Positions 1-64,000 of a stretch of 64,000 bases of DNA are shown in pieces (position 1 is the first letter of the stretch; every line of letters begins with the position of its first letter). Origin of the DNA: Guptibacillus hwajinpoensis (GTDB lineage Bacteria > Bacillota > Bacilli > Bacillales > Guptibacillaceae); assembly GCF_020171785.1 (NCBI RefSeq), contig NZ_JAIVAE010000016.1:1-64000 (forward strand), read 5' to 3'. The notes under the pieces are model-generated. The model was given only the letters and a program-made list of their open reading frames with translations, ran no database searches and was not told the DNA's origin. The translations under genes and the position numbers were made by a program.

Positions 1-42
1 CCTTTTTCTTAATTCAAATGTAGAATGTGGTTTTCTCGCCAT
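1..42 (-). CDS. 5' end of an unidentified gene, cut by the window edge
   Basis: An ATG at position 42 on the minus strand opens a frame (MARKPHSTFELRKR) that runs off the window. A purine-rich stretch with GGGGGA lies about 8 bases upstream and could be its ribosome binding site. Only 14 codons are visible, so no function can be given, and a chance start cannot be excluded. Confidence 0.4.
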   Translation of the reverse strand, partial: MARKPHSTFELRKR

Positions 43-116
43 TACCTTTTTCCCCCTTAAACTCACTTGTCTCGTATCTTTATGATACCTCATGTGTCCA
101 TTATAAGGGGGTCAAC

Positions 117-155
117 CACAGGCACCGCCCGCTTTTTGTTAAAAATTGTCGACAA
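117..155 (+). repeat. Dispersed repeat R1, copy 1
   Basis: Shares the pattern GCACCGCCCG, then TTTGTTAAAA, then TTGTCGA with two other copies at 1255-1293 and 5049-5090. This copy overlaps the 3' end of the adjacent peptidase gene and supplies its last residues (LVDNF) and stop codon. Confidence 0.6.
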
Positions 156-942
156 GCCAAAGACCTCTCCCTGCTTCTTCTGACAGCCCAAATCTCTCAA
201 TAAAGAAATCCTGAAGGCGTCCTTCCTCTCCACCATCTATCCACTTTCGATAGCAATCAATCAGCCTCTGCACATCTCCTTCACAATACTCATCGATTAG
301 CCTCGTAACGGTTCTCGTACTTCTCCAATAATCATAAAACGCAGCCGAGTAATCAAAGTTGTTTCCACTACGATACCCTGCTTCACCAAAGGCATCTAAC
401 GAATACTCTCCGTATTCCTCTTTATACGAATCAATCAACAGTCGCTCAACCTCCATCACTTTCTCAAACCGCTCTGGAGACATTAAAAGCTTACGCGGCA
501 AATAAAAGCAAATTCCTTCTTCAAACCACATGTCACTTGCATTCTCTTCTTCCCAATCTTCAAACTCAGAGTGAAAAAAGTCTGCATGGTGCGTCATTTC
601 ATGTGCCGCAATCTCAGCGACATCCACCATCTCAAGATTCCGGTAATAATCCTCCGCTTCTTTCACACCATTCGTCGTTGTTAAGTAGATCTTTTTCCAT
701 GTTTCCAATAATGGTGTGAGATGAATCAGATCTCTCGACGTATAAGCTGGAAGCGGAATTGTTGAATACAGCTTCGTCGCTGATTCTAAATCATGAAACA
801 CAATTCCTCTTGGCGGTTCTTCAATCGACGTAAAGTCGTTCAAGGATGCCTCATATACGTTAAGATACGTTAATAGCTCACGCCCACTTCGTTCAATTTC
901 TTCCACTTTCTTCGTATCGGTCACTGACACAGCATAATTCAC
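139..942 (-). CDS. Putative zinc metallopeptidase (HExxH, gluzincin-like)
   Basis: A 267-residue protein without signal peptide or membrane segment, so probably cytoplasmic. It carries the zinc motif HEMTH at residues 114-118, and about 25 residues later an acidic WFEEG motif that can supply the third ligand, as in gluzincin peptidases. The rest is charged and aromatic and matches no family I can name. The start has a purine-rich GGGGGA-type site upstream. The gene is monocistronic, and its last five codons lie inside repeat R1, so the native C-terminus may have been altered by the repeat. Zinc protease activity is inferred from the motifs; the substrate is unknown. Confidence 0.7.
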   Translation of the reverse strand: MNYAVSVTDTKKVEEIERSGRELLTYLNVYEASLNDFTSIEEPPRGIVFHDLESATKLYSTIPLPAYTSRDLIHLTPLLETWKKIYLTTTNGVKEAEDYYRNLEMVDVAEIAAHEMTHHADFFHSEFEDWEEENASDMWFEEGICFYLPRKLLMSPERFEKVMEVERLLIDSYKEEYGEYSLDAFGEAGYRSGNNFDYSAAFYDYWRSTRTVTRLIDEYCEGDVQRLIDCYRKWIDGGEEGRLQDFFIERFGLSEEAGRGLWLVDNF

Positions 943-1034
943 GTAAAATCCCCCTTCAAAACCACCTACTTCGATGGATGAAAGAGAGAATCCTTTTTTC
1001 TAATTGCTCATTAACTTTCATACGCCCAGAAAGC

Positions 1035-1220
1035 TCAGCTAGAGCTATTCTTATGATTGGTTGGTACTTGACTAAGTCCAATCCCAATCACAGCGATCGC
1101 AATGACACCTTTCATCAACCGGTTATAGGATCCATCCTCTTGATAATCCGCTATCCCCATCCACAGAATCACAACTGTGGCTACAATGAATAGAACAACC
1201 AATCCAATCTTTCTAGCCAT
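1035..1220 (-). CDS. Small two-helix membrane protein
   Basis: A 61-residue protein with two hydrophobic segments, about residues 5-22 and 36-51, joined by a short polar loop and ending in a basic, serine-rich tail. AGGTGG lies 7 bases before the ATG, supporting a real gene. It belongs to the many short uncharacterised membrane proteins of Bacillaceae. Nothing nearby suggests a function. Confidence 0.6.
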   Translation of the reverse strand: MARKIGLVVLFIVATVVILWMGIADYQEDGSYNRLMKGVIAIAVIGIGLSQVPTNHKNSSS

Positions 1221-1254
1221 AACAGCACCACCTATGGAAAGTTAGCGAGTAGCG

Positions 1255-1293
1255 AGTGCCTGTCACCACCCGGTTTATGTCATATGATGTCGT
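1255..1293 (+). repeat. Dispersed repeat R1, copy 2
   Basis: GTGCCTGTCACCACCCGG, then TTTATGT, then ATGTCG. It aligns over about 38 bases with copies at 117-155 and 5049-5090. It lies between two divergently transcribed small genes. Confidence 0.6.
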
Positions 1294-1360
1294 TAGCATG
1301 GTCGACTAACGCGTATATCCCTGATCCAATAAGCCATTCTAACGGGTAGAGGTGATTTTA

Positions 1361-1528
1361 ATGAAGTTAAATAAGAAGAAATACCAAAACCAGCCAACCA
1401 CAACTAAGAAATCCTATGTAAACGAAGTTGATCTTGGCATTGACCAAGATGAGCAGGCGATGAATGGTGACTATGGCATGCTTGAAACGAAGAAAGAAGA
1501 TCAACACCGAAAAAAGCCTAACCAATAG
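1361..1528 (+). CDS. Small Lys/Gln/Asn-rich hypothetical protein
   Basis: A 55-residue hydrophilic protein rich in Lys, Gln, Asp and Asn, with no hydrophobic segment and a middle acidic stretch (DLGIDQDEQAMNGDYG). AGAGGTGA lies 6 bases before the ATG, and a strong hairpin terminator begins 53 bases after the stop, so it looks like a complete monocistronic unit. Size and composition resemble small spore-associated proteins of Bacillaceae, but no specific family signature was recognised. Function unknown. Confidence 0.55.
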   Translation: MKLNKKKYQNQPTTTKKSYVNEVDLGIDQDEQAMNGDYGMLETKKEDQHRKKPNQ

Positions 1529-1581
1529 TTCATCGTGCTACAAAAAGAAAACGTCTCATTTTTCATCAACAAACATACGAA

Positions 1582-1609
1582 AAAGGCGTGTCAGCTCTGA
1601 CACGCCTTT
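1582..1609. terminator. Bidirectional terminator
   Basis: A perfect 12-bp stem (AAAGGCGTGTCA with TGACACGCCTTT) around a 4-base loop. It lies between convergent genes and can end both. Confidence 0.85.
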
Positions 1610-1651
1610 ACCATTAACACGATCTCCCCTCTGTCCACTCCTCTTCCCATT

Positions 1652-2374
1652 TTAATGGTTGACAGGTGGTACATCTATTAATGCTTGATCTTTCAGAGAA
1701 ATAACAAGCTTCCCCTCACCAGTAACCCCCGCGTAAAAAACAGAAGATGCTTTCATGTCCCCAGCCTTCCGGAGCTCATCCATCAGCCATTCTTCCGTTC
1801 GTCCAATATGTTTCAACAAATCTTTTTGAACGCGCCCATCCAAGATCACGGGAATCTCATAATCATTCCCCTTCTTGTAAATCGCCATATCTTCTCGCAA
1901 TACCGTTTCTTTACTAGGGAACAACTTCACACTAAGCCTTCCATTCGCCTCCACGATTGCCAATTCCACATCATCTGTATGAAAAACATCTTTTTCACGA
2001 AGCATTTGGAGAATGTTATCGATGGAGTATTGAATGTGTTTCATATTGTCTCTTAGGAATTTCCCTTGGTACATGACCACAGTCGGTTCAAACGTAAACA
2101 GTTTTCCAGCTTTCTGATTCTTTAACTTTATTTTAATAATCAGCTTCTGTAAAAGCGCAATCGCAATCATCGCGACAACCGTGTGAATATGATCGATTTT
2201 CGGATCTGCAATATCCGCTCCTACGACCGCACCAAAAACAAGCACGACCAGAAAATCAAACACAGGAAGTTCACCGATCGAGCGCTTTCCCATGTAAAGT
2301 CCGATCGCAAGCATGAACGGTAGGATCGTCACGATTCGAAAGATCACCTTCAAGGCATCCATAACTATTTCCAT
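1652..2374 (-). CDS. DUF421 family membrane protein (YetF/YrbG type)
   Basis: A 240-residue protein. The start is set at 2374, where GAGGTGAT sits just upstream; a longer frame without such a site was rejected. Three N-terminal transmembrane helices (about 5-25, 32-52, 60-80) contain the family sequence GKRSIGELPVFDFLV. They are followed by a soluble C-terminal part with the FEPTVVMYQGKF segment typical of DUF421. Family members sit in the cytoplasmic membrane; several Bacillus paralogues are sporulation-linked and of poorly known function. The family call is firm, the role is not. Its 3' end converges on a shared terminator. Confidence 0.85.
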   Translation of the reverse strand: MEIVMDALKVIFRIVTILPFMLAIGLYMGKRSIGELPVFDFLVVLVFGAVVGADIADPKIDHIHTVVAMIAIALLQKLIIKIKLKNQKAGKLFTFEPTVVMYQGKFLRDNMKHIQYSIDNILQMLREKDVFHTDDVELAIVEANGRLSVKLFPSKETVLREDMAIYKKGNDYEIPVILDGRVQKDLLKHIGRTEEWLMDELRKAGDMKASSVFYAGVTGEGKLVISLKDQALIDVPPVNH

Positions 2375-2500
2375 GATGATCACCTCTTTCTTACGTATAA
2401 GCTCATCATGCCCATATGGAGCTTCATGCATAATTCAAAGCCACGAATCTCGGCTGGGTATGAATTCTCCTTCTACCTGCTAAATGAGATAACATAAAAA

Positions 2501-2528
2501 AATCAGTGAGGGTCTCCCCCCACTGATT
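2501..2528 (-). terminator. Terminator of the M14 peptidase gene
   Basis: AATCAGTG pairs with CACTGATT, with a further GGG/CCC pairing inside, followed on the minus strand by a run of T. It starts 7 bases after the stop codon. Confidence 0.8.
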
Positions 2529-2534
2529 CCTGAT

Positions 2535-4940
2535 TTACTCACTAAACACCGCATTCGAAAGAAGTCGGAACAACTCATCCGTATGATCTCGGAACCCAGC
2601 TTCTATTCCAATTAACGTCACGTCTTGATCACGTTCTTTTACGATAACAGGTTGACCTTCCGCAGCATCACGGTTCTCCCAGTGACCAGCGACAAAGAAA
2701 TCCCCTGTATCAAAAGAAGCGTGCACGTCTACGTTTTCAACATTCGAATACCAAACCGGTTGATACACAAAGCCGTAATCATCCAATCCATATCCTGAAG
2801 TTAATAGTTCAGAACCGTAGTCCACTTTTACAATACCGTTACTGTTTGAATAGCCTTTGTTTACCGTTACATCGGTTACGCCAAGCTTTTTAGACGCATC
2901 TGATGCACCTGCTCCTATCGCAACGTATTTGCCTCCACCATCTACAAAAGATTGAATTTGTTGCTTAAACGCCTGGTATTGGCTTTCGCTTTCCAACCCG
3001 AACGGTGCATTCGCCTCGGTATTGTTGTAGGAAATCATACGAGACGTTCCACTATAGAAAAACGCATCCGTATCGCCAAGACCATTTTCTGCAAGTTCTC
3101 GTGGCGTGATTTCCGTAACATTAAAACCTAATCGCTCTAATGCCAATCGTGTTCCAGCATGAGATTGTGCTTTATAAATCCCACCATCTTTTAAAATCGT
3201 TACGTTTTGAGAAGTGAGTTCTTTTCCTTCCACTAGAGAGGCTGTTGTAACCTCAATACCAGATTCTTTGACGAGTTTCTTCAACTCAGGCGTCTGTGCT
3301 TCATCAACATAGAACGCACCATCTTCTCCCCACTGAACATCAAACCCTTTTTCAATGAGCGAATTGACCAGGTTTACTGCTTTTACAGAGGAGTTTTGGA
3401 TCACATAAGGGCCATCCCCAATTAATTGACCATCTCCATCTACCTTCTTTACATCAAACGTTTTTACGTCAAAAGAACTTCCGGCTTCCACTTCAATCGC
3501 TTCAAAGCCCCATAGTTCAGGGAGGTTCCATGCGGAAATATCATACATGGCTGGCGTAATATCCGTGATATCCTCTCCATCCCACAGCATCGTATTCGCA
3601 AGTCCCGCTTTTGCCTGGCTCATATCAACGATGTAAGTTCCCGCCGGATACGTTTCTCCATCAAACGTAAATGATTTTTTCACTTGTGACACGTCAATAT
3701 CATTGAACATAAGATGCTCCACTGCTTTTTCCGTCGCAGTTGGATCCGTTTCATCTACAGGAAGAATATAAGCCTTTGGGAAAAAGCCTTCTGTATGATA
3801 CGGGTGGTCGAACTGGATCCCACGCTTAAACACTTCAATCTGATCCTTGATCATTTCTTCTTTATTATCATTTGAAAATTCCAGTGCTCCCATGACCGCA
3901 TCATAGTGCCATTTCACACCGTCCCAATCATTCGTTGGGGCTTCAAGCGTGTAGCCATAAGCTCCGTGGTACATCGCATACATCGGTGTGAAGATCGGTG
4001 GATAATCATCCCAACCCGCTTCGTCGTCACGCTGCGGTATGTAAGTGCCGGTCATCGTTTGATAATTCACATTGGATGTATCTGTGTTCGTGTTGTCGTA
4101 TTCATTTCTATGATCAACAATGTTCCCTTCCATTGATTCTGCCTGATCCATCGCCCACTTTGAATACAAATCGTATTCATAATTCGGGTTATGTGGCGGT
4201 GTACACGGTTCAATTAAACCAGGACTTGTTTCTCCGCCATACGCTTTCACATATCCGTGCAAATCAAGAAACACCATCGGATTCCATTCTTTAATCAAAT
4301 TCACCGTATGCTTTGTTTCAACTTGAGATTGCGTAATAAAATCGCGATTCAAATCAATACCGTTTGAGTTAAAGCGAGTCGCATCAATACGCCCATCTGG
4401 ATTAGCCACCACGTTAAAGATTAAAATGTGATTCTCGAGTAAATCCTTTGTCTTCGCATCATCCGCCGTAGCAAATCGCTCAATCAGTTGAAGCGCTGCA
4501 TCAGATCCAACAAACTCCGTTCCATGAATGGAAGCATTGATCATCACGGGCACTTTAAAATCGGGATGCTTCTCGATAAACTTCTCTGCTTTATCAGGGC
4601 TCTTAAACATTTTCTTTCTCAATGCTTTTTGGTAGCCAAATTTCCCTTTTGCTTCAGGATCAGAAACTGTAACCACATAAAGATCCTGTCCGTCTGATGA
4701 CTGAGCAGGTGTCTCGACAGTAATCCGATTGCTGCTCTTCTCAATCTCCTTAAGCTTCTCATCAACTTCAGAGTACTTCACAAAATCATAGTTTTCACTA
4801 TTAAACGGACTCCCATCTTCCTCCTGTAACGTTTCGTTCCAGTTCACATTCTTCCAGCTCGTCTCTGCAGATACTGATCCCGCCATTGGCGTTGCAAATA
4901 AACCCAGCATCACAGCACCAGCAATTAGTTGCTTCTTCAT
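2535..4940 (-). CDS. Secreted M14 family zinc carboxypeptidase
   Basis: An 801-residue protein with a signal peptide (residues 1-25, cleavage near SVSA-ET). The catalytic domain spans roughly 50-390. Zinc ligands are H139 and E142 (SIHGTEF) and H228 (DLHGY). N198-R199 (DLNRD) fit the substrate carboxylate site, and E333 (YTLEAP) is the probable catalytic glutamate. The C-terminal half (about 560-800) has a glutamine-amidotransferase-like fold feel (FVDGGGKYVAIGAG), seen in long secreted M14 peptidases. The likely role is extracellular peptide trimming for nutrition. It is monocistronic with its own terminator. Family and export are clear; substrate specificity is not. Confidence 0.9.
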   Translation of the reverse strand: MKKQLIAGAVMLGLFATPMAGSVSAETSWKNVNWNETLQEEDGSPFNSENYDFVKYSEVDEKLKEIEKSSNRITVETPAQSSDGQDLYVVTVSDPEAKGKFGYQKALRKKMFKSPDKAEKFIEKHPDFKVPVMINASIHGTEFVGSDAALQLIERFATADDAKTKDLLENHILIFNVVANPDGRIDATRFNSNGIDLNRDFITQSQVETKHTVNLIKEWNPMVFLDLHGYVKAYGGETSPGLIEPCTPPHNPNYEYDLYSKWAMDQAESMEGNIVDHRNEYDNTNTDTSNVNYQTMTGTYIPQRDDEAGWDDYPPIFTPMYAMYHGAYGYTLEAPTNDWDGVKWHYDAVMGALEFSNDNKEEMIKDQIEVFKRGIQFDHPYHTEGFFPKAYILPVDETDPTATEKAVEHLMFNDIDVSQVKKSFTFDGETYPAGTYIVDMSQAKAGLANTMLWDGEDITDITPAMYDISAWNLPELWGFEAIEVEAGSSFDVKTFDVKKVDGDGQLIGDGPYVIQNSSVKAVNLVNSLIEKGFDVQWGEDGAFYVDEAQTPELKKLVKESGIEVTTASLVEGKELTSQNVTILKDGGIYKAQSHAGTRLALERLGFNVTEITPRELAENGLGDTDAFFYSGTSRMISYNNTEANAPFGLESESQYQAFKQQIQSFVDGGGKYVAIGAGASDASKKLGVTDVTVNKGYSNSNGIVKVDYGSELLTSGYGLDDYGFVYQPVWYSNVENVDVHASFDTGDFFVAGHWENRDAAEGQPVIVKERDQDVTLIGIEAGFRDHTDELFRLLSNAVFSE

Positions 4941-5048
4941 CCTATTCCCCCTAAATTTATCAAAATAGTCTAAATTCTATTTTATAATCTTTATGCAAAA
5001 TATTGTATACGACATTCTTCCTGATTACGCGTAGGTCTTTTGTAGGGA

Positions 5049-5090
5049 GGTACCTGTCACCGCTCGATTTATGTTAAAATTTGTCGATAA
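5049..5090 (+). repeat. Dispersed repeat R1, copy 3
   Basis: GGTACCTGTCACCGCTCG, then TTTATGTTAAAA, then TTTGTCGAT. The left part, GGTACCTGTC, resembles the palindromic core of repeat R3 found near the toxin locus. Confidence 0.6.
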
Positions 5091-5116
5091 AACACTGAAG
5101 CATTGTCGTGAATAAA

Positions 5117-5159
5117 AAAAGCTACCTCACTCCACAACTCGTAGAATGACGTAGCTTTT
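5117..5159 (-). terminator. Terminator of the ABC transporter/HTH operon
   Basis: A 9-bp stem (AAAAGCTAC with GTAGCTTTT) with a 25-base loop, ending in a run of T on the minus strand directly after the HTH gene. Confidence 0.7.
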
Positions 5160-5162
5160 CCT

Positions 5163-5363
5163 CTATTCCGGATCCATCCAAAACAACTCATCAAGCGATT
5201 TATTTAACGACCAACAGATCGATAAACATAGCTGTAGCGATGGGTTGTATTTCCCTAGCTCAATCAGCCCAATCGTTTGTCTCGACACGCCTACTTTTTT
5301 GGCCAGCTCCTGCTGTGAGAGATCGTGCTCGACTCTCGCCATTTTTAATCGTACATTCTTCAC
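5163..5363 (-). CDS. Small XRE/Cro-type HTH regulator
   Basis: A 66-residue protein that is essentially one helix-turn-helix domain (LSQQELAKKVGVSRQTIG), like YozG-type Bacillus regulators. It starts at GTG, 6 bases after the stop of the membrane gene upstream, with GGTGATC as binding site. Last gene of a four-gene operon with an ABC ATPase, permease and DUF6773 protein. It probably represses that operon, an inference from position and size. Confidence 0.85.
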   Translation of the reverse strand: MKNVRLKMARVEHDLSQQELAKKVGVSRQTIGLIELGKYNPSLQLCLSICWSLNKSLDELFWMDPE

Positions 5364-5369
5364 AATTGA

Positions 5370-5894
5370 TCACCGCACATCTTCATCATCCATCTCTTCC
5401 AACTCTTGCTCATTCACTTGATCACTTTTGCGTTTCGCAATCGCATAAGGTACCACCATTATGGCAAATAACACAGGAATGTAAATCATTAAGCTCACAA
5501 AAAGAATAACAAAAAAGAAGGTGAACGCTTCTTCTGAACTATTAGCATACTTTTGAGAGTTTCTGATAGCAAAAAACAGTGAAATGGCAACTCCTACAAT
5601 CAAGGTGATCACAAAGTTTCTCGTATTAAAGTCCAACTTACTCGACTCAGGCTGCTCCACCTCATCTGAAAAAATGCCAAGCATCGCTGATCTCCCAACG
5701 TAGAATACGGAACTCGCTACCAAAATAATCACTTCCGTCCATAATTCTCGTATTCCCCCATCAACGAAAAATTGTTTATATACAATCGATAACGCACAAA
5801 TCACCACAATTAAAATGTACATTTCCCGGTAAATCTTATTTTGCAGATTGGTCACCCGTTCATCATGTTGTCTTTTCCTAAAACCAAATCCCAT
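5370..5894 (-). CDS. DUF6773-type membrane protein
   Basis: A 174-residue protein with four predicted transmembrane helices (about 26-44, 54-70, 93-112, 126-150), an N-terminal basic segment and an acidic C-terminus. This layout, next to a one-domain XRE regulator, is the usual context of DUF6773 proteins in Bacilli. It lies between an ABC-2 permease gene and the regulator, all on one strand with short gaps, so it is probably a membrane partner of the transporter or its regulator. The DUF assignment is from memory of the family pattern. Confidence 0.65.
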   Translation of the reverse strand: MGFGFRKRQHDERVTNLQNKIYREMYILIVVICALSIVYKQFFVDGGIRELWTEVIILVASSVFYVGRSAMLGIFSDEVEQPESSKLDFNTRNFVITLIVGVAISLFFAIRNSQKYANSSEEAFTFFFVILFVSLMIYIPVLFAIMVVPYAIAKRKSDQVNEQELEEMDDEDVR

Positions 5895-5915
5895 CGTTCC
5901 TCTTCCTCCTAAATC

Positions 5916-6632
5916 TTAGTAATCAATCTTCGGTAACCGCTCATATGCAAACACAAACAATAGTAAACTAACAATCCCCGTTACAACCATTTCCATCCCA
6001 TCAAGCATAAGAAACGGCAGCTGGTTCGGTAAACTGTAAATCGGTGCATACGCGACAATATCCTTCACAAATTCAGGAATGGCTTCCACCTGAAACACGA
6101 TGCCAAGAAGACCAGGAAGCACCAAGATCGTCACTAACGAAAGAATTAACAGCTGCATCACCTTTTGATAGAACATCGAAGTCACTTGAAACAGTAAGGT
6201 AAAAAAGACTCCGAACAACACATACTGCAGCACTGCCTGCCCTACATCCCCCGCTGAAAAAGCCTGCCCGTTCAAAACATGATTCACATAAAGAAGCGCT
6301 GCGCATCCAAGCCCGAACAGGAGCGATACAACAGAAATCACCAATACACGTGAAATCAAAAAGATGATCCGATTTCGAGCTGATGTGAATAAAAGGTAAA
6401 CCGTTCCATGATGGAGATCAGCGATGACCACTTTTGCACAAAATACGCCAAGCGCTACCGTTGCAACACCTGAATATAATCCAGAAACATTTCGAGGCTG
6501 AAATGGACCATCCAACTGGTAAATCGAATAAACGATTCCACCTCCAAATAAAAAAGCAAATCCAATGGAAACAAACAGCGCCAGGTTAAGGTTTCGTTTG
6601 ATCTCAAGTTTAAAGAATTGGCTTACATTCAC
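5916..6632 (-). CDS. ABC-2 type transporter permease
   Basis: A 238-residue integral membrane protein with six hydrophobic segments and no cytoplasmic domain, the layout of BcrB/NatB-like ABC-2 permeases. It overlaps the ATPase gene upstream by 4 bases (ATGA type), which implies translational coupling and a common complex. Substrate unknown; relatives export peptide antibiotics or sodium. Confidence 0.8.
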   Translation of the reverse strand: MNVSQFFKLEIKRNLNLALFVSIGFAFLFGGGIVYSIYQLDGPFQPRNVSGLYSGVATVALGVFCAKVVIADLHHGTVYLLFTSARNRIIFLISRVLVISVVSLLFGLGCAALLYVNHVLNGQAFSAGDVGQAVLQYVLFGVFFTLLFQVTSMFYQKVMQLLILSLVTILVLPGLLGIVFQVEAIPEFVKDIVAYAPIYSLPNQLPFLMLDGMEMVVTGIVSLLLFVFAYERLPKIDY

Positions 6633-7495
6633 TTCGCTTCACTCTCCATATTTTGAAAATAGAAATCCTCAAGCGTGTCCTTTTTCCGCTTCACATCCAC
6701 TGGGAAAAGATCGTGTTGACTTAAGTGCTTCAGCACCTGTTTCATATCTCCATCAAATGGAACCGAAAGAACATTTCCACTCCGGGTCACCCCTTCGTAT
6801 CCTGCTAACACATGCATAGCTTGATGAAGATCTGCTTGAGAAAACGTGAACTCTAAAACTTCACCCTGCTGCTGATCTTTTGCATACTCATTAATCAACC
6901 GTCCCTCTTTAATCACATAAACACGATCACTCACATTCTCGATATCTTCTAAAATGTGACTTGAAATCAGTATGCCAATGCCTCTTTCTTTTGCTAGCTT
7001 CTTTAAGTAGCCAAGGATATTCCGTATTCCATCCGGGTCCATTCCATTTGTCGGTTCATCCAATACGAGATAATCCGGATTCGAAATAAGCGCGAGCGCA
7101 ATCCCTAGACGCTGCTTCATCCCAAGCGAATAGTCCTTCACCTTTTTCTTTAAGTACGAATCTATACCAAGCGACTGAATGATTTCGTCAAAACGTTCAT
7201 CGTCTCCACCAAACAAGGAACGAAAATAATGGATATTGTACCGTCCGCTTTTATTCGGAAAGAACTTCGGCTTCTCAATTAAACTTCCAACGGAACGACC
7301 TTCTCCACTGAAAGTAAGCTCACCGTCATACATTACGATAATCCCAGAAATGATTTTCATTAACGTTGTTTTTCCCGCCCCGTTTGGTCCAACAAGTCCC
7401 ACAACCTCCCCTTTTCGTAGCGACAAAGTAACGTCAGTAAGTGCTCTTTCCTTCTTATGAAACGTCTTTGAAAGTTCATGCATTTCAATACTCAT
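6629..7495 (-). CDS. ABC transporter ATPase (BcrA/CcmA type)
   Basis: A 288-residue protein. The ATG at 7495 is chosen because AGGGGG lies 6 bases upstream; two earlier ATGs overlap that site. Walker A is GPNGAGKTT, signature LGMKQRLGIALAL, Walker B YLVLDEPTNGMDPDG, and the H-loop is ISSHILEDIE. The C-terminal 70 residues form the extension usual in BcrA-like export ATPases. It powers the overlapping permease. The family suggests export of an antibiotic peptide or lipid II binder; the actual substrate is not shown. Confidence 0.9.
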   Translation of the reverse strand: MSIEMHELSKTFHKKERALTDVTLSLRKGEVVGLVGPNGAGKTTLMKIISGIIVMYDGELTFSGEGRSVGSLIEKPKFFPNKSGRYNIHYFRSLFGGDDERFDEIIQSLGIDSYLKKKVKDYSLGMKQRLGIALALISNPDYLVLDEPTNGMDPDGIRNILGYLKKLAKERGIGILISSHILEDIENVSDRVYVIKEGRLINEYAKDQQQGEVLEFTFSQADLHQAMHVLAGYEGVTRSGNVLSVPFDGDMKQVLKHLSQHDLFPVDVKRKKDTLEDFYFQNMESEAK

Positions 7496-7537
7496 CTTCA
7501 TCCCCCTCATTTAAATGAACCATATCCTTCTTTTTCC

Positions 7538-7565
7538 ATTATATAATATCAACGTCTTTTTGCAA
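7538..7565 (-). promoter_or_regulatory. SigA-type promoter of the ABC transporter operon
   Basis: On the minus strand TTGCAA (7560-7565) and TATAAT (7538-7543) are separated by 16 bases, about 45 bases before the ATPase start. AACGTC upstream and GACGTT within the spacer form a broken inverted repeat that might be an operator for the small HTH protein. Confidence 0.6.
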
Positions 7566-7689
7566 TATATATTTGTCATTTGGACGTTTTTATTTTTCAT
7601 TATATAAAAAAAGCCGTTAATGAACGCTTGAAAAAAGCCTGGTTGAGAGAGAATGAAAAAGGACAACAAAAGGAACATAATCTTCTCTC

Positions 7690-7706
7690 TGTTCATCTCC
7701 TGTTCA
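7690..7706 (+). promoter_or_regulatory. Direct repeat upstream of hssR, candidate HssR box
   Basis: Two TGTTCA hexamers spaced exactly 11 bp (7690 and 7701). This is the geometry of OmpR/PhoB-type tandem binding and is like the GTTCA-containing direct repeat known for staphylococcal HssR. A single TGTTCA also lies before hrtB at about 9816. Confidence 0.5.
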
Positions 7707-7757
7707 CCTTTACGTTGTAAGATAGTAGGAGAGAATGCATAGGAAAGGATGAAACAC

Positions 7758-8432
7758 GTGATTTCCATCTTAACGATTGATGACGATCTACACATTTTAA
7801 ACCTTGTTGAAGTAACGCTAAAAGAGGCAGGGTATCATACATACAAATCAACGAATGGGACTGAAGCGTTAGCTTTATTAGAAGATAAAACAATTGACCT
7901 TGCGATTGTAGATGTCATGATGCCAGGAATGGACGGTTACACCCTAACTCGGAGAATACGAGAGTTGTACGATATACCCGTTATCTTATTAACGGCCAAA
8001 GGCGAGCTGTACGATAAAGAACAGGGGTTTACCGCCGGAACAGACGATTATATCGTCAAACCGTTTGAACCAAAAGAACTGATTTTTCGTGTTCAGGCTG
8101 TATTAAGGCGTTATGATCAGCCAAGTCAACATGTGATCCAGCTGCAGGATGTCAAAATCGATCGAAAAAATTATGAGGTGCAAATTGGAAAACAGCACTT
8201 GCTCATGCCTTTAAAGGAGTTTGAGTTACTTGCGCTATTGGCTTCTCGACCGAACCAGGTTTTTCAGCGAGAGGATCTGATCGAAAAGATCTGGGGCTTT
8301 GATTTCGAAGGTGATGAAAGAACGGTCAATGTGCACATTAAGAGGATTCGCGAACGGCTCGGAGCGATCACCTCTAGCCTCAAAATTGTGACCGTTCGCG
8401 GCGTAGGCTATAAGCTTGAGGTCATATCATGA
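7758..8432 (+). CDS. hssR: Haem-response regulator HssR (OmpR family)
   Basis: A 224-residue response regulator. The GTG at 7758 is preferred over the ATG at 7749, because AAAGGATG then sits at a normal distance and the protein begins MISILTIDDD like its relatives. The receiver domain has phospho-acceptor D52 (VDVMMPGMDG) and conserved K (IVKPF). The C-terminal winged helix contains WGFDFEGDERTVNVHIKRIR, closely matching staphylococcal HssR. It overlaps hssS by 4 bases. It should activate the downstream hrt genes when haem is in excess. Confidence 0.88.
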   Translation: MISILTIDDDLHILNLVEVTLKEAGYHTYKSTNGTEALALLEDKTIDLAIVDVMMPGMDGYTLTRRIRELYDIPVILLTAKGELYDKEQGFTAGTDDYIVKPFEPKELIFRVQAVLRRYDQPSQHVIQLQDVKIDRKNYEVQIGKQHLLMPLKEFELLALLASRPNQVFQREDLIEKIWGFDFEGDERTVNVHIKRIRERLGAITSSLKIVTVRGVGYKLEVIS

Positions 8433-9799
8433 AATCCCTCTACTCGAAGTTCATCGTAACAACATTGGTCATCATGCTGGTCAGTTCCGTTATTGGCTTT
8501 TTATTTGCGAATGCATACTACCAAAACAGTTTAAAACCAGAGAACGATGCGAAAAACATGGAGATCGCGACAAGCATAGCGGAGTTCGCTGAAGATCAGT
8601 CTGATCTAGACGAGTACCTCAGCCATACGGCGGCAACAGGCTATCAGCTTTTTTTAGTTAGTCAAGAGGAACGCCGTTATTACGGAGGGGCATTTAAAGA
8701 AAAAAACGTCTCCCAACAAGCCATCGAAGCTGTCTTAGATGGAGAGCCCTATCATGGCATGGAGGCATTCCCGAAAAAAACATTTGTGACCGGGTTCTTC
8801 GCCAACGAGCTTAAAAATTCAGTCGGTGTGCCGTTAACTTATGATGGTAAGCAGTATGCCCTCTTTTTGCGACCCGATATTAAACTCTTATTTAACGAAA
8901 TTCACCTTCTTCTAGGGTGGATGGTGTTGGTGATTTTTATCTTAAGCTTACTTGCCGAACTCATTTGGTCTGCGATGCTGATTCGGCCAATTCGAAAGCT
9001 CTCTCATGCCACGAATAAAGTACGAGAAGAAAGCTTTGATGTTCACTTAGACATTCACCGAAGAGATGAGATTGGCCAACTGGCGCAGAACTTTAAAGAA
9101 ATGATCGCAAGACTTGGAAAATTGGATACGCTTCGTAAATCCTTTGTCTCAAACGTCTCACATGATATTCAGACGCCTTTACTCACAATCCAGGGGTACA
9201 GTCGGTTATTAGAAAACAATGCCCTTTCTGAAGAAGACAGAAAAGCCTACTTGCGTGTCATTCAAGAGGAATCAGAACGGATGTCCATTCTATCCAAACA
9301 GCTGTTAACCCTCTCCTCTCTTGAATCAAAAGAGAAAGATTACGTGAGGAATTCCTTCGATTTATCCGCTCAACTAAAAAGCCTTTTGCATCGCTATTAT
9401 TGGCTAATGGATGAAAAGAACCTTTCCTTAACGTATTCTGTCGATGAGGTTACCTATGAAGGAAATTCAGAGCTGTTATACACCGTCTGGGAAAACCTTC
9501 TAACAAACGCGATCAAATACAACGAGCCAGGAGGGTCAATCGAGGTGACATTAGAAAAGGGTGCTGATGCTACTCACATTGCTTTCACTGACACAGGCAT
9601 TGGCTTAGCATCAAATGAAAAAGATCAAATCTTCGATCGCTTCTATCGCGCCGACCTCGCCCGTACGAGAACAAATCAGGGTACTGGGCTCGGCTTATCC
9701 ATTGTGAAAGAAATCATTGAACTTCATCATGGAGACATAATTGTCGACAGTCAATTAGGAAAAGGAACAACCTTTACCGTCACCCTTCCTCATTTGTAA
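8429..9799 (+). CDS. hssS: Haem-sensing histidine kinase HssS
   Basis: A 456-residue sensor kinase: transmembrane helix at 9-29, extracytoplasmic domain to about 160, second helix 161-183, HAMP to about 230, HisKA with H245 (SNVSHDIQTP) and an ATPase domain with DTGIGL and GTGLGLS. The sensor segment GMEAFPKKTFVTGFF and the nearby FLRPDI match HssS of Staphylococcus, which detects membrane haem stress. It is coupled to hssR by a 4-base overlap. Identification rests on sensor-domain similarity plus the hrtBA genes downstream. Confidence 0.88.
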   Translation: MKSLYSKFIVTTLVIMLVSSVIGFLFANAYYQNSLKPENDAKNMEIATSIAEFAEDQSDLDEYLSHTAATGYQLFLVSQEERRYYGGAFKEKNVSQQAIEAVLDGEPYHGMEAFPKKTFVTGFFANELKNSVGVPLTYDGKQYALFLRPDIKLLFNEIHLLLGWMVLVIFILSLLAELIWSAMLIRPIRKLSHATNKVREESFDVHLDIHRRDEIGQLAQNFKEMIARLGKLDTLRKSFVSNVSHDIQTPLLTIQGYSRLLENNALSEEDRKAYLRVIQEESERMSILSKQLLTLSSLESKEKDYVRNSFDLSAQLKSLLHRYYWLMDEKNLSLTYSVDEVTYEGNSELLYTVWENLLTNAIKYNEPGGSIEVTLEKGADATHIAFTDTGIGLASNEKDQIFDRFYRADLARTRTNQGTGLGLSIVKEIIELHHGDIIVDSQLGKGTTFTVTLPHL

Positions 9800-9808
9800 T
9801 CATTTATT

Positions 9809-9862
9809 AACCTTTTGTTCACTTAGCTGATTTAAAGTAATCGGTGTAAGGAACAAAAGGTT
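9809..9862 (+). promoter_or_regulatory. Long inverted repeat between hssS and hrtB
   Basis: AACCTTTTGTTC (9809-9820) pairs perfectly with GAACAAAAGGTT (9851-9862), followed by further T. It can end hssS transcription, and it also encloses the TGTTCA motif expected for HssR control of hrtBA, so terminator or attenuator roles are both possible. Confidence 0.55.
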
Positions 9863-9887
9863 TTTTTGTAGAAAGGAATGAGGATCA

Positions 9888-10915
9888 ATGAAAATGGCTT
9901 TGAAAGAAATGAAGAAGAATAAATCAAGATATCTCATCGTTGGCTCCATCGTACTACTCATTAGCCTGGTCACGTTTATCATTTCAGGTTTAGCCAATGG
10001 ATTATCTCAGGATAACGTCTCATTAATCAAAAACATGCCCGATGGCACATTTTACATGAGTGAGGATGCTAATGAATCGTTCACCCAGTCCCATATTGAT
10101 GCGGGTAAACAGGACCAAATCCTTAACAATGATCGTGAAGCTTTTGCATTCTCCATTCAAATGGGTTCACTTAAAAACGAAGCAGACAACCAGCAAAGCG
10201 TGCCTTTCTTACTTCTACCGATACACCGTTACTGAAACAAGTAAACGAAGGGGAAGTAATGCTCGATTCAAGCTTAAAAGCGGAAGGTATCAAGGTTGGT
10301 GATGAACTATCCAGCCCTCTCTTTGAAGGAACGTTTAAGGTAATTGATTTTGTTGATAACAAAACGTTCAACCATTCACCTGTTGCATTGATCAGTCAGG
10401 AAACATTTGAAGAGATGTTTCGAACGGATGAATGGCAGCTGCTCTATCTTCCAGATACAACGGAAACCATCAGCAGCCTGCAATCCTTTTCTAAAAAAGA
10501 ATTTCTCTCTACCATCCCAAGTTACCAGGCAGAGCAAATGACGCTGAATATGATTGTTTGGTTTCTCGTTGTGATTAGCGGCATGCTGTTTGCGATTTTC
10601 TTTTATATGATGAATGTCCAGAAAATTGGGATGTATGGCATCCTCAAAGCTCTTGGCATTCGGACAAGTGATTTGTTCAAGATGATGTGGAGTCAGATGG
10701 CTATGATTACGATCATCGCTCTATTGATTTCTACAGCGATTAGTCAAGTATTTCAATACGTCGCCCCTGATAGCATGCCTTACCATTTAACACTGACAAC
10801 CACCCTGCAGCTTTCCCTTGTCTTTGCAGTGGTTGGATTCATCGGCTCGACGCTATCAGGCTTTCAAATAAAAAAAATCGACCCATTGCAGGCGATTCAG
10901 CAAGGGGAGGCTTAA
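9888..10915 (+). pseudogene. hrtB: hrtB, haem efflux permease, frameshifted
   Basis: Two frames make up one FtsX/MacB-type permease. Frame one encodes the N-terminal helix and extracytoplasmic start (MALKEMKKNKSRYLIVG). Near 10200-10203 the reading must shift to continue with AFLTSTDTPLLKQVNEGEV and the rest, including three C-terminal helices. A single missing base after AGCGT explains the break. The rejoined product would be about 342 residues, close to HrtB (about 351). No slippery heptamer is visible, so programmed frameshifting is unlikely; a true mutation or a sequencing error remains. If real, haem efflux is lost although hssRS and hrtA are intact. Confidence 0.85.
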
Positions 10916-10916
10916 A

Positions 10917-11618
10917 ATGGCACAACTTCAGCTAGAGCAAATAAGAAAATCATTCATAAATGGAGAAACAGAAGAAGAAGTGTTAAAAGGAGTCGATCTC
11001 GCACTTGAGAAAGGAGAAGTAACTGCGCTAGTCGGTGCTTCCGGTTCAGGAAAAAGCACGTTGCTTACAATCGCCGCCGGTCTTCAGCCGCTCACGAGCG
11101 GAAAAGTGATCTTCGAAAATCAGAACTTAGCTGAGCTCCGTGCTGAACAGGTCAGAGCGATTCGAGCCCGCCATTTCGGCTTTGTGTTTCAGTCCTCCCA
11201 CCTCGTTCCTTTTTTGACAGTGAGAGAACAGCTTTCCAAGATGATGGACATTGCGGGAATGAAAAGTACCAAGCATGAACAAGAAGCACAGATTCATCGC
11301 ATCCTCGATCAAGTTGGCATGACCCATCGATTAAATGCCTATCCCTCCTCCTTATCAGGTGGGGAAAAGCAGCGAGTCGCCGTCGCACGAGCTATTATCC
11401 ACAATCCAAAAGTGCTGTTTGCCGACGAGCCGACCGCAAGCCTTGATTCCAAAAGGTCTAAAGACACGATGGCTCTCATTCAAAACGTCACAAAATCGCT
11501 CGATATGACTACATTAACCGTGACTCATGATGAGGAAATGTTGGTTTATGCGGATCGGGTTGTGACGATGAAAGATGGGCAGGCGGAATCGGTGGAATCG
11601 GTGGGACGGTTCTCCTGA
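10917..11618 (+). CDS. hrtA: Haem efflux ATPase HrtA
   Basis: A 233-residue ABC ATPase starting 1 base after hrtB. Walker A is GASGSGKST, Q-loop FVFQSSHLVPFL (shared with staphylococcal HrtA), signature LSGGEKQRVAVARA, Walker B VLFADEPTASLD, and H-loop TVTHD. It should form the Hrt efflux pump with HrtB. The last residues (SVESVGRFS) are encoded by repeat R2 and its preceding tandem GGAATCGGT units, so the original C-terminus was probably a few residues different. Regulation by HssR is expected. Confidence 0.87.
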   Translation: MAQLQLEQIRKSFINGETEEEVLKGVDLALEKGEVTALVGASGSGKSTLLTIAAGLQPLTSGKVIFENQNLAELRAEQVRAIRARHFGFVFQSSHLVPFLTVREQLSKMMDIAGMKSTKHEQEAQIHRILDQVGMTHRLNAYPSSLSGGEKQRVAVARAIIHNPKVLFADEPTASLDSKRSKDTMALIQNVTKSLDMTTLTVTHDEEMLVYADRVVTMKDGQAESVESVGRFS

Positions 11619-11620
11619 TT
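11583..11620 (+). repeat. Repeat R2 with tandem flank at hrtA 3' end
   Basis: Two GGAATCGGT units lead into GGGACGGTTCT (11603-11613) and CTGATT. AATC upstream and GATT downstream can pair around the core, giving a small stem-loop. The repeat contains the hrtA stop codon. Confidence 0.75.
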
Positions 11621-11630
11621 CTGTTCACAA

Positions 11631-11676
11631 AAATAAGAGTCCTCATGAATGACTTACTTCATGAGGACTCTTATTT
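11631..11676. terminator. Bidirectional terminator
   Basis: A perfect 19-bp stem (AAATAAGAGTCCTCATGAA at 11631-11649 with its complement at 11658-11676) between convergent hrtA and the VOC gene, directly after an R2 repeat. Confidence 0.9.
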
Positions 11677-11679
11677 CAA

Positions 11680-12198
11680 TTAATTACTAGAAGGAGTCCA
11701 TCTCTCCGCTTCACTTCCCTCTGGATAATCAATTCCATCAGGGTACGTAATGAATTCCAAAAGCGTTCCCCATGGGGTCAAACCATATACGCCGCCATTA
11801 TGTGGACCATCCTCCACCCCTGCCAAAGGATGAGGTTCCGATAGAAGTGATCCACCTGCAGCTTCAAAACGATTTGATGCTGCTTTCAGATCATCAACAT
11901 ACAAAGCAAAATGCTGAATCCCTAAATCAGAAATTCTCGCTGGATGATTGTCCGCTGGTGATCCGAGCTGAAATAGTTCAAGCGTTGGTCCTTCTCCTAT
12001 CCTAAGCAAACGCATATGGATAATGCTTTTCCCAGCTGGTAAACCCAATTGTTTCTCCACATCTTTGCCTTCCATCGGCTCGTGTTCTGGTCGCTGCACA
12101 TCGTAACAAACCTTTGCGTCAAAAGCCTCCTTGAAAAAAGCGGTCGCTTCCTCTATGTTTGGTACGGTTATCCCTATATGATCAATCCCTCTATACAT
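11680..12198 (-). CDS. VOC family protein (glyoxalase/dioxygenase fold)
   Basis: A 172-residue protein. The ATG at 12198 lies 8 bases after AAGGAG. The N-terminal GIDHIGITVPNIEEATAFF and the later GIQHFALYVDDLKAA give the two beta-alpha repeats of the VOC fold. H10, H95 and E (TLLEFITYP) are candidate metal ligands. The gene is monocistronic. Substrate unknown; relatives include lactoylglutathione lyase-like and ring-cleavage enzymes. Confidence 0.8.
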   Translation of the reverse strand: MYRGIDHIGITVPNIEEATAFFKEAFDAKVCYDVQRPEHEPMEGKDVEKQLGLPAGKSIIHMRLLRIGEGPTLELFQLGSPADNHPARISDLGIQHFALYVDDLKAASNRFEAAGGSLLSEPHPLAGVEDGPHNGGVYGLTPWGTLLEFITYPDGIDYPEGSEAERWTPSSN

Positions 12199-12254
12199 CT
12201 CAATCACTCCTTATTTGAATGAATAAGTCTCAGAAATTCCTCAAAAGGCTTGTT

Positions 12255-13226
12255 TTACTCAAAGTCGTATGTCAGGTTCCACTTTTGACGCGCTGTATCC
12301 ATCAAGGACATCACTTGACGAGAAAGCGGCAATGTCCAATTCTCACCCTCACCTAAAATAAGGTCATTCATTGCCTTCACTTCATACTGCAGCGCCTTTC
12401 CTTCTTCACCTGCTTCAATTGTTTCAACCGAACCATCTGATGTGTAGGTGATGGTTGCTTGATCCGCTCTTGGAAAATTATCAACGGTGATGAATCCTTC
12501 ATCCCCAGCTACAATGCCACGCTTCGGCATCTTCGCTCGCATCGCAAGTGACACAACGGCCATCTCATTTTCATCGTTTTTCATCACAATGCCAGATTGC
12601 TCATCTACCCCTGTCTCATGTTTCTTGACGGTTGTATGTAGCTCTGTTGGCTGACCGGAGAGGAAAAACCTTGTGAATGAAAGAGCATAAGTTCCAATGT
12701 CTAACATGCCACCACCCGCAAGATCTGGATTAAAGAAGCGATTCGTCGGATCATTTTCCTTACAGCTACCAAAAATAACATTAACCATATTTACTTTTCC
12801 AATTTTCCCTTGTTGGATCAGACTACGTAGCTTTTCGTAGAGAGGCATATGATAAATGGTCATCGCTTCCGCTACAATTAGGTTTTTAGACTCAGCCAAC
12901 GCAATGATTTCTTGTAGCTGTTCTCCATTCATCGTAATCGCCTTCTCACATAGGACGTGCTTTCCAGCATGTAAAGCATCCATGATATAAGAATAGTGAA
13001 CGCTGTGTGGGGTTGCGATATAGACAACATCAATGCGTTCATCTCGAAACATTTCCGACGTTTCCTCATACACATGTTTCACCCCAAGACGATCAGCGAA
13101 GTCTCTGGCTTTTTCTACCTTCCTGCCCCAGACGCCGAAAATGTCGCCGTTCACTTCTTTAATCGCCTGCGCAAAGTCTGACGCTATTCCTCCTGGCCCA
13201 ACAATTCCCCAATTCACTTGTCCCAT
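12255..13226 (-). CDS. Gfo/Idh/MocA family NAD(P)-dependent oxidoreductase
   Basis: A 323-residue protein with an N-terminal Rossmann fold (NWGIVGPGGIASDFA), the conserved EKAIT segment (VLCEKAITMNGEQL) with the catalytic Lys of the family, and the C-terminal beta-sheet domain (GGGMLDIGTYAL, with Asp and Tyr at the expected active site). It probably oxidises a sugar, inositol or related polyol. A SorC-type sugar-sensing regulator gene lies 54 bases upstream on the same strand, so the pair likely forms a sugar-responsive unit. Exact substrate unknown. Confidence 0.85.
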   Translation of the reverse strand: MGQVNWGIVGPGGIASDFAQAIKEVNGDIFGVWGRKVEKARDFADRLGVKHVYEETSEMFRDERIDVVYIATPHSVHYSYIMDALHAGKHVLCEKAITMNGEQLQEIIALAESKNLIVAEAMTIYHMPLYEKLRSLIQQGKIGKVNMVNVIFGSCKENDPTNRFFNPDLAGGGMLDIGTYALSFTRFFLSGQPTELHTTVKKHETGVDEQSGIVMKNDENEMAVVSLAMRAKMPKRGIVAGDEGFITVDNFPRADQATITYTSDGSVETIEAGEEGKALQYEVKAMNDLILGEGENWTLPLSRQVMSLMDTARQKWNLTYDFE

Positions 13227-13280
13227 CTGAATCCTCTCCTTTTAACGTAAGTTGGTTCACTCCAGCTAAGCGATAGTCTT

Positions 13281-14249
13281 TCATTCAAATGCTCCCGCTT
13301 CCTCTACTAAAGCCATCGCCGTTTCTTCAGTTGTTACGAGAACATTCAGATGCCCATATTTAAGTGCGGCTCGTATGGCTTCCACTTTTTCCTTCGATTG
13401 AGCTATCCCTATGGTGTACCTCGTAGAGTGAAGCTCTTTCATGTTTACTGAAATCGTTCGATTGGACAATCTCGTCTTGCGAATTTCACCACGTCTATTG
13501 AAAAAGTTGGAACAAATGTCCCCTACAATGTTGTCCTGATCCATTTCTTGCTTGAACGTCTCTCCATAAAAAGCACGCCAGTTTGGACCATGACTAATCA
13601 ATGGGGAGCCAATACCTACAACTGCAATGGATAAACGGGACCATAACTCTTGAACTTCTTGAAAATGTCCAGAATCAATCAACGCTGTTTTTAATTCCTC
13701 TGTCTGGACGATTGCAGGAAGATCAATTAATTTCGATTGGGCTTTCCACTTTCGAGCGATTTCATAGACAATCGTATTTGCATGATAACGACTTTCCAAT
13801 TTACCGTCCGGGCCACCGACAAGAGGCACACACATGATGCCTTCTCGCGACCTTTGTGGCGTTAATTCTTCCGCCACCGCAGCAAGAGCTGTTCCCCATG
13901 AGAACCCAATCACATCATCCGCTTTTACAATGCCATCCAAGAATGTGGCACACGCCTGCCCCATCGCTTTTAGTTTTTGGTCAGTGGTTGCTCCATCTTT
14001 CTTTGGGATCACGACCACTTCTTCAAGCTGAAACTGTTCTTTTAACTTCCTTCCAATTGTCACATCTTTGAAGGCATCATAGTTAATACGAATTTGCACA
14101 ATCTCTTTTTCTCTTATTTTCTTCAACATTCTACTAATGGTTGTACGGTAAATGCCAAGTTCCTTTGCTATTTCGCTTTGCGTCATATCCTGCTCATAGT
14201 ACATTCGTGCTACTTGATAAAGTCGCTTTATCTCCTCACGTTCTTCCAT
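13281..14249 (-). CDS. SorC/DeoR-type sugar-binding transcriptional regulator
   Basis: A 322-residue protein. The ATG at 14249 follows GGGAGG closely and is preferred to an upstream frame. The N-terminal helix-turn-helix (MTQSEIAKELGIYRTTISR) is followed by a sugar-phosphate isomerase-like effector domain (GFSWGTALAAVAEEL; VGIGSPLI) typical of the SorC family. A 14-bp inverted repeat just upstream overlaps its own leader and is the likely operator. It probably controls itself and the Gfo/Idh gene downstream. The effector is presumably a phosphorylated sugar. Confidence 0.88.
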   Translation of the reverse strand: MEEREEIKRLYQVARMYYEQDMTQSEIAKELGIYRTTISRMLKKIREKEIVQIRINYDAFKDVTIGRKLKEQFQLEEVVVIPKKDGATTDQKLKAMGQACATFLDGIVKADDVIGFSWGTALAAVAEELTPQRSREGIMCVPLVGGPDGKLESRYHANTIVYEIARKWKAQSKLIDLPAIVQTEELKTALIDSGHFQEVQELWSRLSIAVVGIGSPLISHGPNWRAFYGETFKQEMDQDNIVGDICSNFFNRRGEIRKTRLSNRTISVNMKELHSTRYTIGIAQSKEKVEAIRAALKYGHLNVLVTTEETAMALVEEAGAFE

Positions 14250-14262
14250 CTCTTTCCTCCCT

Positions 14263-14298
14263 TTGCACAAATGTACACCAATCAGTACAATTGTGCAA
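14263..14298 (-). promoter_or_regulatory. Operator of the SorC-type regulator
   Basis: TTGCACAAATGTAC (14263-14276) and GTACAATTGTGCAA (14285-14298) form a 13-of-14 inverted repeat with an 8-base centre. It lies 14 to 49 bases upstream of the regulator start codon, suited to autoregulation. Confidence 0.75.
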
Positions 14299-14319
14299 TT
14301 GATAACACTCCAATAAAAA

Positions 14320-14346
14320 GAACCCCATCAACATGAAATGGGATTC
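14320..14346 (-). terminator. Terminator after the 78-aa membrane protein gene
   Basis: On the minus strand GAATCCCAT pairs with ATGGGGTTC and is followed by a T-run. Confidence 0.65.
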
Positions 14347-14397
14347 TCTTTCAAATTTCATAATGACTTTTTAAAAGCGGAAAACATGCCAACACTT

Positions 14398-14634
14398 TCA
14401 TGATCCATACTTATTCATTGTTTTTCTATCCTTTAAGTTTAAAACAATCTCATAGCCAAAGGCAGTCAGTAATCCCGACCAAAATAGAATTGCTGAAGAA
14501 AAGAAATCATCAGAGTAAATGAGATGATGAGTAAAGTTCACAAACAATAAGATCAAATACGTATAAAAGCCAACGATGGCGCCTTTTCTCCAATTTGCAG
14601 CTCGTCTATTTGTCATCGATTTAAATAATCGCAT
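14398..14634 (-). CDS. Small membrane protein, unknown
   Basis: A 78-residue protein with two hydrophobic segments (about 21-37 and 44-62) and basic ends. The start at 14634 is chosen because GGAGG lies 7 bases upstream; the longer frame has no such site. No family recognised. It has its own terminator and neighbours that do not suggest a role. Confidence 0.6.
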   Translation of the reverse strand: MRLFKSMTNRRAANWRKGAIVGFYTYLILLFVNFTHHLIYSDDFFSSAILFWSGLLTAFGYEIVLNLKDRKTMNKYGS

Positions 14635-14720
14635 GTGAATGCCTCCAAGTAAGTACCATTTAATTCTTGTGATGCCGTAATCCACATCATGGTGGATATT
14701 CTCTTACAAAGACATCACTA

Positions 14721-15128
14721 CTAAAGTGCTTTTTTCCTTTTATTTTCAGGTTGCTTTAACCAGTAACGCAATCCCTTCCCAGCCAAAGGCTCGTCATCAT
14801 ATCTTGGTATAACGTGCAGATGACTATGTAAAATGAATTGATTGGAAACTTCCCCCACATTCCAACCAAGTGTATAACCATCTGGAGAAAACGCTTAATC
14901 CAGGTATTCCTTTGCATTCTGCAAAAGTTCATAGGTGTCGTTCCATTCTTCTTTCGATAATTCAAATGCGTTAGCGTGATGCTTCTTAGGAACAATGACG
15001 CCACAGCCTTCTAAGACATCTTGTTGATCGTCGTGTTGTAAGAAATAGCAAAATTCATTTTCAAATAGAATCTTTTGTTTGTCGTCTCTTTCAGGATGAC
15101 AAAATGGACAGTCCTCTTTGTAAGTCAG
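14721..15128 (-). pseudogene. HIT family (histidine triad) protein, disrupted
   Basis: The frame encodes CPFCHPERDD at the N-terminus (zinc-binding CxxC seen in many HIT proteins), VIVPKKHHANAFEL in the middle and the triad HSHLHVIPR near the end, total length about 135 residues as in intact relatives. Two lesions are visible: an in-frame TAA at 14895-14897 after about 77 codons, and a CTG where ATG is expected (15126-15128, following GGAGGAG). Either alone would impair expression. HIT proteins hydrolyse nucleoside phosphoramidates and dinucleotides. The gene appears to be decaying. Confidence 0.8.
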
Positions 15129-15248
15129 TCAAACTCCTCCTTTTTATTTAAAATCACCCAAGGATTTACAGTCTAAATCTATCCTTCGTTTAATCCGCTA
15201 CCAACAAGGTAATTAGTAAGTATGAAGTAAATAACAGGGGTGTTGGAT

Positions 15249-15440
15249 ATGAAAAATCGGTTTCTCTGGGGATTCATAGGTATATTAATCTATCCGATTG
15301 TATGGATTTTGATGGCTTTACTATTAGGTGATGAACTTCCTAAATGGAGTGTTTTAACTGGCTCTTCCATTGGAGGCTTTCTATGTGGATTCTTCATGGT
15401 AGCTCCAAGTATACGCAAAGGGAGAAACCGAAAACTTTAG
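15249..15440 (+). CDS. Small membrane protein, unknown
   Basis: A 63-residue protein with two glycine-rich hydrophobic segments (about 5-24 and 36-52) and a strongly basic tail (RKGRNRKL). The ATG at 15249 follows an AGGGGTG site. Short, basic-tailed two-helix proteins of this kind are common in Bacillaceae; no function is known. It stands alone between a HIT pseudogene and a lipoprotein gene. Confidence 0.55.
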   Translation: MKNRFLWGFIGILIYPIVWILMALLLGDELPKWSVLTGSSIGGFLCGFFMVAPSIRKGRNRKL

Positions 15441-15498
15441 CATTAAAATACCTACCCTATTTTGTAAAAACATTTAATACGAGATTACTAGAAAAAGA

Positions 15499-15525
15499 GA
15501 GCTCATCTTCTTAATGATCAGCTCC
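15499..15525 (-). terminator. Terminator of the lipoprotein gene
   Basis: Minus strand: GAGCTGATC pairs with GATGAGCTC (one bulge) followed by TTTTT, 15 bases after the stop. Confidence 0.7.
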
Positions 15526-15539
15526 CCCTCAATCGTCCC

Positions 15540-16445
15540 TTATTCAAAAGACTCCGCAACTGTAAGCAGATCTTCTTTTGATAAGTCCTCTATCTTCCCT
15601 TTCAACTCATAGGTAATCGAACCATTTGTCCAAATCAATCGCTGCGTCTCGCCTTCTTTTCCTGCATATTGTCCTTTTTGATCTCCAATTGAAACCTCCT
15701 CTGTCTCTATCTGATCAGAAGAGATCTCACCATTTTTAACGGTCATTAATTCCATCTTTTCACCCGTTTCGCTATGAAAAACAAACGTTATCGTGCTATC
15801 ATCCTTACTCTCATGTTTGATCTCTACCCCATCCACTTCATAAGGCATGACTGTCGGATACAGAGGTTGATACGCTTCATCTCCCGTTCGACCTACTAAT
15901 CTTGAACGATCGTATACGAATAGTCCATCTTCTGTTTCTGTTGCTGTATCGAAAGCATAGGGCAATGATTGCGTATCGATATAGCGGATTTGCGTAATCT
16001 TACCTTCTTCGTTTGTGTTGACTCTGCCACGAACATCTGCCGTTTGACCATTGCTTACATTAACTTGTATGTCAAAGTCATAAGCGGTTGCTGTGTCCTC
16101 GCTCTGCTCAACATTCATGGTCCCAATCGTCATTTCAACACCATTTCCGTACGCCTTGCGATGAAAGCTGTAAAGTAAATTGTTCATCATCGCACTCTCC
16201 ATATAGTCTTCTGTGAAATAAGGATTGAATTTGTCCATGTAGTAGGTAGAAACCTCTTCGTACTTTTCCTCTTCATAAATCTGTGTCAATTCTTCATCCG
16301 GTCCTGAAAATATTTGCTCAAGCACCGTGGTGACATCATCTTTCGTTGTATTCTCTTCTTCCGTGTTTACGCTAGCAGGCTGGTTCGATGCACAACCAGC
16401 AGTTAATATAAGCGTCATCGCAGTTAGTAGAATTTTCCTAAGCAA
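15540..16445 (-). CDS. Putative lipoprotein with DUF4367-like C-terminus
   Basis: A 301-residue protein with a lipoprotein signal (LILTAGCASN; lipidated Cys at 18), a middle domain with no clear match, and a C-terminal segment (LIWTNGSITYELKGKIEDLS, then TVAESF) like the DUF4367/anti-sigma-associated domains of Bacilli. It is likely anchored on the outer face of the cytoplasmic membrane. Own terminator, no operon partner. The function is not known; a sensory or sigma-regulatory part is only suggested by the C-terminal motif. Confidence 0.7.
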   Translation of the reverse strand: MLRKILLTAMTLILTAGCASNQPASVNTEEENTTKDDVTTVLEQIFSGPDEELTQIYEEEKYEEVSTYYMDKFNPYFTEDYMESAMMNNLLYSFHRKAYGNGVEMTIGTMNVEQSEDTATAYDFDIQVNVSNGQTADVRGRVNTNEEGKITQIRYIDTQSLPYAFDTATETEDGLFVYDRSRLVGRTGDEAYQPLYPTVMPYEVDGVEIKHESKDDSTITFVFHSETGEKMELMTVKNGEISSDQIETEEVSIGDQKGQYAGKEGETQRLIWTNGSITYELKGKIEDLSKEDLLTVAESFE

Positions 16446-16628
16446 AATACACCCTCCGTTTTGTTGTCTTAATTATTTGTACGATCAGCAACTGTCTAAA
16501 TTTTCAAAAAATGGTAATAAACTAGAAATTCGCAGTGTTTCTTATCCTTTAACTAGACTCTGCCATTCTATTTTAATTACAAAAAAGAGACTACCTCATC
16601 GCAGATAATCTCCTTCTAACAACATTTT

Positions 16629-17192
16629 TTATAACGGATACACTTCGATCTTCTTCCAAATCTCTTTCCAATCTTTCTTAATCACCCGTTCTTTGTAAAT
16701 CGCGGCTCGCTCTTTACTCTCTCTAAAAAATGGTGTCGCCTTCACCTCTAAATGGATCACATCATCCACCCCCCAGGGAGCAGTAAGAATAAGATTGTTA
16801 TCCTTATCAATTTTGACACCGAGAGCAGTGGCGGTTTCTGGAAATTTAGAAATCGCATCTTCTGCAGAAGTGTAGGGTTCGATATGATTAATCACGTGCA
16901 TTCGTGCTTCATTCTTTACAGACCAGGGTACACCTGGAAGGATTCTCTTCAACTGAGCTTCTAATTCTTTTTCAGTTTTTTCACGCGTGTCGTCAAGATT
17001 ATAATAAATGACATCAACGTCTGGCGGATCCGTTCTTTTTTCAAATCCGTGCAGTGTGTCCCAGATTTTAGACCGAACAAATCCCGCGCATATCCACCAA
17101 TCAGGCAAATTCAGCTGACTTGCCGCCTTAATGATCTCCATCATTCGTTCATCGTTTTCGATTAGCTTCATGATATCTTCTTTTGTCTTCAA
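16629..17192 (-). CDS. Nucleotidyltransferase family protein (DUF925/NTP_transf_6)
   Basis: A 187-residue protein starting at TTG with GAGGTG 5 bases upstream. The features of the family are present: WICAGFVRSKIWD, the metal-binding DPPDVDVIYYN acidic pair, and WSVKNEARMHV followed by the paired acidic and hydrophobic blocks to the C-terminus. Members have a minimal polymerase-beta-type nucleotidyltransferase fold and unknown substrate. It stands alone. Confidence 0.85.
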   Translation of the reverse strand: MKTKEDIMKLIENDERMMEIIKAASQLNLPDWWICAGFVRSKIWDTLHGFEKRTDPPDVDVIYYNLDDTREKTEKELEAQLKRILPGVPWSVKNEARMHVINHIEPYTSAEDAISKFPETATALGVKIDKDNNLILTAPWGVDDVIHLEVKATPFFRESKERAAIYKERVIKKDWKEIWKKIEVYPL

Positions 17193-17247
17193 CCTAACAC
17201 CTCGTTTGGAAAATTACGGCCCTTGGTTTTCTATCTCAATTTTCCTT

Positions 17248-17424
17248 TCAGTTCAGATTTAATAAATCAGCAATGATCTCATCACTCCCCGGTGAAAACA
17301 TAAATAGAGCGAACAAGATAAATAATGCGCCTATACAAACGAAAGACATTCGTTTCCTTCCAATGAGTCCGTTTCCTACTAAAAACAATCCAATAAACAA
17401 GAGTAAAAAATACCAAACCCCCAT
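17248..17424 (-). CDS. Small membrane protein, unknown
   Basis: A 58-residue protein with two hydrophobic segments (about 3-19 and 27-44). The start at 17424 is set by AAGGAGAG just upstream, discarding a longer basic extension. No family recognised. Confidence 0.55.
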   Translation of the reverse strand: MGVWYFLLLFIGLFLVGNGLIGRKRMSFVCIGALFILFALFMFSPGSDEIIADLLNLN

Positions 17425-17531
17425 ACGCTCTCTCCTTTTATTCATCATATTGGAATCTATCCCTAATATTGACGATTAGCAAGCAGCTATTGTTCCTTTT
17501 TAGTTAATTTATAAATTAATATTTAGCTAGG

Positions 17532-18293
17532 TTAGAAAAATTCATATAACCCCTCATTAAAATACTCGAACTCTTGTTTTGTTACCTTATAACGCCTGTA
17601 TCCTTCGTAAAATGCTTCTATGTATTCTTCATGATGTAGCCATTTTCGAATCGCTAATGATTCATCATATCGAGGATCACCCATCGTCATTCCCGCTACA
17701 TCAATAAACAACCTCACTTTTCCGTTTATAACCATCACATTATCGGTCGTGCAGTCCCCGTGTATCATCGTTTGTTGAACGTCAGATGGTTGATTTAAAA
17801 TCAACTTCTGCAAGAGTTCGCAACGCCCATCAGCATCACCAGATTTTACGTACCCCTCCGCCTTTTTTAACTGTTCAACAAGCCATTGATTATTATGAAA
17901 CCCAGTAGCAGTCGTTTCATGGAGATGTTGAAGAAACTGTCCAAAACTCTTAATGAGTGACAGTAGTTCTTGCTTCTTTGCTTCTCTTAATAAAGTGGTT
18001 AATGTTACCCCCTTCTCAAATGACATAAGGAGATGACTACTATTCTTCCCTTCAAAATAACCATTGTAATTCGGCGTGGGGATCTCTGTGTTCGTATTTA
18101 ACTTTTCTAATACACCAGCTTCATTTCTTAACCATTCTCGATATTTTCGTTCATAGGAATTTTTTAGCACATAGCTGCCTTCCTCTGTAACGACTTGATG
18201 CACCTCTGAGGTACACCCCTGATCTTGTAATAAACTCATTCGCTCTATTTTTCCTATTATTTCTTCCACTATACTTTTCATCTCTTTTTCCAT
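17532..18293 (-). CDS. Aminoglycoside phosphotransferase-family kinase (APH fold)
   Basis: A 253-residue protein with the APH/choline kinase fold: nucleotide-side segment with VLKNS as the probable ATP-binding Lys, catalytic loop HGDCTTDNVM (D and N as base and metal ligand) and the DFG-like metal site LFIDVAGMTMGDPRYD. Relatives phosphorylate aminoglycosides, macrolides, choline or sugars. Nothing here marks it as a resistance enzyme. Divergent from a VOC gene; binding site weak. Confidence 0.8.
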   Translation of the reverse strand: MEKEMKSIVEEIIGKIERMSLLQDQGCTSEVHQVVTEEGSYVLKNSYERKYREWLRNEAGVLEKLNTNTEIPTPNYNGYFEGKNSSHLLMSFEKGVTLTTLLREAKKQELLSLIKSFGQFLQHLHETTATGFHNNQWLVEQLKKAEGYVKSGDADGRCELLQKLILNQPSDVQQTMIHGDCTTDNVMVINGKVRLFIDVAGMTMGDPRYDESLAIRKWLHHEEYIEAFYEGYRRYKVTKQEFEYFNEGLYEFF

Positions 18294-18453
18294 GAGTACC
18301 CGCCTGCACTTTCTATTCGAGATAACGACTTTTCACGATACCAATTATTTCAAAATTCGATCAATAAATCTATTAATATTCATCATAATTAAAAGGAGAC
18401 GATGGAATTGGAACGAAATGTATGTAGGAAATGCTACCGATAGGAGGAACACT

Positions 18454-18822
18454 ATGAGCGATTCTCTTTTTAATGGTATTCACTACATTCGCATACCAGT
18501 CGTCAATCTCAATGAGTCCGTTTCTTGGTACACAGCGTGTTTGCAGTTCACCTTAAAATTTAATCGAGGTGATTTAGCTGTTCTTGCGCTTGAAGAAGGT
18601 CCCCTCTTCGTTTTGGTAGAAGCGGACGAGGGCTCGAGAGGACACTTTTTCAAAAATGGTGAGCCAGAATTTTCGGTTGGACTAACAACGGCAAACATTA
18701 ACCGACTCTACAATTACTTAGCTGATCAAAATGTAAAAGTCGAACCGATCCAGGAAGATGAAGGCCACCACTTCTTTCACTTTTATGACCCTAGCGGAAA
18801 CAAACTGCAGGTACATAACTAA
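18454..18822 (+). CDS. VOC family protein
   Basis: A 122-residue single VOC domain. The ATG at 18454 follows AGGAGG by 6 bases; the upstream extension of the frame has no such site. N-terminal GIHYIRIPVVNLNESVSWY and C-terminal HFFHFYDPSGNKLQV are typical of glyoxalase/bleomycin-resistance proteins. Substrate unknown. A terminator follows directly. Confidence 0.8.
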   Translation: MSDSLFNGIHYIRIPVVNLNESVSWYTACLQFTLKFNRGDLAVLALEEGPLFVLVEADEGSRGHFFKNGEPEFSVGLTTANINRLYNYLADQNVKVEPIQEDEGHHFFHFYDPSGNKLQVHN

Positions 18823-18831
18823 ATGTTCTCG

Positions 18832-18858
18832 AGCTACTCCATTAGGGTAGCTTTTTTT
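18832..18858 (+). terminator. Terminator of the VOC gene
   Basis: AGCTAC pairs with GTAGCT around a 9-base loop, followed by seven T. Confidence 0.8.
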
Positions 18859-19076
18859 AACGACCAAACTTTAGACTCCGAAGCGTAATAAGAAGCCCTT
18901 CTCCTCTTTTCAAGGGAAAGATCCCTGCTCCTACCACTTCGTCCAAAAACTCTCCGCTCTTTCATCAGGAACATCACCCAGCCCACCTACATAGTGTGTT
19001 GAAGAAAGTGTTTCATAAGATAGCGCTTAGGAAAATGGATTTCAGTCCATGATGAACGTTTATGGAGGTGACAGAA

Positions 19077-19400
19077 ATGAATCAATTTCAAAACGATCTT
19101 CAGCACTTAGATGTTGGAGAGTACCATGCTCAGGAGTTAGTTCCTTGTGAGCAAGCGAACTATTACACAAATGGAGATCAAAATATAGATCCAAATGATA
19201 CTCGGTTGATTGGGTTTGTATGCTTCGGGTGTTTCCGCTGTGCAGGTTGCGTAGCCTGTGCCGGCTGTGCGGGTTGTGCAGGCTGCGGCGGTTGTGCCGG
19301 TTGTGGTGGATGCGCTCGCTGTGCTCGATGCGCAGGTTGTGGTGGATGTGCCGCAAGATGTGGCGGATGTGGCAGATGCGGTCGTTGTGGGGGACGCTGA
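19077..19400 (+). CDS. Heterocycloanthracin/sonorensin-family bacteriocin precursor
   Basis: A 107-residue precursor. The ATG at 19077 follows GGAGGTG by 6 bases. Residues 1-48 form a leader (MNQFQNDLQHLDVGEY) characteristic of this family. The core of 59 residues has 19 cysteines, spaced as C-x-x almost throughout with x mostly Gly, Ala or Arg; one unit is longer (CAAR) before the last four. In such thiazole/oxazole-modified microcins the Cys residues are cyclodehydrated and oxidised to thiazoles by YcaO and SagB-type enzymes. The matching enzymes lie about 5 kb downstream (24465-29966). It ends at a strong terminator. Family call is firm; activity is inferred. Confidence 0.9.
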   Translation: MNQFQNDLQHLDVGEYHAQELVPCEQANYYTNGDQNIDPNDTRLIGFVCFGCFRCAGCVACAGCAGCAGCGGCAGCGGCARCARCAGCGGCAARCGGCGRCGRCGGR

Positions 19401-19464
19401 ACCGGAACAGATCTCTCTGATGATTTCTCAAGATAAATCACCCTCATTGATTATCAAATGAAAA

Positions 19465-19497
19465 AGAACCTGGATCCGGTGTGCAGCTCCAGGTTCT
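19465..19497. terminator. Terminator after the bacteriocin precursor
   Basis: AGAACCTGGA (19465-19474) pairs perfectly with TCCAGGTTCT (19488-19497); it lies between convergent genes. Confidence 0.8.
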
Positions 19498-19535
19498 ATA
19501 AATGATGACTAATCGATAAGTTTTTTATCATTCGA

Positions 19536-20405
19536 CTACCTATTTTTCTGCAAAAATACTAAATCATGTTTGTGCTCAAAACCAACCTTCTTATACAATT
19601 TTATGGCTGTTTCATTAGCTGTATTAACGCAAAGTATAATGGAAGAAATATCCTCATAAGTAAAAATCCATTGGACGGCACCAGTTATCAGCTGCTCCCC
19701 AAATCCCTTACCTCGTTCCGAATCTATAACGGCCATATACTCAATGCTAGCCTCTCCAAACGCTGGTTCAGCCTCCACATAGATATAGCCTTTTAGTTGA
19801 TTAGATTCTTTCACAATAAACACTTTTCGATTCTCACTAAGGCGCTCGATCAATTGTTGCCCGTTATAATACGTTTCTGGAAAAACTTTATCATGTAATT
19901 GTTTTATCTCTGAGAAGTACTCTTCCGTTAGTTCCACAATCGGTTCATCTTTTATTTGCTGCCTATTCTCACGAGAAACTGTTAATATGGATTGCTCACT
20001 TTGTTTAACAAATCCCATTTCCTTAGCGAAGCTTAATAGATTTTGATTGTGATGACTTGTGAACATACTGAGTTTATGTATTTCAGGAGGTAGTAATTTC
20101 TCCATTTCAGTCCATAACTGGTTGACCCATTCAGGTTCTTTCACAAATGGCCCCCATATTTCTGCATGATGACTTTCTAGGGATGCATCAAATCCTAAAA
20201 CACCAACCAACTCATCTTTCTCATAAGCTACGACAAAACTCTTCGTATAATGAATATCCGTTATATCTTCTACAAAAGAGTTAGCAATCTCTTCAACTTC
20301 GGTTCCACAGTAGCCAATGTACGAATCTTCCTTATTGTTTAACTCTGCAATTAGCATCGAAACTTCATGGATATCAGACCTAGTCATTGTTCTGATTGAA
20401 CTCAA
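19536..20405 (-). CDS. Tandem-domain GNAT N-acetyltransferase
   Basis: A 289-residue protein. The TTG at 20405 is chosen because GGGGGGAG lies 6 bases upstream. Two GNAT folds: residues about 5-130 (degenerate, KDELVGVLGF) and about 150-289, with the acetyl-CoA loop SERGKGFGEQL and the closing NETAIKLYKKVGFE. The substrate is not evident; relatives acetylate small amines or protein N-termini. A PhzF remnant and another acetyltransferase gene lie just upstream. Confidence 0.8.
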   Translation of the reverse strand: MSSIRTMTRSDIHEVSMLIAELNNKEDSYIGYCGTEVEEIANSFVEDITDIHYTKSFVVAYEKDELVGVLGFDASLESHHAEIWGPFVKEPEWVNQLWTEMEKLLPPEIHKLSMFTSHHNQNLLSFAKEMGFVKQSEQSILTVSRENRQQIKDEPIVELTEEYFSEIKQLHDKVFPETYYNGQQLIERLSENRKVFIVKESNQLKGYIYVEAEPAFGEASIEYMAVIDSERGKGFGEQLITGAVQWIFTYEDISSIILCVNTANETAIKLYKKVGFEHKHDLVFLQKNR

Positions 20406-20433
20406 ATAAATCTCCCCCCGGGAAGTGGTTTCC

Positions 20434-20580
20434 TCACCTATTTGATTTCTTCTGCGTTTTCCTAATATCCCCATCCTCTATAAAAACCTTAGAGCGAATA
20501 ACACTTGGTCGTCCCATCGTGACTCCCTGAATGACGCGATAACTAGGACATCCATCACCTGAAAGTCCAAACACCTGATG
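20434..20580 (-). pseudogene. Remnant of a PhzF-family isomerase (C-terminal piece)
   Basis: The frame contains YRVIQGVTMGRPSVI followed by a beta-rich tail, which matches the conserved C-terminal QG-x-x-MGRPS-x-I block of PhzF epimerases. The other roughly 220 residues of the enzyme are absent; the preceding acetyltransferase gene ends at 20600. So it is a leftover, not a gene. The call rests on one motif. Confidence 0.55.
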
Positions 20581-20599
20581 ACTCTCTTGCTCTACTAAT

Positions 20600-21064
20600 C
20601 TATACATTAAATTTCTGTACGTAAGAGCCGTTTTCATGATATTCCTTATATTGATTGGCAGTCACTTCCTTAATTAACCCTTTCCAAAAAGCTCGTGCAG
20701 GTGTATTCTTTTCGATCTGAGTGACCTCCCATTCCCCAGGAAACATCGCAAACAGTTTTTTCGCACTTTCGTTTCCATATCCATTCCCCTGATATTTAGC
20801 CATAATAAAGAACTCCTGAATGGTATTTGAACTTGAAAGACTGCCCATTTCGACAAGAGCAAAACCAATCAATTCATCACCTAACTTAATAAAATAAGCC
20901 TGGTGTTGATCACGCCAATAATGATCTAACTCAATTTTCTTGTAGGCGCCATTAACTCCCAACTTCATGTTTGGTAAGTATTTACTAAACTCATAAAAAT
21001 AAAATTGCATGAGATTATGCAAGATCGTCGCTTCTTCTTTTTGAACTTTATGTAAAGAAACCAT
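20600..21064 (-). CDS. GNAT family N-acetyltransferase
   Basis: A 154-residue single GNAT domain. The ATG follows GAGGTGAG. Beta-strand LIGFALVEMG, acetyl-CoA loop AKYQGNGYGNESAKKLF (Q/R-x-x-G-x-G/A type) and the C-terminal NTPARAFWKGLI are visible. Substrate unknown. Part of a run of three acetyltransferase genes on this strand, one of which is truncated. Confidence 0.8.
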   Translation of the reverse strand: MVSLHKVQKEEATILHNLMQFYFYEFSKYLPNMKLGVNGAYKKIELDHYWRDQHQAYFIKLGDELIGFALVEMGSLSSSNTIQEFFIMAKYQGNGYGNESAKKLFAMFPGEWEVTQIEKNTPARAFWKGLIKEVTANQYKEYHENGSYVQKFNV

Positions 21065-21092
21065 ACACTCACCTCTTATTAATTAAATTAAC

Positions 21093-21602
21093 TTAGGAAT
21101 CCATCGGAAAAAGATACACATTGTAAGAAAAGATTTTCCCTAACCCTATCTTTCTCGCAATGGCATTGGAAGCCTGATTTGCCTCTTCACAGTCCCAATA
21201 TGGAACCATCCCCTTATCAACACATTCCTTCACCACACTGAACGCTGCCACCTGACCTAATTTCTTCCCTTGATGCTCCTCGATGGTTTCCATATCTAAC
21301 CCGTGAACATTTCCAGCCACAAATCCAGAAAAACATAAACTCACAAGTTGATTTTGACAAACAACGCCATACCCGATTCCATTATCAAAAAAGTCATTGG
21401 GAGAAGTCCAGAATTCAGCTATTTTCGACCGTAAGAAGCGTTTATTGTTAATAAAATTGCTCTGATCGTTAAAGAGAGCTTCGCTAATTTTGATGACCTG
21501 GTACTCGGATTTAATAGAAGGATGATGATGCGCATGCCAGACTCGCAAGGAATTGGCGAGGGCCAGGTTGAACTGCTCTTTGACAAATACCTGCTTAGAT
21601 TC
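21093..21602 (-). pseudogene. GNAT acetyltransferase (PF12746-like), N-terminus missing
   Basis: The frame keeps the C-terminal acetyltransferase half (IGYGVVCQNQLVSLC, LDMETIEEHQGKKLG, then WDCEEANQASNAIARKIG), typical of the about 260-residue GNAT_acetyltr_2 proteins. Going upstream it meets TAA near 21603, and only about 170 codons remain. The usual N-terminal half is not found before the VOC gene start. No convincing start or binding site is seen. It is probably an inactive fragment. Confidence 0.65.
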
Positions 21603-21733
21603 TCCCTTTTACCTATTCGATAAAACAAAAGAATCTTCCTTCCACCAAAAACCTGCGTTCATTTTAGAAGGACTGCTTATGCGTCTTATCGAACATACAA
21701 GATGAAGACACAACGACTATTTAGGAGGGAATT

Positions 21734-22129
21734 ATGGGCAGAATTGTGCATTTTGAAATTCACGTCGATGACATGGACCGCGCAAAAAGTTTCTATGGTG
21801 AAATATTTGGATGGACTTACGAAGACTGGAGCGACTTTGCTGGCATGCCTTATTTTGGTGTTGTCACTGGTGGTGACGATCAACTTGGCATTAACGGTGC
21901 CCTGATGCAGCGACAAGGTCCACCTCCAGTTCCAAATCAGCCTGTCAATGGCTATGCCTGTACGATAGCGGTAGAAGATTACGATACAATTGAAGCAAAA
22001 ATTCTTGGAAAAGGCGGTGTGGTCGCATTGCCTAAATATGCGCTACCGGGGATGGCCTGGCAGGGATACTATAAGGATACGGAAGGAAACATCTTTGGGG
22101 TTCATCAACCAGATGAACATGCGAAATAG
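21734..22129 (+). CDS. VOC family protein
   Basis: A 131-residue VOC protein with AGGAGG upstream of the ATG. IVHFEIHVDDMDRAKSFYGE and the C-terminal YYKDTEGNIFGVHQP match the subgroup often annotated as glyoxalase-like or CFP30B-like. Candidate metal ligands are H6 and E (DTEGN). Substrate unknown. Own terminator follows. Confidence 0.82.
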   Translation: MGRIVHFEIHVDDMDRAKSFYGEIFGWTYEDWSDFAGMPYFGVVTGGDDQLGINGALMQRQGPPPVPNQPVNGYACTIAVEDYDTIEAKILGKGGVVALPKYALPGMAWQGYYKDTEGNIFGVHQPDEHAK

Positions 22130-22145
22130 CATTTATCACGACTAG

Positions 22146-22171
22146 AAAAGGCGCCTAATCGCGCCTTTTTT
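22146..22171 (+). terminator. Terminator of the VOC gene
   Basis: AAAGGCGC pairs with GCGCCTTT around 6 bases, followed by a T-run. Confidence 0.85.
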
Positions 22172-22259
22172 CATTTCATTCAACATGCCAAGTTCATTCG
22201 TTAACTATTGAAAGCATGGATTCACCGCTAGAAAATTATCGAGTCTCTACAAGGGGCTG

Positions 22260-23198
22260 TTACGGCGATGCCACCGTCTCTTCCATTGCCTGTTTAAGAG
22301 TACACCTCTTTTTCTGATACATCTCATTATCAGCTTTTTCAATTAATGAAGTAGCGGTAAGTCCATCACTTGGAAAGTGGCTGTGCCCGATGCTGATATG
22401 AATAGGTAGAAAAACTTCATTAAAGCGAAGAGTTATTCCAACTCGATGAGAGAGTCTCTGAATTTCACTTTGAATATCACGAGTTTCGGAAAGTAAGAGA
22501 CAAAACTCATCTCCTCCCCATCTGGAAACAAAAGTGTCTTTCGAGCTAACAGCCACGAGCATCTCCCCTATTTTATTTAATACGTTGTCCCCAACTTGGT
22601 GACCATGCGTATCATTAATTGTTTTAAAGTTATTCACATCGAGAAACAAGACGTAGAAAGAAGACAGGTTGTCAATCCATTTCTGCATCTCTTCTTCTAG
22701 AGAGCGGCGATTGGCTAGCCCCGTAAGTGAATCGAGATAGGCATACCTGGTTATTTGTTCTTCCGTCGTTTTTCGCGTGGTTATATCTCGAACAATCGCA
22801 CAAAAATAAGAAGCGCCGTCTTTTTTCCAAGTTGATATAGAAAGTTCCATGGCAAACTCAGACTGCCATTTTGTCATTCCTTTCCCTTCCATCACTCTCT
22901 TCACCTTCTTACGCAATATCCTATTTTGTTGCAAGATATCCTGATCTTCTTCTGCGAAAATCAGTTGAATAGGCTTTCCTACAATTTCTTTTTGTGTGTA
23001 ACCAAATAATTTCTCTGCCGATTGGTTCCAGACAACCACTCTCATGTTTTGGTCTGCTAATACAATGGCGTCCGTCGCTGTTTCAATCACGCAGGTTGAT
23101 AAATGATTGCGATCAACTAAGGTTAAGTAATGGCGTATACCTCGATAGATAAAAAAACTCATGACCATGCTTGTGAAAACGGTTAGTAGTACCACCAT
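22260..23198 (-). CDS. Membrane-anchored PAS-GGDEF diguanylate cyclase
   Basis: A 312-residue protein: one N-terminal transmembrane helix (2-20), a PAS domain at about 33-150 (DAIVLADQNMRVVVWN; GYTQKEIVG) with PAC end (FCAIVRDIT), and a GGDEF domain at about 155-305 starting YLDSLTGLANRRSLEE and carrying an intact RWGGDEFCLLL active site. It should make cyclic di-GMP from two GTP. No RxxD inhibitory site was seen in the residues before GGDEF. GGAGG lies 9 bases before the ATG. Targets in this organism are unknown. Confidence 0.9.
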   Translation of the reverse strand: MVVLLTVFTSMVMSFFIYRGIRHYLTLVDRNHLSTCVIETATDAIVLADQNMRVVVWNQSAEKLFGYTQKEIVGKPIQLIFAEEDQDILQQNRILRKKVKRVMEGKGMTKWQSEFAMELSISTWKKDGASYFCAIVRDITTRKTTEEQITRYAYLDSLTGLANRRSLEEEMQKWIDNLSSFYVLFLDVNNFKTINDTHGHQVGDNVLNKIGEMLVAVSSKDTFVSRWGGDEFCLLLSETRDIQSEIQRLSHRVGITLRFNEVFLPIHISIGHSHFPSDGLTATSLIEKADNEMYQKKRCTLKQAMEETVASP

Positions 23199-23383
23199 AT
23201 CGTCAATCCTCCACTTTTTCTAATTAAAAACGATAACCTCCTATACATACCCTGATTATTAGGAAATGACAGCCAACCAATGTGTTGTTTGGTGCGAACG
23301 CTATGCAAGATAATCCAATCCTTTCGCGCCCAACACATTATATAGTAAAATAGAACTAAACCTCATATAGAAAGGATCGATGT

Positions 23384-23857
23384 ATGGAAAACCAATTGCA
23401 TTACATCATGAATCACATGCGTGCGGCATTCAAAGTATTAGATAAGGAATGGCAAATGGCCGCAAAAGACCTCGGCATCACCCAGGCAGAACAACACATT
23501 TTGTGGATTGTCTATCTAGAAAAATCCATTACCCTCACAAAACTAGCTGAATTAAGCTTGCTCGATATATCAACGGTGGCTCAGGTATTAACACGTATGA
23601 CAAAAAAAGACCTGATCATCCAAACGAAAAAGAACCAGGATCGACGCGTGACGTATGTATCACTCAGCCCAGAAGGTGAAAAGATTCTGCACACCTCTTC
23701 CACCTACGAATATCAATTCTGGAACTATATGAAAGAAATGGATCCAGACAAACGAGCTCAGTTCATGTCCATTGTGTCTGATATGAACAAACACTTCTAT
23801 GGGGATTCATTTGTAAAATGGGTAGAAAAAACGTCAAAAAAATCCATAGCTGATTAA
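23384..23857 (+). CDS. MarR family regulator (Hpr/ScoC-like)
   Basis: A 157-residue winged-helix protein. The segment LGITQAEQHILWIVYLEKSI and the later YGDSFVKWVE resemble Hpr/ScoC of Bacillus, which represses protease and transport genes in the transition phase, though this protein is about 45 residues shorter. DNA recognition helix near ISTVAQVLTRM and the wing at NQDRRVTYVSL. It lies upstream of the bacteriocin maturation operon and could influence it, but this is only positional. Its stop overlaps a convergent small gene. Confidence 0.82.
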   Translation: MENQLHYIMNHMRAAFKVLDKEWQMAAKDLGITQAEQHILWIVYLEKSITLTKLAELSLLDISTVAQVLTRMTKKDLIIQTKKNQDRRVTYVSLSPEGEKILHTSSTYEYQFWNYMKEMDPDKRAQFMSIVSDMNKHFYGDSFVKWVEKTSKKSIAD

Positions 23858-24021
23858 TCATAAATATCTTCAACAATTCGCCATTCAATGTGGCTTTCGT
23901 GAGTAGAACAAGATTCACAAACGGTATAATGCTTTTCGCTGAGATAAGCAACGTGCTGCCCGGGAATGAAATTCAGGTAACAGCTTTTACAAAAGAATTC
24001 AGTTGATTTTATACGTGGCAC
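23854..24021 (-). CDS. Small two-CxxC zinc-ribbon-like protein
   Basis: A 55-residue protein starting at GTG with AAGGAG about 11 bases upstream. Two CxxC pairs (FFCKSCY and VCESCS) 25 residues apart suggest a single zinc-bound treble-clef or ribbon. It converges on the MarR gene and overlaps its stop region by 4 bases. No family name recognised. The conserved Cys spacing and codon-like structure argue for a real gene. Confidence 0.6.
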   Translation of the reverse strand: MPRIKSTEFFCKSCYLNFIPGQHVAYLSEKHYTVCESCSTHESHIEWRIVEDIYD

Positions 24022-24117
24022 AGTATGATAGTCTCCTTATTTTAAGATATATAAAAGTGTACCGAGCTTATTTCAAAATGGATAGTTTAGGTGTGTTATG
24101 TATATGTTGGAAGTAGA

Positions 24118-24153
24118 AAAGAGCGTTTATCTATGAAGAGATAAGCGCTCTTT
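24118..24153. terminator. Hairpin terminator
   Basis: AAAGAGCGTTTATCT pairs with AGATAAGCGCTCTTT (one G-T pair) around 6 bases. Confidence 0.7.
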
Positions 24154-24223
24154 CGCAAGATGATTGGTTTCGCTCCAGTATTCCTTGCATATCCCTCCCA
24201 TTTAGTGGAGGAAATTGATAATC

Positions 24224-24310
24224 CCGCGATTTTCTGGATAATTCCGCGAAAATTAATTTTATTCCGCGAAAACACGTATTATTTCCGCGAAATCTCAATT
24301 AATTCTGCGA
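24224..24310 (+). repeat. Five TTCCGCGAAA-like units at 20-21 bp spacing
   Basis: CCGCGA starts at 24224, 24244, 24264 and 24285, with a variant CTGCGA at 24305. Units are separated by AT-rich 14-15-base spacers that differ from each other. The array lies 155 to 240 bases upstream of the bacteriocin maturation operon. Confidence 0.8.
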
Positions 24311-24464
24311 AACGTCCTAATTAAGCGTGCCCCTTAAAAACCTTGTGGCAGCATCTCCAGAATACAATCAAACCCCCTCTTACCCATCATGTCCACACAT
24401 ATGAGACAAAACCGCAAACATAGACTCATAGTATGAAGTCAGATCTGTGGTCAGGAGGTATGTC

Positions 24465-26357
24465 ATGACGAATGTTCAGCCTTCCATGCGTTTAAAGCTT
24501 AAGAAAGGCACTTTCTTCATGCCGGAACCGAGTGGAAGCGTCTATTTCAGAAACAATGCAGGTTCTTTCCGAATGGAAGGAAGCACAATCCATCAATGGA
24601 TCGAAAAACTAATCCCGATGTATAACGGCGAATATTCACTTGAAACCCTCACAGAAGGACTTACAAAGCCTTATCGTGATCGCGTTTACGAGATTACAAA
24701 TACCCTCTATACGAATGGGTTTCTTCGTGACGTTAGTCAAGATCTTCCCCACGAATTACCATCACATGTTGTGGAGAATTTCGCTTCACAGATTGAATAC
24801 ATCGAAAGCTTTTCTGATTCCGGTGCGTACAGGTTTCAGCAATACCGGCAGAAAAGCGTTCTCGTTGTTGGAGAAGGATCGATGTTAATTGGGCTGGTTT
24901 CATCCTTACTTACATCTGGTTTGCCTCGTTTCCAGGTACTATTAACGGATGAAAAGACGAGCCAAAATCGAATCAGACAATTAGAAGTTGCAGCAAAAAA
25001 ATCAGATCCTGAAGTCTCGATTGAGGTTGTCTTAAAGAGAGGCCCGATCGCTTGGGATAAGCAACTCGAACCATTCGACGCCATTTTATATGTCTCTTCC
25101 GAAGAAAATGTTCAGGAGCTACGAAGTCTTCTGCATGCCTGTAAAGAAAAGAAAAAGACATTTCTTCCCGCCATCTGTACAAAAGGAATTGGAATGGCCG
25201 GCCCGCTCGTTACGCAAGACAGTGGCTGCTGGGAATCTGCGTGGCGAAGTTTACATGAACCGCAAAACACCGGCTCCTTTTCACCGCCTGCTGGGGCGAT
25301 GCTCGCAAACATGGTCGCATTTGAATGGTTTAAAAAGAGTACAGACATCCCTGTACTTTCGAGCAATCAAGTGTTTCTGCTTAACCTCGAAACCCTTGAA
25401 GGCAAATGGCATTCCTATTGCCCTCATCCGCTTGTCACAGGAAAAATCGAAGTCGAAAAGGTCTCCAAAGAATTTAGTGAAGAGAAGAAAAAAGATCCGA
25501 ACAAACTCCTTTACTATTTCAGTCAGCTAACAAGTGAATTAGGCATTTTTCATAAGTGGGAAGAAGGCGAGCTGAATCAATTACCATTAGCTCAGTGTGA
25601 GGTTCAGCCAGTTAACGTGAAACCAGCCGGATCCGCTATGCTCCATCCAAGCCAGATCGCATCAGCTTTAACACACGAAGAAGCAAGACGCGAAGCTGGA
25701 TTAATCGGAATCGAGGAGTATGTTGTTCCGTTAAAAGAAGAGATTCTCTCGTCACTCCCCTCACCTTTCGATAAAAATCAATACACCCCAACGGAGCTTC
25801 ATATTGGTGCTGGTGATACACCAGTTGAAGCGGTCAGTCGCGCACTGCAAACAGCGTTAGAAGAGGAATGGAATCAGAAAGCCGATCAGTGCATGGAAGG
25901 AATTTTCCGATTTGCCCCCCAACAGGTTGATGACAATTCCTGTCGCTACTATTACAAAGTTTTAAACACGATGACAAAAGTTCCGGATCTTGCGTTAGGA
26001 AAAGATACGAACGGATTTCCCGTCGTATGGAGAAAAGCATCGGATAGCCGCTGGTATGGGAGCGTCGGGATGACGCTTGAGCTCGCATTACGACTTGCCC
26101 TCCTACAAGCTGTGAAAGAAGCGCAAAACAAGACCATATCGGCAGCTCTTTCTTTCGCAACGCTTCCTTTTGAAGAAAAACCCATTCAGTCCATTGATAT
26201 TCCTGCTTATGACGCAAGCGATCAGGCGAATGTTCTTCGTTCTGTTATGAACCGTTTCGAGAAGCTTTCCATATTCAAAATAACGCTTGAAACCTTTGTA
26301 AAAGATGGAGTTCTAGACATTTATGGCGTGCTGTTACGAGAGGGGGAGATGACGTGA
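24465..26357 (+). CDS. ThiF-like thiazole-bacteriocin maturation protein
   Basis: A 630-residue protein; the ATG at 24465 has AGGAGG 6 bases upstream. The N-terminal 110 residues look like a peptide-recognition domain (PEPSGSVYFRNNAGSFRMEG). A Rossmann-like E1/ThiF segment follows (VLVVGEGSMLIGLVSSLL, about 128-145), with a long C-terminal part that carries repeated YcaO-like alpha/beta elements. This is the ocin_ThiF_like protein of heterocycloanthracin loci, thought to bring the leader peptide to the cyclodehydratase. It overlaps the YcaO gene by 4 bases. First gene of the three-gene operon. Confidence 0.87.
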   Translation: MTNVQPSMRLKLKKGTFFMPEPSGSVYFRNNAGSFRMEGSTIHQWIEKLIPMYNGEYSLETLTEGLTKPYRDRVYEITNTLYTNGFLRDVSQDLPHELPSHVVENFASQIEYIESFSDSGAYRFQQYRQKSVLVVGEGSMLIGLVSSLLTSGLPRFQVLLTDEKTSQNRIRQLEVAAKKSDPEVSIEVVLKRGPIAWDKQLEPFDAILYVSSEENVQELRSLLHACKEKKKTFLPAICTKGIGMAGPLVTQDSGCWESAWRSLHEPQNTGSFSPPAGAMLANMVAFEWFKKSTDIPVLSSNQVFLLNLETLEGKWHSYCPHPLVTGKIEVEKVSKEFSEEKKKDPNKLLYYFSQLTSELGIFHKWEEGELNQLPLAQCEVQPVNVKPAGSAMLHPSQIASALTHEEARREAGLIGIEEYVVPLKEEILSSLPSPFDKNQYTPTELHIGAGDTPVEAVSRALQTALEEEWNQKADQCMEGIFRFAPQQVDDNSCRYYYKVLNTMTKVPDLALGKDTNGFPVVWRKASDSRWYGSVGMTLELALRLALLQAVKEAQNKTISAALSFATLPFEEKPIQSIDIPAYDASDQANVLRSVMNRFEKLSIFKITLETFVKDGVLDIYGVLLREGEMT

Positions 26358-28270
26358 ACATTACCCTAGTCGGAAATGGGCAGCTTCAAGATTGCATAGC
26401 AGAGCAACTCGCTCCCCACTCTTCCCTCACGCTTCGATCAGATTTTGAAGAACCAATACCTCTGGACACATCCTTGTTGCTCGTTATTCACGACAACTGG
26501 AATCCGTCCATCCATAAACAAGCGGAAGAAATGGCACGAGAGCTCGGCATCAATTGGCTACGCGCCTTCTTCTCATTTGGCGAAGGGGTGATCGGTCCAC
26601 TCGTTCGCCCCGGTCAAGAAGGCTGTTCACAGTGTGCCGATACGCGAAAGATGATGGCCGCAACCGATCGGGAGGATCTATGGAAAATTCAACAATCTTT
26701 CACCGATGGGAACTCTGTTCAGGATCAATGGGTTTCACAAATAGGCCTCCTTCATATGGCTCAATTGATTATTAATGAAGTGCTCGCGCCCCGTTCTACA
26801 GAATTAGACGGAGCGATTTATCTTCTAAACATGGCAACTCTTGAAAGCTCTCGCCACCGGATCTTACCAGACGCTTATTGTTCTGTGTGCAGTTCTCTTC
26901 CAGAAGACACGGAGGCGGTGATAACGTTAAAACCAAGTCTAAAAGTCAGCGGCTACCGCACTCGGTCGATCGACGACTTACGCAACGTGCTCTCAAAGGA
27001 TTACCTCGACTCACGCACAGGCCTTTTAAATCGCCTCATGATCGATTTTGAAACAACGTATGCGGATGCGATTGTGAACCTCCCTCTCTTTAACGGAAAT
27101 GAAGGTGCGGCAGGAAGAACGAATTCGTATGCGATGAGTCAAATGACAGCGATATTGGAAGGATTAGAACGCTCATGCGGGATCGATCCGAAAGGAAAAA
27201 GAACCGTTGTGCACGATTGCTATCGTAACCTGGACCGCGCTTTAAACCCGCTTCATCTCGGCGTTCATGCTGAGGAACAGTATGCAGAAAAAGGGTATCC
27301 GTTCGCTCCTTTTCATCCTGATCGAAAAATGAACTGGGTGTGGGGCTACTCCCTTCTTAAAAAAGAACCTATTCTCGTACCTGAGCGTCTCGCTTATTAC
27401 AGCATGGGCTGTGGGGATGGGTTTGTGTTTGAGACGTCAAACGGCTGTGCGATCGGAGGAAGTCTTGAGGAAGCCATCTTCTATGGCATGATGGAAGTGC
27501 TTGAACGCGACTCTTTTCTCATCACCTGGTACGCCCAGCTTCCGCTCCCGCAAATTGATCCTTACTCATCAAACGACGAAGAGCTCCACTTAATGATCGA
27601 CCGCATGCAAGAGTTAACGGGCTATGACCTTTATTTATACAATGCCACGATGGAACACGGCATTCCGTGTATTTTAACGATTACGAAGAACCGCACCTCT
27701 GATACCGAACGCTTAAATTTAATGTGTGCAGCTGGTGCCCATCTCGATCCCGTTCGTGCAGTGAAAAGCGCGATCTTTGAAAGTGTTGGCATGATTACCC
27801 CGTTAAATAAAGAATTTAAAAAGAAGAAAGATGACTTTTTAGCTATGTATCATGACGCTTCGCTTGTTAAGAAAATGGATGATCATGGCATGCTTTATGG
27901 ACTTCCTGAAGCAGAAGAACGCCTTCACTTTTTACTAAATCAAAACCAACCGCTACAAACCTTCCAGGAGGCCTTTCAACCAGCAAATCCTCATAATGAT
28001 CTTACAGAGGATCTCAATAACCTGTTACAAAACTTCCGTCACTTAAACTTAGATGTAATCGTCGTTGATCAAACGACACCTGAAATTAAGCGGAACGGAC
28101 TCCACTGCGCAAAAGTGATCATCCCAGGCATGCTGCCGATGACATTCGGCCATCACTTAAGACGTGTCACCGGATTAAGCCGAGTATTAACGGTTCCGAA
28201 ACAATTAGGGTATGTAGATCGAGAACTAACAATGGAGGAGCTTAACCCTTATCCGCATCCATTTCCGTAA
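26354..28270 (+). CDS. YcaO cyclodehydratase of the TOMM bacteriocin
   Basis: A 638-residue fused docking-YcaO protein starting at GTG inside the previous stop region. The N-terminal part has two CxxC pairs (GCSQCADT near 94 and YCSVCSSL near 177) that form the structural zinc site of cyclodehydratase partner domains. The YcaO domain (about 220-638) has the ATP-binding blocks (GTSNGCAIGGSLEEAIFYGMMEVLERD-type, here with EEAIFYGMMEVLERDS) and ends in the Pro-rich NPYPHPFP tail required by TOMM enzymes. It should convert Cys residues of the precursor to thiazolines using ATP. Confidence 0.92.
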   Translation: MNITLVGNGQLQDCIAEQLAPHSSLTLRSDFEEPIPLDTSLLLVIHDNWNPSIHKQAEEMARELGINWLRAFFSFGEGVIGPLVRPGQEGCSQCADTRKMMAATDREDLWKIQQSFTDGNSVQDQWVSQIGLLHMAQLIINEVLAPRSTELDGAIYLLNMATLESSRHRILPDAYCSVCSSLPEDTEAVITLKPSLKVSGYRTRSIDDLRNVLSKDYLDSRTGLLNRLMIDFETTYADAIVNLPLFNGNEGAAGRTNSYAMSQMTAILEGLERSCGIDPKGKRTVVHDCYRNLDRALNPLHLGVHAEEQYAEKGYPFAPFHPDRKMNWVWGYSLLKKEPILVPERLAYYSMGCGDGFVFETSNGCAIGGSLEEAIFYGMMEVLERDSFLITWYAQLPLPQIDPYSSNDEELHLMIDRMQELTGYDLYLYNATMEHGIPCILTITKNRTSDTERLNLMCAAGAHLDPVRAVKSAIFESVGMITPLNKEFKKKKDDFLAMYHDASLVKKMDDHGMLYGLPEAEERLHFLLNQNQPLQTFQEAFQPANPHNDLTEDLNNLLQNFRHLNLDVIVVDQTTPEIKRNGLHCAKVIIPGMLPMTFGHHLRRVTGLSRVLTVPKQLGYVDRELTMEELNPYPHPFP

Positions 28271-28289
28271 CGTGGCGAGGAGGTAAGTC

Positions 28290-29966
28290 ATGGATCTCGA
28301 CCTATTTTTACACCAGCTTCATTTTCAAAATGAACGTGTGACACCAGCGAACTGGGAAGTGAATTGGGACGATGCTCCTCATCCGTATAAGCTGTACCGT
28401 CATCTGCAGGAGTTCCGTCTTCCTGATGAAATACCACTAGTCATAAAAGATCGGCCTAACCTGAATAAAATCGCCCATTTTCTCTGGTATACGTATGGGC
28501 TGACTCAGTTTAACCAAACCGCTTTTTCTTCTTCCACAGGGGAAGAAGTAGCTGAAACAATGCAAGGATTCCGCCGCTTCCCTCCTTCGGGTGGCGGCTT
28601 ATATCCAAGCGAACTTTATGTATATCTGAAACTAGAAGACTTACTACACGGAATCTACCACTACGACGTCGTTCACCATCGCCTTCTTCTGCTTCGAAAG
28701 GGGAATTTTGATTCCTACTTAACACGCGCACTTGGCAACAGCTCTTCCCTTTCCAAGTGTTTTGGGGCGGTCATCATCACGACAATGTTTTGGAAAAACT
28801 TCTTTAAGTACCACAACTTTTCGTATCGTCTTCAAGGATTGGATGCTGGTGCGCTGATCGGGCAGCTATTAGAGGTGAGTAAACGCTGTTGTTTTCATCC
28901 TAAGGTTCATTTTCAGTTTCTCGATCATGCTGTTAATCATCTACTCGGGCTAGACGGTAAGGAGGAAAGCACTTATGCCGTTATTCCTCTTTCAGAGCAA
29001 AAGATCCCACATGAGAAGACTCTAGGTAAATGCACTACAACTGCATTGAGTCAAACCATTCCGGAGATCAAAACGACCCATGTGCAACGTTCGCAAAACG
29101 TATTGCCTTTTTCTGAAATCGCACAGCTTCATCAGGAGACGCTACTTGAAGCTACGGAGTTCTTTCGGCAATTAGAAGCGAGACAAGAAAAAATAGATTA
29201 CAAGGTTCACATCGCTTTGCCAGCAGTACAGAAGAAACTATCCCAAAACTTCACCCACGCTTGCCTAAATCGCTATTCTCCTGAAATGGATTTTCGTGCA
29301 CAGCGAGTAAATCAGGTTCAGCTTGCTTCACTGCTTAAGGAAAGCATGGACTCCTATGGATACGATAACGATCTGAATAACGAAGAAAACCAGAAATCGA
29401 GGGTCTCCATTTATGGCTGCTTTTATCAGATTGACGGCATTCCAAATGGAGCCTATCTCTATGACGCCGCTTCTCATTCTCTCCTACTTATTCAAGAAGG
29501 TGACTTTCGTTTTCGCCTCCAGGCTGGGATGTCCCTTCACAATGTTAATCTGCATCAAGTTCCAGTTTGTCTTCATATCGTCGGGGACCGTACACATCAT
29601 AAAGGCGAACTTGGCTACAGAGGGTATCGCATTCAACACATGGAAGCGGGTATGCTGCTTCAGCGAATCTTGTTAACCGCGAGCGCACTTGGCATGAACG
29701 GCCATCCCCTGCTTGGATTTGATATCAATGGGGTGGATGAGATATATGATCTGGAAGGTTCACAGAAGACGACGATTATCCAAGTGCCTGTTGGGTTTCA
29801 TTGGGCTAAGAGCTGGTTGGTTGGGGGGATTGGCTGGGGATCGCTGGGGATCGCTGGGAATAGCTGGGGGGATCGCTGGGACGGTTCTGCTGATTCTCCT
29901 GAGAATCATGGCACAAGTTGTGGTCTACACAAAGGGTGCATCATGAACGGTAACCCCATTGAATAA
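28290..29966 (+). CDS. SagB-type FMN dehydrogenase (two nitroreductase-like domains)
   Basis: A 558-residue protein with GAGGAGG before the ATG. Two related halves: 60-240 (RRFPPSGGGLYPSELYVYL, LQGLDAGALIGQLL) and about 330-510 (YRGYRIQHMEAGMLLQRIL, ALGMNGHPLLGFD), as in SagB/ThcOx oxidases, which use FMN to oxidise thiazolines to thiazoles. It is the last gene of the maturation operon. The natural protein seems to end near KSWLVGGIG; the last about 47 residues (from WGSLGIAGNSWGDRWD on) are encoded by tandem GATCGCTGGG units and repeat R2 and look like an acquired tail. Core activity should be kept. Confidence 0.85.
   Translation: MDLDLFLHQLHFQNERVTPANWEVNWDDAPHPYKLYRHLQEFRLPDEIPLVIKDRPNLNKIAHFLWYTYGLTQFNQTAFSSSTGEEVAETMQGFRRFPPSGGGLYPSELYVYLKLEDLLHGIYHYDVVHHRLLLLRKGNFDSYLTRALGNSSSLSKCFGAVIITTMFWKNFFKYHNFSYRLQGLDAGALIGQLLEVSKRCCFHPKVHFQFLDHAVNHLLGLDGKEESTYAVIPLSEQKIPHEKTLGKCTTTALSQTIPEIKTTHVQRSQNVLPFSEIAQLHQETLLEATEFFRQLEARQEKIDYKVHIALPAVQKKLSQNFTHACLNRYSPEMDFRAQRVNQVQLASLLKESMDSYGYDNDLNNEENQKSRVSIYGCFYQIDGIPNGAYLYDAASHSLLLIQEGDFRFRLQAGMSLHNVNLHQVPVCLHIVGDRTHHKGELGYRGYRIQHMEAGMLLQRILLTASALGMNGHPLLGFDINGVDEIYDLEGSQKTTIIQVPVGFHWAKSWLVGGIGWGSLGIAGNSWGDRWDGSADSPENHGTSCGLHKGCIMNGNPIE
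29832..29895 (+). repeat. Repeat R2 with tandem GATCGCTGGG units in sagB 3' end
   Basis: Four imperfect 10-12-base units (GGATCGCTGG type) lead into GGGACGGTTCT (29878-29888) and GCTGATT. The block is translated in frame as the C-terminal tail of the SagB-type protein. Confidence 0.75.
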
Positions 29967-30201
29967 GATTTATCAAATCACTAGAGCGAGTTGCACTTTT
30001 CCGCTGACTTCTCGAGATTTCAAATATTCCTTACTATTGGATTTTATTGTTTCCATCATGAAGAGTATGAAAATATAAAAGAAACTTTAGCAGTCCATAC
30101 AGGCTGGCCAGATTTTGAACGATTATTTTATCGATGAAAGCTTTTCCGTATTTCCTAAAGAGGGTAACTATATTAAGTCAATGCAAAATACCCCCTTCAC
30201 G
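29967..30201 (+). other. Intergenic stretch with a short decayed coding trace
   Basis: No intact gene. A plus-strand frame around 30050-30140 reads FHHEEYENIKETLAVHTGWP then ends at a TGA. It has protein-like composition but no start and no family that I recognise; probably a gene remnant. Confidence 0.35.
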
Positions 30202-30241
30202 AAAAGGAGTGCTAATCGACTGAACCATTAGCACTCCTTTT
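30202..30241. terminator. Bidirectional terminator
   Basis: A perfect 15-bp stem (AAAAGGAGTGCTAAT with ATTAGCACTCCTTTT) between the sagB-type gene and the convergent GNAT gene. Confidence 0.85.
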
Positions 30242-30276
30242 ACTTTTCTTAATATTCTGCACCATAGAAAACGCCC

Positions 30277-30732
30277 CTATAACTCCAACCTCATAAACAC
30301 ACTATTCGGATCTTTCCTATACCCCGCAAACGGCTGACACTCTTGAAATCCGAAGCTTTCATACAAACGCCTGGCCGGCTGAAAGACCTCCATTGAACCC
30401 GTTTCCAGACTCAACCGCTCGTATCCACGCGCTTTCGCTTCATCAATAATGTGTTGAAGAAGTCTTTTCGCGACACCCTTTCTTAAATGAGCAGAAGCTG
30501 TTTTCATGGACTTAATCTCAGCATGCACAATGTTTAATTCCTGAAGAGCTACACATCCAACTAAGTCACCCGCTTCCCAAGCACTCCAAAATGTAATCTC
30601 ACGCTTTCGCAATCCGTCTAGATCCAGCGCATGCTTACTTTCCGGTGGAGAATGTTTTTGCATACTTACGATATGATCCCTCAATAATTCAGCCACTTCT
30701 GGTCCTTTTAAATCATCTACTTTAATCTGCAA
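30277..30732 (-). CDS. GNAT family N-acetyltransferase (YsnE-like)
   Basis: A 151-residue GNAT protein. The TTG at 30732 fits AAGGAG 8 bases upstream better than the overlapping GTG. Acetyl-CoA loop HLRKGVAKRLLQHIIDEA and the C-terminal FQPARRLYESFGFQECQPF are close to the YsnE/PA4866-like group. Substrate unknown. Confidence 0.8.
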   Translation of the reverse strand: MQIKVDDLKGPEVAELLRDHIVSMQKHSPPESKHALDLDGLRKREITFWSAWEAGDLVGCVALQELNIVHAEIKSMKTASAHLRKGVAKRLLQHIIDEAKARGYERLSLETGSMEVFQPARRLYESFGFQECQPFAGYRKDPNSVFMRLEL

Positions 30733-30820
30733 TGAACTCACTCCTTTATCGGTACATTGCTCGCTTTTTCATGATAATCAAAACAAATCACTCGATCGTA
30801 ATATCATATTCGGAATCAAA

Positions 30821-30948
30821 GGGACGGTTCTGCTAATTTAGCGAGCGTTAGATAAAGAGTTAGTGCTCACAAACATACCCTGCCTTTCTTTAGGCAGGGC
30901 TTTTCTCATTTATATTTTTGAACTACTCTGCATCGCGAGAACCGTCCC
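30821..30948. repeat. R2 pair flanking a terminator hairpin
   Basis: GGGACGGTTCT (30821-30831) and its inverse AGAACCGTCCC (30938-30948) enclose a strong hairpin (CCCTGCCT with AGGCAGGG, 30878-30899). The same plan, R2 then hairpin then inverted R2, recurs at 45823-45929. Confidence 0.75.
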
Positions 30949-31031
30949 AGCGAAACAAAACACCAGCGAAACACCAGCGAAACAGCGAGAACCGTCCCAG
31001 CGAAACACTAGCGGAAACACCACCAAAACAC
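30938..31031 (-). repeat. 11-bp tandem repeats with two inverted R2 cores
   Basis: AGAACCGTCCC occurs at 30938 and 30988, exactly 50 bp apart, interleaved with units of the form AGCGAAACACC or close variants. The block ends next to the stop codon of the DegT-type aminotransferase gene. Confidence 0.75.
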
Positions 31032-32243
31032 CTAGAACAACTCTTCAGCTACCTCTTTAATAATTACCGCCACAACCCTACAATCCTTCAGCGTGAAAGT
31101 CAGCGGTATACGAAAATCACAAAGATAATCCAAGACGTTTCCAGTAGCAGATAAAAACGTTTCTTCTTCAATGTATTGCCAGCTTTCATACCGACTTGTA
31201 AACCCTTTTGGTTCTAAGCTACCAAACCACTTGAGCTCGACACCTCTATTGGCGCATTCGTTAATAAAGGCGGTCACTGCTTCTTTGTCGGTATTCATGA
31301 TTGTAAACTGAAAGGAAGACCCGACGTAGCCCTCCTTCTCCCTTCTTGTTGGAATGCGAATGCCTTTAGCCTCTTTTAACTCTGCCTCAATTAGCTCATA
31401 TCGCTCATTCCATCTCCTGCATCGGTCATCCAGATGAGGGAGCTGTCCTCTTATAAGTGCTGCTATGAGATTCGACATTCGAAGACTAAAGTTCGGAATG
31501 TGCTTTTTGTGTTTCTCAAAGACATCTAATGGTGGTCTCGAAAGATGCTTTTCATAAAGCATATAGGAGCCAGAGTATAGAATGGCTTTTGCTATAATAT
31601 CTTCGTCGTCAGTCACCAATAAACCGCCTTCTCCTGAATTGATATGCTTGTATGTCTGGGTAGAAAAGCATCCTACCGCTCCAAATGTTCCTGTATATCG
31701 TCCCCCAAAACTTGCTCCCATTGTATGGGCACAATCCTCTATAAGCGTGATTCCTAATCGGTTGCAAATCTCAACCACGCGATCCATGTCAGCAATATGA
31801 CCTCTCATGTGTGAAAGAAGGAAGGTTTTCGCACCTGTTTCAAGCGCCTTACGCTCTAAATCATCTAGATCGGTCACATAGTCTTCTGTAATTTCTACAA
31901 GGACTGGCTTTGCTCCTGCGTTTTCAATCGCACCTGGTACTGGCGCAAGAGTGAAGGCATTACAGAGAACGAGATCACCCGGTTCCACACCTACACTTTT
32001 GAGCGCTACATACATCGTGCTTCCGCACGAGGAGAAGCCCGCACAGTACGTCGATCCGACGTACTCCGAAAACTCTTTTTCTAGTAAACTTGTATCAGAT
32101 ACTTCACCTTCTAACGTATTGTATCGGTGCAAACGACCGGACTGAAGAAGTTCCTGACTCCGCTCAATCGCTTCTAATGGGATAGGCTCCTGACGGGTAA
32201 ATTCCTTATTAAAACGAACAACATGGTTTGACTGACTGCTCAC
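31032..32243 (-). CDS. DegT/DnrJ/EryC1/StrS family PLP aminotransferase
   Basis: A 403-residue protein from a GTG start with GGAGG 8 bases upstream. Family landmarks: FSSCGSTMYVALKSVGV (cofactor phosphate), EDCAHTMGASF (Asp to pyridine N), and the Schiff-base lysine in TQTYKHINSGEGG. Most members aminate nucleotide-bound keto sugars, but here no sugar-nucleotide genes are near. Instead it follows a HisD-like dehydrogenase and may transaminate the resulting aldehyde or ketone. A small terminator-like hairpin separates them, so it may be only partly co-expressed. Confidence 0.85.
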   Translation of the reverse strand: MSSQSNHVVRFNKEFTRQEPIPLEAIERSQELLQSGRLHRYNTLEGEVSDTSLLEKEFSEYVGSTYCAGFSSCGSTMYVALKSVGVEPGDLVLCNAFTLAPVPGAIENAGAKPVLVEITEDYVTDLDDLERKALETGAKTFLLSHMRGHIADMDRVVEICNRLGITLIEDCAHTMGASFGGRYTGTFGAVGCFSTQTYKHINSGEGGLLVTDDEDIIAKAILYSGSYMLYEKHLSRPPLDVFEKHKKHIPNFSLRMSNLIAALIRGQLPHLDDRCRRWNERYELIEAELKEAKGIRIPTRREKEGYVGSSFQFTIMNTDKEAVTAFINECANRGVELKWFGSLEPKGFTSRYESWQYIEEETFLSATGNVLDYLCDFRIPLTFTLKDCRVVAVIIKEVAEELF

Positions 32244-32262
32244 CTACAAAACCTCCAATTCA

Positions 32263-32285
32263 GAAAAGCCCCCTAAGGGCTTTTC
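32263..32285 (-). terminator. Hairpin between the HisD-like and DegT genes
   Basis: GAAAAGCCC pairs with GGGCTTTTC around 5 bases; the T-run is short, so read-through is possible. Confidence 0.6.
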
Positions 32286-32312
32286 CATCTTGATTATCTA
32301 GCTTCTACTGTA

Positions 32313-33602
32313 TTAAGTATGGGACGGCGTTTTCTCACGCTGAAATTTTTTCTCCCGTAACTCAGCTGTCACCGCGTGGGCTTCCATTCCCTCATAGCGA
32401 CACTGTCTTGCAATAATTGGAGCCAGTTTTTCGCTCGCTTCACGTGTACATCTTTGATAGGTGACGGTTTTAAGAAACTTCCCTATCCATAGGCCACCTG
32501 TATAACGTGCTGCCTTCTCAGTTGGCAGGATATGATTCGTACCTATTCCTTTGTCACCGTATGTAACGGTTGTTTCTTCTCCTAAGAATAAAGAACCGTA
32601 GTTTCGAAGATTCTCAAGATAGAAGTCAAGGTCCTCTGCTTGCACCTGCACGTGCTCAATGGCATAATCATCTGCTACCTTTACAGCTTCGAACTTGTCT
32701 TCAACAAGAATGATCTCGCCATTTTTCTCCCAGGAAGCTTCCGCAACTTCACGAGTTCCTAGAGAACCGATTTGCTTTTTCATTTCTTCCTGAACGCTTT
32801 TTGCAAATGATTCTGACGTCGTAATAAGGATCGTCACTGCGTTGAAGTCATGCTCGCACTGTCCCCAAATATCTGCCGCAACGAGTTCAGCGTCAGCATG
32901 CTCATCCGCGATTATTAAGTTTTCACTCGGACCGGCAATCTGATCGATTCCCACTTGACCAAACACCTGTCTTTTCGCTTCAGCAACAAACGCGTTTCCC
33001 GGACCAACGATGAAATCAACTGGTTTAATCCCTTCGATTCCGTAAGCCATCGTCCCGATCGCCTGGATTCCTCCAAGAGAATAAATTTCGTCAACTCCCG
33101 CCTGATCCATCGCGTACAGAACGCCAGGATGAATACCCTCGCCTTTTTGAGAAGGTGTGCATGCGATGACTCTTTCCACTCCAGCTACTTTAGGTGGAAT
33201 CATACTCATCTGCACAGAAGCAACGATCGGAAATCGTCCCCCAGGAACATATGCACCAACAGAAGAGATAGGAATTAGCTTCTGACCAAGGATAACACCA
33301 GGCTGCATCTCTTTCTCAAATCCTCTTAACGTTTCGAGCTGAGCTTCAGCGAATTGGCGAACTTGACTCTGGCAATAGCGCGTATCGTCTTTAAACGTTT
33401 CTGGAAGTGTCTTAATCGCCTTTTGAATTTCTTCTTCTGAGACCCGGAAAGATTCAGGATTCCAGTTATCGAACTTTTTCGATAATCTCCGTACGGCCTC
33501 CTCCCCATGTAACTTAATTCCACTCAGTTCCTTTGTAACGATTTCGCCTACTCCAGAATTGTTATTTTCAATATTCCGACTTTTTCCTTTAAATATTTTC
33601 AT
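32313..33602 (-). CDS. HisD-family NAD-dependent alcohol dehydrogenase
   Basis: A 429-residue protein. The ATG at 33602 follows GGGAGATG; an upstream frame was discarded. It has the histidinol dehydrogenase fold: SVGAYVPGGRFP, the FIVGPGNAFVAEAKR nucleotide loop, GPSENLIIADEHADAELVAAD, the zinc-site QCEHD, and the C-terminal TNHILPTEKAARYTGGLW. No other histidine genes are near. It resembles the paralogues that oxidise other amino or sulfonated alcohols, such as sulfopropanediol 3-dehydrogenase HpsN. Its place in a permease/PLP/RidA operon supports a catabolic rather than biosynthetic role. Substrate unproven. Confidence 0.85.
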   Translation of the reverse strand: MKIFKGKSRNIENNNSGVGEIVTKELSGIKLHGEEAVRRLSKKFDNWNPESFRVSEEEIQKAIKTLPETFKDDTRYCQSQVRQFAEAQLETLRGFEKEMQPGVILGQKLIPISSVGAYVPGGRFPIVASVQMSMIPPKVAGVERVIACTPSQKGEGIHPGVLYAMDQAGVDEIYSLGGIQAIGTMAYGIEGIKPVDFIVGPGNAFVAEAKRQVFGQVGIDQIAGPSENLIIADEHADAELVAADIWGQCEHDFNAVTILITTSESFAKSVQEEMKKQIGSLGTREVAEASWEKNGEIILVEDKFEAVKVADDYAIEHVQVQAEDLDFYLENLRNYGSLFLGEETTVTYGDKGIGTNHILPTEKAARYTGGLWIGKFLKTVTYQRCTREASEKLAPIIARQCRYEGMEAHAVTAELREKKFQREKTPSHT

Positions 33603-33638
33603 TCTTCTCATCTCCCTATGATTTAATAGCGGCATTCT

Positions 33639-35087
33639 TTAACCTGTCGTCTTTTTAAGATCTAATAAATCTACTTCTTTAGGGTCTTGCTTTCCGGTAA
33701 TTAAATAATTCATCTGCTCATTTGGTGTTTGACGGTATTTCTTTCCGTTAATGATATAAAACAGAATACCTAACGCAACCCAGGCGATAAACGCATACCA
33801 TGAAGGAAGCGATAAAAACGCGGGTGAAGCTGGTACAAATAGAAGGGCAAGGAAGATCGCACTGATCACAGCACCAAGCGAAGTAAGAAACTTTTGACGG
33901 AAATGATCGTTCCATGTGAAAAATCGGTAAGCTGAGCAACATGTATACAAATACGCAATCGCTACTCCAGTTGCCGTCATATCCACAACCCAGAGAAGCG
34001 CCTGTCGACCAAACCACGGGGCAACTAAGCACATGACAGATGCGGCAATGATGCCAACGTAAGGTGTATTAAACTTTGGATGTACTTTCGTAAATGCCTT
34101 AGGAAGAATACCTGCTCGCCCCATTGAGAATAGCATTCGACTAGAGGACACGAGGAATCCGTTAATTCCGGTAAAAATCCCCATACACAGTGCAATCGTT
34201 AGCACGATGAGACCAACATTCCCAAACAAGTTTACAGAAACGTCCCCTGTTCCCCACGACGGTGTAGTAGCTACTAGCTCCTGCCACGGTGCTCCCATTG
34301 CAGTCGAATAGACCATAAGGGAGTACACCGCAGCACCACTCGCAAGCGAGAGGATCATCAGCTTGAACGCTTTTTTCGCAGAAAAATTAAACTCCTCGGA
34401 TGCTTGCGCAATGTTATTGAATCCGGAATATGCCCATGGGGCTGTTGCGACAATAATCAGAATGGCAGACCACGGAGAAATATCAGGGTTAAACGATGGC
34501 TGCAAGTTCGAAAACGACGTAGCTGGATGTAGAGTCATTCCTAAAGCGATTAAGATAACCCCAGCAAAAAGAGTGACACAAAAGATAAACTGCGCTCTTC
34601 CTGTTAAACTAGCCCCCCGAATGTTTAAGTAGCAAAACACAATGAGGGCAATTGCGACGAGAACAATTTGACTGAAATAAATGTCCCATCCAGAGATAGA
34701 GTACATATATCCCAGCTCGACGATACTCGGAAAAAGGAACTTGAGTAGAACGATCAAAGCAGATGCATTCAAAGCAACCGATGAAATATAGGAGAGCGTT
34801 ACGAACCATCCGCATATGTACGCATGTGTTCGCCCAAGATTCAGATACGTGTAGACAAACTCGCCTCCTGAAACCGGGAACTTATTGACAAGAAATCCGT
34901 AACTGACAGCAATAACCATAATCAATAGGGCACCAATTATGTAGCCTAAGATTGCACCGATAGGTCCTGATAATGCGAGCCAATCGGCTGGTAGGACAAA
35001 AGCGCCCCAACCAATCGCCGATCCAAATGCAATGGCCCACACCCATGTAGGCTTCAACGTCTTTGACAGTTCGTTTCGTTTCTCCAT
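33639..35087 (-). CDS. APC superfamily amino acid permease
   Basis: A 482-residue integral membrane protein with 12 predicted helices. Helix 1 has the broken glycine-rich substrate site (AFGSAIGWGAFVLP) and helix 6 starts WAYSGFNNIAQASEEF, as in APC transporters. It should take up an amino acid or amine, presumably the substrate for the adjacent PLP enzyme and dehydrogenase, in symport with a cation. It lies 36 bases from the HisD-like gene and in line with the whole operon. Confidence 0.88.
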   Translation of the reverse strand: MEKRNELSKTLKPTWVWAIAFGSAIGWGAFVLPADWLALSGPIGAILGYIIGALLIMVIAVSYGFLVNKFPVSGGEFVYTYLNLGRTHAYICGWFVTLSYISSVALNASALIVLLKFLFPSIVELGYMYSISGWDIYFSQIVLVAIALIVFCYLNIRGASLTGRAQFIFCVTLFAGVILIALGMTLHPATSFSNLQPSFNPDISPWSAILIIVATAPWAYSGFNNIAQASEEFNFSAKKAFKLMILSLASGAAVYSLMVYSTAMGAPWQELVATTPSWGTGDVSVNLFGNVGLIVLTIALCMGIFTGINGFLVSSSRMLFSMGRAGILPKAFTKVHPKFNTPYVGIIAASVMCLVAPWFGRQALLWVVDMTATGVAIAYLYTCCSAYRFFTWNDHFRQKFLTSLGAVISAIFLALLFVPASPAFLSLPSWYAFIAWVALGILFYIINGKKYRQTPNEQMNYLITGKQDPKEVDLLDLKKTTG

Positions 35088-35160
35088 TCCTTCACCCTTC
35101 CTTAATAAAATTGCAAATTTTCTAGAGCACCTCTTTCCTATTTAGCAATAGATTGTAGGG

Positions 35161-36393
35161 TCATTGAACACTTTCTTTTGTTTTAGGTACACTGTCTCCA
35201 GGCTCGAGTGTTACTACATCACCTTGAATCGTATTCGGATATTTAATTCCTGCTCCTGTATTTAGAACGACTACGCGATCATCATCGTTAATCCACTCTT
35301 GTTCTCGAAGCTGGCGAGCCGCTGCGAACGCAGCCGCACCTTCAGGACACACATACGCACCTTCCATAGAAGAAACAGCTCTCAATTCAGTCATGATGCT
35401 CTCTTCGCTCACCGAAATTGCACAACCATTTGTTTCTCGGATTCCTTCAAGAATCAAAAAGTCACCAAGGGCTTTCGCGACATTGATTCCAAATGCGATC
35501 GTTGAGGCATCCTTCCACGGCTCTGCATGAGTCTTTCCTTCCTCCCACGCTTTCACGATCGGCGCACATCCTTCAGACTGAACCGCAACAAGTCGCGGCA
35601 TCTTATCAGCGTCTATCCATCCAAGCTCTTGTAACTCTCGAAGGGCTTTGTAAATGCCAATCAAGCCCACGCCGCCCCCAGTTGGGTAGAGGATGACATC
35701 TGGAACTTCCCAATTAAACTGTTCCGCAATTTCGAGTCCCATCGTTTTCTTTCCTTCGATCCGGTACGGTTCCTTCAGGGTTGACGCATCAAACATTCCT
35801 TCGTCCTTAACAGCTCTAGCAACAATTTGGCCAGCATCGCCAATCAAGCCATTCACAAGAAAAAGGTTCGCACCCGCTGCCATACATTCTTTTCTCGTAA
35901 TCTCAGGGGCATCAACTGGCATTACAATCGTTGATTTAATACCAGCTCTGGAGCTATAAAGAGACCAGGCAGCTCCCGCGTTTCCATTTGTCGGCATCGC
36001 AAGCTCTGTCACACCAAGCTCCTTTGCTTTTGAAACACCAACTGCTGCTCCTCTTGATTTAAACGAGCCAGATGGAATGAGACCTTCATCTTTCATATAC
36101 AGATTCGGAATCTTCATATCATGACCGATTTTCTCCATCTTCACAATCGGTGTCATGCCTTCTCCTAATGACACGACATTTTCTTCGCTCTCTACTGGAA
36201 GGATCTCATGATATCTCCATAGATCAGCACTTCTACCATTTAGATTTTCTGGTCGAAAGACTTCCTTGAGCTCGTCCATCTTATAGGAAACAAGGAGAGG
36301 TGATCCACATTCACATAATTGGTTCTGATTCTTCGTGCTATACATTTTTTCGCATTTCGGACAGTACAAATGTGAGACGTAACTGTATGTCAT
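35161..36393 (-). CDS. Threonine synthase-like PLP enzyme
   Basis: A 410-residue fold-type II PLP enzyme. An N-terminal zinc-finger-like part (CPKCEKMY, CECGSPLL), then the Schiff-base lysine in SGSFKSRGAA, the asparagine loop TNGNAGAAW, phosphate-binding PTGGGVGLIG and a C-terminal Ser/Thr site. It is the length of bacterial threonine synthases, but no homoserine kinase or dehydrogenase is near. With RidA directly upstream, which hydrolyses reactive enamines, it more likely performs beta-elimination or replacement on a substituted alanine or similar amino acid. The specific reaction is open. Confidence 0.82.
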   Translation of the reverse strand: MTYSYVSHLYCPKCEKMYSTKNQNQLCECGSPLLVSYKMDELKEVFRPENLNGRSADLWRYHEILPVESEENVVSLGEGMTPIVKMEKIGHDMKIPNLYMKDEGLIPSGSFKSRGAAVGVSKAKELGVTELAMPTNGNAGAAWSLYSSRAGIKSTIVMPVDAPEITRKECMAAGANLFLVNGLIGDAGQIVARAVKDEGMFDASTLKEPYRIEGKKTMGLEIAEQFNWEVPDVILYPTGGGVGLIGIYKALRELQELGWIDADKMPRLVAVQSEGCAPIVKAWEEGKTHAEPWKDASTIAFGINVAKALGDFLILEGIRETNGCAISVSEESIMTELRAVSSMEGAYVCPEGAAAFAAARQLREQEWINDDDRVVVLNTGAGIKYPNTIQGDVVTLEPGDSVPKTKESVQ

Positions 36394-36427
36394 CTATAAA
36401 ACCTCCTCATATTTTTAAAGAAATTTC

Positions 36428-36802
36428 TTACCTCATTGCAATCGATTCAATTTCAATCAAAGCGCCTTTTGGTAGCTCATTCACGCCTACCATCGCTCTG
36501 GCTGGCTGTGATTCGTTGAAGTAGCTCGAATAAATCTCGTTAATAATATCGTAATTTTTTAATGACGTTACATAAATCGTGTTCTTTACAACGTCGGATG
36601 TTTCAAGCCCTGAAGCATGGAGGATAGCTTGAATATTTTGGAGTACCTGCTTCGTTTGGTTTTCAATGCCCTCTACTAGTTCTTTCGTTTCAGGATGAAG
36701 CGGGATCTGACCTGAAATGAAAAGGGTACCCTCTTTCTCAACTGCCTGTGAATATGCCCCAATAGCTGCAGGTGCTTTTTCTGTTTGGATTGTTTTTACC
36801 AT
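36428..36802 (-). CDS. RidA family enamine/imine deaminase
   Basis: A 124-residue RidA (YjgF) protein. The family blocks are present: PAAIGAYSQAV, FISGQIPLHPET, VVKNTIYVTSL and the C-terminal ARAMVGVNELPKGALIEIE with the catalytic Arg. It removes 2-aminoacrylate and related enamines released by PLP enzymes. Gene order (regulator, ridA, threonine-synthase-like) suggests it detoxifies the product of the next gene. Confidence 0.92.
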   Translation of the reverse strand: MVKTIQTEKAPAAIGAYSQAVEKEGTLFISGQIPLHPETKELVEGIENQTKQVLQNIQAILHASGLETSDVVKNTIYVTSLKNYDIINEIYSSYFNESQPARAMVGVNELPKGALIEIESIAMR

Positions 36803-36815
36803 GTTAATCAGCTCC

Positions 36816-37481
36816 TTAAAGAGTATTTAAACTAGATTCTGTACGGATCTTCTGAAGATAGTTATAAATTGTAAACTTTGATACACCCAGAACATTTGCC
36901 AAATATTCCGGTGACCCTTTAATAAGAAAGGCACCCTTTTGTTCCAGTTCTCGTATCACTTCAATCTTCTCGTCCATTTCAAGAGAGGCAGGTGTATTAT
37001 GGAAGCGTTGAAATGCTTGCTGCGTCATATCTTCAATAACGTCCTGAACCGTTGTATGAAAATTCTCTTGATGCGCTTTTTCATCATTAAACTTAGTAAA
37101 CTCCTGAATTTCGTTTCCAATCCTCATAAGAAAGCTAACATCGATGTTCACGCATAGCGCTCCTATAACAGCATTTTGCTCATCCCTAAGAAACACTGTA
37201 GAAGATTTCATCACGATTCCTTTCTTCGATACTGTTTTGTAGTTCGCAAAGTCCTTAACTTCATCCCCTGCTCTCTGAAGCTCTTGAAGCACCAGATCGG
37301 TTATAGGAGAACCAACTTCGCGTTCCGTTATCGTACCTGAAAGGTGAATAAGCGATTGTTCTAAATTGCTAAAATCATGCACAGCAACCTCACACCTAGG
37401 TCCAATCATCTTAACCAAAATTTCTGCCGTACGAATGGCTTGATTAAAAATCGTCTCATTGTTGCGTTCTATTAGAATCAC
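36816..37481 (-). CDS. YheO-like PAS plus HTH transcriptional regulator
   Basis: A 221-residue protein: N-terminal YheO-like PAS domain (GPRCEVAVHDFSNLEQSL, IGALCVNIDVSFL) and C-terminal helix-turn-helix (VLGVSKFTIYNYLQKIR). This is the architecture of DauR-type regulators, which control amino acid (for example D-arginine) catabolism. First gene of the operon and probably its local regulator. It is divergent from the exporter gene across 366 bases of AT-rich DNA. Confidence 0.87.
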   Translation of the reverse strand: MILIERNNETIFNQAIRTAEILVKMIGPRCEVAVHDFSNLEQSLIHLSGTITEREVGSPITDLVLQELQRAGDEVKDFANYKTVSKKGIVMKSSTVFLRDEQNAVIGALCVNIDVSFLMRIGNEIQEFTKFNDEKAHQENFHTTVQDVIEDMTQQAFQRFHNTPASLEMDEKIEVIRELEQKGAFLIKGSPEYLANVLGVSKFTIYNYLQKIRTESSLNTL

Positions 37482-37847
37482 CTCCCATCAAACGAAAATG
37501 GATTTAAACGACTATGTGCTTTTGTTTAAATTTTCTGAACCATTTCACAACTCAGTATAGCAGTTCGTTTTTTGTAATTACAACAATTTTTTAATAATTA
37601 AAATTTTTTGTAAGTAAATCTCACATACTCTTTCATCCATTCAAGCCTTGATCTTAAAGCACTTTGTCGACTTTTCTTACTTCAAAACTTTTTTTATGAT
37701 AAATGTTGAGGGGTTGACTTATTAAAAATGTTAATGTCTAATTCATCTATTTATTAATTTATCCAATAAATACTATCGAACAATCAGTGAAGTAAATCCC
37801 CTCTCCTATGATACGGTTATGGCAAATGTTGAAAGAGGAGGAGTGCC
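37482..37847. promoter_or_regulatory. Divergent control region with a candidate plus-strand promoter
   Basis: No gene. Strongly AT-rich around 37565-37620. TTGACT (37714-37719) and TCTAAT (37737-37742) are separated by 17 bases and could drive the YeiH-type gene, with a leader of about 100 bases. The region must also hold the start of the minus-strand operon, but no clear consensus was found for it. Confidence 0.4.
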
Positions 37848-38903
37848 ATGCAACCGGAAAAAATACGAAACGATGTTTACGACGAACATGACGAACCCAC
37901 TCAAAAGAAAGCAAGCACAGGCTATACAAAAGGAATCTTATTAACATTGACACTAGCCATTGTGGCAGGTCAGATCGCAACCTTGCCTTTCTTCTCGATA
38001 CTTGGGATTATGATTCTCGCCATTCTATTGGGAGCCGTTTGGGGAAACACTGTTTCCGTTTCCCCTGAGACAAACCTTGGCATTAAATTCAGCTCAAAGG
38101 TGTTGCTCCGGGCTGGAATTATCCTGCTAGGTTTCAGGCTGAACTTACAAGAAATTCTCGCATCTGGTTTCTCCATTCTTTTAACAGACGTAATTGTCAT
38201 TCTGTTTACGATGCTATTCATCATGTTCCTTGCAAGAGCATTCAACATCGATCGTAAGCTTGGCACACTACTCGCTGCCGGAACCGCCATTTGCGGTGCG
38301 GCTGCAATCGTGGCGCTTGCGCCTATTGTGAAGAGTAAAGAACAGCATACAGCAATCGCCGTTTCCTGTATCGCCGTTCTTGGTACGGTCGGTGCCATTC
38401 TTTACATTTTTCTTTTTCCTGTACTACCTATTACGGAACAGGAATATGGTTTCCTCGTTGGTGCAACCCTTCATGAGCTCGCTCACGTAGTCGCGGCCGG
38501 GGTACCAGGTGGAGAAATCAGTGGAGATTCAGCTATTCTCGTTAAACTAGGACGAGTGCTACTGTTAATTCCTGTCGCATTAATCGTGAGCTTCTTGTAC
38601 AACGGGAAGAAAAACAAAGGAATACGCGATATGAAGAGCCTTCCGATTCCATGGTTCATCTTCGGCTTTTTAGGTATTAGCTTCTTTAACACCCTCGTCT
38701 CAATCCCTGAAAACATTACTAATATGCTCTTAATTGCGAGTACGTACTTGCTGGCGATGGGAATGGCAGGTTTAGGGCTGAACATCAAATGGGCAGACTT
38801 CGTAAAGGTTGGCTTTAAGCCAGTTGTAACAGCGGTAATTGGTTTTATAGGTCTTCTTGCAACCACCCCCTTACTTCTCTTCCTCTATAGACTTTTCTCT
38901 TAA
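37848..38903 (+). CDS. YeiH-family putative sulfate/sulfite exporter
   Basis: A 351-residue membrane protein of the YeiH (Cons_hypoth698) family with about ten helices after a charged N-terminus. Family blocks: VLLRAGIILLGFRLNLQEIL, LLAAGTAICGAAAIVALAPI and ATLHELAHVVAAG, plus YLLAMGMAGLGLN. These proteins are tied to export of sulfite or sulfate during organosulfur use. GAGGAGG lies before the ATG. A LysR regulator of the matching type follows by 37 bases. It is divergent from the PLP/RidA operon. Confidence 0.85.
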   Translation: MQPEKIRNDVYDEHDEPTQKKASTGYTKGILLTLTLAIVAGQIATLPFFSILGIMILAILLGAVWGNTVSVSPETNLGIKFSSKVLLRAGIILLGFRLNLQEILASGFSILLTDVIVILFTMLFIMFLARAFNIDRKLGTLLAAGTAICGAAAIVALAPIVKSKEQHTAIAVSCIAVLGTVGAILYIFLFPVLPITEQEYGFLVGATLHELAHVVAAGVPGGEISGDSAILVKLGRVLLLIPVALIVSFLYNGKKNKGIRDMKSLPIPWFIFGFLGISFFNTLVSIPENITNMLLIASTYLLAMGMAGLGLNIKWADFVKVGFKPVVTAVIGFIGLLATTPLLLFLYRLFS

Positions 38904-38940
38904 GGAAAGGTAGGGTAGGAGGAAAGACATTACGGAATGG

Positions 38941-39834
38941 ATGAGGGTTATGAATCTCGATTATTTGAAGGTGTTTTACGTCGCGGCCAACAACAAAAAC
39001 TTTTCTCAAACAGCCAAGGATCTTCATATCTCCCAATCGAGCGTCAGTCTACAGATTAAGCAGCTTGAAAACAAATGGGGATCTAAACTCTTTGAGCGAA
39101 CAACGAAAAAAATCTCATTAACTCCTGCAGGGGAAATTCTGTATGACAAAGTAGGGAAATTCATCTCGTTAATGAATGAAACGCAGAATGAACTAGACGC
39201 GTTAAAAGGCATCGTTCACGGCGATTTGAAAGTTGGCGCAAGCTTAACGATCGGCGAGCATATCCTACCCTTTTTACTTGCCGGCTTCTCAAAGCGATAC
39301 CCAAATGTGAGCATGAATTTGACCGTATACAATTCAGAGCAAATCGTGGAGAAGCTCTTCAATCATGAAATTAATGTTGGATTTATTGAATCGATGCTTT
39401 CCTATCCGACTCTCACACAGATTCCATTTGCGGAAGACGAGCTCATCATCATTGCTTCCGCTCAGGGAGACGTCGCTCCACATAGCTCTATCCTTACGAT
39501 CGAGCAACTCTTACATCTTCCGTTCATCATTCGTGAAAAAGGATCGGGAACAAGACAGGTGATGGAGGACACATTGCGAAGGCGTGGAGTCGACCCCTCC
39601 CAATTAAATATCATTCTTGAGCTTGAGCACACAGAAGCAATCAAATCTTCTGTTGAAGCAGGCCTAGGCATCTCAATCATTTCGAAATCCGCGGTAAAAA
39701 AAGAACTTGAGCTTAAAACTTTGAAGAAGCTTCAGATTGATGGTATGTCCCTCCACAGGAAGTTCTATATCATTTACCATGAGGAAGCACTAAAACAGAC
39801 GAGTAAAAAGTTAATCGATTTTGTGTTGGAATAG
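38941..39834 (+). CDS. LysR-type regulator (CysL/YeiE-like)
   Basis: A 297-residue LysR protein: N-terminal winged helix (FSQTAKDLHISQSSVSLQIK) and an effector domain (GDLKVGASLTIGEHILPFLL, REKGSGTRQVMEDTL) like CysL and YeiE, which respond to sulfur status. Location beside a YeiH-type exporter gene repeats the yeiE-yeiH pairing known in other bacteria, though there the two are usually divergent while here they are in tandem. Terminator downstream. Confidence 0.87.
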   Translation: MRVMNLDYLKVFYVAANNKNFSQTAKDLHISQSSVSLQIKQLENKWGSKLFERTTKKISLTPAGEILYDKVGKFISLMNETQNELDALKGIVHGDLKVGASLTIGEHILPFLLAGFSKRYPNVSMNLTVYNSEQIVEKLFNHEINVGFIESMLSYPTLTQIPFAEDELIIIASAQGDVAPHSSILTIEQLLHLPFIIREKGSGTRQVMEDTLRRRGVDPSQLNIILELEHTEAIKSSVEAGLGISIISKSAVKKELELKTLKKLQIDGMSLHRKFYIIYHEEALKQTSKKLIDFVLE

Positions 39835-39853
39835 AAATCTAAAAGAAAAAATG

Positions 39854-39891
39854 AAAAGACCTGGAGTCAAATTCACGCCTCCAGGTCTTTT
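39854..39891. terminator. Terminator after the LysR gene
   Basis: AAAAGACCTGGAG pairs with CTCCAGGTCTTTT around 12 bases and is followed by T. Confidence 0.88.
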
Positions 39892-40018
39892 TTATAACTA
39901 TTTCATTTAAAACTTACTTCATATTAAGGTCGTTAATTCAAATCTAGTAAACAACCTTAATAGTTAAGCCGTTCCATTCTCCGATAACTCTTTCCATTTG
40001 AACTTCTCCCACATTTTC

Positions 40019-40834
40019 CTATGAAATAAAGCCTCCGGACACGTCTTTGACATTGTGCACAACAATAAACGCATTCGGGTCTGTTTCTTTAATGACTCGT
40101 TTCAATTTAAGCTGCCGATGAGAATGCACGACGATATAGAGTACCTTCCGCTGTTCTTTAGAATATTCTCCAGTACCGTAAAAAACGGTAGCGCTTGAAG
40201 CCAATTCCGTTGTTATACGCTTAGATATCTCTTCAGTATATGGAGAAATAATGTTAATCGCTTTTTTGGAATCAAACCCTCCTAGTACGAAATCTGTCAC
40301 AATTTTACCAACGTAAAGAGTAATTAAAGTGTACATCGTATAAGTCGGTCCGATAATAAAAACTCCCATAATAACGATTAGTACATCAATCGCAAACGTT
40401 ACCCCCGTTAAATGCCATCCAAGTTGATGGTTTAACATTCTTGCAATGATAGAGCTTCCCCCAATTGAACTGCCTGCTTGATAAATAAAACCAAATCCGA
40501 TTCCAGTAATGACCCCAGCAAAGATAGCCGCAAGCAAAGGATCTTCTATAGGTTTCGCATACAAACCTTCTAACCCCCATAAAAACAAAGAAAAAACAGC
40601 TACATTATAAACCGTTTTTAATACGATAGGTCGCGGTAGGTACCTTACACCGACTGCTAAAAGCACGACGAATATAATCGGTGTGGAAACCCCGGGAGAA
40701 ATGTTCAAGCTGTAATAAATCAGTAAGGCTATCCCTACGATTCCTCCTTCAGCAATGGAGTTGGGCATCGCCAGCTGCGTAACAGCTAGCGCAAATAGAA
40801 GAGAGCCGATCGTCATATAAAAGATATTTTTCAT
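40019..40834 (-). CDS. YitT family membrane protein
   Basis: A 271-residue protein with five or six N-terminal helices containing GGIVGIALLIYYSLN and GSSIGGSSIIARML, followed by a C-terminal DUF2179 domain (TEEISKRITTELASSATVFYG and KRVIKETDPNAFIVVHNVKDVSGGF). This is the standard YitT layout in Bacilli. The transported solute, if any, is not known. Clear binding site GGGAGG upstream. Confidence 0.9.
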   Translation of the reverse strand: MKNIFYMTIGSLLFALAVTQLAMPNSIAEGGIVGIALLIYYSLNISPGVSTPIIFVVLLAVGVRYLPRPIVLKTVYNVAVFSLFLWGLEGLYAKPIEDPLLAAIFAGVITGIGFGFIYQAGSSIGGSSIIARMLNHQLGWHLTGVTFAIDVLIVIMGVFIIGPTYTMYTLITLYVGKIVTDFVLGGFDSKKAINIISPYTEEISKRITTELASSATVFYGTGEYSKEQRKVLYIVVHSHRQLKLKRVIKETDPNAFIVVHNVKDVSGGFIS

Positions 40835-40944
40835 TTTTTCCTCCCAGCATCCTTTTTATCACTTTAAAACTTCACAGAGCAACCTGTTTATCTTACATAC
40901 ACTCTACCATTTGATGTTAAACTCTTTTTTTACAAAAAAAGTTA

Positions 40945-41040
40945 AGAATCGCAGGAAGAATCGCAGGGACGGTTCTACTGATTCGACATACAAAAAACAG
41001 AAGTGTTATGAGACGAATCGTCGGGACGGTTCTGTTGATT
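40945..41040 (+). repeat. Two R2 copies with tandem flanks
   Basis: AAGAATCGCAGG occurs twice in tandem and runs into GGGACGGTTCT (40966-40976) and CTGATTC. A second copy, AATCGTCGGGACGGTTCTG at 41015-41033, follows with TTGATT. In each, AATC and GATT flank the core as an inverted repeat. Confidence 0.75.
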
Positions 41041-41057
41041 CAAGTTTGTGCTTAAAA

Positions 41058-41173
41058 AAATGCCCCACCTGGCACTACATGCCCAGGCAAGGCATTTCCC
41101 TTTATAATTCCGTAAAATTTCCCCATGTCATTTAAGAAGACAAATTAAGTTAAGGATTAACATGATTTGTCTT
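41058..41173. terminator. Two nested hairpins before the IS
   Basis: The first is AAATGCC with GGCATTT plus an inner CCTGG with CCAGG (41058-41097). The second is AAGACAAAT with ATTTGTCTT (41137-41173), followed by TTT. They sit between an R2 pair and the IS end and carry no gene. Confidence 0.55.
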
Positions 41174-41179
41174 TTTCAA

Positions 41180-42763
41180 CTACTGATTCACTAGAACCGT
41201 CCGAGACCAGTGAAAAACTAACGTTTTTTTCTTAGACTTAATAGCTAACCCTAAATAAAGAGTATAATAGAAGCTTTTCAACCAAATATACATGAAAAAA
41301 GAGGACGCCGCAGCGATCCTCTTTATGTTTACCGCGACGGCGGCTAATTTTGATTGAATGGATGCACTTAATAGACCATACCCCCTGGTTCGAGATAGGC
41401 CATGAAATCGTTTGAGCTCCGCATTCTTTCCTTCTATAGAAGCTCGCTTTTTATATTTTTCTTTAAACGCTTCGGACTTTTGGTGTTGAGATATTTCATA
41501 AAATTCAGCTGTGTTAACCCCTACCACCAGTAATCTCCTTGCCCTTTTCTTTGCACATTCGTCATGAAGTGGGCAGGCTTTACATTGCTTCAATCCAAAG
41601 TAATATTTATATCCTTCTCTGCCACCATCTTTCCCTTTTGTCCTAAAGTATTTCTTTTTTTCGGTGATGTTTCCTTGGCTACACTGCCATTCATCAGCGT
41701 CTTTATTATAGGTGAATTGACTTTCGTCAAGTCGGTATACAAGAGAGCTTACGGGTATATAAGGGTGCGCTTTTAAGGATTTTATATCATCTAGTATAGA
41801 TTTTCTGAAACAAGCTTTATCCCCATACACTTCCGTGATGGTCATGTTTGATCTTAAAGTTTGAGCTAACATTTCTTTGGCATAACTACCATCTGTGTAA
41901 GCACCATCCGATGTGCGTACGGACGTAATTATCCGTTCTTTTGTTGTCATCACAAACTCAGTTTTGTATCCATAAAAGTCCTGCGTCCTACTTTTTCTGC
42001 CGACTCTCGCATCTTCGTCAATAAGGGATCGAATGCCTTTCTGGTTGATAAACTTGGGATCCGCTAGGATCTTCTGAGCTTTTTGTATTGATTCCTTCGT
42101 GTTTTGATTGTGATTTGATGCTTGTTTCTCTACTTGATTCATTACGTTCAATAAGTAATCTTTCATCACAGCCTTCGCTTCTCGGTGATCCGCAATCTCC
42201 TGATAATCTGGAACCTCTGGTAAGTTTTCAAGTGATTGCCCCGTTTCTCGTTCATAGGTATGAATGATATTCCGAGCCAGATGTTTCATCAATCGCTCAG
42301 GTGTTTTCTTCTTAGTATTCGCTTCGATATGGGTAGCGTCAATACTGACACTTTTTCCTTGGAGAATCCCTTGTTCTACACATTGTCTCGCCATTTCAGT
42401 CATCATTTCATCAAGAGTATTTTCTCCAAGTCGCTGCGTTCGAAACTTGGACAGAAGACTTTTGTCTGGCAGGGAATCTTCTGGATTGAGACCGAGAAAG
42501 TACATAAACGCGAGGTTCAGTTCAGCTTCTGCCTTCATTTGTTCATCGGAATAATTATATAAATGTTGTAAAAATAAAAGTTTACACATTAACTCTGGTT
42601 CTTTGGCAGGACGGCCAAAACGCTCGGAGTAACTGTCTTTCAAAAGATCGTTAATGAAAGAAAAATCAATAACGGTCGTTATCTTCTTAAGGATATGATT
42701 TTCCGGAATTTTATCGTATAATACAGAGTGAAAACTTGATTGCTTTGACTGTAATCGAAGCAC
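41180..42763 (-). CDS. IS1182 family transposase (DDE)
   Basis: A 527-residue transposase with the family N-terminus (DFSFINDLLKDSYSERFGRP), the DUF772-like helical part, DDE catalytic region (SVSIDATHIEANTK, VYGDKACFRK, and RASIEGKNAELKRFHGLSR with the glutamate) and a Cys-rich block (CKACPLHDEC). The frame is uninterrupted and seems intact. It reads through the left inverted repeat, so its last residues are VFHWSRTVLVNQ and the stop lies outside the IS. No binding site better than weak upstream. Confidence 0.92.
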   Translation of the reverse strand: MLRLQSKQSSFHSVLYDKIPENHILKKITTVIDFSFINDLLKDSYSERFGRPAKEPELMCKLLFLQHLYNYSDEQMKAEAELNLAFMYFLGLNPEDSLPDKSLLSKFRTQRLGENTLDEMMTEMARQCVEQGILQGKSVSIDATHIEANTKKKTPERLMKHLARNIIHTYERETGQSLENLPEVPDYQEIADHREAKAVMKDYLLNVMNQVEKQASNHNQNTKESIQKAQKILADPKFINQKGIRSLIDEDARVGRKSRTQDFYGYKTEFVMTTKERIITSVRTSDGAYTDGSYAKEMLAQTLRSNMTITEVYGDKACFRKSILDDIKSLKAHPYIPVSSLVYRLDESQFTYNKDADEWQCSQGNITEKKKYFRTKGKDGGREGYKYYFGLKQCKACPLHDECAKKRARRLLVVGVNTAEFYEISQHQKSEAFKEKYKKRASIEGKNAELKRFHGLSRTRGYGLLSASIQSKLAAVAVNIKRIAAASSFFMYIWLKSFYYTLYLGLAIKSKKKTLVFHWSRTVLVNQ

Positions 42764-42901
42764 AAGTAAAACCCCCTAATGGTCGGTATTTGGTCGTACC
42801 CATTATACCATTCAGGGGGTTTTTTCATGGAGAATTTTAAATTTTACTCACCGCTCTGGTCTTAATCCGACTTTTTCACTGGTCTCGGACGGTTCTAGTG
42901 A
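41188..42901 (-). mobile_element. IS1182-family insertion sequence
   Basis: 1714 bp bounded by a perfect 30-bp inverted repeat (41188-41217 and 42872-42901), outer end TCACTAGAACCGTCC, inner end GAGACCAGTGAAAAA. It contains one transposase gene. The inverted repeat itself contains the R2 core (GAACCGTCC). No clear target duplication is visible: ACTGAT on the left and TTTCAG on the right. Alternatively the true ends are the inner 15 bases and the element lies between two R2 copies. Confidence 0.85.
42768..42823. terminator. Hairpin inside the IS upstream of the transposase
   Basis: AAAACCCCCTAATGGT pairs with ACCATTCAGGGGGTTTT. Placed between the IS end and the transposase start, it can stop incoming transcription, a known protective device in insertion sequences. 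Confidence 0.7.
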
Positions 42902-42951
42902 TTTCAGACCATACAAAAAGGAGCGTTAATCAATTTAATAATTGACGCTCC
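42887..42951 (+). repeat. R2 core followed by GGAGCGTTAAT-type hairpin
   Basis: GGACGGTTCT (42887-42896, within the IS right end) is followed 24 bases later by a hairpin (GGAGCGTTAAT with ATTGACGCTCC) whose arms resemble the GGGAGCATTAATTA hairpins of the toxin-locus R2 elements. Confidence 0.6.
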
Positions 42952-43012
42952 TTTACAATATTTCTCAAAATCATCGATGCTCTTATAGCAGGTTGTGCAA
43001 TGCTTTCGAAAA

Positions 43013-43549
43013 CTACTGAATTGGTCCCATCAATTCAGTAATAACTAGAATGTGCTCCTTCAATTTAACTTTTTTTAGATTCTCTACTTTTTCTGATCCA
43101 CCTAATCCTAGTAGAGGTGTATAACCAAAGCACTCGTCATACTCTGGTTTTTTATCTTTTTCTATCGCTTCTGGATAGGGTAGCCACATTAATTCATCCG
43201 TCATAAAATCATTTTCTTTTAAGTCCTCAAAAAAAAATTCAAATCCGGATGAAACTACATGAACATACCCTTTCCTATAAATTAATAAATTTATATACTT
43301 ATCTTTTTCCCATACAATAATATCCCCTATTGAGGTTGTGAAAATAGGAATCGCCTGCTCATATCTTGAATAACTTTTCTCTAAAATATCTAGATAGTCT
43401 TCTGGATTAATTACTTTTAAAAAACCATTTACAAGAGTACCAAAACCATATTTTCCCCATATTTCTATACTTTAAAATAATATCTTTATTGACTGTTTCA
43501 TTTTTTATGAAATCGCTAAATACCTTGTCCAAATAGGATGCCTCATTTA
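43013..43549 (-). pseudogene. Broken GAD-like/DUF1851 immunity protein gene
   Basis: The main frame encodes IWGKYGFGTLVNGFLKVINP, then DIIVWEKDKYINLLIYRKG, then PEYDECFGYTPLLGLGG and KLKEHILVITELMGPIQ, the pattern of GAD-like plus DUF1851 (Tdi1-type) immunity proteins. A TAA at 43472-43474 interrupts it; the homologous upstream part (YLDKVFSDFIKNETVNKD) continues in another frame, so a frameshift lies near 43465-43475. No start codon remains. It is probably the leftover of a further toxin-immunity pair removed when the IS or repeats rearranged the locus. Confidence 0.7.
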
Positions 43550-43656
43550 ATTACTCTGTTAATTTTGAGCGAGGGGATGGACAGGTACCTAGTCTCAATA
43601 ATAAGTTAGTATGCATTTTCTTCTGTTGATACTTACAATGGGACTGCAAAAGTAGT

Positions 43657-43691
43657 AATAGAGCCACTATCATTTTGATAGTGGCTCTATT
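43657..43691. terminator. Strong hairpin terminator
   Basis: AATAGAGCCACTATC pairs perfectly with GATAGTGGCTCTATT around 5 bases, between repeats next to the toxin locus. Confidence 0.8.
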
Positions 43692-43720
43692 ATGGCATAA
43701 GCGGAGCATTTTGTTTTAAG

Positions 43721-43800
43721 TGGAGCGAAAAGATAACATAGGTCGGTTTATTCCTCCTATGTCTTCTCTTTAGTAGGACGAGTACCTTTCCCACGGCTCT
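43721..43800 (+). repeat. Repeat R3, copy 1
   Basis: TGGAGCGAAAAGATAACATA, then GGTTTATTCCT, then CTCTTTAGTAGGACGAG and TACCTTTCCCACGGCTC. Related copies lie at 48061-48140 and 48324-48400. Their right ends form a palindrome of the type GGGACGAGGTACCTGTCCC. Confidence 0.7.
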
Positions 43801-43817
43801 TTTTCGCGAATGAGTTA

Positions 43818-44291
43818 TTAATTTCTTTTTTTATATTCTTCAATTATCTTATAATCACGTTGACGATTTTTTGGGGGCATCATGCCTAATTTTTCATATT
43901 CCCAAATGACTTGTTGCTCATAGCTATCTTCATTTTCTAAATTTTCGTAGTTATAGTCAATTTCAAATTTTCCGTTTGATGTTAATTCAAGTGTTAAATT
44001 GGTCCATTGTTCTTGTTTTTGATTTTTAAATTCATTCCATAACTCTCTTAGATATTCATATAATTGATGTAACTTTTGATTAACTTCATCTTCACTAACT
44101 TCATCCATATCTTCAATATCTAAACTATAAGTAGGCATTTCATTATTGTGGGGATAGTAGTAAAAATAGGTTCGATTACTCCACTCTGTAACTTCAGAAT
44201 ATAATAACACTTTATCCCAAGTTTCAGGAATAATTAAATTTAACTGTTGTCCTATTTTTTGATAGAGTTCTTCCATATTCTCTTTATTCAT
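43818..44291 (-). CDS. YezG/DUF600-family immunity protein
   Basis: A 157-residue acidic protein of the DUF600 family: the N-terminal helix MEELYQKIGQQLNLIIPETW, and the C-terminal YEKLGMMPPKNRQRDYKIIE tail are diagnostic of YezG, the antitoxin of the LXG DNase YeeF. Its ATG directly follows the stop of the nuclease-tipped toxin cassette, so the pair forms a toxin-immunity module. Confidence 0.88.
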   Translation of the reverse strand: MNKENMEELYQKIGQQLNLIIPETWDKVLLYSEVTEWSNRTYFYYYPHNNEMPTYSLDIEDMDEVSEDEVNQKLHQLYEYLRELWNEFKNQKQEQWTNLTLELTSNGKFEIDYNYENLENEDSYEQQVIWEYEKLGMMPPKNRQRDYKIIEEYKKRN

Positions 44292-45809
44292 TTATTTCCC
44301 TCCATAACTATTTTCCAAGACTTCTAAATACTTTTTACCATCAATTTTATACTTTATTTCAAACTTAATTGGTCGAAAAGACTGCGCTTCATATATTGGT
44401 TTTATGTCTACCGATACTTGTTGACCTTCTTTCAAAGCTTTTGCCCAAGAATATTCAAGTTTTTTAAAGGAACTTACATTTACATTTCCATTCATTGCAA
44501 CGATGTTATCAATTAATGGAGATCCATTAAATTGCGTACCGATTAAATGTCCACCATGATCTCCTTGAGTACTAGGAGCTTTAATTCGGTCTACCCCCCC
44601 AGCAGCTAACTGATGTTTTGTATCACGAACACCCATTTCCAACTTTAGTACTCCTGAAGCTTTCTTAATTCTCCCCAAATCGTCTGTTTGATAATGATAT
44701 CCATTCGTTTCATATTTAACGTTAGGTTTTAATTTAAATTCATTTAAAAAATGACTACCTAATGCATACCCACTATTAACTCTTTTACTATTCTTACCCT
44801 TCCCACCATAAACCCGATCAATCTCAGTCTTAATCCGCGAAACCGGATCATTCAACACATTATAAGGTGCGCCACCTTTAGAAGACGCCCCAGCACTGAC
44901 TCCTGCTAATGCGGGCTGAAAACCATTTCCTTCAATCTTAACACGCTTCGCTGCATCACTGACTTTATCAATCGTCTTCGCGGCTGTTCCAACTTTACTG
45001 AGACCTTTATCTCCTAACAATCCTATACCGATAGTGGTCAGCCCATAGGTGAAAAATTCTGTTCGACTGGACGCATCTCCGTATACGACATCTCGATCCC
45101 AGGCTTTTTTAACACCCTGCCACATGTATTTCGGCACATCGACTACTTTTTGAAAACTGCCTTTTGGATCTTCATAAACGCTTTTAGATAAGCTTATCAG
45201 TTTAGGCACATCTTTCGTTACGCTATACACAGGATTTAAACGACGGATTGTTTCAAGGCACCCTTCATGAAAAATCCCTTCAAATGTATCCTTTACTGCA
45301 TTCCCACTTCCATCCAGCACACCTTCTACAACATCACCCATAAAATCCCACGTTGTATTACTTACTTCATCAACCTTCTGTTGCGTCTCTCCCCACCAGC
45401 GATCCACATAGTTTGAGTACCTGACCACACTATGCGACACATCTCGGCGCACCTTGTCTAGATAAGCCGTCGTTTTCGATAAAGGATCAAGCACGACACT
45501 TTCATACGTCTGCTTCATCCTACTCTGGATGACCTGTGGGTTCAGGGCATATTGCAGGTCTGGAAACAACTCTCCAAATGCACCACTGTATGAAGGCGTC
45601 AGTGAATTTTTCCCAAAAAGACGTTCACTCCAGCTTAATGCTTCTCCAGTAACGGGATCATAATCCTGGAACAACCTGTTTAAACCACTAAACTTTAATG
45701 CCATAAGGCCAAACTTTGCCGAAAGCGAGTGATCTTCTTCCGTCATTTTTCTCTCGGTTAGTTTCACTGCCGCCTGCAGGTCATGGAACTTGTCCCGGTA
45801 TTTGCGCAT
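44292..45809 (-). CDS. Orphan toxin cassette 1, non-specific endonuclease tip
   Basis: 505 codons from an ATG (MRKYRDKFHDLQ) equal to residue 62 of the complete toxin at 49021-50688; the T7SS-targeting first 61 residues are missing. The shared middle region runs to the boundary motif DRVYGGKG. After it a distinct tip (YETNGYHYQTDDLGRIKKAS; DRIKAPSTQGDHGGHLIG) matches the DNA/RNA non-specific endonuclease family (Endonuclease_NS_2). No ribosome binding site is seen; upstream the frame runs into repeat R2 (as QQNRPEDYE). Probably silent, a store of an alternative toxin tip, though the paired YezG immunity gene is intact. Confidence 0.82.
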   Translation of the reverse strand: MRKYRDKFHDLQAAVKLTERKMTEEDHSLSAKFGLMALKFSGLNRLFQDYDPVTGEALSWSERLFGKNSLTPSYSGAFGELFPDLQYALNPQVIQSRMKQTYESVVLDPLSKTTAYLDKVRRDVSHSVVRYSNYVDRWWGETQQKVDEVSNTTWDFMGDVVEGVLDGSGNAVKDTFEGIFHEGCLETIRRLNPVYSVTKDVPKLISLSKSVYEDPKGSFQKVVDVPKYMWQGVKKAWDRDVVYGDASSRTEFFTYGLTTIGIGLLGDKGLSKVGTAAKTIDKVSDAAKRVKIEGNGFQPALAGVSAGASSKGGAPYNVLNDPVSRIKTEIDRVYGGKGKNSKRVNSGYALGSHFLNEFKLKPNVKYETNGYHYQTDDLGRIKKASGVLKLEMGVRDTKHQLAAGGVDRIKAPSTQGDHGGHLIGTQFNGSPLIDNIVAMNGNVNVSSFKKLEYSWAKALKEGQQVSVDIKPIYEAQSFRPIKFEIKYKIDGKKYLEVLENSYGGK

Positions 45810-45822
45810 TTCATAATCTTCT

Positions 45823-45929
45823 GGACGGTTCTGTTGAGTCCTTCTCATAAAAAAAGGGAGCATTAATTAACAGAATAATTAATGCTCCCTTTCACTTTAT
45901 TTAGAATTTTTGTATCATGAGAACCGTCC
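45823..45929 (+). repeat. R2 element with hairpin at cassette 1 junction
   Basis: GGACGGTTCT (45823-45832), then a perfect hairpin GGGAGCATTAATTA with TAATTAATGCTCCC (45856-45889), then AGAACCGTCC (45920-45929). It begins 13 bases beyond the ATG at which the toxin homology stops. Confidence 0.85.
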
Positions 45930-45975
45930 TCGCGATGGTGAACACATCATGCAATAAAATATCCCACCTTCTTCT

Positions 45976-46425
45976 TTATAATTCAGTGTCCTCATATAAA
46001 TTATCCAAGAATTCATCAATATCATTTGCTAAAAAATACATATTACTCATATCATCAGGATCTTCTGGTTCTTGTTCATGATCCCAAAAATAAATTTTTT
46101 CATAATATGGCTCTTCAGTACCTAAGCATATAACATTACCTGCTGAATCATCTGCAATTGGAACAAAGCCCTTTGCAAGCCTAAACTCATATATATCTAT
46201 AACCTTCTCTAAATTATCATACATATCTCCAATTCCATTAAATACATTCAAAACACTTTTCCCAAGTTCATCAGAAATATTAAATATACTAGGTTCTGGA
46301 TATCCACCATTCCATTTAAATAAAAATCTCTTATATTTTTCAGTTAATTTCACACCATTTTCTATTTCAAACTGCTCAATCTCTTCCATAGAGAGTCTCT
46401 TATGTGAGTTTTCAATTTTCACCAT
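45976..46425 (-). CDS. SMI1/KNR4 (SUKH) family immunity protein
   Basis: A 149-residue SUKH protein: SMEEIEQFEIENGVKLTEKYKRFL at the N-terminus with the W-N-G-G loop (FKWNGGYPEP), GFVPIADDSAGNVICLG in the middle and an acidic C-terminus. SUKH proteins neutralise nuclease-type polymorphic toxins. It lies 20 bases after the stop of the WHH nuclease cassette and should protect against it. Site GAGGGGGA upstream. Confidence 0.9.
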   Translation of the reverse strand: MVKIENSHKRLSMEEIEQFEIENGVKLTEKYKRFLFKWNGGYPEPSIFNISDELGKSVLNVFNGIGDMYDNLEKVIDIYEFRLAKGFVPIADDSAGNVICLGTEEPYYEKIYFWDHEQEPEDPDDMSNMYFLANDIDEFLDNLYEDTEL

Positions 46426-46445
46426 ATTAAAATCCCCCTCTTAAT

Positions 46446-47939
46446 TTATTTTCCATTAACAATTGATACACCGCCAGCATGAGTAAATTCCCTATGAATA
46501 TCTTTATCCACAAGAATCATTGTTTTTCCATCTTGATGATGATGCCATATATATCCTGCAGGTGGCTTATCTAGTGCTGGTACCGGTGGATTAGAATTTT
46601 TGGTCAAACCTGCTTCTATATTAGCATTTTTATAATCCATTGGACGATTTGTTGGATTTGCAAGCTCAATCTCTACAGGCTTCACAGTTGGATGAGAGTA
46701 TTCAGTAAAATCCGGATAACCATTAGGGTACTTTACAGTCTGACCCTTCTTATTTGTATATACCCAAATTCCGTTATCATCAATTCTTACTGTACCACCT
46801 TTTTTTGTCCATTTATCTGGAGAGGGGGAGTATGAGGGTTTAGTGACAAGTTGTTTTTTTGTAAATTGGACGTCTAAATTACTTTTCACCGTACCCTTCC
46901 CACCATAAACCCGATCAATCTCAGTCTTAATCCGCGAAACCGGATCATTCCACACATTATAAGGTGCGCCACTTTTAGAAACCGAAGCTCCCCCTGCACC
47001 CGCTCCAGCTAACGCTGGTTGAGCACCCTTCCCATCAACCTTAATATTCTTCGCTGCATCCGCAACGTCTTCAATTGTTTTTGCGGTTGTTCCAATTTTG
47101 CCGAGACCTTTATCTCCTATGGCTCCAATTCCTAATGATGTTAGACCGTAAGTAATGAATGCCGTTCGGCTTTCGGCGTCGCCGTTCACAAAGTCTCGAT
47201 TCCAGGCTTCTTTAAACCCTTGCCACATGTATTTCGGTACATCCAACACCTTCTGGACATTACCTTTTGGATCACCAAAGATGTTCTTATAGAAGTTTAT
47301 CGTTTCTAAGCTTTTAAATAGTAACTCAGGGAGATCTTCTTCATCGCGATACACAGCAAGGTTTGGTCCAAATGCTTTTTCACCTAATGCGTTAAGATCC
47401 TTAAATCCCTCAATCATATCTTCCACTGCATTCCCGCTTCCAACCTGGACACCTTTTACCACATCACCTAAAAAGCTCCGCGCCGTGTTCCGCGCTTCAT
47501 CAACCTTCTGCCGCGTCTCTCCCCACCAGCGATCGACATAGCTTGAGTACCTAACTACACTATGCGACACATCCTGGCGAACATCGTCTAGATAAGCCGT
47601 TGTTTTCGATAAAGGATCAAGCACGACACTTTCATACGTCTGTTTCATCCTACTCTGAATCACCTGTGGGTTTAAGGCATATTGCAGGTCTGGAAACAAC
47701 TCTCCAAATGCACGACTGGATGAAGCCGTCAGTGGATTTTTTCCAAAAAGACGTTCGCTCCAGCTTAATGCTTCTCCCGTGACGGGATCATAGTCCTGAA
47801 ACAACCTGTTTAAGCTACTAAATTTTAATGCCATAAGGCCGAACTTCGCCGAAAGCGAGTGATCCTCTTCCGTCATTTTTCTCTCGGTTAATTTTACTGC
47901 CGCCTGCAGGTCATGGAGCTTGTCCCGGTATTTGCGCAT
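46446..47939 (-). CDS. Orphan toxin cassette 2, WHH-type HNH nuclease tip
   Basis: 497 codons from the same MRKYRDKLHDLQ breakpoint as cassette 1, again without the N-terminal secretion domain. The shared region is nearly identical to that of the complete toxin and ends at DRVYGGKG. The tip has IWVYTNKKGQTVKYPNGYPD and the catalytic PAGYIWHHHQDGKTMILVDK followed by HREFTHAGGVS, the WHH family of the HNH/Endonuclease VII superfamily, a DNase fold. Upstream of the ATG the frame reads into R2 as NRTVPII. No ribosome binding site. Likely a silent cassette. Confidence 0.83.
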   Translation of the reverse strand: MRKYRDKLHDLQAAVKLTERKMTEEDHSLSAKFGLMALKFSSLNRLFQDYDPVTGEALSWSERLFGKNPLTASSSRAFGELFPDLQYALNPQVIQSRMKQTYESVVLDPLSKTTAYLDDVRQDVSHSVVRYSSYVDRWWGETRQKVDEARNTARSFLGDVVKGVQVGSGNAVEDMIEGFKDLNALGEKAFGPNLAVYRDEEDLPELLFKSLETINFYKNIFGDPKGNVQKVLDVPKYMWQGFKEAWNRDFVNGDAESRTAFITYGLTSLGIGAIGDKGLGKIGTTAKTIEDVADAAKNIKVDGKGAQPALAGAGAGGASVSKSGAPYNVWNDPVSRIKTEIDRVYGGKGTVKSNLDVQFTKKQLVTKPSYSPSPDKWTKKGGTVRIDDNGIWVYTNKKGQTVKYPNGYPDFTEYSHPTVKPVEIELANPTNRPMDYKNANIEAGLTKNSNPPVPALDKPPAGYIWHHHQDGKTMILVDKDIHREFTHAGGVSIVNGK

Positions 47940-47946
47940 AATTATC

Positions 47947-48135
47947 GGGACGGTTCTGTTAAGTTCATCCCATAAAAAAAGAAGCATTAATTAGTGGAAT
48001 AATTAATGCTCCCTTTCACTTTATTTAGAATTTTGTATCATGAGAAACGTATCCTCGATGATAGAGATAAAAAGACCATATAGGGCAGTTTATTCACCTT
48101 ACCTCTCTCTTTAGTGGGACGAGGTACCTGTCCCC
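47947..48135 (+). repeat. Composite R2-hairpin-R3 element, copy A
   Basis: GGGACGGTTCT (47947-47957), hairpin GAAGCATTAATTA with TAATTAATGCT, degenerate inverted R2 (GAGAAACGTATCC), then R3 with the palindrome GGGACGAGGTACCTGTCCC (48117-48135). About 190 bp in all; 79% or more of positions match copy B at 48208-48400 by eye. Confidence 0.8.
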
Positions 48136-48206
48136 ATGGCTCTCCAATTTCACTGCCGCCTGCAGGTCATGAAGCTTGTCCCGGTATTTGCGCATTTCAT
48201 AATCGT
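48136..48206 (-). pseudogene. 65-bp stump of a third toxin cassette
   Basis: The stretch encoding MRKYRDKLHDLQAAV on the minus strand is repeated here, from the same ATG breakpoint to about 20 codons in, where R3 begins. So a third cassette was lost except for its first codons, or the repeats carried this fragment with them. Confidence 0.8.
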
Positions 48207-48207
48207 C

Positions 48208-48400
48208 GGGACGGTTCTGTTGTCTCCATTGCATAAAGAAAGGGAGCATTAATTAGTGGAATAATTAATGCTCCCTTTCACTTTATTTAGAATTTTTGTA
48301 TCATGAGAAACGTACACGCGATGGTGGAGCGAAAAGATAACATAGGGCGGTTTATCCCCTCTATTTCTGTCTTTCTTTAGTGGAACGAGGTACCTATCCG
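48208..48400 (+). repeat. Composite R2-hairpin-R3 element, copy B
   Basis: GGGACGGTTCT (48208-48218), hairpin GGGAGCATTAATTA with TAATTAATGCTCCC, GAGAAACGTACAC, then R3 starting TGGAGCGAAAAGATAACATA and ending GGAACGAGGTACCTATCC. Contains a spurious 71-codon frame. Confidence 0.8.
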
Positions 48401-48498
48401 CATAACCTTTAATATTCTCATAATTAATTTCCTTTGGAACCGCCTTTGTGATGTATACAAGCATTTTATATTGCCAAAAGCCTTAATTTCACTCAAAA

Positions 48499-48532
48499 AA
48501 GCACTTGTTGCCTAATATGCAATCAAGTGCTT
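48499..48532 (-). terminator. Terminator of the complete toxin operon
   Basis: AAGCACTTG pairs with CAAGTGCTT; on the minus strand it is followed by TTTTTT. It lies 50 bases after the SUKH immunity gene. Confidence 0.85.
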
Positions 48533-48580
48533 ACAGTTAATTTTCTTTAGTTTATCTTATTGCAATTTATATCTTGGATT

Positions 48581-49024
48581 TTAAAAATGTATATTTAATT
48601 CTTCACGTATTGCTTTCTCTAAGTACTCCTCAAAACTCTCTGCTATAATTTTATTCCCACCAAAATTCAAGTCAAATGTAATAATCTCTGTATTCGGGAA
48701 ATTAAATCCTACGGGATTCCCTGCACCGTCAATACCAATAGCAGTAAAATTTTCATACCCTTTAGGAAGTACTTTTCTAAAATGTAAAGATTTCTCTACA
48801 AATGATGGTGTTGCAACAAACTCTGCCTCTTTCAATCCCAAAATAATAGCCTCACCAGCTGCTCCAGAACCATATCTCAAAAGAAATTCTTTAAAATCCT
48901 CTGGCAATTTTACTTTTAGTTCATCTTCTGCTTGGTTTACTTCCTCAATATTAAGAGGTCCCCCAAAGGCTTCTGGGCACATTTCGACTTCTTCATCGAT
49001 AGCATTTAATATTTCTATCTTCAT
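48581..49024 (-). CDS. SMI1/KNR4 (SUKH) immunity protein of the complete toxin
   Basis: A 147-residue SUKH protein: NIEEVNQAEDELKVKLPEDFKEFLLRYGSG, a central GLKEAEFV, GYENFTAIGIDGAGNPVGFNF and the FEEYLEKAI end. Its ATG overlaps the toxin stop by 4 bases, so the two are translated together. It should bind and block the LHH-type nuclease tip. Confidence 0.92.
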   Translation of the reverse strand: MKIEILNAIDEEVEMCPEAFGGPLNIEEVNQAEDELKVKLPEDFKEFLLRYGSGAAGEAIILGLKEAEFVATPSFVEKSLHFRKVLPKGYENFTAIGIDGAGNPVGFNFPNTEIITFDLNFGGNKIIAESFEEYLEKAIREELNIHF

Positions 49025-50688
49025 TCAATGATCCCCCTTTTAATCATTTCATTGGCGTATCTTGCCTTCCAATATTCTTTACGCCAAGTATTAAATTCAA
49101 TCCTAGCTTCTCCACTGCCAACTCCACCTGAATTTCCAAATGGATGTTGTCTCTTATTACCTAAATCATGGTATCTATTAGGCATCTCAATCATTGGTCC
49201 CTCAATTTGTTGTTCATGATGATGAAGTATAATTGTATCATTTGCTCCATCCTTTGGTGAGTAACCTTTTTTAAATAAGTATATCAATTGTTTATCAGAC
49301 ATATGTGATAAGGAACGCTGTGCTTTTACTTCAAATCCCCTAAATTGTGCTGTGAATTTATGAGTTTGCTCGTATCCTACTAGCGCTTGGTTAACACTTT
49401 TAGGTGAAACTTTATAAATATCTTTTGCTGACTTTAATTTATCCGAACCATTAGTAACCTTACTACCCTTCCCACCATAAACCCGATCAATCTCAGTCTT
49501 GATCCGCGAAACCGGATCATTCCACACATTATAAGGAGCGCCACCTTTAGAAATTGCCCCAGCACCCGCCCCTGCTAACGCCGGTTGAGCACCCTTCCCT
49601 TCAACCTTAACATTCTTCGCGGCATCCGCAACATCCTCAATCGTTTTTGCGGTTGTTCCGATTTTGCCGAGACCTTTATCTCCTATGGCTCCAATTCCTA
49701 ATGATGTTAGACCGTAAGTAATGAATGCCGTTCGACTTTTGGCGTCGCCGTTCAAAAAGTCTCGATCCCAGGCTTCCTTAAACCCTTGCCACATGTATTT
49801 TGGTACATCCAACACCTTCTGGACATTGCCTTTTGGATCATCAAAAATGTTCTTATAGAAGTTTATCGTTTCTAAGCTTTTAAATAGTAATTCAGGGAGA
49901 TCTTCCTCATCGCGATACACAGCAAAGTTCGGTCCAAATGCTTTTTCAGCTAATGCGTTAAGCTCCTTAAACCCATCAATCGCATCCTCTACTGCATTCC
50001 CGCTTCCAACCTGCACACCCTTTACCACATCACCTAAAAAGCTCCGTGCCGTATTCCGCGCTTCATCAACCTTCTGCCGCGTCTCTCCCCACCAGCGATC
50101 CACATAGCTTGAGTACCTCACCACACTATGCGACACATCCCGGCGCACCTCGTCTAGATAAGCCGTTGTTTTTGATAAAGGGTCGAGCACGACACTTTCA
50201 TACGTTTGCTTCATCCTACTCTGAATCACCTGTGGGTTTAAGGCATATTGCAGATCTGGAAACACTTCTCCAAATGCACCACCGTATGAAGCATTCAGTG
50301 GATTTTTTCCCAAAAGCCGTTCACTCCAGCTTAATGCTTCTCCAGTAACGGGATCATAGTCTTGAAACAACCTGTTTAAGCCACTAAATTTTAATGCCAT
50401 AAGGCCGAACTTCGCAGAAAGCGAGCGATCCTCTTCCGTCATTTTTCTCTCGGTTAGTTTCACTGCCGCCTGTAGGTCATGGAGCTTGTCCCGGTATTTG
50501 CGCATTTCATATTGCAACTCCGCTTGAAGAGCATCAATCTTACCGGTGTTCGCGCCCGTGATGTTCATTAGAAGAGATTGATAGTTCCATTTAAAATCGC
50601 TAATCGCTTCATCTGCTTTTCGCTCGGCATCCTGGATGCCGCTTGCCAGCTGATTTAATTGTTCTGGTTTAATTGCTATTCTCGTCAC
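49021..50688 (-). CDS. T7SS-type polymorphic toxin with LHH nuclease tip
   Basis: A 555-residue protein from a GTG start with GGAGGG 6 bases upstream, overlapping the helper gene by 4 bases. Residues 1-90 are helical and WXG100/LXG-like (MTRIAIKPEQLNQLASGIQD), expected to guide secretion by a type VII system. Residues 62-415 form the long conserved middle region shared with both orphan cassettes, ending at DRVYGGKG. The tip (IILHHHEQQIEGPMIEMP, then PFGNSGG) is the LHH family of HNH/Endonuclease VII nucleases, a probable DNase acting on competitor cells. No T7SS core genes are in the window. Confidence 0.87.
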   Translation of the reverse strand: MTRIAIKPEQLNQLASGIQDAERKADEAISDFKWNYQSLLMNITGANTGKIDALQAELQYEMRKYRDKLHDLQAAVKLTERKMTEEDRSLSAKFGLMALKFSGLNRLFQDYDPVTGEALSWSERLLGKNPLNASYGGAFGEVFPDLQYALNPQVIQSRMKQTYESVVLDPLSKTTAYLDEVRRDVSHSVVRYSSYVDRWWGETRQKVDEARNTARSFLGDVVKGVQVGSGNAVEDAIDGFKELNALAEKAFGPNFAVYRDEEDLPELLFKSLETINFYKNIFDDPKGNVQKVLDVPKYMWQGFKEAWDRDFLNGDAKSRTAFITYGLTSLGIGAIGDKGLGKIGTTAKTIEDVADAAKNVKVEGKGAQPALAGAGAGAISKGGAPYNVWNDPVSRIKTEIDRVYGGKGSKVTNGSDKLKSAKDIYKVSPKSVNQALVGYEQTHKFTAQFRGFEVKAQRSLSHMSDKQLIYLFKKGYSPKDGANDTIILHHHEQQIEGPMIEMPNRYHDLGNKRQHPFGNSGGVGSGEARIEFNTWRKEYWKARYANEMIKRGIIE

Positions 50689-51035
50689 TTCAAGCCCTCC
50701 GCTTTCTGAAGAAGTCGGTCGATTTCTTCGTTAATCGCAGAGGTCAGTTCCTCATGAACCGCATACACACTCTGAGAGGCTTGTTCGAGTTCTCCGATAA
50801 GCGATTCATAAGCTTCACGTGCCTCTCCAACCCAATTCGACGAGTAAGTCGAATGATGGTGATCAAAGACTCGTTTACTATCATCGATATCAAATCTAGC
50901 TTCCCTTACCTTTCCTAGATACGCTTCCAATGCCTCGGCTTCTGCCCGATACTTCATACGCTCTAAATAACGTTTAAATTCTTCTAGTTCGTTTAACACC
51001 GCAACCTCCTTTTCGACCAAACCTCGTTTCACCAC
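50685..51035 (-). CDS. T7SS toxin partner (DUF5082/YwqH-like helical protein)
   Basis: A 116-residue, almost wholly helical protein with heptad-like charge patterning and a central SNWVGEAREAYESL, a W-x-G-like turn (NWVG) as in WXG100 relatives. It is the first gene of the toxin operon and is coupled to the toxin by a 4-base overlap. In LXG systems such small helical proteins bind the toxin N-terminus and are needed for its export. The exact DUF is from gene order and size. Confidence 0.75.
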   Translation of the reverse strand: MVKRGLVEKEVAVLNELEEFKRYLERMKYRAEAEALEAYLGKVREARFDIDDSKRVFDHHHSTYSSNWVGEAREAYESLIGELEQASQSVYAVHEELTSAINEEIDRLLQKAEGLK

Positions 51036-51248
51036 AAATGAAGTCTATGTGTACGTCTAGTTAGGTATAGCCGCTGTATTGTCGAGCAGGAAATGATCGC
51101 TCTCATATCTTCCATTAATTTCTAAACTTAGAATACCCTCTCTTTCCCTTCTTTTCTATGTCTTTCGACGCATTCCACAAAAATAGTCCTTTTCTACTAA
51201 GAGAAAAGGACCATTTCTATGAACCTCTTATGCTGTTTACAAACGTAT

Positions 51249-51773
51249 CTACTTATTATCGTTTCTACTCACCCGATCCATCACTTCCACCAACCGCTCC
51301 GGTGCCCGTGATCCAATCAAAACCCTCTCACCGTTCACTTCCAACAAAACGCCGTGCTTCCCGCTAATGGAATAAGTCTTCTCACCGCTGAAATTCCATC
51401 GGATTCCCCATCCACCAAACCTACGAAGTGGCCGGTAGTTCAAACTCTCATAACGCGTAATATTCTTATAGAAGAAAACACGAGGTGTTAGATGAAATGG
51501 GACAAATCGCACATAAACCCCGTCATCCCTTACCTCAGTAATCAGTCGCAGCCATCCGAGCATCACGATGGGAAAAGCAATTCCGAAAATAATCCATAAC
51601 ATGATTACTTCCATGTCAGAACCTGGTTGACTCCCAAATGGAATGCCCATCACGACCTGACGGAAAAAGCCAATCCACATTAAAATCGCGATGCCTATTA
51701 CAATCGCCCAGATCCAGACCTGGTTTGGGCGCTGGACTTCTTTGTAGTGGATTTCCTGGTTCAATTTCATCAA
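51249..51773 (-). CDS. DUF6141-like membrane protein with PH-like domain
   Basis: A 174-residue protein: two transmembrane helices (about 20-42 and 57-78) and a C-terminal beta-rich domain (DDGVYVRFVPFHLTPRVFFY, GIRWNFSGEKTYSISG, GVLLEVNGERVLIGS) like bacterial PH-type domains. The N-terminal HYKEVQRPNQVWIW is typical of DUF6141. Function unknown. Monocistronic. Confidence 0.7.
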   Translation of the reverse strand: MMKLNQEIHYKEVQRPNQVWIWAIVIGIAILMWIGFFRQVVMGIPFGSQPGSDMEVIMLWIIFGIAFPIVMLGWLRLITEVRDDGVYVRFVPFHLTPRVFFYKNITRYESLNYRPLRRFGGWGIRWNFSGEKTYSISGKHGVLLEVNGERVLIGSRAPERLVEVMDRVSRNDNK

Positions 51774-51896
51774 CCCCTCCCTATCCCTATACTACAAATG
51801 ATACCCTGAGCGAACAGATACTCTTCCATCACGCTTTAAAGTATGCTACAGGGACTCAAGTTAGAAAGCAGGTTGATGAAAGTAACTTTGTTAACC

Positions 51897-52493
51897 TCAT
51901 CTCGGCAACGTAAAAAACCCCTTACTCTCACTATAGTTCCCCGCAAGCCTGCCAAGAGGAGAAAGCTTTTCGAGATCGATTTTATAGTTTCCTAGATACA
52001 CCTCATCCTGAATATGATAGTGCGTCATCTCCCCTAGAACAAGCGCATTCGATCCAAGCGGAAGAATTTGATGAAGCTTGCATTCCATATGAATCAACGC
52101 CTCTTTCACCCGCTTCGGCTGCACCGTCTTACTATCGATCGGTGTGAAACCAGCATGCTCAAATTCATCGACTTCCGCAGGCACGTTCTCTGCACTTTTT
52201 TGCATTTCGTTTCCAAGAGAGCACGACACCACATTGATGACAAACTCTTTTTGAGTCCGGATATTTGCGAGCGTATCCTTCTCCGCACCCAGTCTCTCAC
52301 CTGACCCCTGACCGATAGAGATGGCGAGAATGGCAGGCTTCGTGGAAGCAACGGTAAAGAAACTGAATGGTGCTAAGTTATGCACGCCTTCTTCGGAAAC
52401 GGTTGATACCCAGGCGATCGGTCTTGGAACAACGGAGCCGGTCAGTAGTTTGTAGATATCTTTGGTTTTTAAGTCGGAAGGGGTTACGTCCAT
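51897..52493 (-). CDS. Flavin reductase family protein (FMN-binding)
   Basis: A 198-residue protein. ATG at 52493 is chosen since AAGGAG lies 8 bases upstream; the GTG 9 bases earlier overlaps that site. It has the split-barrel flavin reductase blocks: TGSVVPRPIAWVSTVSEEGV, NLAPFSFFTVAS, KDTLANIRTQKEFVINVV and the C-terminal PLGRLAGNYS. It probably binds FMN and reduces it with NAD(P)H, or uses bound FMN as cofactor. No partner oxygenase is near. Confidence 0.88.
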   Translation of the reverse strand: MDVTPSDLKTKDIYKLLTGSVVPRPIAWVSTVSEEGVHNLAPFSFFTVASTKPAILAISIGQGSGERLGAEKDTLANIRTQKEFVINVVSCSLGNEMQKSAENVPAEVDEFEHAGFTPIDSKTVQPKRVKEALIHMECKLHQILPLGSNALVLGEMTHYHIQDEVYLGNYKIDLEKLSPLGRLAGNYSESKGFFTLPR

Positions 52494-52528
52494 TGGTTTC
52501 ACTCCTTATACTTGACTGCCAAAACAGA

Positions 52529-52879
52529 TTAAAAAGCTGAACCAGACTGAGTATACGTAATCGTTACATTCTGTTCCTTCATTTTTTCTACTTGTTGATC
52601 GAAAGTAATAACACCGTGCTTAATTTGATCTTTTAGGTCAGATGTCATATGCATAGCGCGTTTTGTAAGTTTATCGGTAGTTTCCTCTACCGATTTTGCC
52701 CATTTCCCATCCTGCTGTTCACCTACGATCACGTTTTGAATCAATGATTTAAAATTTTGATCTTGGTCTTCGATTTGTTCCACAATGCTCTGTAAGACGT
52801 TCGTTTTATAAAGATGATCTTCATGCGGGCGTATAGTTGTATTAAAATTAATTGATTTTCTATCGTCACTTGAAACCAT
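52529..52879 (-). CDS. Small helical partner of the lipase-like T7 protein
   Basis: A 116-residue hydrophilic, helix-rich protein, last in a three-gene run (lipoprotein, lipase-like protein, this). It has no signal peptide and no known domain that I recognise. Its size and position match the small helical targeting partners (TlaA-like or Lap-like) that bind T7SS substrates in Staphylococcus. This is an inference from gene order; the sequence alone would give only hypothetical protein. Confidence 0.55.
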   Translation of the reverse strand: MVSSDDRKSINFNTTIRPHEDHLYKTNVLQSIVEQIEDQDQNFKSLIQNVIVGEQQDGKWAKSVEETTDKLTKRAMHMTSDLKDQIKHGVITFDQQVEKMKEQNVTITYTQSGSAF

Positions 52880-52902
52880 TAGTACATCTCCTTTACACCA
52901 AA

Positions 52903-54774
52903 CTATCGAGCAATGGTGTTAAACATTGTTGCAATCTTTTCGTCCTTATCGAAGAAGTCTTCTATTGATTTTCTAAAACGATGGAGAAAGTCATGAGTGT
53001 CCTGTATATGCTGATGCAAATAGAAATAAGTTTCTGTAAAATCAACATTCTGTAAAGGAGGGGTAGATTCATGTACCTCAATGCTAATAATTTTTGCGGA
53101 GTTTCGTGGGGCGTATACCTTTTCATGCAACATCGTCATTTCACCCTGTGGGTTGGTTTCGATTTGGCTGATTCGTTGTAATGTTCGTAGCCTTTCTATT
53201 CGATAAGCCTCAAATATTTCTTCTTCAATAGCTTCGTCTAGACGATTTAGCAAACGTGTTTTTTCTTCTACTATGCTTTGTCCCTGCTCGTAAATCTTCA
53301 ATGCAGCAGATATGTTTACATTGATCGGCTGACCATTACTATTCCCTGCAAGCACGAGCTCAATCGAATGTCCATTTGTTACATAAGAACGATTGTCACT
53401 TGATAGAGCTTTTAACATTTCCGCAATGCCATGACTTTCAACAATTGTATCACCTAGATCTCCAAACTCTTCACCTAGCTTGTTTGCACTATCGATAATT
53501 GCATTTACTTCGGTAACAAGGTTAAAGACATCATTTAAAGTCTCTCCAATATAAAATCCAGCGGCACCATAAGCAGGTACAATGGCATTATATTCTGGGC
53601 TCTTATGCATCAGATCAGTATAGATTTCCCTTACATTTTCTAATGAGGACTGTAGATTATCCAGCTCAGAAATAAGTAAGTCTCTTTTAGCAGGTGTAAT
53701 GTAATTTGCTTTCAAAAGAGAGTCTCCAATACTTTTAGAATGAGTAGTTACAATTTTGACTCGTTCTAGAAGAGGGTCTATTTTTCTATCGACATCCTTA
53801 AGCATATCGAAAAAGGTACCAATCTCTGTTATATCCAATAGAGCTTTCTTATCGATTTTTCCGTTATCCAGGTATTTTGCATTAATACCTGTTAATTCTT
53901 CAATCGCTTTATCTCTTCCACTTTTATTGAAAGTCTCAGCATAAACTATCGATAATTCTTGAAAACTCTCAAAAACGTCATCTGGAACATCTTTGAACAA
54001 CTCACGAATGCCACCATACTCTGGGTTTGTATCAATAAACTCTGTAGTACCTACTTGTATAAAACCCCTAATACCACTTACACCAAATAAAGGATCGTCA
54101 AACGAAATATCAGAGTGAATGTTTGCTCCTTTTTCCATGTAGTAGTCTTCGGCAAATTCTTTTACTTGATTTGGAGGAAGGGAGTAGACTGAAGAAGGAT
54201 CTCCAACATTTATTCCAAACTTTTCATTTACTGCAAATCGAAAATCGACATCACTATCATATAATTGATAAAAACTTGGAGGAGCTCCATTCACACTATA
54301 TATATTATTGAAGCCACCGTTAGTTAATTGCGCAATAGCATTATTATTATGGGCAAGAGAGTGAGATAAACCAATAACAGTTGGTTCTTTCTCTGGTGAG
54401 AATTTTCTTATTGCTTCATCTAAGAATATGGAAGTGCTTTCTGCTTGAGCAATGGACTTACCCGCAAAAATACCAGTGAGATTGTATTCCCAGTCAATGG
54501 CATCAGTAGTCCCTTGTGAAATCAAATAAATTTCGTTCAATCCATTATCATTCGTTAGAGAAATGGCTGTCCCATTGTAACCTGATTCATCACCGACTAA
54601 ATCAATTGAGTCACTAGAATTTAAGATCTTTACTTCACCTGGTAGCTCTCGACCAGTTTCTTCAACGTAGATCCGTTCAATTTCATTTTTTAGTTCAGCG
54701 TTAGATAAGTTTTCATATTCAATGTTGATTAATCGGAGTCGAAGGGTTTTCAATAAAAAAGTGATTTCACTCAC
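52903..54774 (-). CDS. DUF6792-type lipase-like protein with helical C-terminus
   Basis: A 623-residue protein. The N-terminal 30-220 is alpha/beta-hydrolase-like: GYNGTAISLTND, YLISQGTTDAIDWEYNL and the nucleophile-elbow PTVIGLSHSLAHNNNA (G-L-S-H-S, an unusual last Ser in place of Gly). Residues about 310-620 are long helices with coiled-coil pattern. This order, enzyme first and helical T7-type domain last, is the reverse of LXG toxins and matches TslA, the staphylococcal T7SS lipase toxin. It overlaps the lipoprotein gene by 4 bases. Lipase activity is inferred from the motif. Confidence 0.7.
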   Translation of the reverse strand: MSEITFLLKTLRLRLINIEYENLSNAELKNEIERIYVEETGRELPGEVKILNSSDSIDLVGDESGYNGTAISLTNDNGLNEIYLISQGTTDAIDWEYNLTGIFAGKSIAQAESTSIFLDEAIRKFSPEKEPTVIGLSHSLAHNNNAIAQLTNGGFNNIYSVNGAPPSFYQLYDSDVDFRFAVNEKFGINVGDPSSVYSLPPNQVKEFAEDYYMEKGANIHSDISFDDPLFGVSGIRGFIQVGTTEFIDTNPEYGGIRELFKDVPDDVFESFQELSIVYAETFNKSGRDKAIEELTGINAKYLDNGKIDKKALLDITEIGTFFDMLKDVDRKIDPLLERVKIVTTHSKSIGDSLLKANYITPAKRDLLISELDNLQSSLENVREIYTDLMHKSPEYNAIVPAYGAAGFYIGETLNDVFNLVTEVNAIIDSANKLGEEFGDLGDTIVESHGIAEMLKALSSDNRSYVTNGHSIELVLAGNSNGQPINVNISAALKIYEQGQSIVEEKTRLLNRLDEAIEEEIFEAYRIERLRTLQRISQIETNPQGEMTMLHEKVYAPRNSAKIISIEVHESTPPLQNVDFTETYFYLHQHIQDTHDFLHRFRKSIEDFFDKDEKIATMFNTIAR

Positions 54775-55427
54775 GACTCGTCACCCGTTGTACCTTTTTC
54801 ATTAAATTTAAAGCTCTTTAACCATTTGAGGAATACCTCTTCTTTACTATTATCCTCACAGCTATCATTGGTTTCTGTGCATTGAATGTAATAAGAAATA
54901 AGAATACCACCCGTATCTTTCGAGTTTTGTACGTACGCTAGATATCCATAGTTATCTTCTCTATTAAATTTCCCATAATGAAGATCAGCCGTATCGTTGT
55001 CTATTTGTTTAAAATCTACATCTTCAGCAATGCTACCTAAAAGAGATAAATTCGTCTCTAAATTATCTTTTTTTAAATGGCTAATATACTCAGAAGTAAT
55101 CCCAATATTATAAGATGAACTTTCAATCCCAATCGAAAGCTGTTCAAATCCCTCATCTTTTGAATAACCTTTTTCACCAATTATTCCCGATTTCGGGAAA
55201 TTCATTTCATAACGATCAATACCAGAAACAAATGAGTAGTAACCTTCCTCTACCTCTTCCGTAGATTTTAAGAAACTTCTAGTAAATTCATCCTGCATCG
55301 CTCTCGTATCAGGTAAATCTTCAGCAGACACTTTTTCGGGATCCGTGATTGGTCTTTCATTTCCCATTTGGCAACCTCCTATAAAAAGAATCATGCACAA
55401 GAAAACAAGCTTAACAATAGATTTCAC
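54771..55427 (-). CDS. Lipoprotein, possible immunity to the lipase-like toxin
   Basis: A 218-residue protein with a lipoprotein signal (CMILFIGGCQMGN, lipidated Cys at 19) and a soluble outer domain of mixed alpha/beta composition. It is first in the operon and translationally coupled to the lipase-like gene. In the TslA system the immunity protein TilA is also a lipoprotein on the outer membrane face, which supports the same role here. No sequence similarity to TilA can be shown by reading alone. Confidence 0.6.
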   Translation of the reverse strand: MKSIVKLVFLCMILFIGGCQMGNERPITDPEKVSAEDLPDTRAMQDEFTRSFLKSTEEVEEGYYSFVSGIDRYEMNFPKSGIIGEKGYSKDEGFEQLSIGIESSSYNIGITSEYISHLKKDNLETNLSLLGSIAEDVDFKQIDNDTADLHYGKFNREDNYGYLAYVQNSKDTGGILISYYIQCTETNDSCEDNSKEEVFLKWLKSFKFNEKGTTGDES

Positions 55428-55696
55428 AATGGAAACCTCCGATTCTGTAAAGTCTTTTAGAATAAGAAAGTATAAACCACCTTATCACCATCCAAAATAT
55501 GTATCTTTTATTATATGATACCTAAACAAAGTATACTAGTAAATAACTGCTTAACTGTTAACGAAGCAATTAAAGCATGATTTTCTTTCTAATAGAATCA
55601 ATTACACACTGTTTGTACTTAATTTAACAACTGTTTACAACTTAAATATTTAAAAATCAAAAACTGAGAAATATGATATACCACTCCCTTCTTAAC
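55428..55696. other. AT-rich intergenic region
   Basis: Control region between the divergent lipoprotein and SRPBCC genes. No gene, hairpin of note or repeat recognised before the promoter at 55697. Confidence 0.4.
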
Positions 55697-55745
55697 TTGA
55701 TATACAACCAAACGGTGTTACAATAAACATAAAACCAAATGGTGT
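55697..55745 (+). promoter_or_regulatory. Promoter and twin operator of the SRPBCC/ArsR operon
   Basis: TTGATA (55697-55702) and TACAAT (55719-55724) with a 16-base spacer. Two copies of ACCAAACGGTGT / ACCAAATGGTGT, at 55707-55718 (in the spacer) and 55734-55745 (just after the start), 27 bp apart. The placement suits repression by the ArsR-type product of the operon. Confidence 0.7.
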
Positions 55746-55764
55746 CATATCAAGGAGGATCCAC

Positions 55765-56193
55765 ATGAGTGAAACAAACAAAGTACCACAAATCAAAAAG
55801 CAAGTAACCTTTCAAGCGCCCATCGAAAAAGTTTGGAAAGCCGTTTCTTCTCAAGAAGGCATGGCAGAATGGTTTATGCCAAACGACTTTAAGGCTGTAG
55901 AAGGGCATGAGTTTGAGCTAGAAACCCCTTTTGAAACATCCCCTTGTAAAGTCTTAACGGTGAACCCACCAAAAGAACTCTCCTTCTCGTGGGGAAATCA
56001 GGGCTGGGTGATTCACTTTTTATTAGAAGAAGTAGAAGACAAGACGGAATTCACACTCATTCACGATGGCTGGGGTCATCCAGATGAAATCATGAAACCA
56101 ACCGATAAGACGCAGCAAGACGCCCGCAATACGATGAACAACGGCTGGGAAAGCATCGTCAACGATCGATTGCGTAAGGTTGTAGAAGCCTAA
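55765..56193 (+). CDS. SRPBCC (AHSA1-like) ligand-binding protein
   Basis: A 142-residue START-like fold: IKKQVTFQAPIEKVWKAVSS at the start, AEWFMPNDFK, PKELSFSWGNQGWVIHFLLE, and the C-terminal long helix NNGWESIVNDRLRKVV. AAGGAGG upstream. It is paired with an ArsR-type regulator by an overlapping TAATG, a common arrangement in Bacilli (YdhL/YndB-like units). Ligand unknown. Confidence 0.88.
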   Translation: MSETNKVPQIKKQVTFQAPIEKVWKAVSSQEGMAEWFMPNDFKAVEGHEFELETPFETSPCKVLTVNPPKELSFSWGNQGWVIHFLLEEVEDKTEFTLIHDGWGHPDEIMKPTDKTQQDARNTMNNGWESIVNDRLRKVVEA

Positions 56194-56519
56194 TGTCGGC
56201 AGCGCCTAAGCATGATGTTTATCAGGCAATCGCAGATTCTTCAAGAAGAGAAATCCTCATCCTTCTTGCTAAAGACGATGCATCCATTAAAGAAATTTGT
56301 GAGCATTTCTCGATTAGTCGGACCGCAATCGTCAAGCATTTGAATGTGTTATCAGAAGCTAGTCTGGTCAGTGATCGCAAAGTCGGCCGTAGCAAAATCT
56401 ACTCCCTTCAACCCGAGCAGTTAGCAGAAGTAAGAGAATGGGTCTCCTATTTCGAGCAATTCTGGGATAATAAGCTTAGTATGCTGAGGCATATGGTAGA
56501 GGAGAATGTTAAAGAATAG
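56193..56519 (+). CDS. ArsR family transcriptional repressor
   Basis: A 108-residue winged-helix protein (YQAIADSSRREILILL, ICEHFSISRTAIVKHLNVLS, VSDRKVGRSKIYSLQPEQL). The metal-binding ELCV-C box of ArsR is missing, so it is of the non-metal type usual beside SRPBCC genes. Probably represses its own operon through the twin operator upstream. Confidence 0.9.
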   Translation: MSAAPKHDVYQAIADSSRREILILLAKDDASIKEICEHFSISRTAIVKHLNVLSEASLVSDRKVGRSKIYSLQPEQLAEVREWVSYFEQFWDNKLSMLRHMVEENVKE

Positions 56520-56538
56520 CTTTTGGCCCCAAAATAAA

Positions 56539-56610
56539 GGAGCATCAATTATACTAATAATTAATGCTCCTCTACCTTTTTTCGAACTATCGCATCATAA
56601 GAACCGTCCC
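56539..56610. repeat. Half R2 element with hairpin
   Basis: Hairpin GGAGCATCAATTA with TAATTAATGCTCC (56539-56570) followed by AGAACCGTCCC (56600-56610). This is the right half of the element seen at 45823-45929, and it can end both flanking convergent genes. Confidence 0.75.
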
Positions 56611-56636
56611 TACGAAGCGTATATTTTTCTAGACTC

Positions 56637-57575
56637 TTATTCACCTACCATACCGTCATTATCATTATCACGCATATAAGGATATAACCAATGATCACTC
56701 ATGATCGGCATAGTGAAACCCGCTGCCTCTGCTTCTTTAATCGTCACTTGTCCATTCCCGTTTGCATCAATACTAGAAATATCACCCTCTGTGTCTGAAG
56801 GCGTTGAATCGTCAGGCTCGCTCTCAGTTAAGCCGAGCGATGCGTTAACTTCATCAGGGTTCACATTATCAAATGTATCAACGATCTCATTTCCGTTCAA
56901 CGTATACGTGTACTGATAACTTGAAGGTATCTGCTTTTCCGTATCCGAATAGGTGATAATGGCTTCGAAATCAGTAGCTTCACCTGCGCTTCGGATCGCG
57001 TCTTCCATATAAGCTTGATCACCATGTCGGTTGAGTGTACTCTCTTGTGGGGTAATGTTATAAGCATTCGATACCCCTCCGAGAGAATCAGCAATAATAT
57101 GTCCTTCATCTAAAACGTCACTTTCGACGCCCGGAACCTTTGCCTCATCAGAATAGTACCGTCCAGACGATAATACAGGTTCGTTACGATCATCTTGTAA
57201 AATGATTTCGTCAGCAACGACACGTACGAGTTGTCCGTATTCATTCGTAAATGCCCAATATTCACGTTCACCGTAACCTATATCAACGACGACATTAGGT
57301 TCTCGATGTCCAGACAAATCACCACCATCAACTTCAATAAGTTTGTATTCTGAGAACTGTTCATTATTTGGTAGGTCTGGTGTTTCCTCTTCTACTGATT
57401 CATCAACAACCTTAGTGTTCGCTTCTTCTTTTTCACTATTTTCATTTGTTTCAACTGTACTTACTTCTTGTGTATCTGTTTCTGCATTTTTATTGGATGC
57501 CCCTTCTATGTTGGTACAACCAACTATAAAAATGATCGTTAAAAATAAGATGAAATAGTTCATTTTCGTTTTCAT
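56637..57575 (-). CDS. Lipoprotein DNA/RNA non-specific endonuclease with EF-hand tail
   Basis: A 312-residue protein: lipoprotein signal (IIFIVGCTNIEG), acidic linker to about 75, nuclease domain with the DEGHIIADSLGG motif (His general base region of the DRGH-type family) and AYNITPQESTLNRHGDQAYM carrying the metal-binding Asn. The C-terminus has two EF-hand-like loops (DANGNGQVTIKEAE and DNDNDGMVGE), i.e. an excalibur-like calcium site. It acts outside the cell, perhaps in nucleic-acid scavenging. Not linked to the toxin operons. Confidence 0.82.
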   Translation of the reverse strand: MKTKMNYFILFLTIIFIVGCTNIEGASNKNAETDTQEVSTVETNENSEKEEANTKVVDESVEEETPDLPNNEQFSEYKLIEVDGGDLSGHREPNVVVDIGYGEREYWAFTNEYGQLVRVVADEIILQDDRNEPVLSSGRYYSDEAKVPGVESDVLDEGHIIADSLGGVSNAYNITPQESTLNRHGDQAYMEDAIRSAGEATDFEAIITYSDTEKQIPSSYQYTYTLNGNEIVDTFDNVNPDEVNASLGLTESEPDDSTPSDTEGDISSIDANGNGQVTIKEAEAAGFTMPIMSDHWLYPYMRDNDNDGMVGE

Positions 57576-57599
57576 ATTAGAACGCTCCTATAATAGGGA

Positions 57600-57960
57600 A
57601 ATTTCGTAATGTTAACATCTATTAACGGTACTGCTAAAAAAAATAAAAGAAAGAGTATATTTACTATAGCCACATTGAGTCACTGAAATTTTTTCTCCGG
57701 GAGAAGCTTACCGATATTACGTATTACCCTGTCGTGATTTTCACCAATCGTTCTGAGCATAAATTGAAAGAGCCATTCACAATGGTGATGTGATTCATCC
57801 AGGCGATGTTCTTCCCTTAATTCGCACCAAGAAATTCGTGTGAAGCTGAAGGTTCTGGAAATGTTTGCTCCTATCTACCGATTGATTACTCTCCCATCGG
57901 CTTGGAGCAAAGTTTAGGGCTTAATAGTTAATTATTATCAATTTTTACTTATCATCAATC
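57600..57960 (+). other. Intergenic region with a decayed coding trace
   Basis: No intact gene. On the plus strand about 57705-57835 reads EKLTDITYYPVVIFTNRSEH, then after a shift NGDVIHPGDVLPLIRTKK. This recalls the C-terminal part of NERD (nuclease-related) domains, but the match is weak. A hairpin (TTTGCTCC with GGAGCAAA) follows near 57860-57910. Confidence 0.35.
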
Positions 57961-57982
57961 CTTATGTTTATCTTTTTCACTA

Positions 57983-58020
57983 AAAAAGCCCCCGAATGGC
58001 TATTCCATTCAAGGGTTTTA
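57983..58020 (-). terminator. Terminator of the YHYH operon
   Basis: Minus strand: TGAATGG pairs with CCATTCG plus flanking GGG/CCC, followed by TTTTTT, 25 bases after the stop. Confidence 0.8.
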
Positions 58021-58045
58021 ATTCCCAAAAGAACACTTCAATAAT

Positions 58046-58684
58046 TTAATTCACTTTTGATACTGTCAATAACAAACCTTCCGATTGTTTGTACTTCATA
58101 TTATATCGAATTGTATCACGCTCAACAGTAGTTTCATTGTTTTCAAAATCATAGTTTTCATCAAATAATTTTAATTCATTCATTATTTCTTTTACTTCGT
58201 CGATAGATTGGTCTTCGTTAGCTAGACCAATTGTAAGTCCCATTGCTAAGACAATATCCGAGCCTTCGCCTTGACCTACTAAAACAACTTCATGAATTTG
58301 TCCTGCATCATCTTTATTTTCTATAATTGTAAGATCTTCGCTAAGTTTTGATGTAATGGAATGATCTGTTTCTTCTGCTTGCTTAAGTTCAAAAGGTACA
58401 TCAACTTCTTTAGCCTCGGCCTGGTATGCTTCTACAAATTCTTCATGATTATAAAACAATGGTATAGTTGTATTTGCTACAAGAAAAAACGGTGAAGCAA
58501 AATAAAGGACACCCACTGTTGTCAAAATAAATCGTGTCGGTTTTTTAAATATTTTTTGCTTCCACAATAAGAAGATCCCTACAGGTGGAAAGATAATAAG
58601 AAAAACCCACATAAACCAGGCTTTTTGATAAAACCGTTTATTTCCTTGTTGTTCTGATCTATGCCGCATCCTTTTCACCACCAT
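58046..58684 (-). CDS. Membrane protein, unknown
   Basis: A 212-residue protein with basic N-terminus, two helices (about 24-40 and 51-69) and an extracytoplasmic domain of about 140 acidic residues (EAYQAEAKEVDVPFELKQAE). It overlaps the YHYH gene by 26 bases; the ATG at 58669 with GGTGGT upstream is an alternative start. Outward-facing domain of unknown fold; co-transcribed with the YHYH protein. Confidence 0.65.
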   Translation of the reverse strand: MVVKRMRHRSEQQGNKRFYQKAWFMWVFLIIFPPVGIFLLWKQKIFKKPTRFILTTVGVLYFASPFFLVANTTIPLFYNHEEFVEAYQAEAKEVDVPFELKQAEETDHSITSKLSEDLTIIENKDDAGQIHEVVLVGQGEGSDIVLAMGLTIGLANEDQSIDEVKEIMNELKLFDENYDFENNETTVERDTIRYNMKYKQSEGLLLTVSKVN

Positions 58685-59816
58685 TAAATAGCTCTGTTAT
58701 CGACTTTTCAAATATAAAGATAACGTTATCCTTCGCATTCCCCACAAGACTTTCAAGCTTATCCACGACTTTCTCTTGATAAGGAGTTTCATTGTCTTCA
58801 ATTTGCAAATGTTCATATAAAGAAATAGAATCACCTTGTTTATCAGGAACATCTAATCCATATGTATCCACAAGACGTTCCTCTCCCTCTATCTCAGTAA
58901 TCAAGTCCTGGTAAACATCTTTTTTGTTTACTTCAAACAGAAGGTTATACTGTGTTTTTGCCTGTTTTAATTTTGCGTTGTTGTAAAGTTCCTTAGCGTC
59001 TTTTTCTAGCTTTTGGATTGTTTCCTCTCTTATTTGTTCTGTCTTATCTGACTCCTTAACTTCTGCAGCTTCTTCTAGACTTTCAAAAACTTCTCTAAAT
59101 GCTTTTTCATCCAATTTATTTTCAGCTCGCTCAATTGCTTCTTCATACTTCTCTTCTGTTTCTATTTTTGAAATTAATTCTTCCGTTTCAGTCACAATTT
59201 TTTCACTTGTTCGATCATATTCAAGAATCTTATTCGCTTCTTTTTTAGCCTCGTCATACTCTTTATCTTTCAATGCATTTTCAGCGTTAGAATATATGCT
59301 ACTAACCGTTGTTGCAACAAATGAATCTATAGCTGATGTATCCTTATTTAGGTCGTAAACCTTTTCAATTTCCTTTAATGCTTCTACATATTTTTCTTCT
59401 TTTACTAGGCTTTTTGCTATAGATGTGTGTTCATCTGCTTCAACTTGTTTTTCATCTATTTTTGGCTCTGGTTTTGGAGCTGGCTTCTCTGATTGAGAAG
59501 AACTACTAGTATTTGATGAGCTTCCAGTAGATGAGTTTGATGTATTTGAAGACTGGGAACTTGTTGAAGACCCACTTGATGAGTTACTTGACGAGTTACT
59601 TGACGAACTACTTGAAGAATTACTTGAAGAACTGCTGGAACCGCTATTTCCACTATTATGATTGTGATAGCCTGTACACAAACCTTTATCGATTGATTTT
59701 TGAGAACAGTTATGCCCTCCACTTGAATCAGTTCTCCCCGAATGTGCAAATGCAGATATAGGCTGAGTGATTATCAACAAGATGACTAGACCAAGCCCAA
59801 TCCAATTTGTTTTCAT
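58659..59816 (-). CDS. Secreted YHYH-domain protein with Ser-rich linker
   Basis: A 385-residue protein: signal peptide (1-24, ISAFA-HS), a YHYH motif (SGRTDSSGGHNCSQKS then GLCTGYHNHN) with His and Cys likely to bind metal, a 55-residue almost pure Ser/Asn/Gly linker, then about 250 residues of charged helices, possibly repeats of the TPR or coiled-coil kind (KEEKYVEALKEIEKVYDL, DKEYDEAKKEANKILEYD). It is probably a surface or cell-wall-associated protein. The domain order is clear, the role is not. Confidence 0.72.
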   Translation of the reverse strand: MKTNWIGLGLVILLIITQPISAFAHSGRTDSSGGHNCSQKSIDKGLCTGYHNHNSGNSGSSSSSSNSSSSSSSNSSSNSSSGSSTSSQSSNTSNSSTGSSSNTSSSSQSEKPAPKPEPKIDEKQVEADEHTSIAKSLVKEEKYVEALKEIEKVYDLNKDTSAIDSFVATTVSSIYSNAENALKDKEYDEAKKEANKILEYDRTSEKIVTETEELISKIETEEKYEEAIERAENKLDEKAFREVFESLEEAAEVKESDKTEQIREETIQKLEKDAKELYNNAKLKQAKTQYNLLFEVNKKDVYQDLITEIEGEERLVDTYGLDVPDKQGDSISLYEHLQIEDNETPYQEKVVDKLESLVGNAKDNVIFIFEKSITELFNGGEKDAA

Positions 59817-59981
59817 GATGCAAATTCCCCCTTATGAAATCTATATCTATTAAACAATCTTTACCAAGTAATTACAACAGTTATAATAATGTTGTAATTA
59901 TGAGATTTTTTGGATGATTGTTTTTTTAACAGAGCTTTAGGCAATACTACATTAAACTTCAGATAGTCATAATAAAAAAAA

Positions 59982-60000
59982 GACGAGATATCATCTCGCC
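59982..60000 (-). terminator. Terminator overlapping the helicase stop codon
   Basis: Minus strand: GGCGAGAT pairs with ATCTCGTC around 3 bases, followed by eight T. The stem begins in the last codons of the gene. Confidence 0.85.
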
Positions 60001-62417
60001 TTCCTCTCAAAATGCTCATGCAACCGATACTCACAAATCTCTTTCGTCCAGTTATAAAGCAACTCGTTCTCTTCCTTATTATCCAATTCCAAATCAAACG
60101 AAAAAGTCCCATCATCAAATACAACCAATCCCTTAGAACTGCCACTCCACTTCGTCATAGGCATTCTCGCAATTAAACTTGCGACTTTGCTCTCATCATA
60201 TTCCCACATCGCTCGAGACCCTTTATCAGAGAAATCGATTTTCCTTCGATACTCTTTTTCAGTCAAATACTGATGAAAATAGGGAGCGACTTCTTTTGGA
60301 GTGACAGATGCTAACCAATTCTCCATTCCCCTACTTAACATGTAATGAAGAACGATCATCTTGTAGCTTTTTGCCATTCCGGTTCGTTCAACTTCCTTAA
60401 CCCAGCTTTCATAATCTCTATATACTTTTTCCTCAAAAGGAGCTAACTCACCTGCCCACTGCAGAAATCCTGGATAAGAGCCGAATTCCTGTCGATACTC
60501 TCGACTATTTTCTCTGCCATACAAATGAAGTTCTAAATAACTTGGACGTCTTCCAAGCTCTAACTTCAAATCTTGATACCCATTAAATAGCTTCTCTTTT
60601 CTTGGCTGCCTCTTCTTTTTCAGTTCCTTAAGTAGATCAACCACTTTAAGATCAAGATTCAATTCACAATTTGCGGGCACAACTGGTTCAACTGTTTTCT
60701 TCTTACCTGATTGCTCTGGTGAAGTATCAAATAACGAAAGCTTAATATCCGCATTTCGATAGTTTCCGATCAAATCGATGATATTGCAGTATTCTTTTCC
60801 ATTATGTAGTCTAAGACCTCTCCCAACCTGTTGCGTGAAGATCGTTAATGATTCAGTTGGTCTTGCGAATAAAAGTGTATCAACCGGAGGAATATCTACC
60901 CCCTCATTAAATAGGTCGACAGTAAAGATAATAGCGACATCACCATTTGTTAATGCATCAATCGCATCTTTTCTCGAGTAGTTCCGTGACTTTGAATTCA
61001 AGCTTATCGCTTTGTATCCTTTGTCATTAAAATACTCTGCTAGAAAATTCGCTTGTACAATCGATGAGCAAAACCCAAGTGAACGTGACTGCTTGTGTTC
61101 TACCCATGCACGAAGGATTTTGTCCGCTACTTCATCTTTTAACTGTGCTGCTAGTAGCTCTTCTTGATCGTACTTATTCCCAAGCCAAGTAACCTTTGAA
61201 TAATCCGTTTCATCATAAACACCAAAATACCGAAAAGGCGTTAACCAATCGTTCTGAATAGCCTCAATAAAATGCATTTGATACGCCACATTACCGCCGC
61301 ATATCCCATAAACATCTTTACTATCCATTCGATCCGGTGTAGCTGTAATTCCAAGTAAGAACGCCGGTTTGAAATAATCGATAATTCCCTGATACGAATT
61401 CGCTGCAGCATGATGAAACTCATCTACTACAATTAAATCAAATTCATCTGGGCTAAATTGCTTTAGATTCTTTTCCTGACCAATTGTAAAAACAGAAGCA
61501 AACAGCATGTCAGCCTTATCTTTCACACGTCCATTGTAAATTCCAGTAGAGCGATCAGGAAGGACATGCTGAAATGAGTTCTTAGCCTGATACAAAATCT
61601 CCTCTCGGTGCGCAACAAAAAGGACACGTTTAAAAGAACGTGCAAAAAATCCAGCCAGATAGGTTTTCCCGATTCCAGTCGGTAGGACAACCATCGCCCT
61701 GGTGTAACCTTCTTCCAAGGTTGCTTCGAGAGCTTCCAAAGCTTCAAGTTGAGCTTGTCTCGGCTCAAGAACACTTTCAGATTCAATTCCGTACGGCAAT
61801 CTACTTTCGTGAATTGTATTCGTTTGATCTGGAGTACCAACCGTCATTTCCACTTCTTCTAACTTGCTCCACTTTTGCAGGAGATCTGGGTACTTTTCAT
61901 GATAATGCTCATAACGCTCTTTATATAACTGAATGGATTCTTCATTCAATGGAATAGTATTGTCATGATAAAACGTATGTAAAAATAAATCTTCCGCTTC
62001 CTGGTATGTTGATGGTGAGCTGCTTTCAGGTAAGAACAGGTTCCACTCCACACCACTCGTTAGAGCCGATCGTGATAGATTAGACGAACCAACTAGGAAA
62101 GAACCCGTCTCCGACTCACTTCCGAACAAGTATGCTTTTGGATGAAAGGATCGGCCGTTGCTTTGAAATAAGCGCAGTTCAATGCCTTCCAGTTCTAGTA
62201 ACCTTTGAAGTGCCACAGGTTGTGTGACGAATAAATAATCACCTGCACATAGCTTAACCGTCTTTCTTCTCGCTAATGCCAATTCCAAATGATGATAAAG
62301 AAGCTCTACCCCTGACTTCATTACAAATGAAGTCAGGATATAAATCGAATCAGCTGACTCAATTTCTCGTACAAGGTGATCAATTAATTTATCTGTAACT
62401 AGTTGAATCTTACTCAT
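59991..62417 (-). CDS. PLD-nuclease/SF2 helicase fusion
   Basis: An 808-residue protein. Residues 1-150 are a phospholipase-D-like domain (H92 and K94 in FHPKAYLFGS; GSSNLSRSAL with N113). A DExH helicase core follows: Walker A LPTGIGKTYL (K251), motif II DEFHH (332-336), motif III LGITATPDR, and motif VI QQVGRGLR. The C-terminal 200 residues are helical with repeated WYEWAKEL-like turns (SYPGFLQWAGELAPFEEKVY). Usual relatives carry a C-terminal DUF3427, which is absent here but encoded as a separate gene 0.8 kb away. Likely acts on DNA in defence or repair. It overlaps the MazG-like gene by 8 bases. Confidence 0.85.
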   Translation of the reverse strand: MSKIQLVTDKLIDHLVREIESADSIYILTSFVMKSGVELLYHHLELALARRKTVKLCAGDYLFVTQPVALQRLLELEGIELRLFQSNGRSFHPKAYLFGSESETGSFLVGSSNLSRSALTSGVEWNLFLPESSSPSTYQEAEDLFLHTFYHDNTIPLNEESIQLYKERYEHYHEKYPDLLQKWSKLEEVEMTVGTPDQTNTIHESRLPYGIESESVLEPRQAQLEALEALEATLEEGYTRAMVVLPTGIGKTYLAGFFARSFKRVLFVAHREEILYQAKNSFQHVLPDRSTGIYNGRVKDKADMLFASVFTIGQEKNLKQFSPDEFDLIVVDEFHHAAANSYQGIIDYFKPAFLLGITATPDRMDSKDVYGICGGNVAYQMHFIEAIQNDWLTPFRYFGVYDETDYSKVTWLGNKYDQEELLAAQLKDEVADKILRAWVEHKQSRSLGFCSSIVQANFLAEYFNDKGYKAISLNSKSRNYSRKDAIDALTNGDVAIIFTVDLFNEGVDIPPVDTLLFARPTESLTIFTQQVGRGLRLHNGKEYCNIIDLIGNYRNADIKLSLFDTSPEQSGKKKTVEPVVPANCELNLDLKVVDLLKELKKKRQPRKEKLFNGYQDLKLELGRRPSYLELHLYGRENSREYRQEFGSYPGFLQWAGELAPFEEKVYRDYESWVKEVERTGMAKSYKMIVLHYMLSRGMENWLASVTPKEVAPYFHQYLTEKEYRRKIDFSDKGSRAMWEYDESKVASLIARMPMTKWSGSSKGLVVFDDGTFSFDLELDNKEENELLYNWTKEICEYRLHEHFERKAR

Positions 62418-62742
62418 CTTCTACATCTATCAGATAAATCTTTTCTTCAAACCCACCACGCTTCTCTTTCTTCTCTTTTCGTACCTGTTCAAGTTCTTCA
62501 TAGGAAGAATGATGTACCGTCGTAAGCGCATGGATCAATTCTAGGATATCCGCTAGTTCCTCAATGGAATGGCTATCTCCATCTGCTTCAAGGTACTCTT
62601 GAAGCTCTTCTTTTAATTTTGATTGAAGTTCTTCCTTATATTCAAAGTCATTTAACGTTGTAATATTAAAATCTTTTCCAGTCGCTTTGATGATCTCTGG
62701 GATACGGTCTCTGATTAGCTTGTTGTAAGTTGGCATGGTCAT
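62410..62742 (-). CDS. MazG-like/phosphoribosyl-ATP pyrophosphohydrolase-fold protein
   Basis: A 110-residue all-helical protein: YNKLIRDRIPEIIKATGK, then KLKEELQEYLEADGD and SIEELADILELIHAL. These are the two E-x-x-E/D metal-binding helices of MazG-type NTP pyrophosphohydrolases, and the family is known beside DNA-damage and phage-response genes. It is coupled to the helicase gene. Substrate, perhaps damaged or excess dNTP, is inferred. Confidence 0.85.
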   Translation of the reverse strand: MTMPTYNKLIRDRIPEIIKATGKDFNITTLNDFEYKEELQSKLKEELQEYLEADGDSHSIEELADILELIHALTTVHHSSYEELEQVRKEKKEKRGGFEEKIYLIDVEDE

Positions 62743-62817
62743 CCACCTTTCGCAATTTGATATAATTCAATGATAATATAGATGGAGTAATTATGATTAA
62801 GGAGTTGCTAACAAATC

Positions 62818-63207
62818 ATGAAAAAAGTCAAAGTCGTCGGTGCGGTAATTCGCAACAAACAAGATGAATTCCTTTGTGCTCTTCGCTCTCCCACGATGTC
62901 TCTACCAAATTTATGGGAGTTTCCAGGGGGGAAGATTGAGGAAGGGGAAACACCTGAACAAACGTTAATACGCGAAATTGAGGAAGAACTAGACTGTGAA
63001 ATTTCGGTTCAAGAAAAAGTAGAAGAAGTTCTTCATGAATACCCTAACGTCATTGTTAATCTACTTACATATGAATCAACTATTATTAACGGTGAACCCA
63101 AAGCAAAAGAACACGCTAAGTTGGAGTGGGTTTCAAAGAATGATTTACGTTCTCTTGAATGGGCTCCCGCTGATATTCCAACAATCGATAAGCTGTTATC
63201 GAATTAA
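62818..63207 (+). CDS. MutT-type Nudix hydrolase
   Basis: A 129-residue Nudix protein with an intact box (GGKIEEGETPEQTLIREIEEEL, i.e. G-x5-E-x7-REx2EE). KKVKVVGAVIRNKQDEFLCA and LWEFPGGK are typical of 8-oxo-dGTP diphosphatases. It should hydrolyse modified nucleoside triphosphates. Divergent from the MazG-like/helicase pair and overlapping the 3' end of the convergent DUF3427 gene by 12 bases. Confidence 0.9.
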   Translation: MKKVKVVGAVIRNKQDEFLCALRSPTMSLPNLWEFPGGKIEEGETPEQTLIREIEEELDCEISVQEKVEEVLHEYPNVIVNLLTYESTIINGEPKAKEHAKLEWVSKNDLRSLEWAPADIPTIDKLLSN

Positions 63208-64000
63208 ATCAATAAATAAATCCTCTGGCACGGGATGATGAAGCTTCCACTTAATACTCATCGGCTTGTCCCCATGACTTGAAACATAGTCGATCTCCCC
63301 TAAGTAGGTAAAAGGCAACGTTATCTCGTGCATTTTATTAAACTTCCTTACAAACAAGTGAATGTGAATGCCTTTTTCCTTATGGTTAATATATGCTTGT
63401 CCAACAGATGAACTGTGCGACGTTTGGTTCTGGCTTTGCCAATGGAAGTGACGCTGATCGATAAAATAATCCTTATAGTGAAGGTGATTCGATACGGCTT
63501 CATCTTTGTTTAAGTTTATGAAAAGCAAATAGTGGTTTCCAACTCGACTTACACCCTCACGCCAAGTTCCTTCCTGGACACCCGCTTGAAACAAAAAGAT
63601 CAAATCATTTCGCGAATAGTTTTGATAACGAATCACACGCTCGCCTTCTCCCAGAAAACGATCTGGTTTAAACGTACGACGAAACTCCACAATTCCATAT
63701 TCTATCCGTTCTATGAATTTTTCATGAACAAAATCAATCGATAAGGCTTCAGATAAGCGTTTATCTATCCTAAAGCCTTCATTTTCAATAATGCCAATCA
63801 CATGCTTGTGCTTTTTATATCCCTGAGTTAACTTCAGCATTGCATCATGAATTAAGCTACGATGTTTTTCTTCATCCGGTAGAATACCGAAACGACGCTG
63901 GATAATACGAAAAACATCTGACTGATGAACAACAGGAACCTCATTTGCAGCCTCCAAAATGGCTAACTCATACGGCCACTTTATTGGATACATATTCTCC
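63196..64000 (-). CDS. DUF3427-domain protein, continuing beyond the window
   Basis: At least 265 residues, still open at the window edge; an ATG at 63993 has GGAG too close to be convincing, so the start probably lies outside. Residues about 115-265 match DUF3427 (RYQNYSRNDLIFLFQAGVQ, NHLHYKDYFIDQRHFHWQSQ, HIHLFVRKFNKMHEITLPF, YLGEID). This domain normally forms the C-terminus of PLD/DEAD helicases. Here it stands apart from the helicase gene on the same strand, with the MutT-type gene between them. Confidence 0.75.
   Translation of the reverse strand, partial: ENMYPIKWPYELAILEAANEVPVVHQSDVFRIIQRRFGILPDEEKHRSLIHDAMLKLTQGYKKHKHVIGIIENEGFRIDKRLSEALSIDFVHEKFIERIEYGIVEFRRTFKPDRFLGEGERVIRYQNYSRNDLIFLFQAGVQEGTWREGVSRVGNHYLLFINLNKDEAVSNHLHYKDYFIDQRHFHWQSQNQTSHSSSVGQAYINHKEKGIHIHLFVRKFNKMHEITLPFTYLGEIDYVSSHGDKPMSIKWKLHHPVPEDLFIDLIR

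Follow-up and report, generated by a model that had tools for sequence, protein, structure and literature searches.

A probable T7SSb polymorphic-toxin locus lies in the window, the 64,000-nucleotide stretch of Guptibacillus hwajinpoensis DNA that was analysed, and tip and immunity modules have probably been swapped at this locus between lineages, with older or incoming modules left downstream as orphans. The best reading of these orphans, which are capped by a hairpin with a REP end, is that they constitute a reservoir of tips and immunity genes, and that tips of a T7SS toxin are displaced at this locus much as they are in Rhs systems. The features of the array are the following.

50685..51035, minus strand: WXG100/YwqH-like partner protein, 116 aa (WXG100 26.0 bits, YwqH-like 22.8 bits, below the respective cut-offs of 27.3 and 33.7 bits)
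49021..50688, minus strand: complete toxin, 555 aa, with N-part (1-61), shared middle (62-408) and LHH nuclease tip (409-555; LHH 39.9 bits)
48581..49024, minus strand: SUKH immunity gene paired with the LHH tip (SMI1_KNR4 58 bits)
48202..48403, minus strand: leader 1, second REP type followed by a hairpin with REP end AGAACCGTCCCGACGATT (hairpin z -6.57)
48148..48201, minus strand: stump of a lost toxin copy, 54 bp (96.3% to 50511-50458)
47945..48137, minus strand: leader 2 (matches leader 1 with the stump at 82.6% across 259 columns; hairpin z -4.08)
46446..47939, minus strand: orphan c2, shared middle and WHH tip
45976..46425, minus strand: SUKH immunity gene of c2 (SUKH_6 75.8 bits)
45816..45940, minus strand: leader 3 (matches leader 1 with the stump at 91.1% across 179 columns; hairpin z -7.01)
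44292..45815, minus strand: orphan c1, shared middle (type B) and Endonuclea_NS_2 tip
43818..44291, minus strand: YezG-like immunity gene of c1 (142.9 bits)
43720..43791, minus strand: partial leader of the second REP type (83% to leader 1)
43013..43204, minus strand: Tdi1/DUF1851-type immunity remnant (T6SS_Tdi1_C 79.5 bits), its frame broken upstream of this piece
42887..42957, minus strand: hairpin and AGAACCGTCC closing the array, a less well conserved repeat of the leader's hairpin section (z -4.42)
41180..42763, minus strand: IS1182-family transposase bounding the array (NF033551 371.9 bits, cut-off 270)

The profile match confirmed the LHH tip that an earlier note on this DNA, made from the sequence alone, had assigned to the complete toxin. 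The toxin also scored 22.0 bits with the WXG100 profile, like its partner below the cut-off, and the TIGR03930 scores of toxin and partner (28.2 and 20.7 bits) were both below the cut-off of 44.85. No LXG family was present among the Pfam matches of the complete toxin (E 0.01), and the structure model had a mean pLDDT of only 33.2, which is too low to use. A 116-aa partner gene with the same start and end is also found in G004, G005, G007 and G011. The EssC protein of this genome (G000:C7) matched TIGR03928 with 1720.5 bits, above the cut-off, and a full EssC is encoded by 11 of the 14 genus genomes, including all that carry a family-1 or family-2 backbone.

For the orphans, profile matches bear out the earlier assignment of WHH nuclease and Endonuclea_NS_2 tips with SUKH and YezG neighbours. 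The common start at codon 62 (ATGCGC; 50505 in the complete gene) holds for c2 (47939), whereas the homology of c1 (45815) and the stump (48201) starts at codon 60 (TATGAAATGCGC; 50511 in the complete gene). Both long copies diverge directly behind DRVYGGKG, as had been noted, with the alignments ending at 49464 in the complete gene, 46892 in c2 and 44795 in c1. The homology of the stump spans 54 bp and not 65 bp, and the shared region of about 1.1 kb, previously described as near-identical, is 92.6% identical to the complete gene over 1048 bp in c2 and 79.5% over 1056 bp in c1, the second half of the c1 middle being of another backbone type than the complete gene. The Tdi1/DUF1851-type gene is indeed broken and represents an orphan immunity gene; its proposed role as the mark of a fourth copy is conceivable, but no toxin fragment was found next to it by comparison of the array sequence.

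In the comparative set, which contains one genome per species, the N-part is conserved, whereas tip and immunity gene vary together as a block. Six N-parts at the equivalent locus, taken from five genomes, are 92.3-98.4% identical at the DNA level (183 nt), and sister species bear other tips behind the same N-part. This is the tip variation that the earlier note had anticipated, and it extends to the tip classes of the orphans, which occur on complete toxins in G004 (NS_2, copy b; 85.1% over 504 nt) and G007 (WHH; 65.2% over 446 nt). These comparisons also show that a tip module carried by the complete toxin of one species can belong to an orphan in a different species. In family 2, the complete WHH tip of G008 with its two immunity genes is 99.3% identical over 1443 bp to an orphan of G005, which makes this a clear comparative case of T7SS toxin tip exchange between two species, and the complete tip of G005 is 83.6% identical over 1082 bp to an orphan tip of G004. 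Neither c1 nor c2 resembles the resident complete gene more than it does foreign genes (c2: 93.1% to the resident gene versus 93.3% to G005; c1: 81.5% to the resident gene versus 95.6% to G004a), so there is no sign of recent exchange inside this genome. An order-level search gave matches in 88 of 397 genomes, mostly to short parts outside the genus. Eight stretches from six of the matching genomes were each compared with themselves, with open frames determined for four and fragment starts for five; the self-comparison of the L045 stretch revealed no repeat. As a separate observation, the second toxin copy of G004 retains its N-part, so that truncation is not obligatory.

Orphan c1 is a mosaic of two G004 genes, with breaks at the border of middle and tip and inside the middle. 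It is 99-100% identical to G004a in columns 400-850 of the middle and 97-99% identical to G004b in columns 1000-1300, which comprise the end of the middle and the start of the tip. The MaxChi breaks in c1 were located at nt 1005 of the 1014-nt middle (0 of 2000 permutations) and inside the middle at nt 343 (2 of 2000 permutations). Tests confined to the middle were negative for the resident gene, with either of two parent pairs, and for c2 (130, 970 and 1059 of 2000 permutations). Altogether, eight of 11 MaxChi tests were positive and three negative; it should be noted that most of the positive ones set unrelated tips together and mainly restate the mismatch of tip and backbone, only the test of c1 within the middle being based on homologous sequence alone. 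The c2 backbone gives no sign of relaxed selection: the dN/dS of the c2 middle against that of the resident gene is 0.14, compared to 0.12-0.16 for pairs of four other type-A genes, and the private synonymous and non-synonymous changes amount to 9/4 in c2 and 41/20 in the four other genes (Fisher p 1.0). The dS of 0.24 between c2 and the resident gene is of the order seen between species (0.23-0.35 among type-A genes).

The orphans are each preceded by one common leader of about 110 bp, which the earlier note had not described, namely a strong hairpin that closes in a REP element dispersed over the genome. All three window copies (c1, c2 and the stump) have the leader and the join in common; each window orphan starts at one fixed join between a REP-ended hairpin and an internal toxin codon. 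The hairpins directly upstream of the copies have folding energies of -20.5 to -28.6 kcal/mol. Neither terminator-like sites (6 found, 5.2 expected) nor promoter-like sites (21 found, 25.0 expected) were in excess over shuffles, and the argument from the hairpins rests on the folds. Two origins of the leader were considered and rejected: a piece of an ancestral toxin gene, as the hairpin-REP part also matches sites outside toxin genes, and, judged by eye only, a derivative of IS1182, as the IS ends hold AGAACCGTCC reversed relative to the outside.

The open frames and full family matches of both orphan immunity genes could also be understood if the orphans were a selected immunity bank, kept for protection against rival strains with the toxin parts as mere passengers. 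Toxin-free immunity genes do exist, as exemplified by the Tdi1-type remnant, a truncated SUKH gene in G007 and a SUKH gene at L038:9618-10061. However, the middles of about 1 kb and both tips of c1 and c2 are likewise open frames, the c2 middle has a dN/dS like that of complete genes, which a pure immunity bank would not need, and a hairpin stands before each orphan. We regard this explanation as a serious one, although the odds are somewhat against it.

Exact copies of GGGACGGTTCT occur 19 times in the genome, versus 0 for the control, and 17 of the 19 are located outside the array, which means that REPs are not a peculiarity of toxin loci. The REP is short and dispersed, frequently occurs in pairs flanking hairpins, and is present in 12 of the 14 genus genomes (0 for the control). 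In five of the six genus genomes with a close gene for the REP transposase RAYT (full-length, identity of at least 80%), this REP follows the last matched RAYT base at a distance of 10 nt; in G013 it was not found there at 2 mismatches. The RAYT gene matched PF01797 with 49.8 bits (cut-off 23) and NF047646 with 71.7 bits, below its cut-off of 80.

Truncated toxin fragments begin 7-12 nt behind a REP core in the window, G004, G005 and G010. REP ends mark these joins, which are at four different gene positions and involve four species and two families of toxins; they represent four of the seven distinct joins found, the remaining three not being at a REP. A universal, programmed boundary at codon 62 was considered and discarded, as other joins are at other positions. 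At reference position 6505 of family 2, though, the join is found again in five species (G005, G007, G008, G011 and G013), where it goes with two or more types of tip. It sits behind a terminator, and 12 of the 18 matches listed for this terminator (counted by place) are at that toxin locus. The join count does not include fragments at contig ends (G011 C13, G013 C22), tip-only pieces (e.g. in G009, G011 C18, G013 C22 and G010), the internal rearrangements of the G005 fragment 8562-9124, or the truncated immunity gene of G007 (10337).

That the recurrent position-6505 join has in front of it a terminator seen mainly at that toxin locus would also fit plain tandem duplication followed by decay, in which the orphans would be decaying, role-less duplicates of the resident toxin and the leader just a terminator duplicated along with them; decay is evident in the stump and the broken Tdi1-type gene, and IS1182 and REPs are located at the end of the array. 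This is nonetheless unlikely, because neither the tips nor the immunity genes of the orphans are related to the resident tip, the orphan tip modules match complete genes elsewhere at up to 99.3%, and the c2 middle is at a between-species distance from the resident one with a dN/dS far from the value of about 1. Least probable of all is that the orphans are not silent cassettes but are translated from internal starts into proteins with an intracellular or decoy function: the open frames do extend into the leader from upstream ATGs, and Rhs elements in Salmonella have been proposed as toxin-antitoxin modules in the available part of one report (PMC7043789), but each copy has a stable hairpin just upstream and promoter-like sites are no commoner than chance.

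Under the preferred reading of a displaced-tip reservoir, the orphans would not be expressed along with the upstream gene because of the hairpin in front of them, and they would not be secreted because the first part of the WXG-like region is missing, while their immunity genes may still protect the cell. Tips could be swapped by homologous recombination through the middle of about 1 kb, either through Campbell-type integration of a circular molecule made up of middle, tip, immunity gene and leader, or by unequal exchange between tandem copies; both routes would carry the first join along. A REP was probably the site at which this join first arose: it may have inserted into a second toxin copy with subsequent deletion between two REPs, or may have been joined directly by strand joining through REP/RAYT. 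A more specific and rather tentative proposal is that REP ends and the RAYT transposase make orphan toxin cassettes by joining a REP terminus behind the terminator of an immunity gene to an internal toxin site. If true, such joining would yield a capped, promoterless and recombination-ready cassette, and it would explain how a tip array comes by its first cassette or circle, a point left open in the accessible part of Jackson 2009 (PMC2935791). The REP end is a physical mark at recurrent cassette joins, which makes the origin of displaced-tip arrays testable.

The array fits the displaced orphan kind known from Rhs, CDI and Maf systems, as the delivery part is absent, the backbone is shared, and tips and immunity genes differ. 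As far as described in the same part of Jackson 2009 (PMC2935791), Rhs tip displacement likewise involves a constant core, exchangeable tips, downstream arrays of displaced core-plus-tip fragments, a circle insertion model and exchange restricted to one backbone clade. In Rhs, core remnants of differing length occur, and those of one locus are described as identical, whereas the window copies have one join, identities of 79.5-92.6% and a hairpin-REP cap, and belong to the T7SS route. The earlier view that a repeat-delimited set is less well described for T7SS toxins needs to be narrowed, because orphan T7SS modules were already known and only the REP-end join is new. Indeed, in the part of Chatterjee 2021 (PMC7790226) available to us, toxin fragments downstream of a complete T7SS toxin were reported for E. 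faecalis OG1RF, with more than 75% DNA homology to part of the complete toxin and full-length homologues in other strains and Listeria. Those toxins are LXG proteins, in contrast to the WXG-type N-part without LXG match in the window, and that part of the paper mentions neither a fixed join nor a REP leader. The Neisseria MafB-CT cassettes, in the portion of Jamet 2015 (PMC4287609) consulted, resemble the orphans in having tips with immunity genes, some without a start codon, and in the recurrence of a tip on the complete gene of another strain; MafB is not a T7SS toxin, and REPs at the cassette borders are not mentioned in that portion. Lastly, Zhang 2012 (PMC3482391), in the sections at hand a general survey without an analysis of joins, describes tip and immunity gene as moving as one unit, with a median of three cassettes per active polymorphic toxin.

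Judged from its sequence, the feature is a real T7SS displaced-tip array in which the orphan copies are capped by a hairpin-REP element. It lies on contig C16 of a 4.24-Mb genome and is read on the minus strand in the following order:

51035-50685, minus: WXG/YwqH-like partner gene
50688-49021, minus: complete toxin with LHH tip
downstream of the complete toxin, minus: SUKH gene, then the stump of a third copy
after the stump, minus: orphan c2 (46446..47939), WHH tip, and SUKH gene
after c2, minus: orphan c1 (44292..45815), NS_2 endonuclease tip, and YezG gene
after c1, minus: broken Tdi1-type gene
end of the array: hairpin, then IS1182

Gene order and domain matches bore out the earlier note in describing a complete toxin and two orphan copies with other tips and immunity genes. 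The exact common start at codon 62 did not hold, as toxin homology in the stump, c2 and c1 begins at codon 60-62 of the complete gene. The divergence of all copies after DRVYGGKG was found for c1 and c2, whose homology to the complete toxin stops there. The shared region, described as about 1.1 kb of near-identical sequence, is 92.6% identical for c2 (1048 bp) and 79.5% for c1 (1056 bp), and the homology measured in the supposedly 65-bp stump is 54 bp.

One leader of about 110 bp precedes all three starts, the pairwise likeness being 90-91% over 106-108 columns. It consists of a long hairpin (fold z of -6.57, -4.08 and -7.01), followed by AGAACCGTCC and a short tail. GGGACGGTTCT has 19 copies in the genome, 2 of them in the array (reversed control 0), and AGAACCGTCCCGACGATTC with at most 2 mismatches is present in 12 of the 14 genomes of the genus group called Pseudalkalibacillus (controls 0). 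The REP-associated transposase (RAYT) gene G000:C5:66994-67770 of the same genome was compared with its full-length relatives of at least 80% identity. Of the 6 genomes that carry such a close full-length RAYT, 5 have the motif beginning 10 nt past the end of the RAYT match; in G013 it was not found there within the limit of 2 mismatches. The leader motif is very probably the cognate REP of this RAYT. More REP copies, single and paired and several of them behind terminator-like hairpins, lie at 29878-30998, 40966-41033 and 56532-56615. By eye, AGAACCGTCCGAGACCAGTGAAAAA was also seen behind a terminator-like hairpin at three ends of IS1182 (41180-42896; L005:9037), and IS1182 may either contain the REP core within its end or use it as a target.

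Truncated copies of family 1, to which the window toxin belongs, and of another toxin family (family 2, represented in full by L026:6344-8236, whose tip is of the WHH type and whose DUF5344-like partner scores below its cut-off) were surveyed for their joins within the genus. Of 7 distinct joins, 4 have a fragment that begins 7-12 nt past the core of a REP.

Distinct joins of truncated toxin fragments in the genus (G numbers denote genomes)
REP join: window, family 1, three copies sharing one join
REP join: G004, family-2 position 6530
REP join: G005, family-2 position 7201
REP join: G010, family-2 position 7110
non-REP join: terminator T at 6505, in G008, G007 (twice), G005, G011 and G013
non-REP join: terminator T' at 6580, in G005
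non-REP join: spacer joined inside the partner gene, N-part kept, in G004 copy b

It should be noted that the REP-join rule was drawn from the window, G004 and G005; the G010 join turned up in a subsequent search, which also gave three terminator-type starts (two in G011, one of them degenerate, and one in G013). Immunity genes lie upstream of the REP joins in the window, G004 and G005, and an open frame does so in G010. A second mobile-looking repeat of about 200 bp, with GGGACAGG ... TGTCCC ends, was seen in L023 (reverse, ~3475-3729), L025 (~10157-10337) and L050 (~100-275); it adjoins the ends of a truncated toxin stub in G005 and of a truncated immunity gene in G007, and lies near a fragment in G010.

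The anatomy of the array fits Rhs tip displacement and is compatible with the model outlined in Jackson 2009. A circle would insert through the shared middle, placing a new tip on the complete gene and pushing the old tip downstream, behind the circle's own join. If the first join were copied along by later homologous exchanges, a fixed join in all copies would be expected. The recurrent REP end suggests how the first join arises. Strand joining made by the RAYT is proposed as the less likely route; insertion of a REP into a second toxin copy, followed by deletion between REPs, would need only steps of known kinds and is the favoured proposal.

Tip variation on a constant N-part was confirmed: six family-1 copies from five genomes carry different tips, yet their N-parts, compared in 15 pairs over 183 nt, share 92.3-98.4% identity. 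The NS_2 and WHH tips that are orphans in the window belong to complete toxins in G004 (copy b; 85.1%) and G007 (65.2%), respectively, and an ankyrin-neighboured tip is found in both G004 copy a and G005 (74.0%). In family 2, an orphan of G005 matches the complete WHH tip and two immunity genes of G008 at 99.3% over 1443 bp, the complete backbones of these genomes being 93.1% identical (about 7% different), and the tip on the complete toxin of G005 recurs as an orphan in G004 (83.6%). Exchange between species is evident in these alignments; silence of the cassettes and switching in the window strain are proposals. Directly ahead of the tip, a stretch of ~90 bp is 74-78% alike in the two families (window 49454-49554; L026:7593-7679 and 10350-10450; RIKTE..R..GG), which are dissimilar elsewhere; it offers a possible route of tip exchange between them.

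By the same kind of comparison, c1 is a mosaic. Its middle matches G004a at 99-100% over columns 400-850, and against G004b its identity is 97-99% in columns 1000-1300 but drops to 64% deeper in the tip. Among 11 MaxChi tests with 2000 permutations each, c1 showed a break at the middle/tip border (0/2000 permutations) and another within the middle at nt 343 (2/2000). Six more tests gave 0/2000 (G005 three, c2 two, G004b one), most of which restate the tip/backbone mismatch because unrelated tips were compared. No break was found in three tests confined to the middle, either of the resident gene or of c2 (130, 970 and 1059 of 2000).

The comparison of c2 with the resident gene gave a dS of 0.24 and a dN/dS of 0.14, and pairs of the four other genes with a type-A middle gave a dS of 0.23-0.35 and a dN/dS of 0.12-0.16; for pairs with the other backbone type, B (c1, G004a), the value was 0.23-0.27. 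Private changes numbered 9 synonymous and 4 non-synonymous in c2, and 41 and 20 in the four others together. From this ratio and these counts, c2 has been under constraint nearly all its time, which speaks against a long-silent archive; it was orphaned recently, came from elsewhere, or is still in use. The N-part frame of the family-1 toxin of G005 (L023) is broken in that assembly by a 14-bp tandem duplication, and other species have intact copies. This stretch may be prone to slippage, since the window gene has the repeat too, as two imperfect copies.

A full-length EssC above the cut-off was found in 11 of the 14 genus genomes, including the window's own; G001, G006 and G012, which are without it, carry neither the family-1 nor the family-2 backbone. 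Orphan T7SS modules are already known from E. faecalis (PMC7790226), and further papers describe T7SS Rhs genes that are truncated in Listeria (PMC10327511), T7SS immunity genes that recombine (PMC9484751) and cassettes of polymorphic toxins in general (PMC3482391); two more on the T7SS, PMC8321402 and PMC10765036, leave the picture unchanged. Among the open-licence papers searched, judged by titles and the starts of abstracts, no REP ends tied to orphan toxins were found. Orphans capped by a hairpin-REP are a new variation on displaced-tip arrays.

Relatives sharing the backbone include Pseudalkalibacillus hwajinpoensis SaN0-1 and Bacillus sp. RAR_GA_16. Elsewhere in the order, genera outside this one also have tandem toxin arrays: the copies are headless in L038 (5005-13652) and L039 (5235-8676, reverse strand) and full-length in L040. 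An extra SUKH gene in L038 (9618-10061) closely resembles, by eye, the immunity gene of the window's LHH tip (48581-49024). Another toxin-like locus in a REP-rich stretch of the window's own genome (L006:9189-12351, on G000:C5) includes one gene that resembles YezG by eye.
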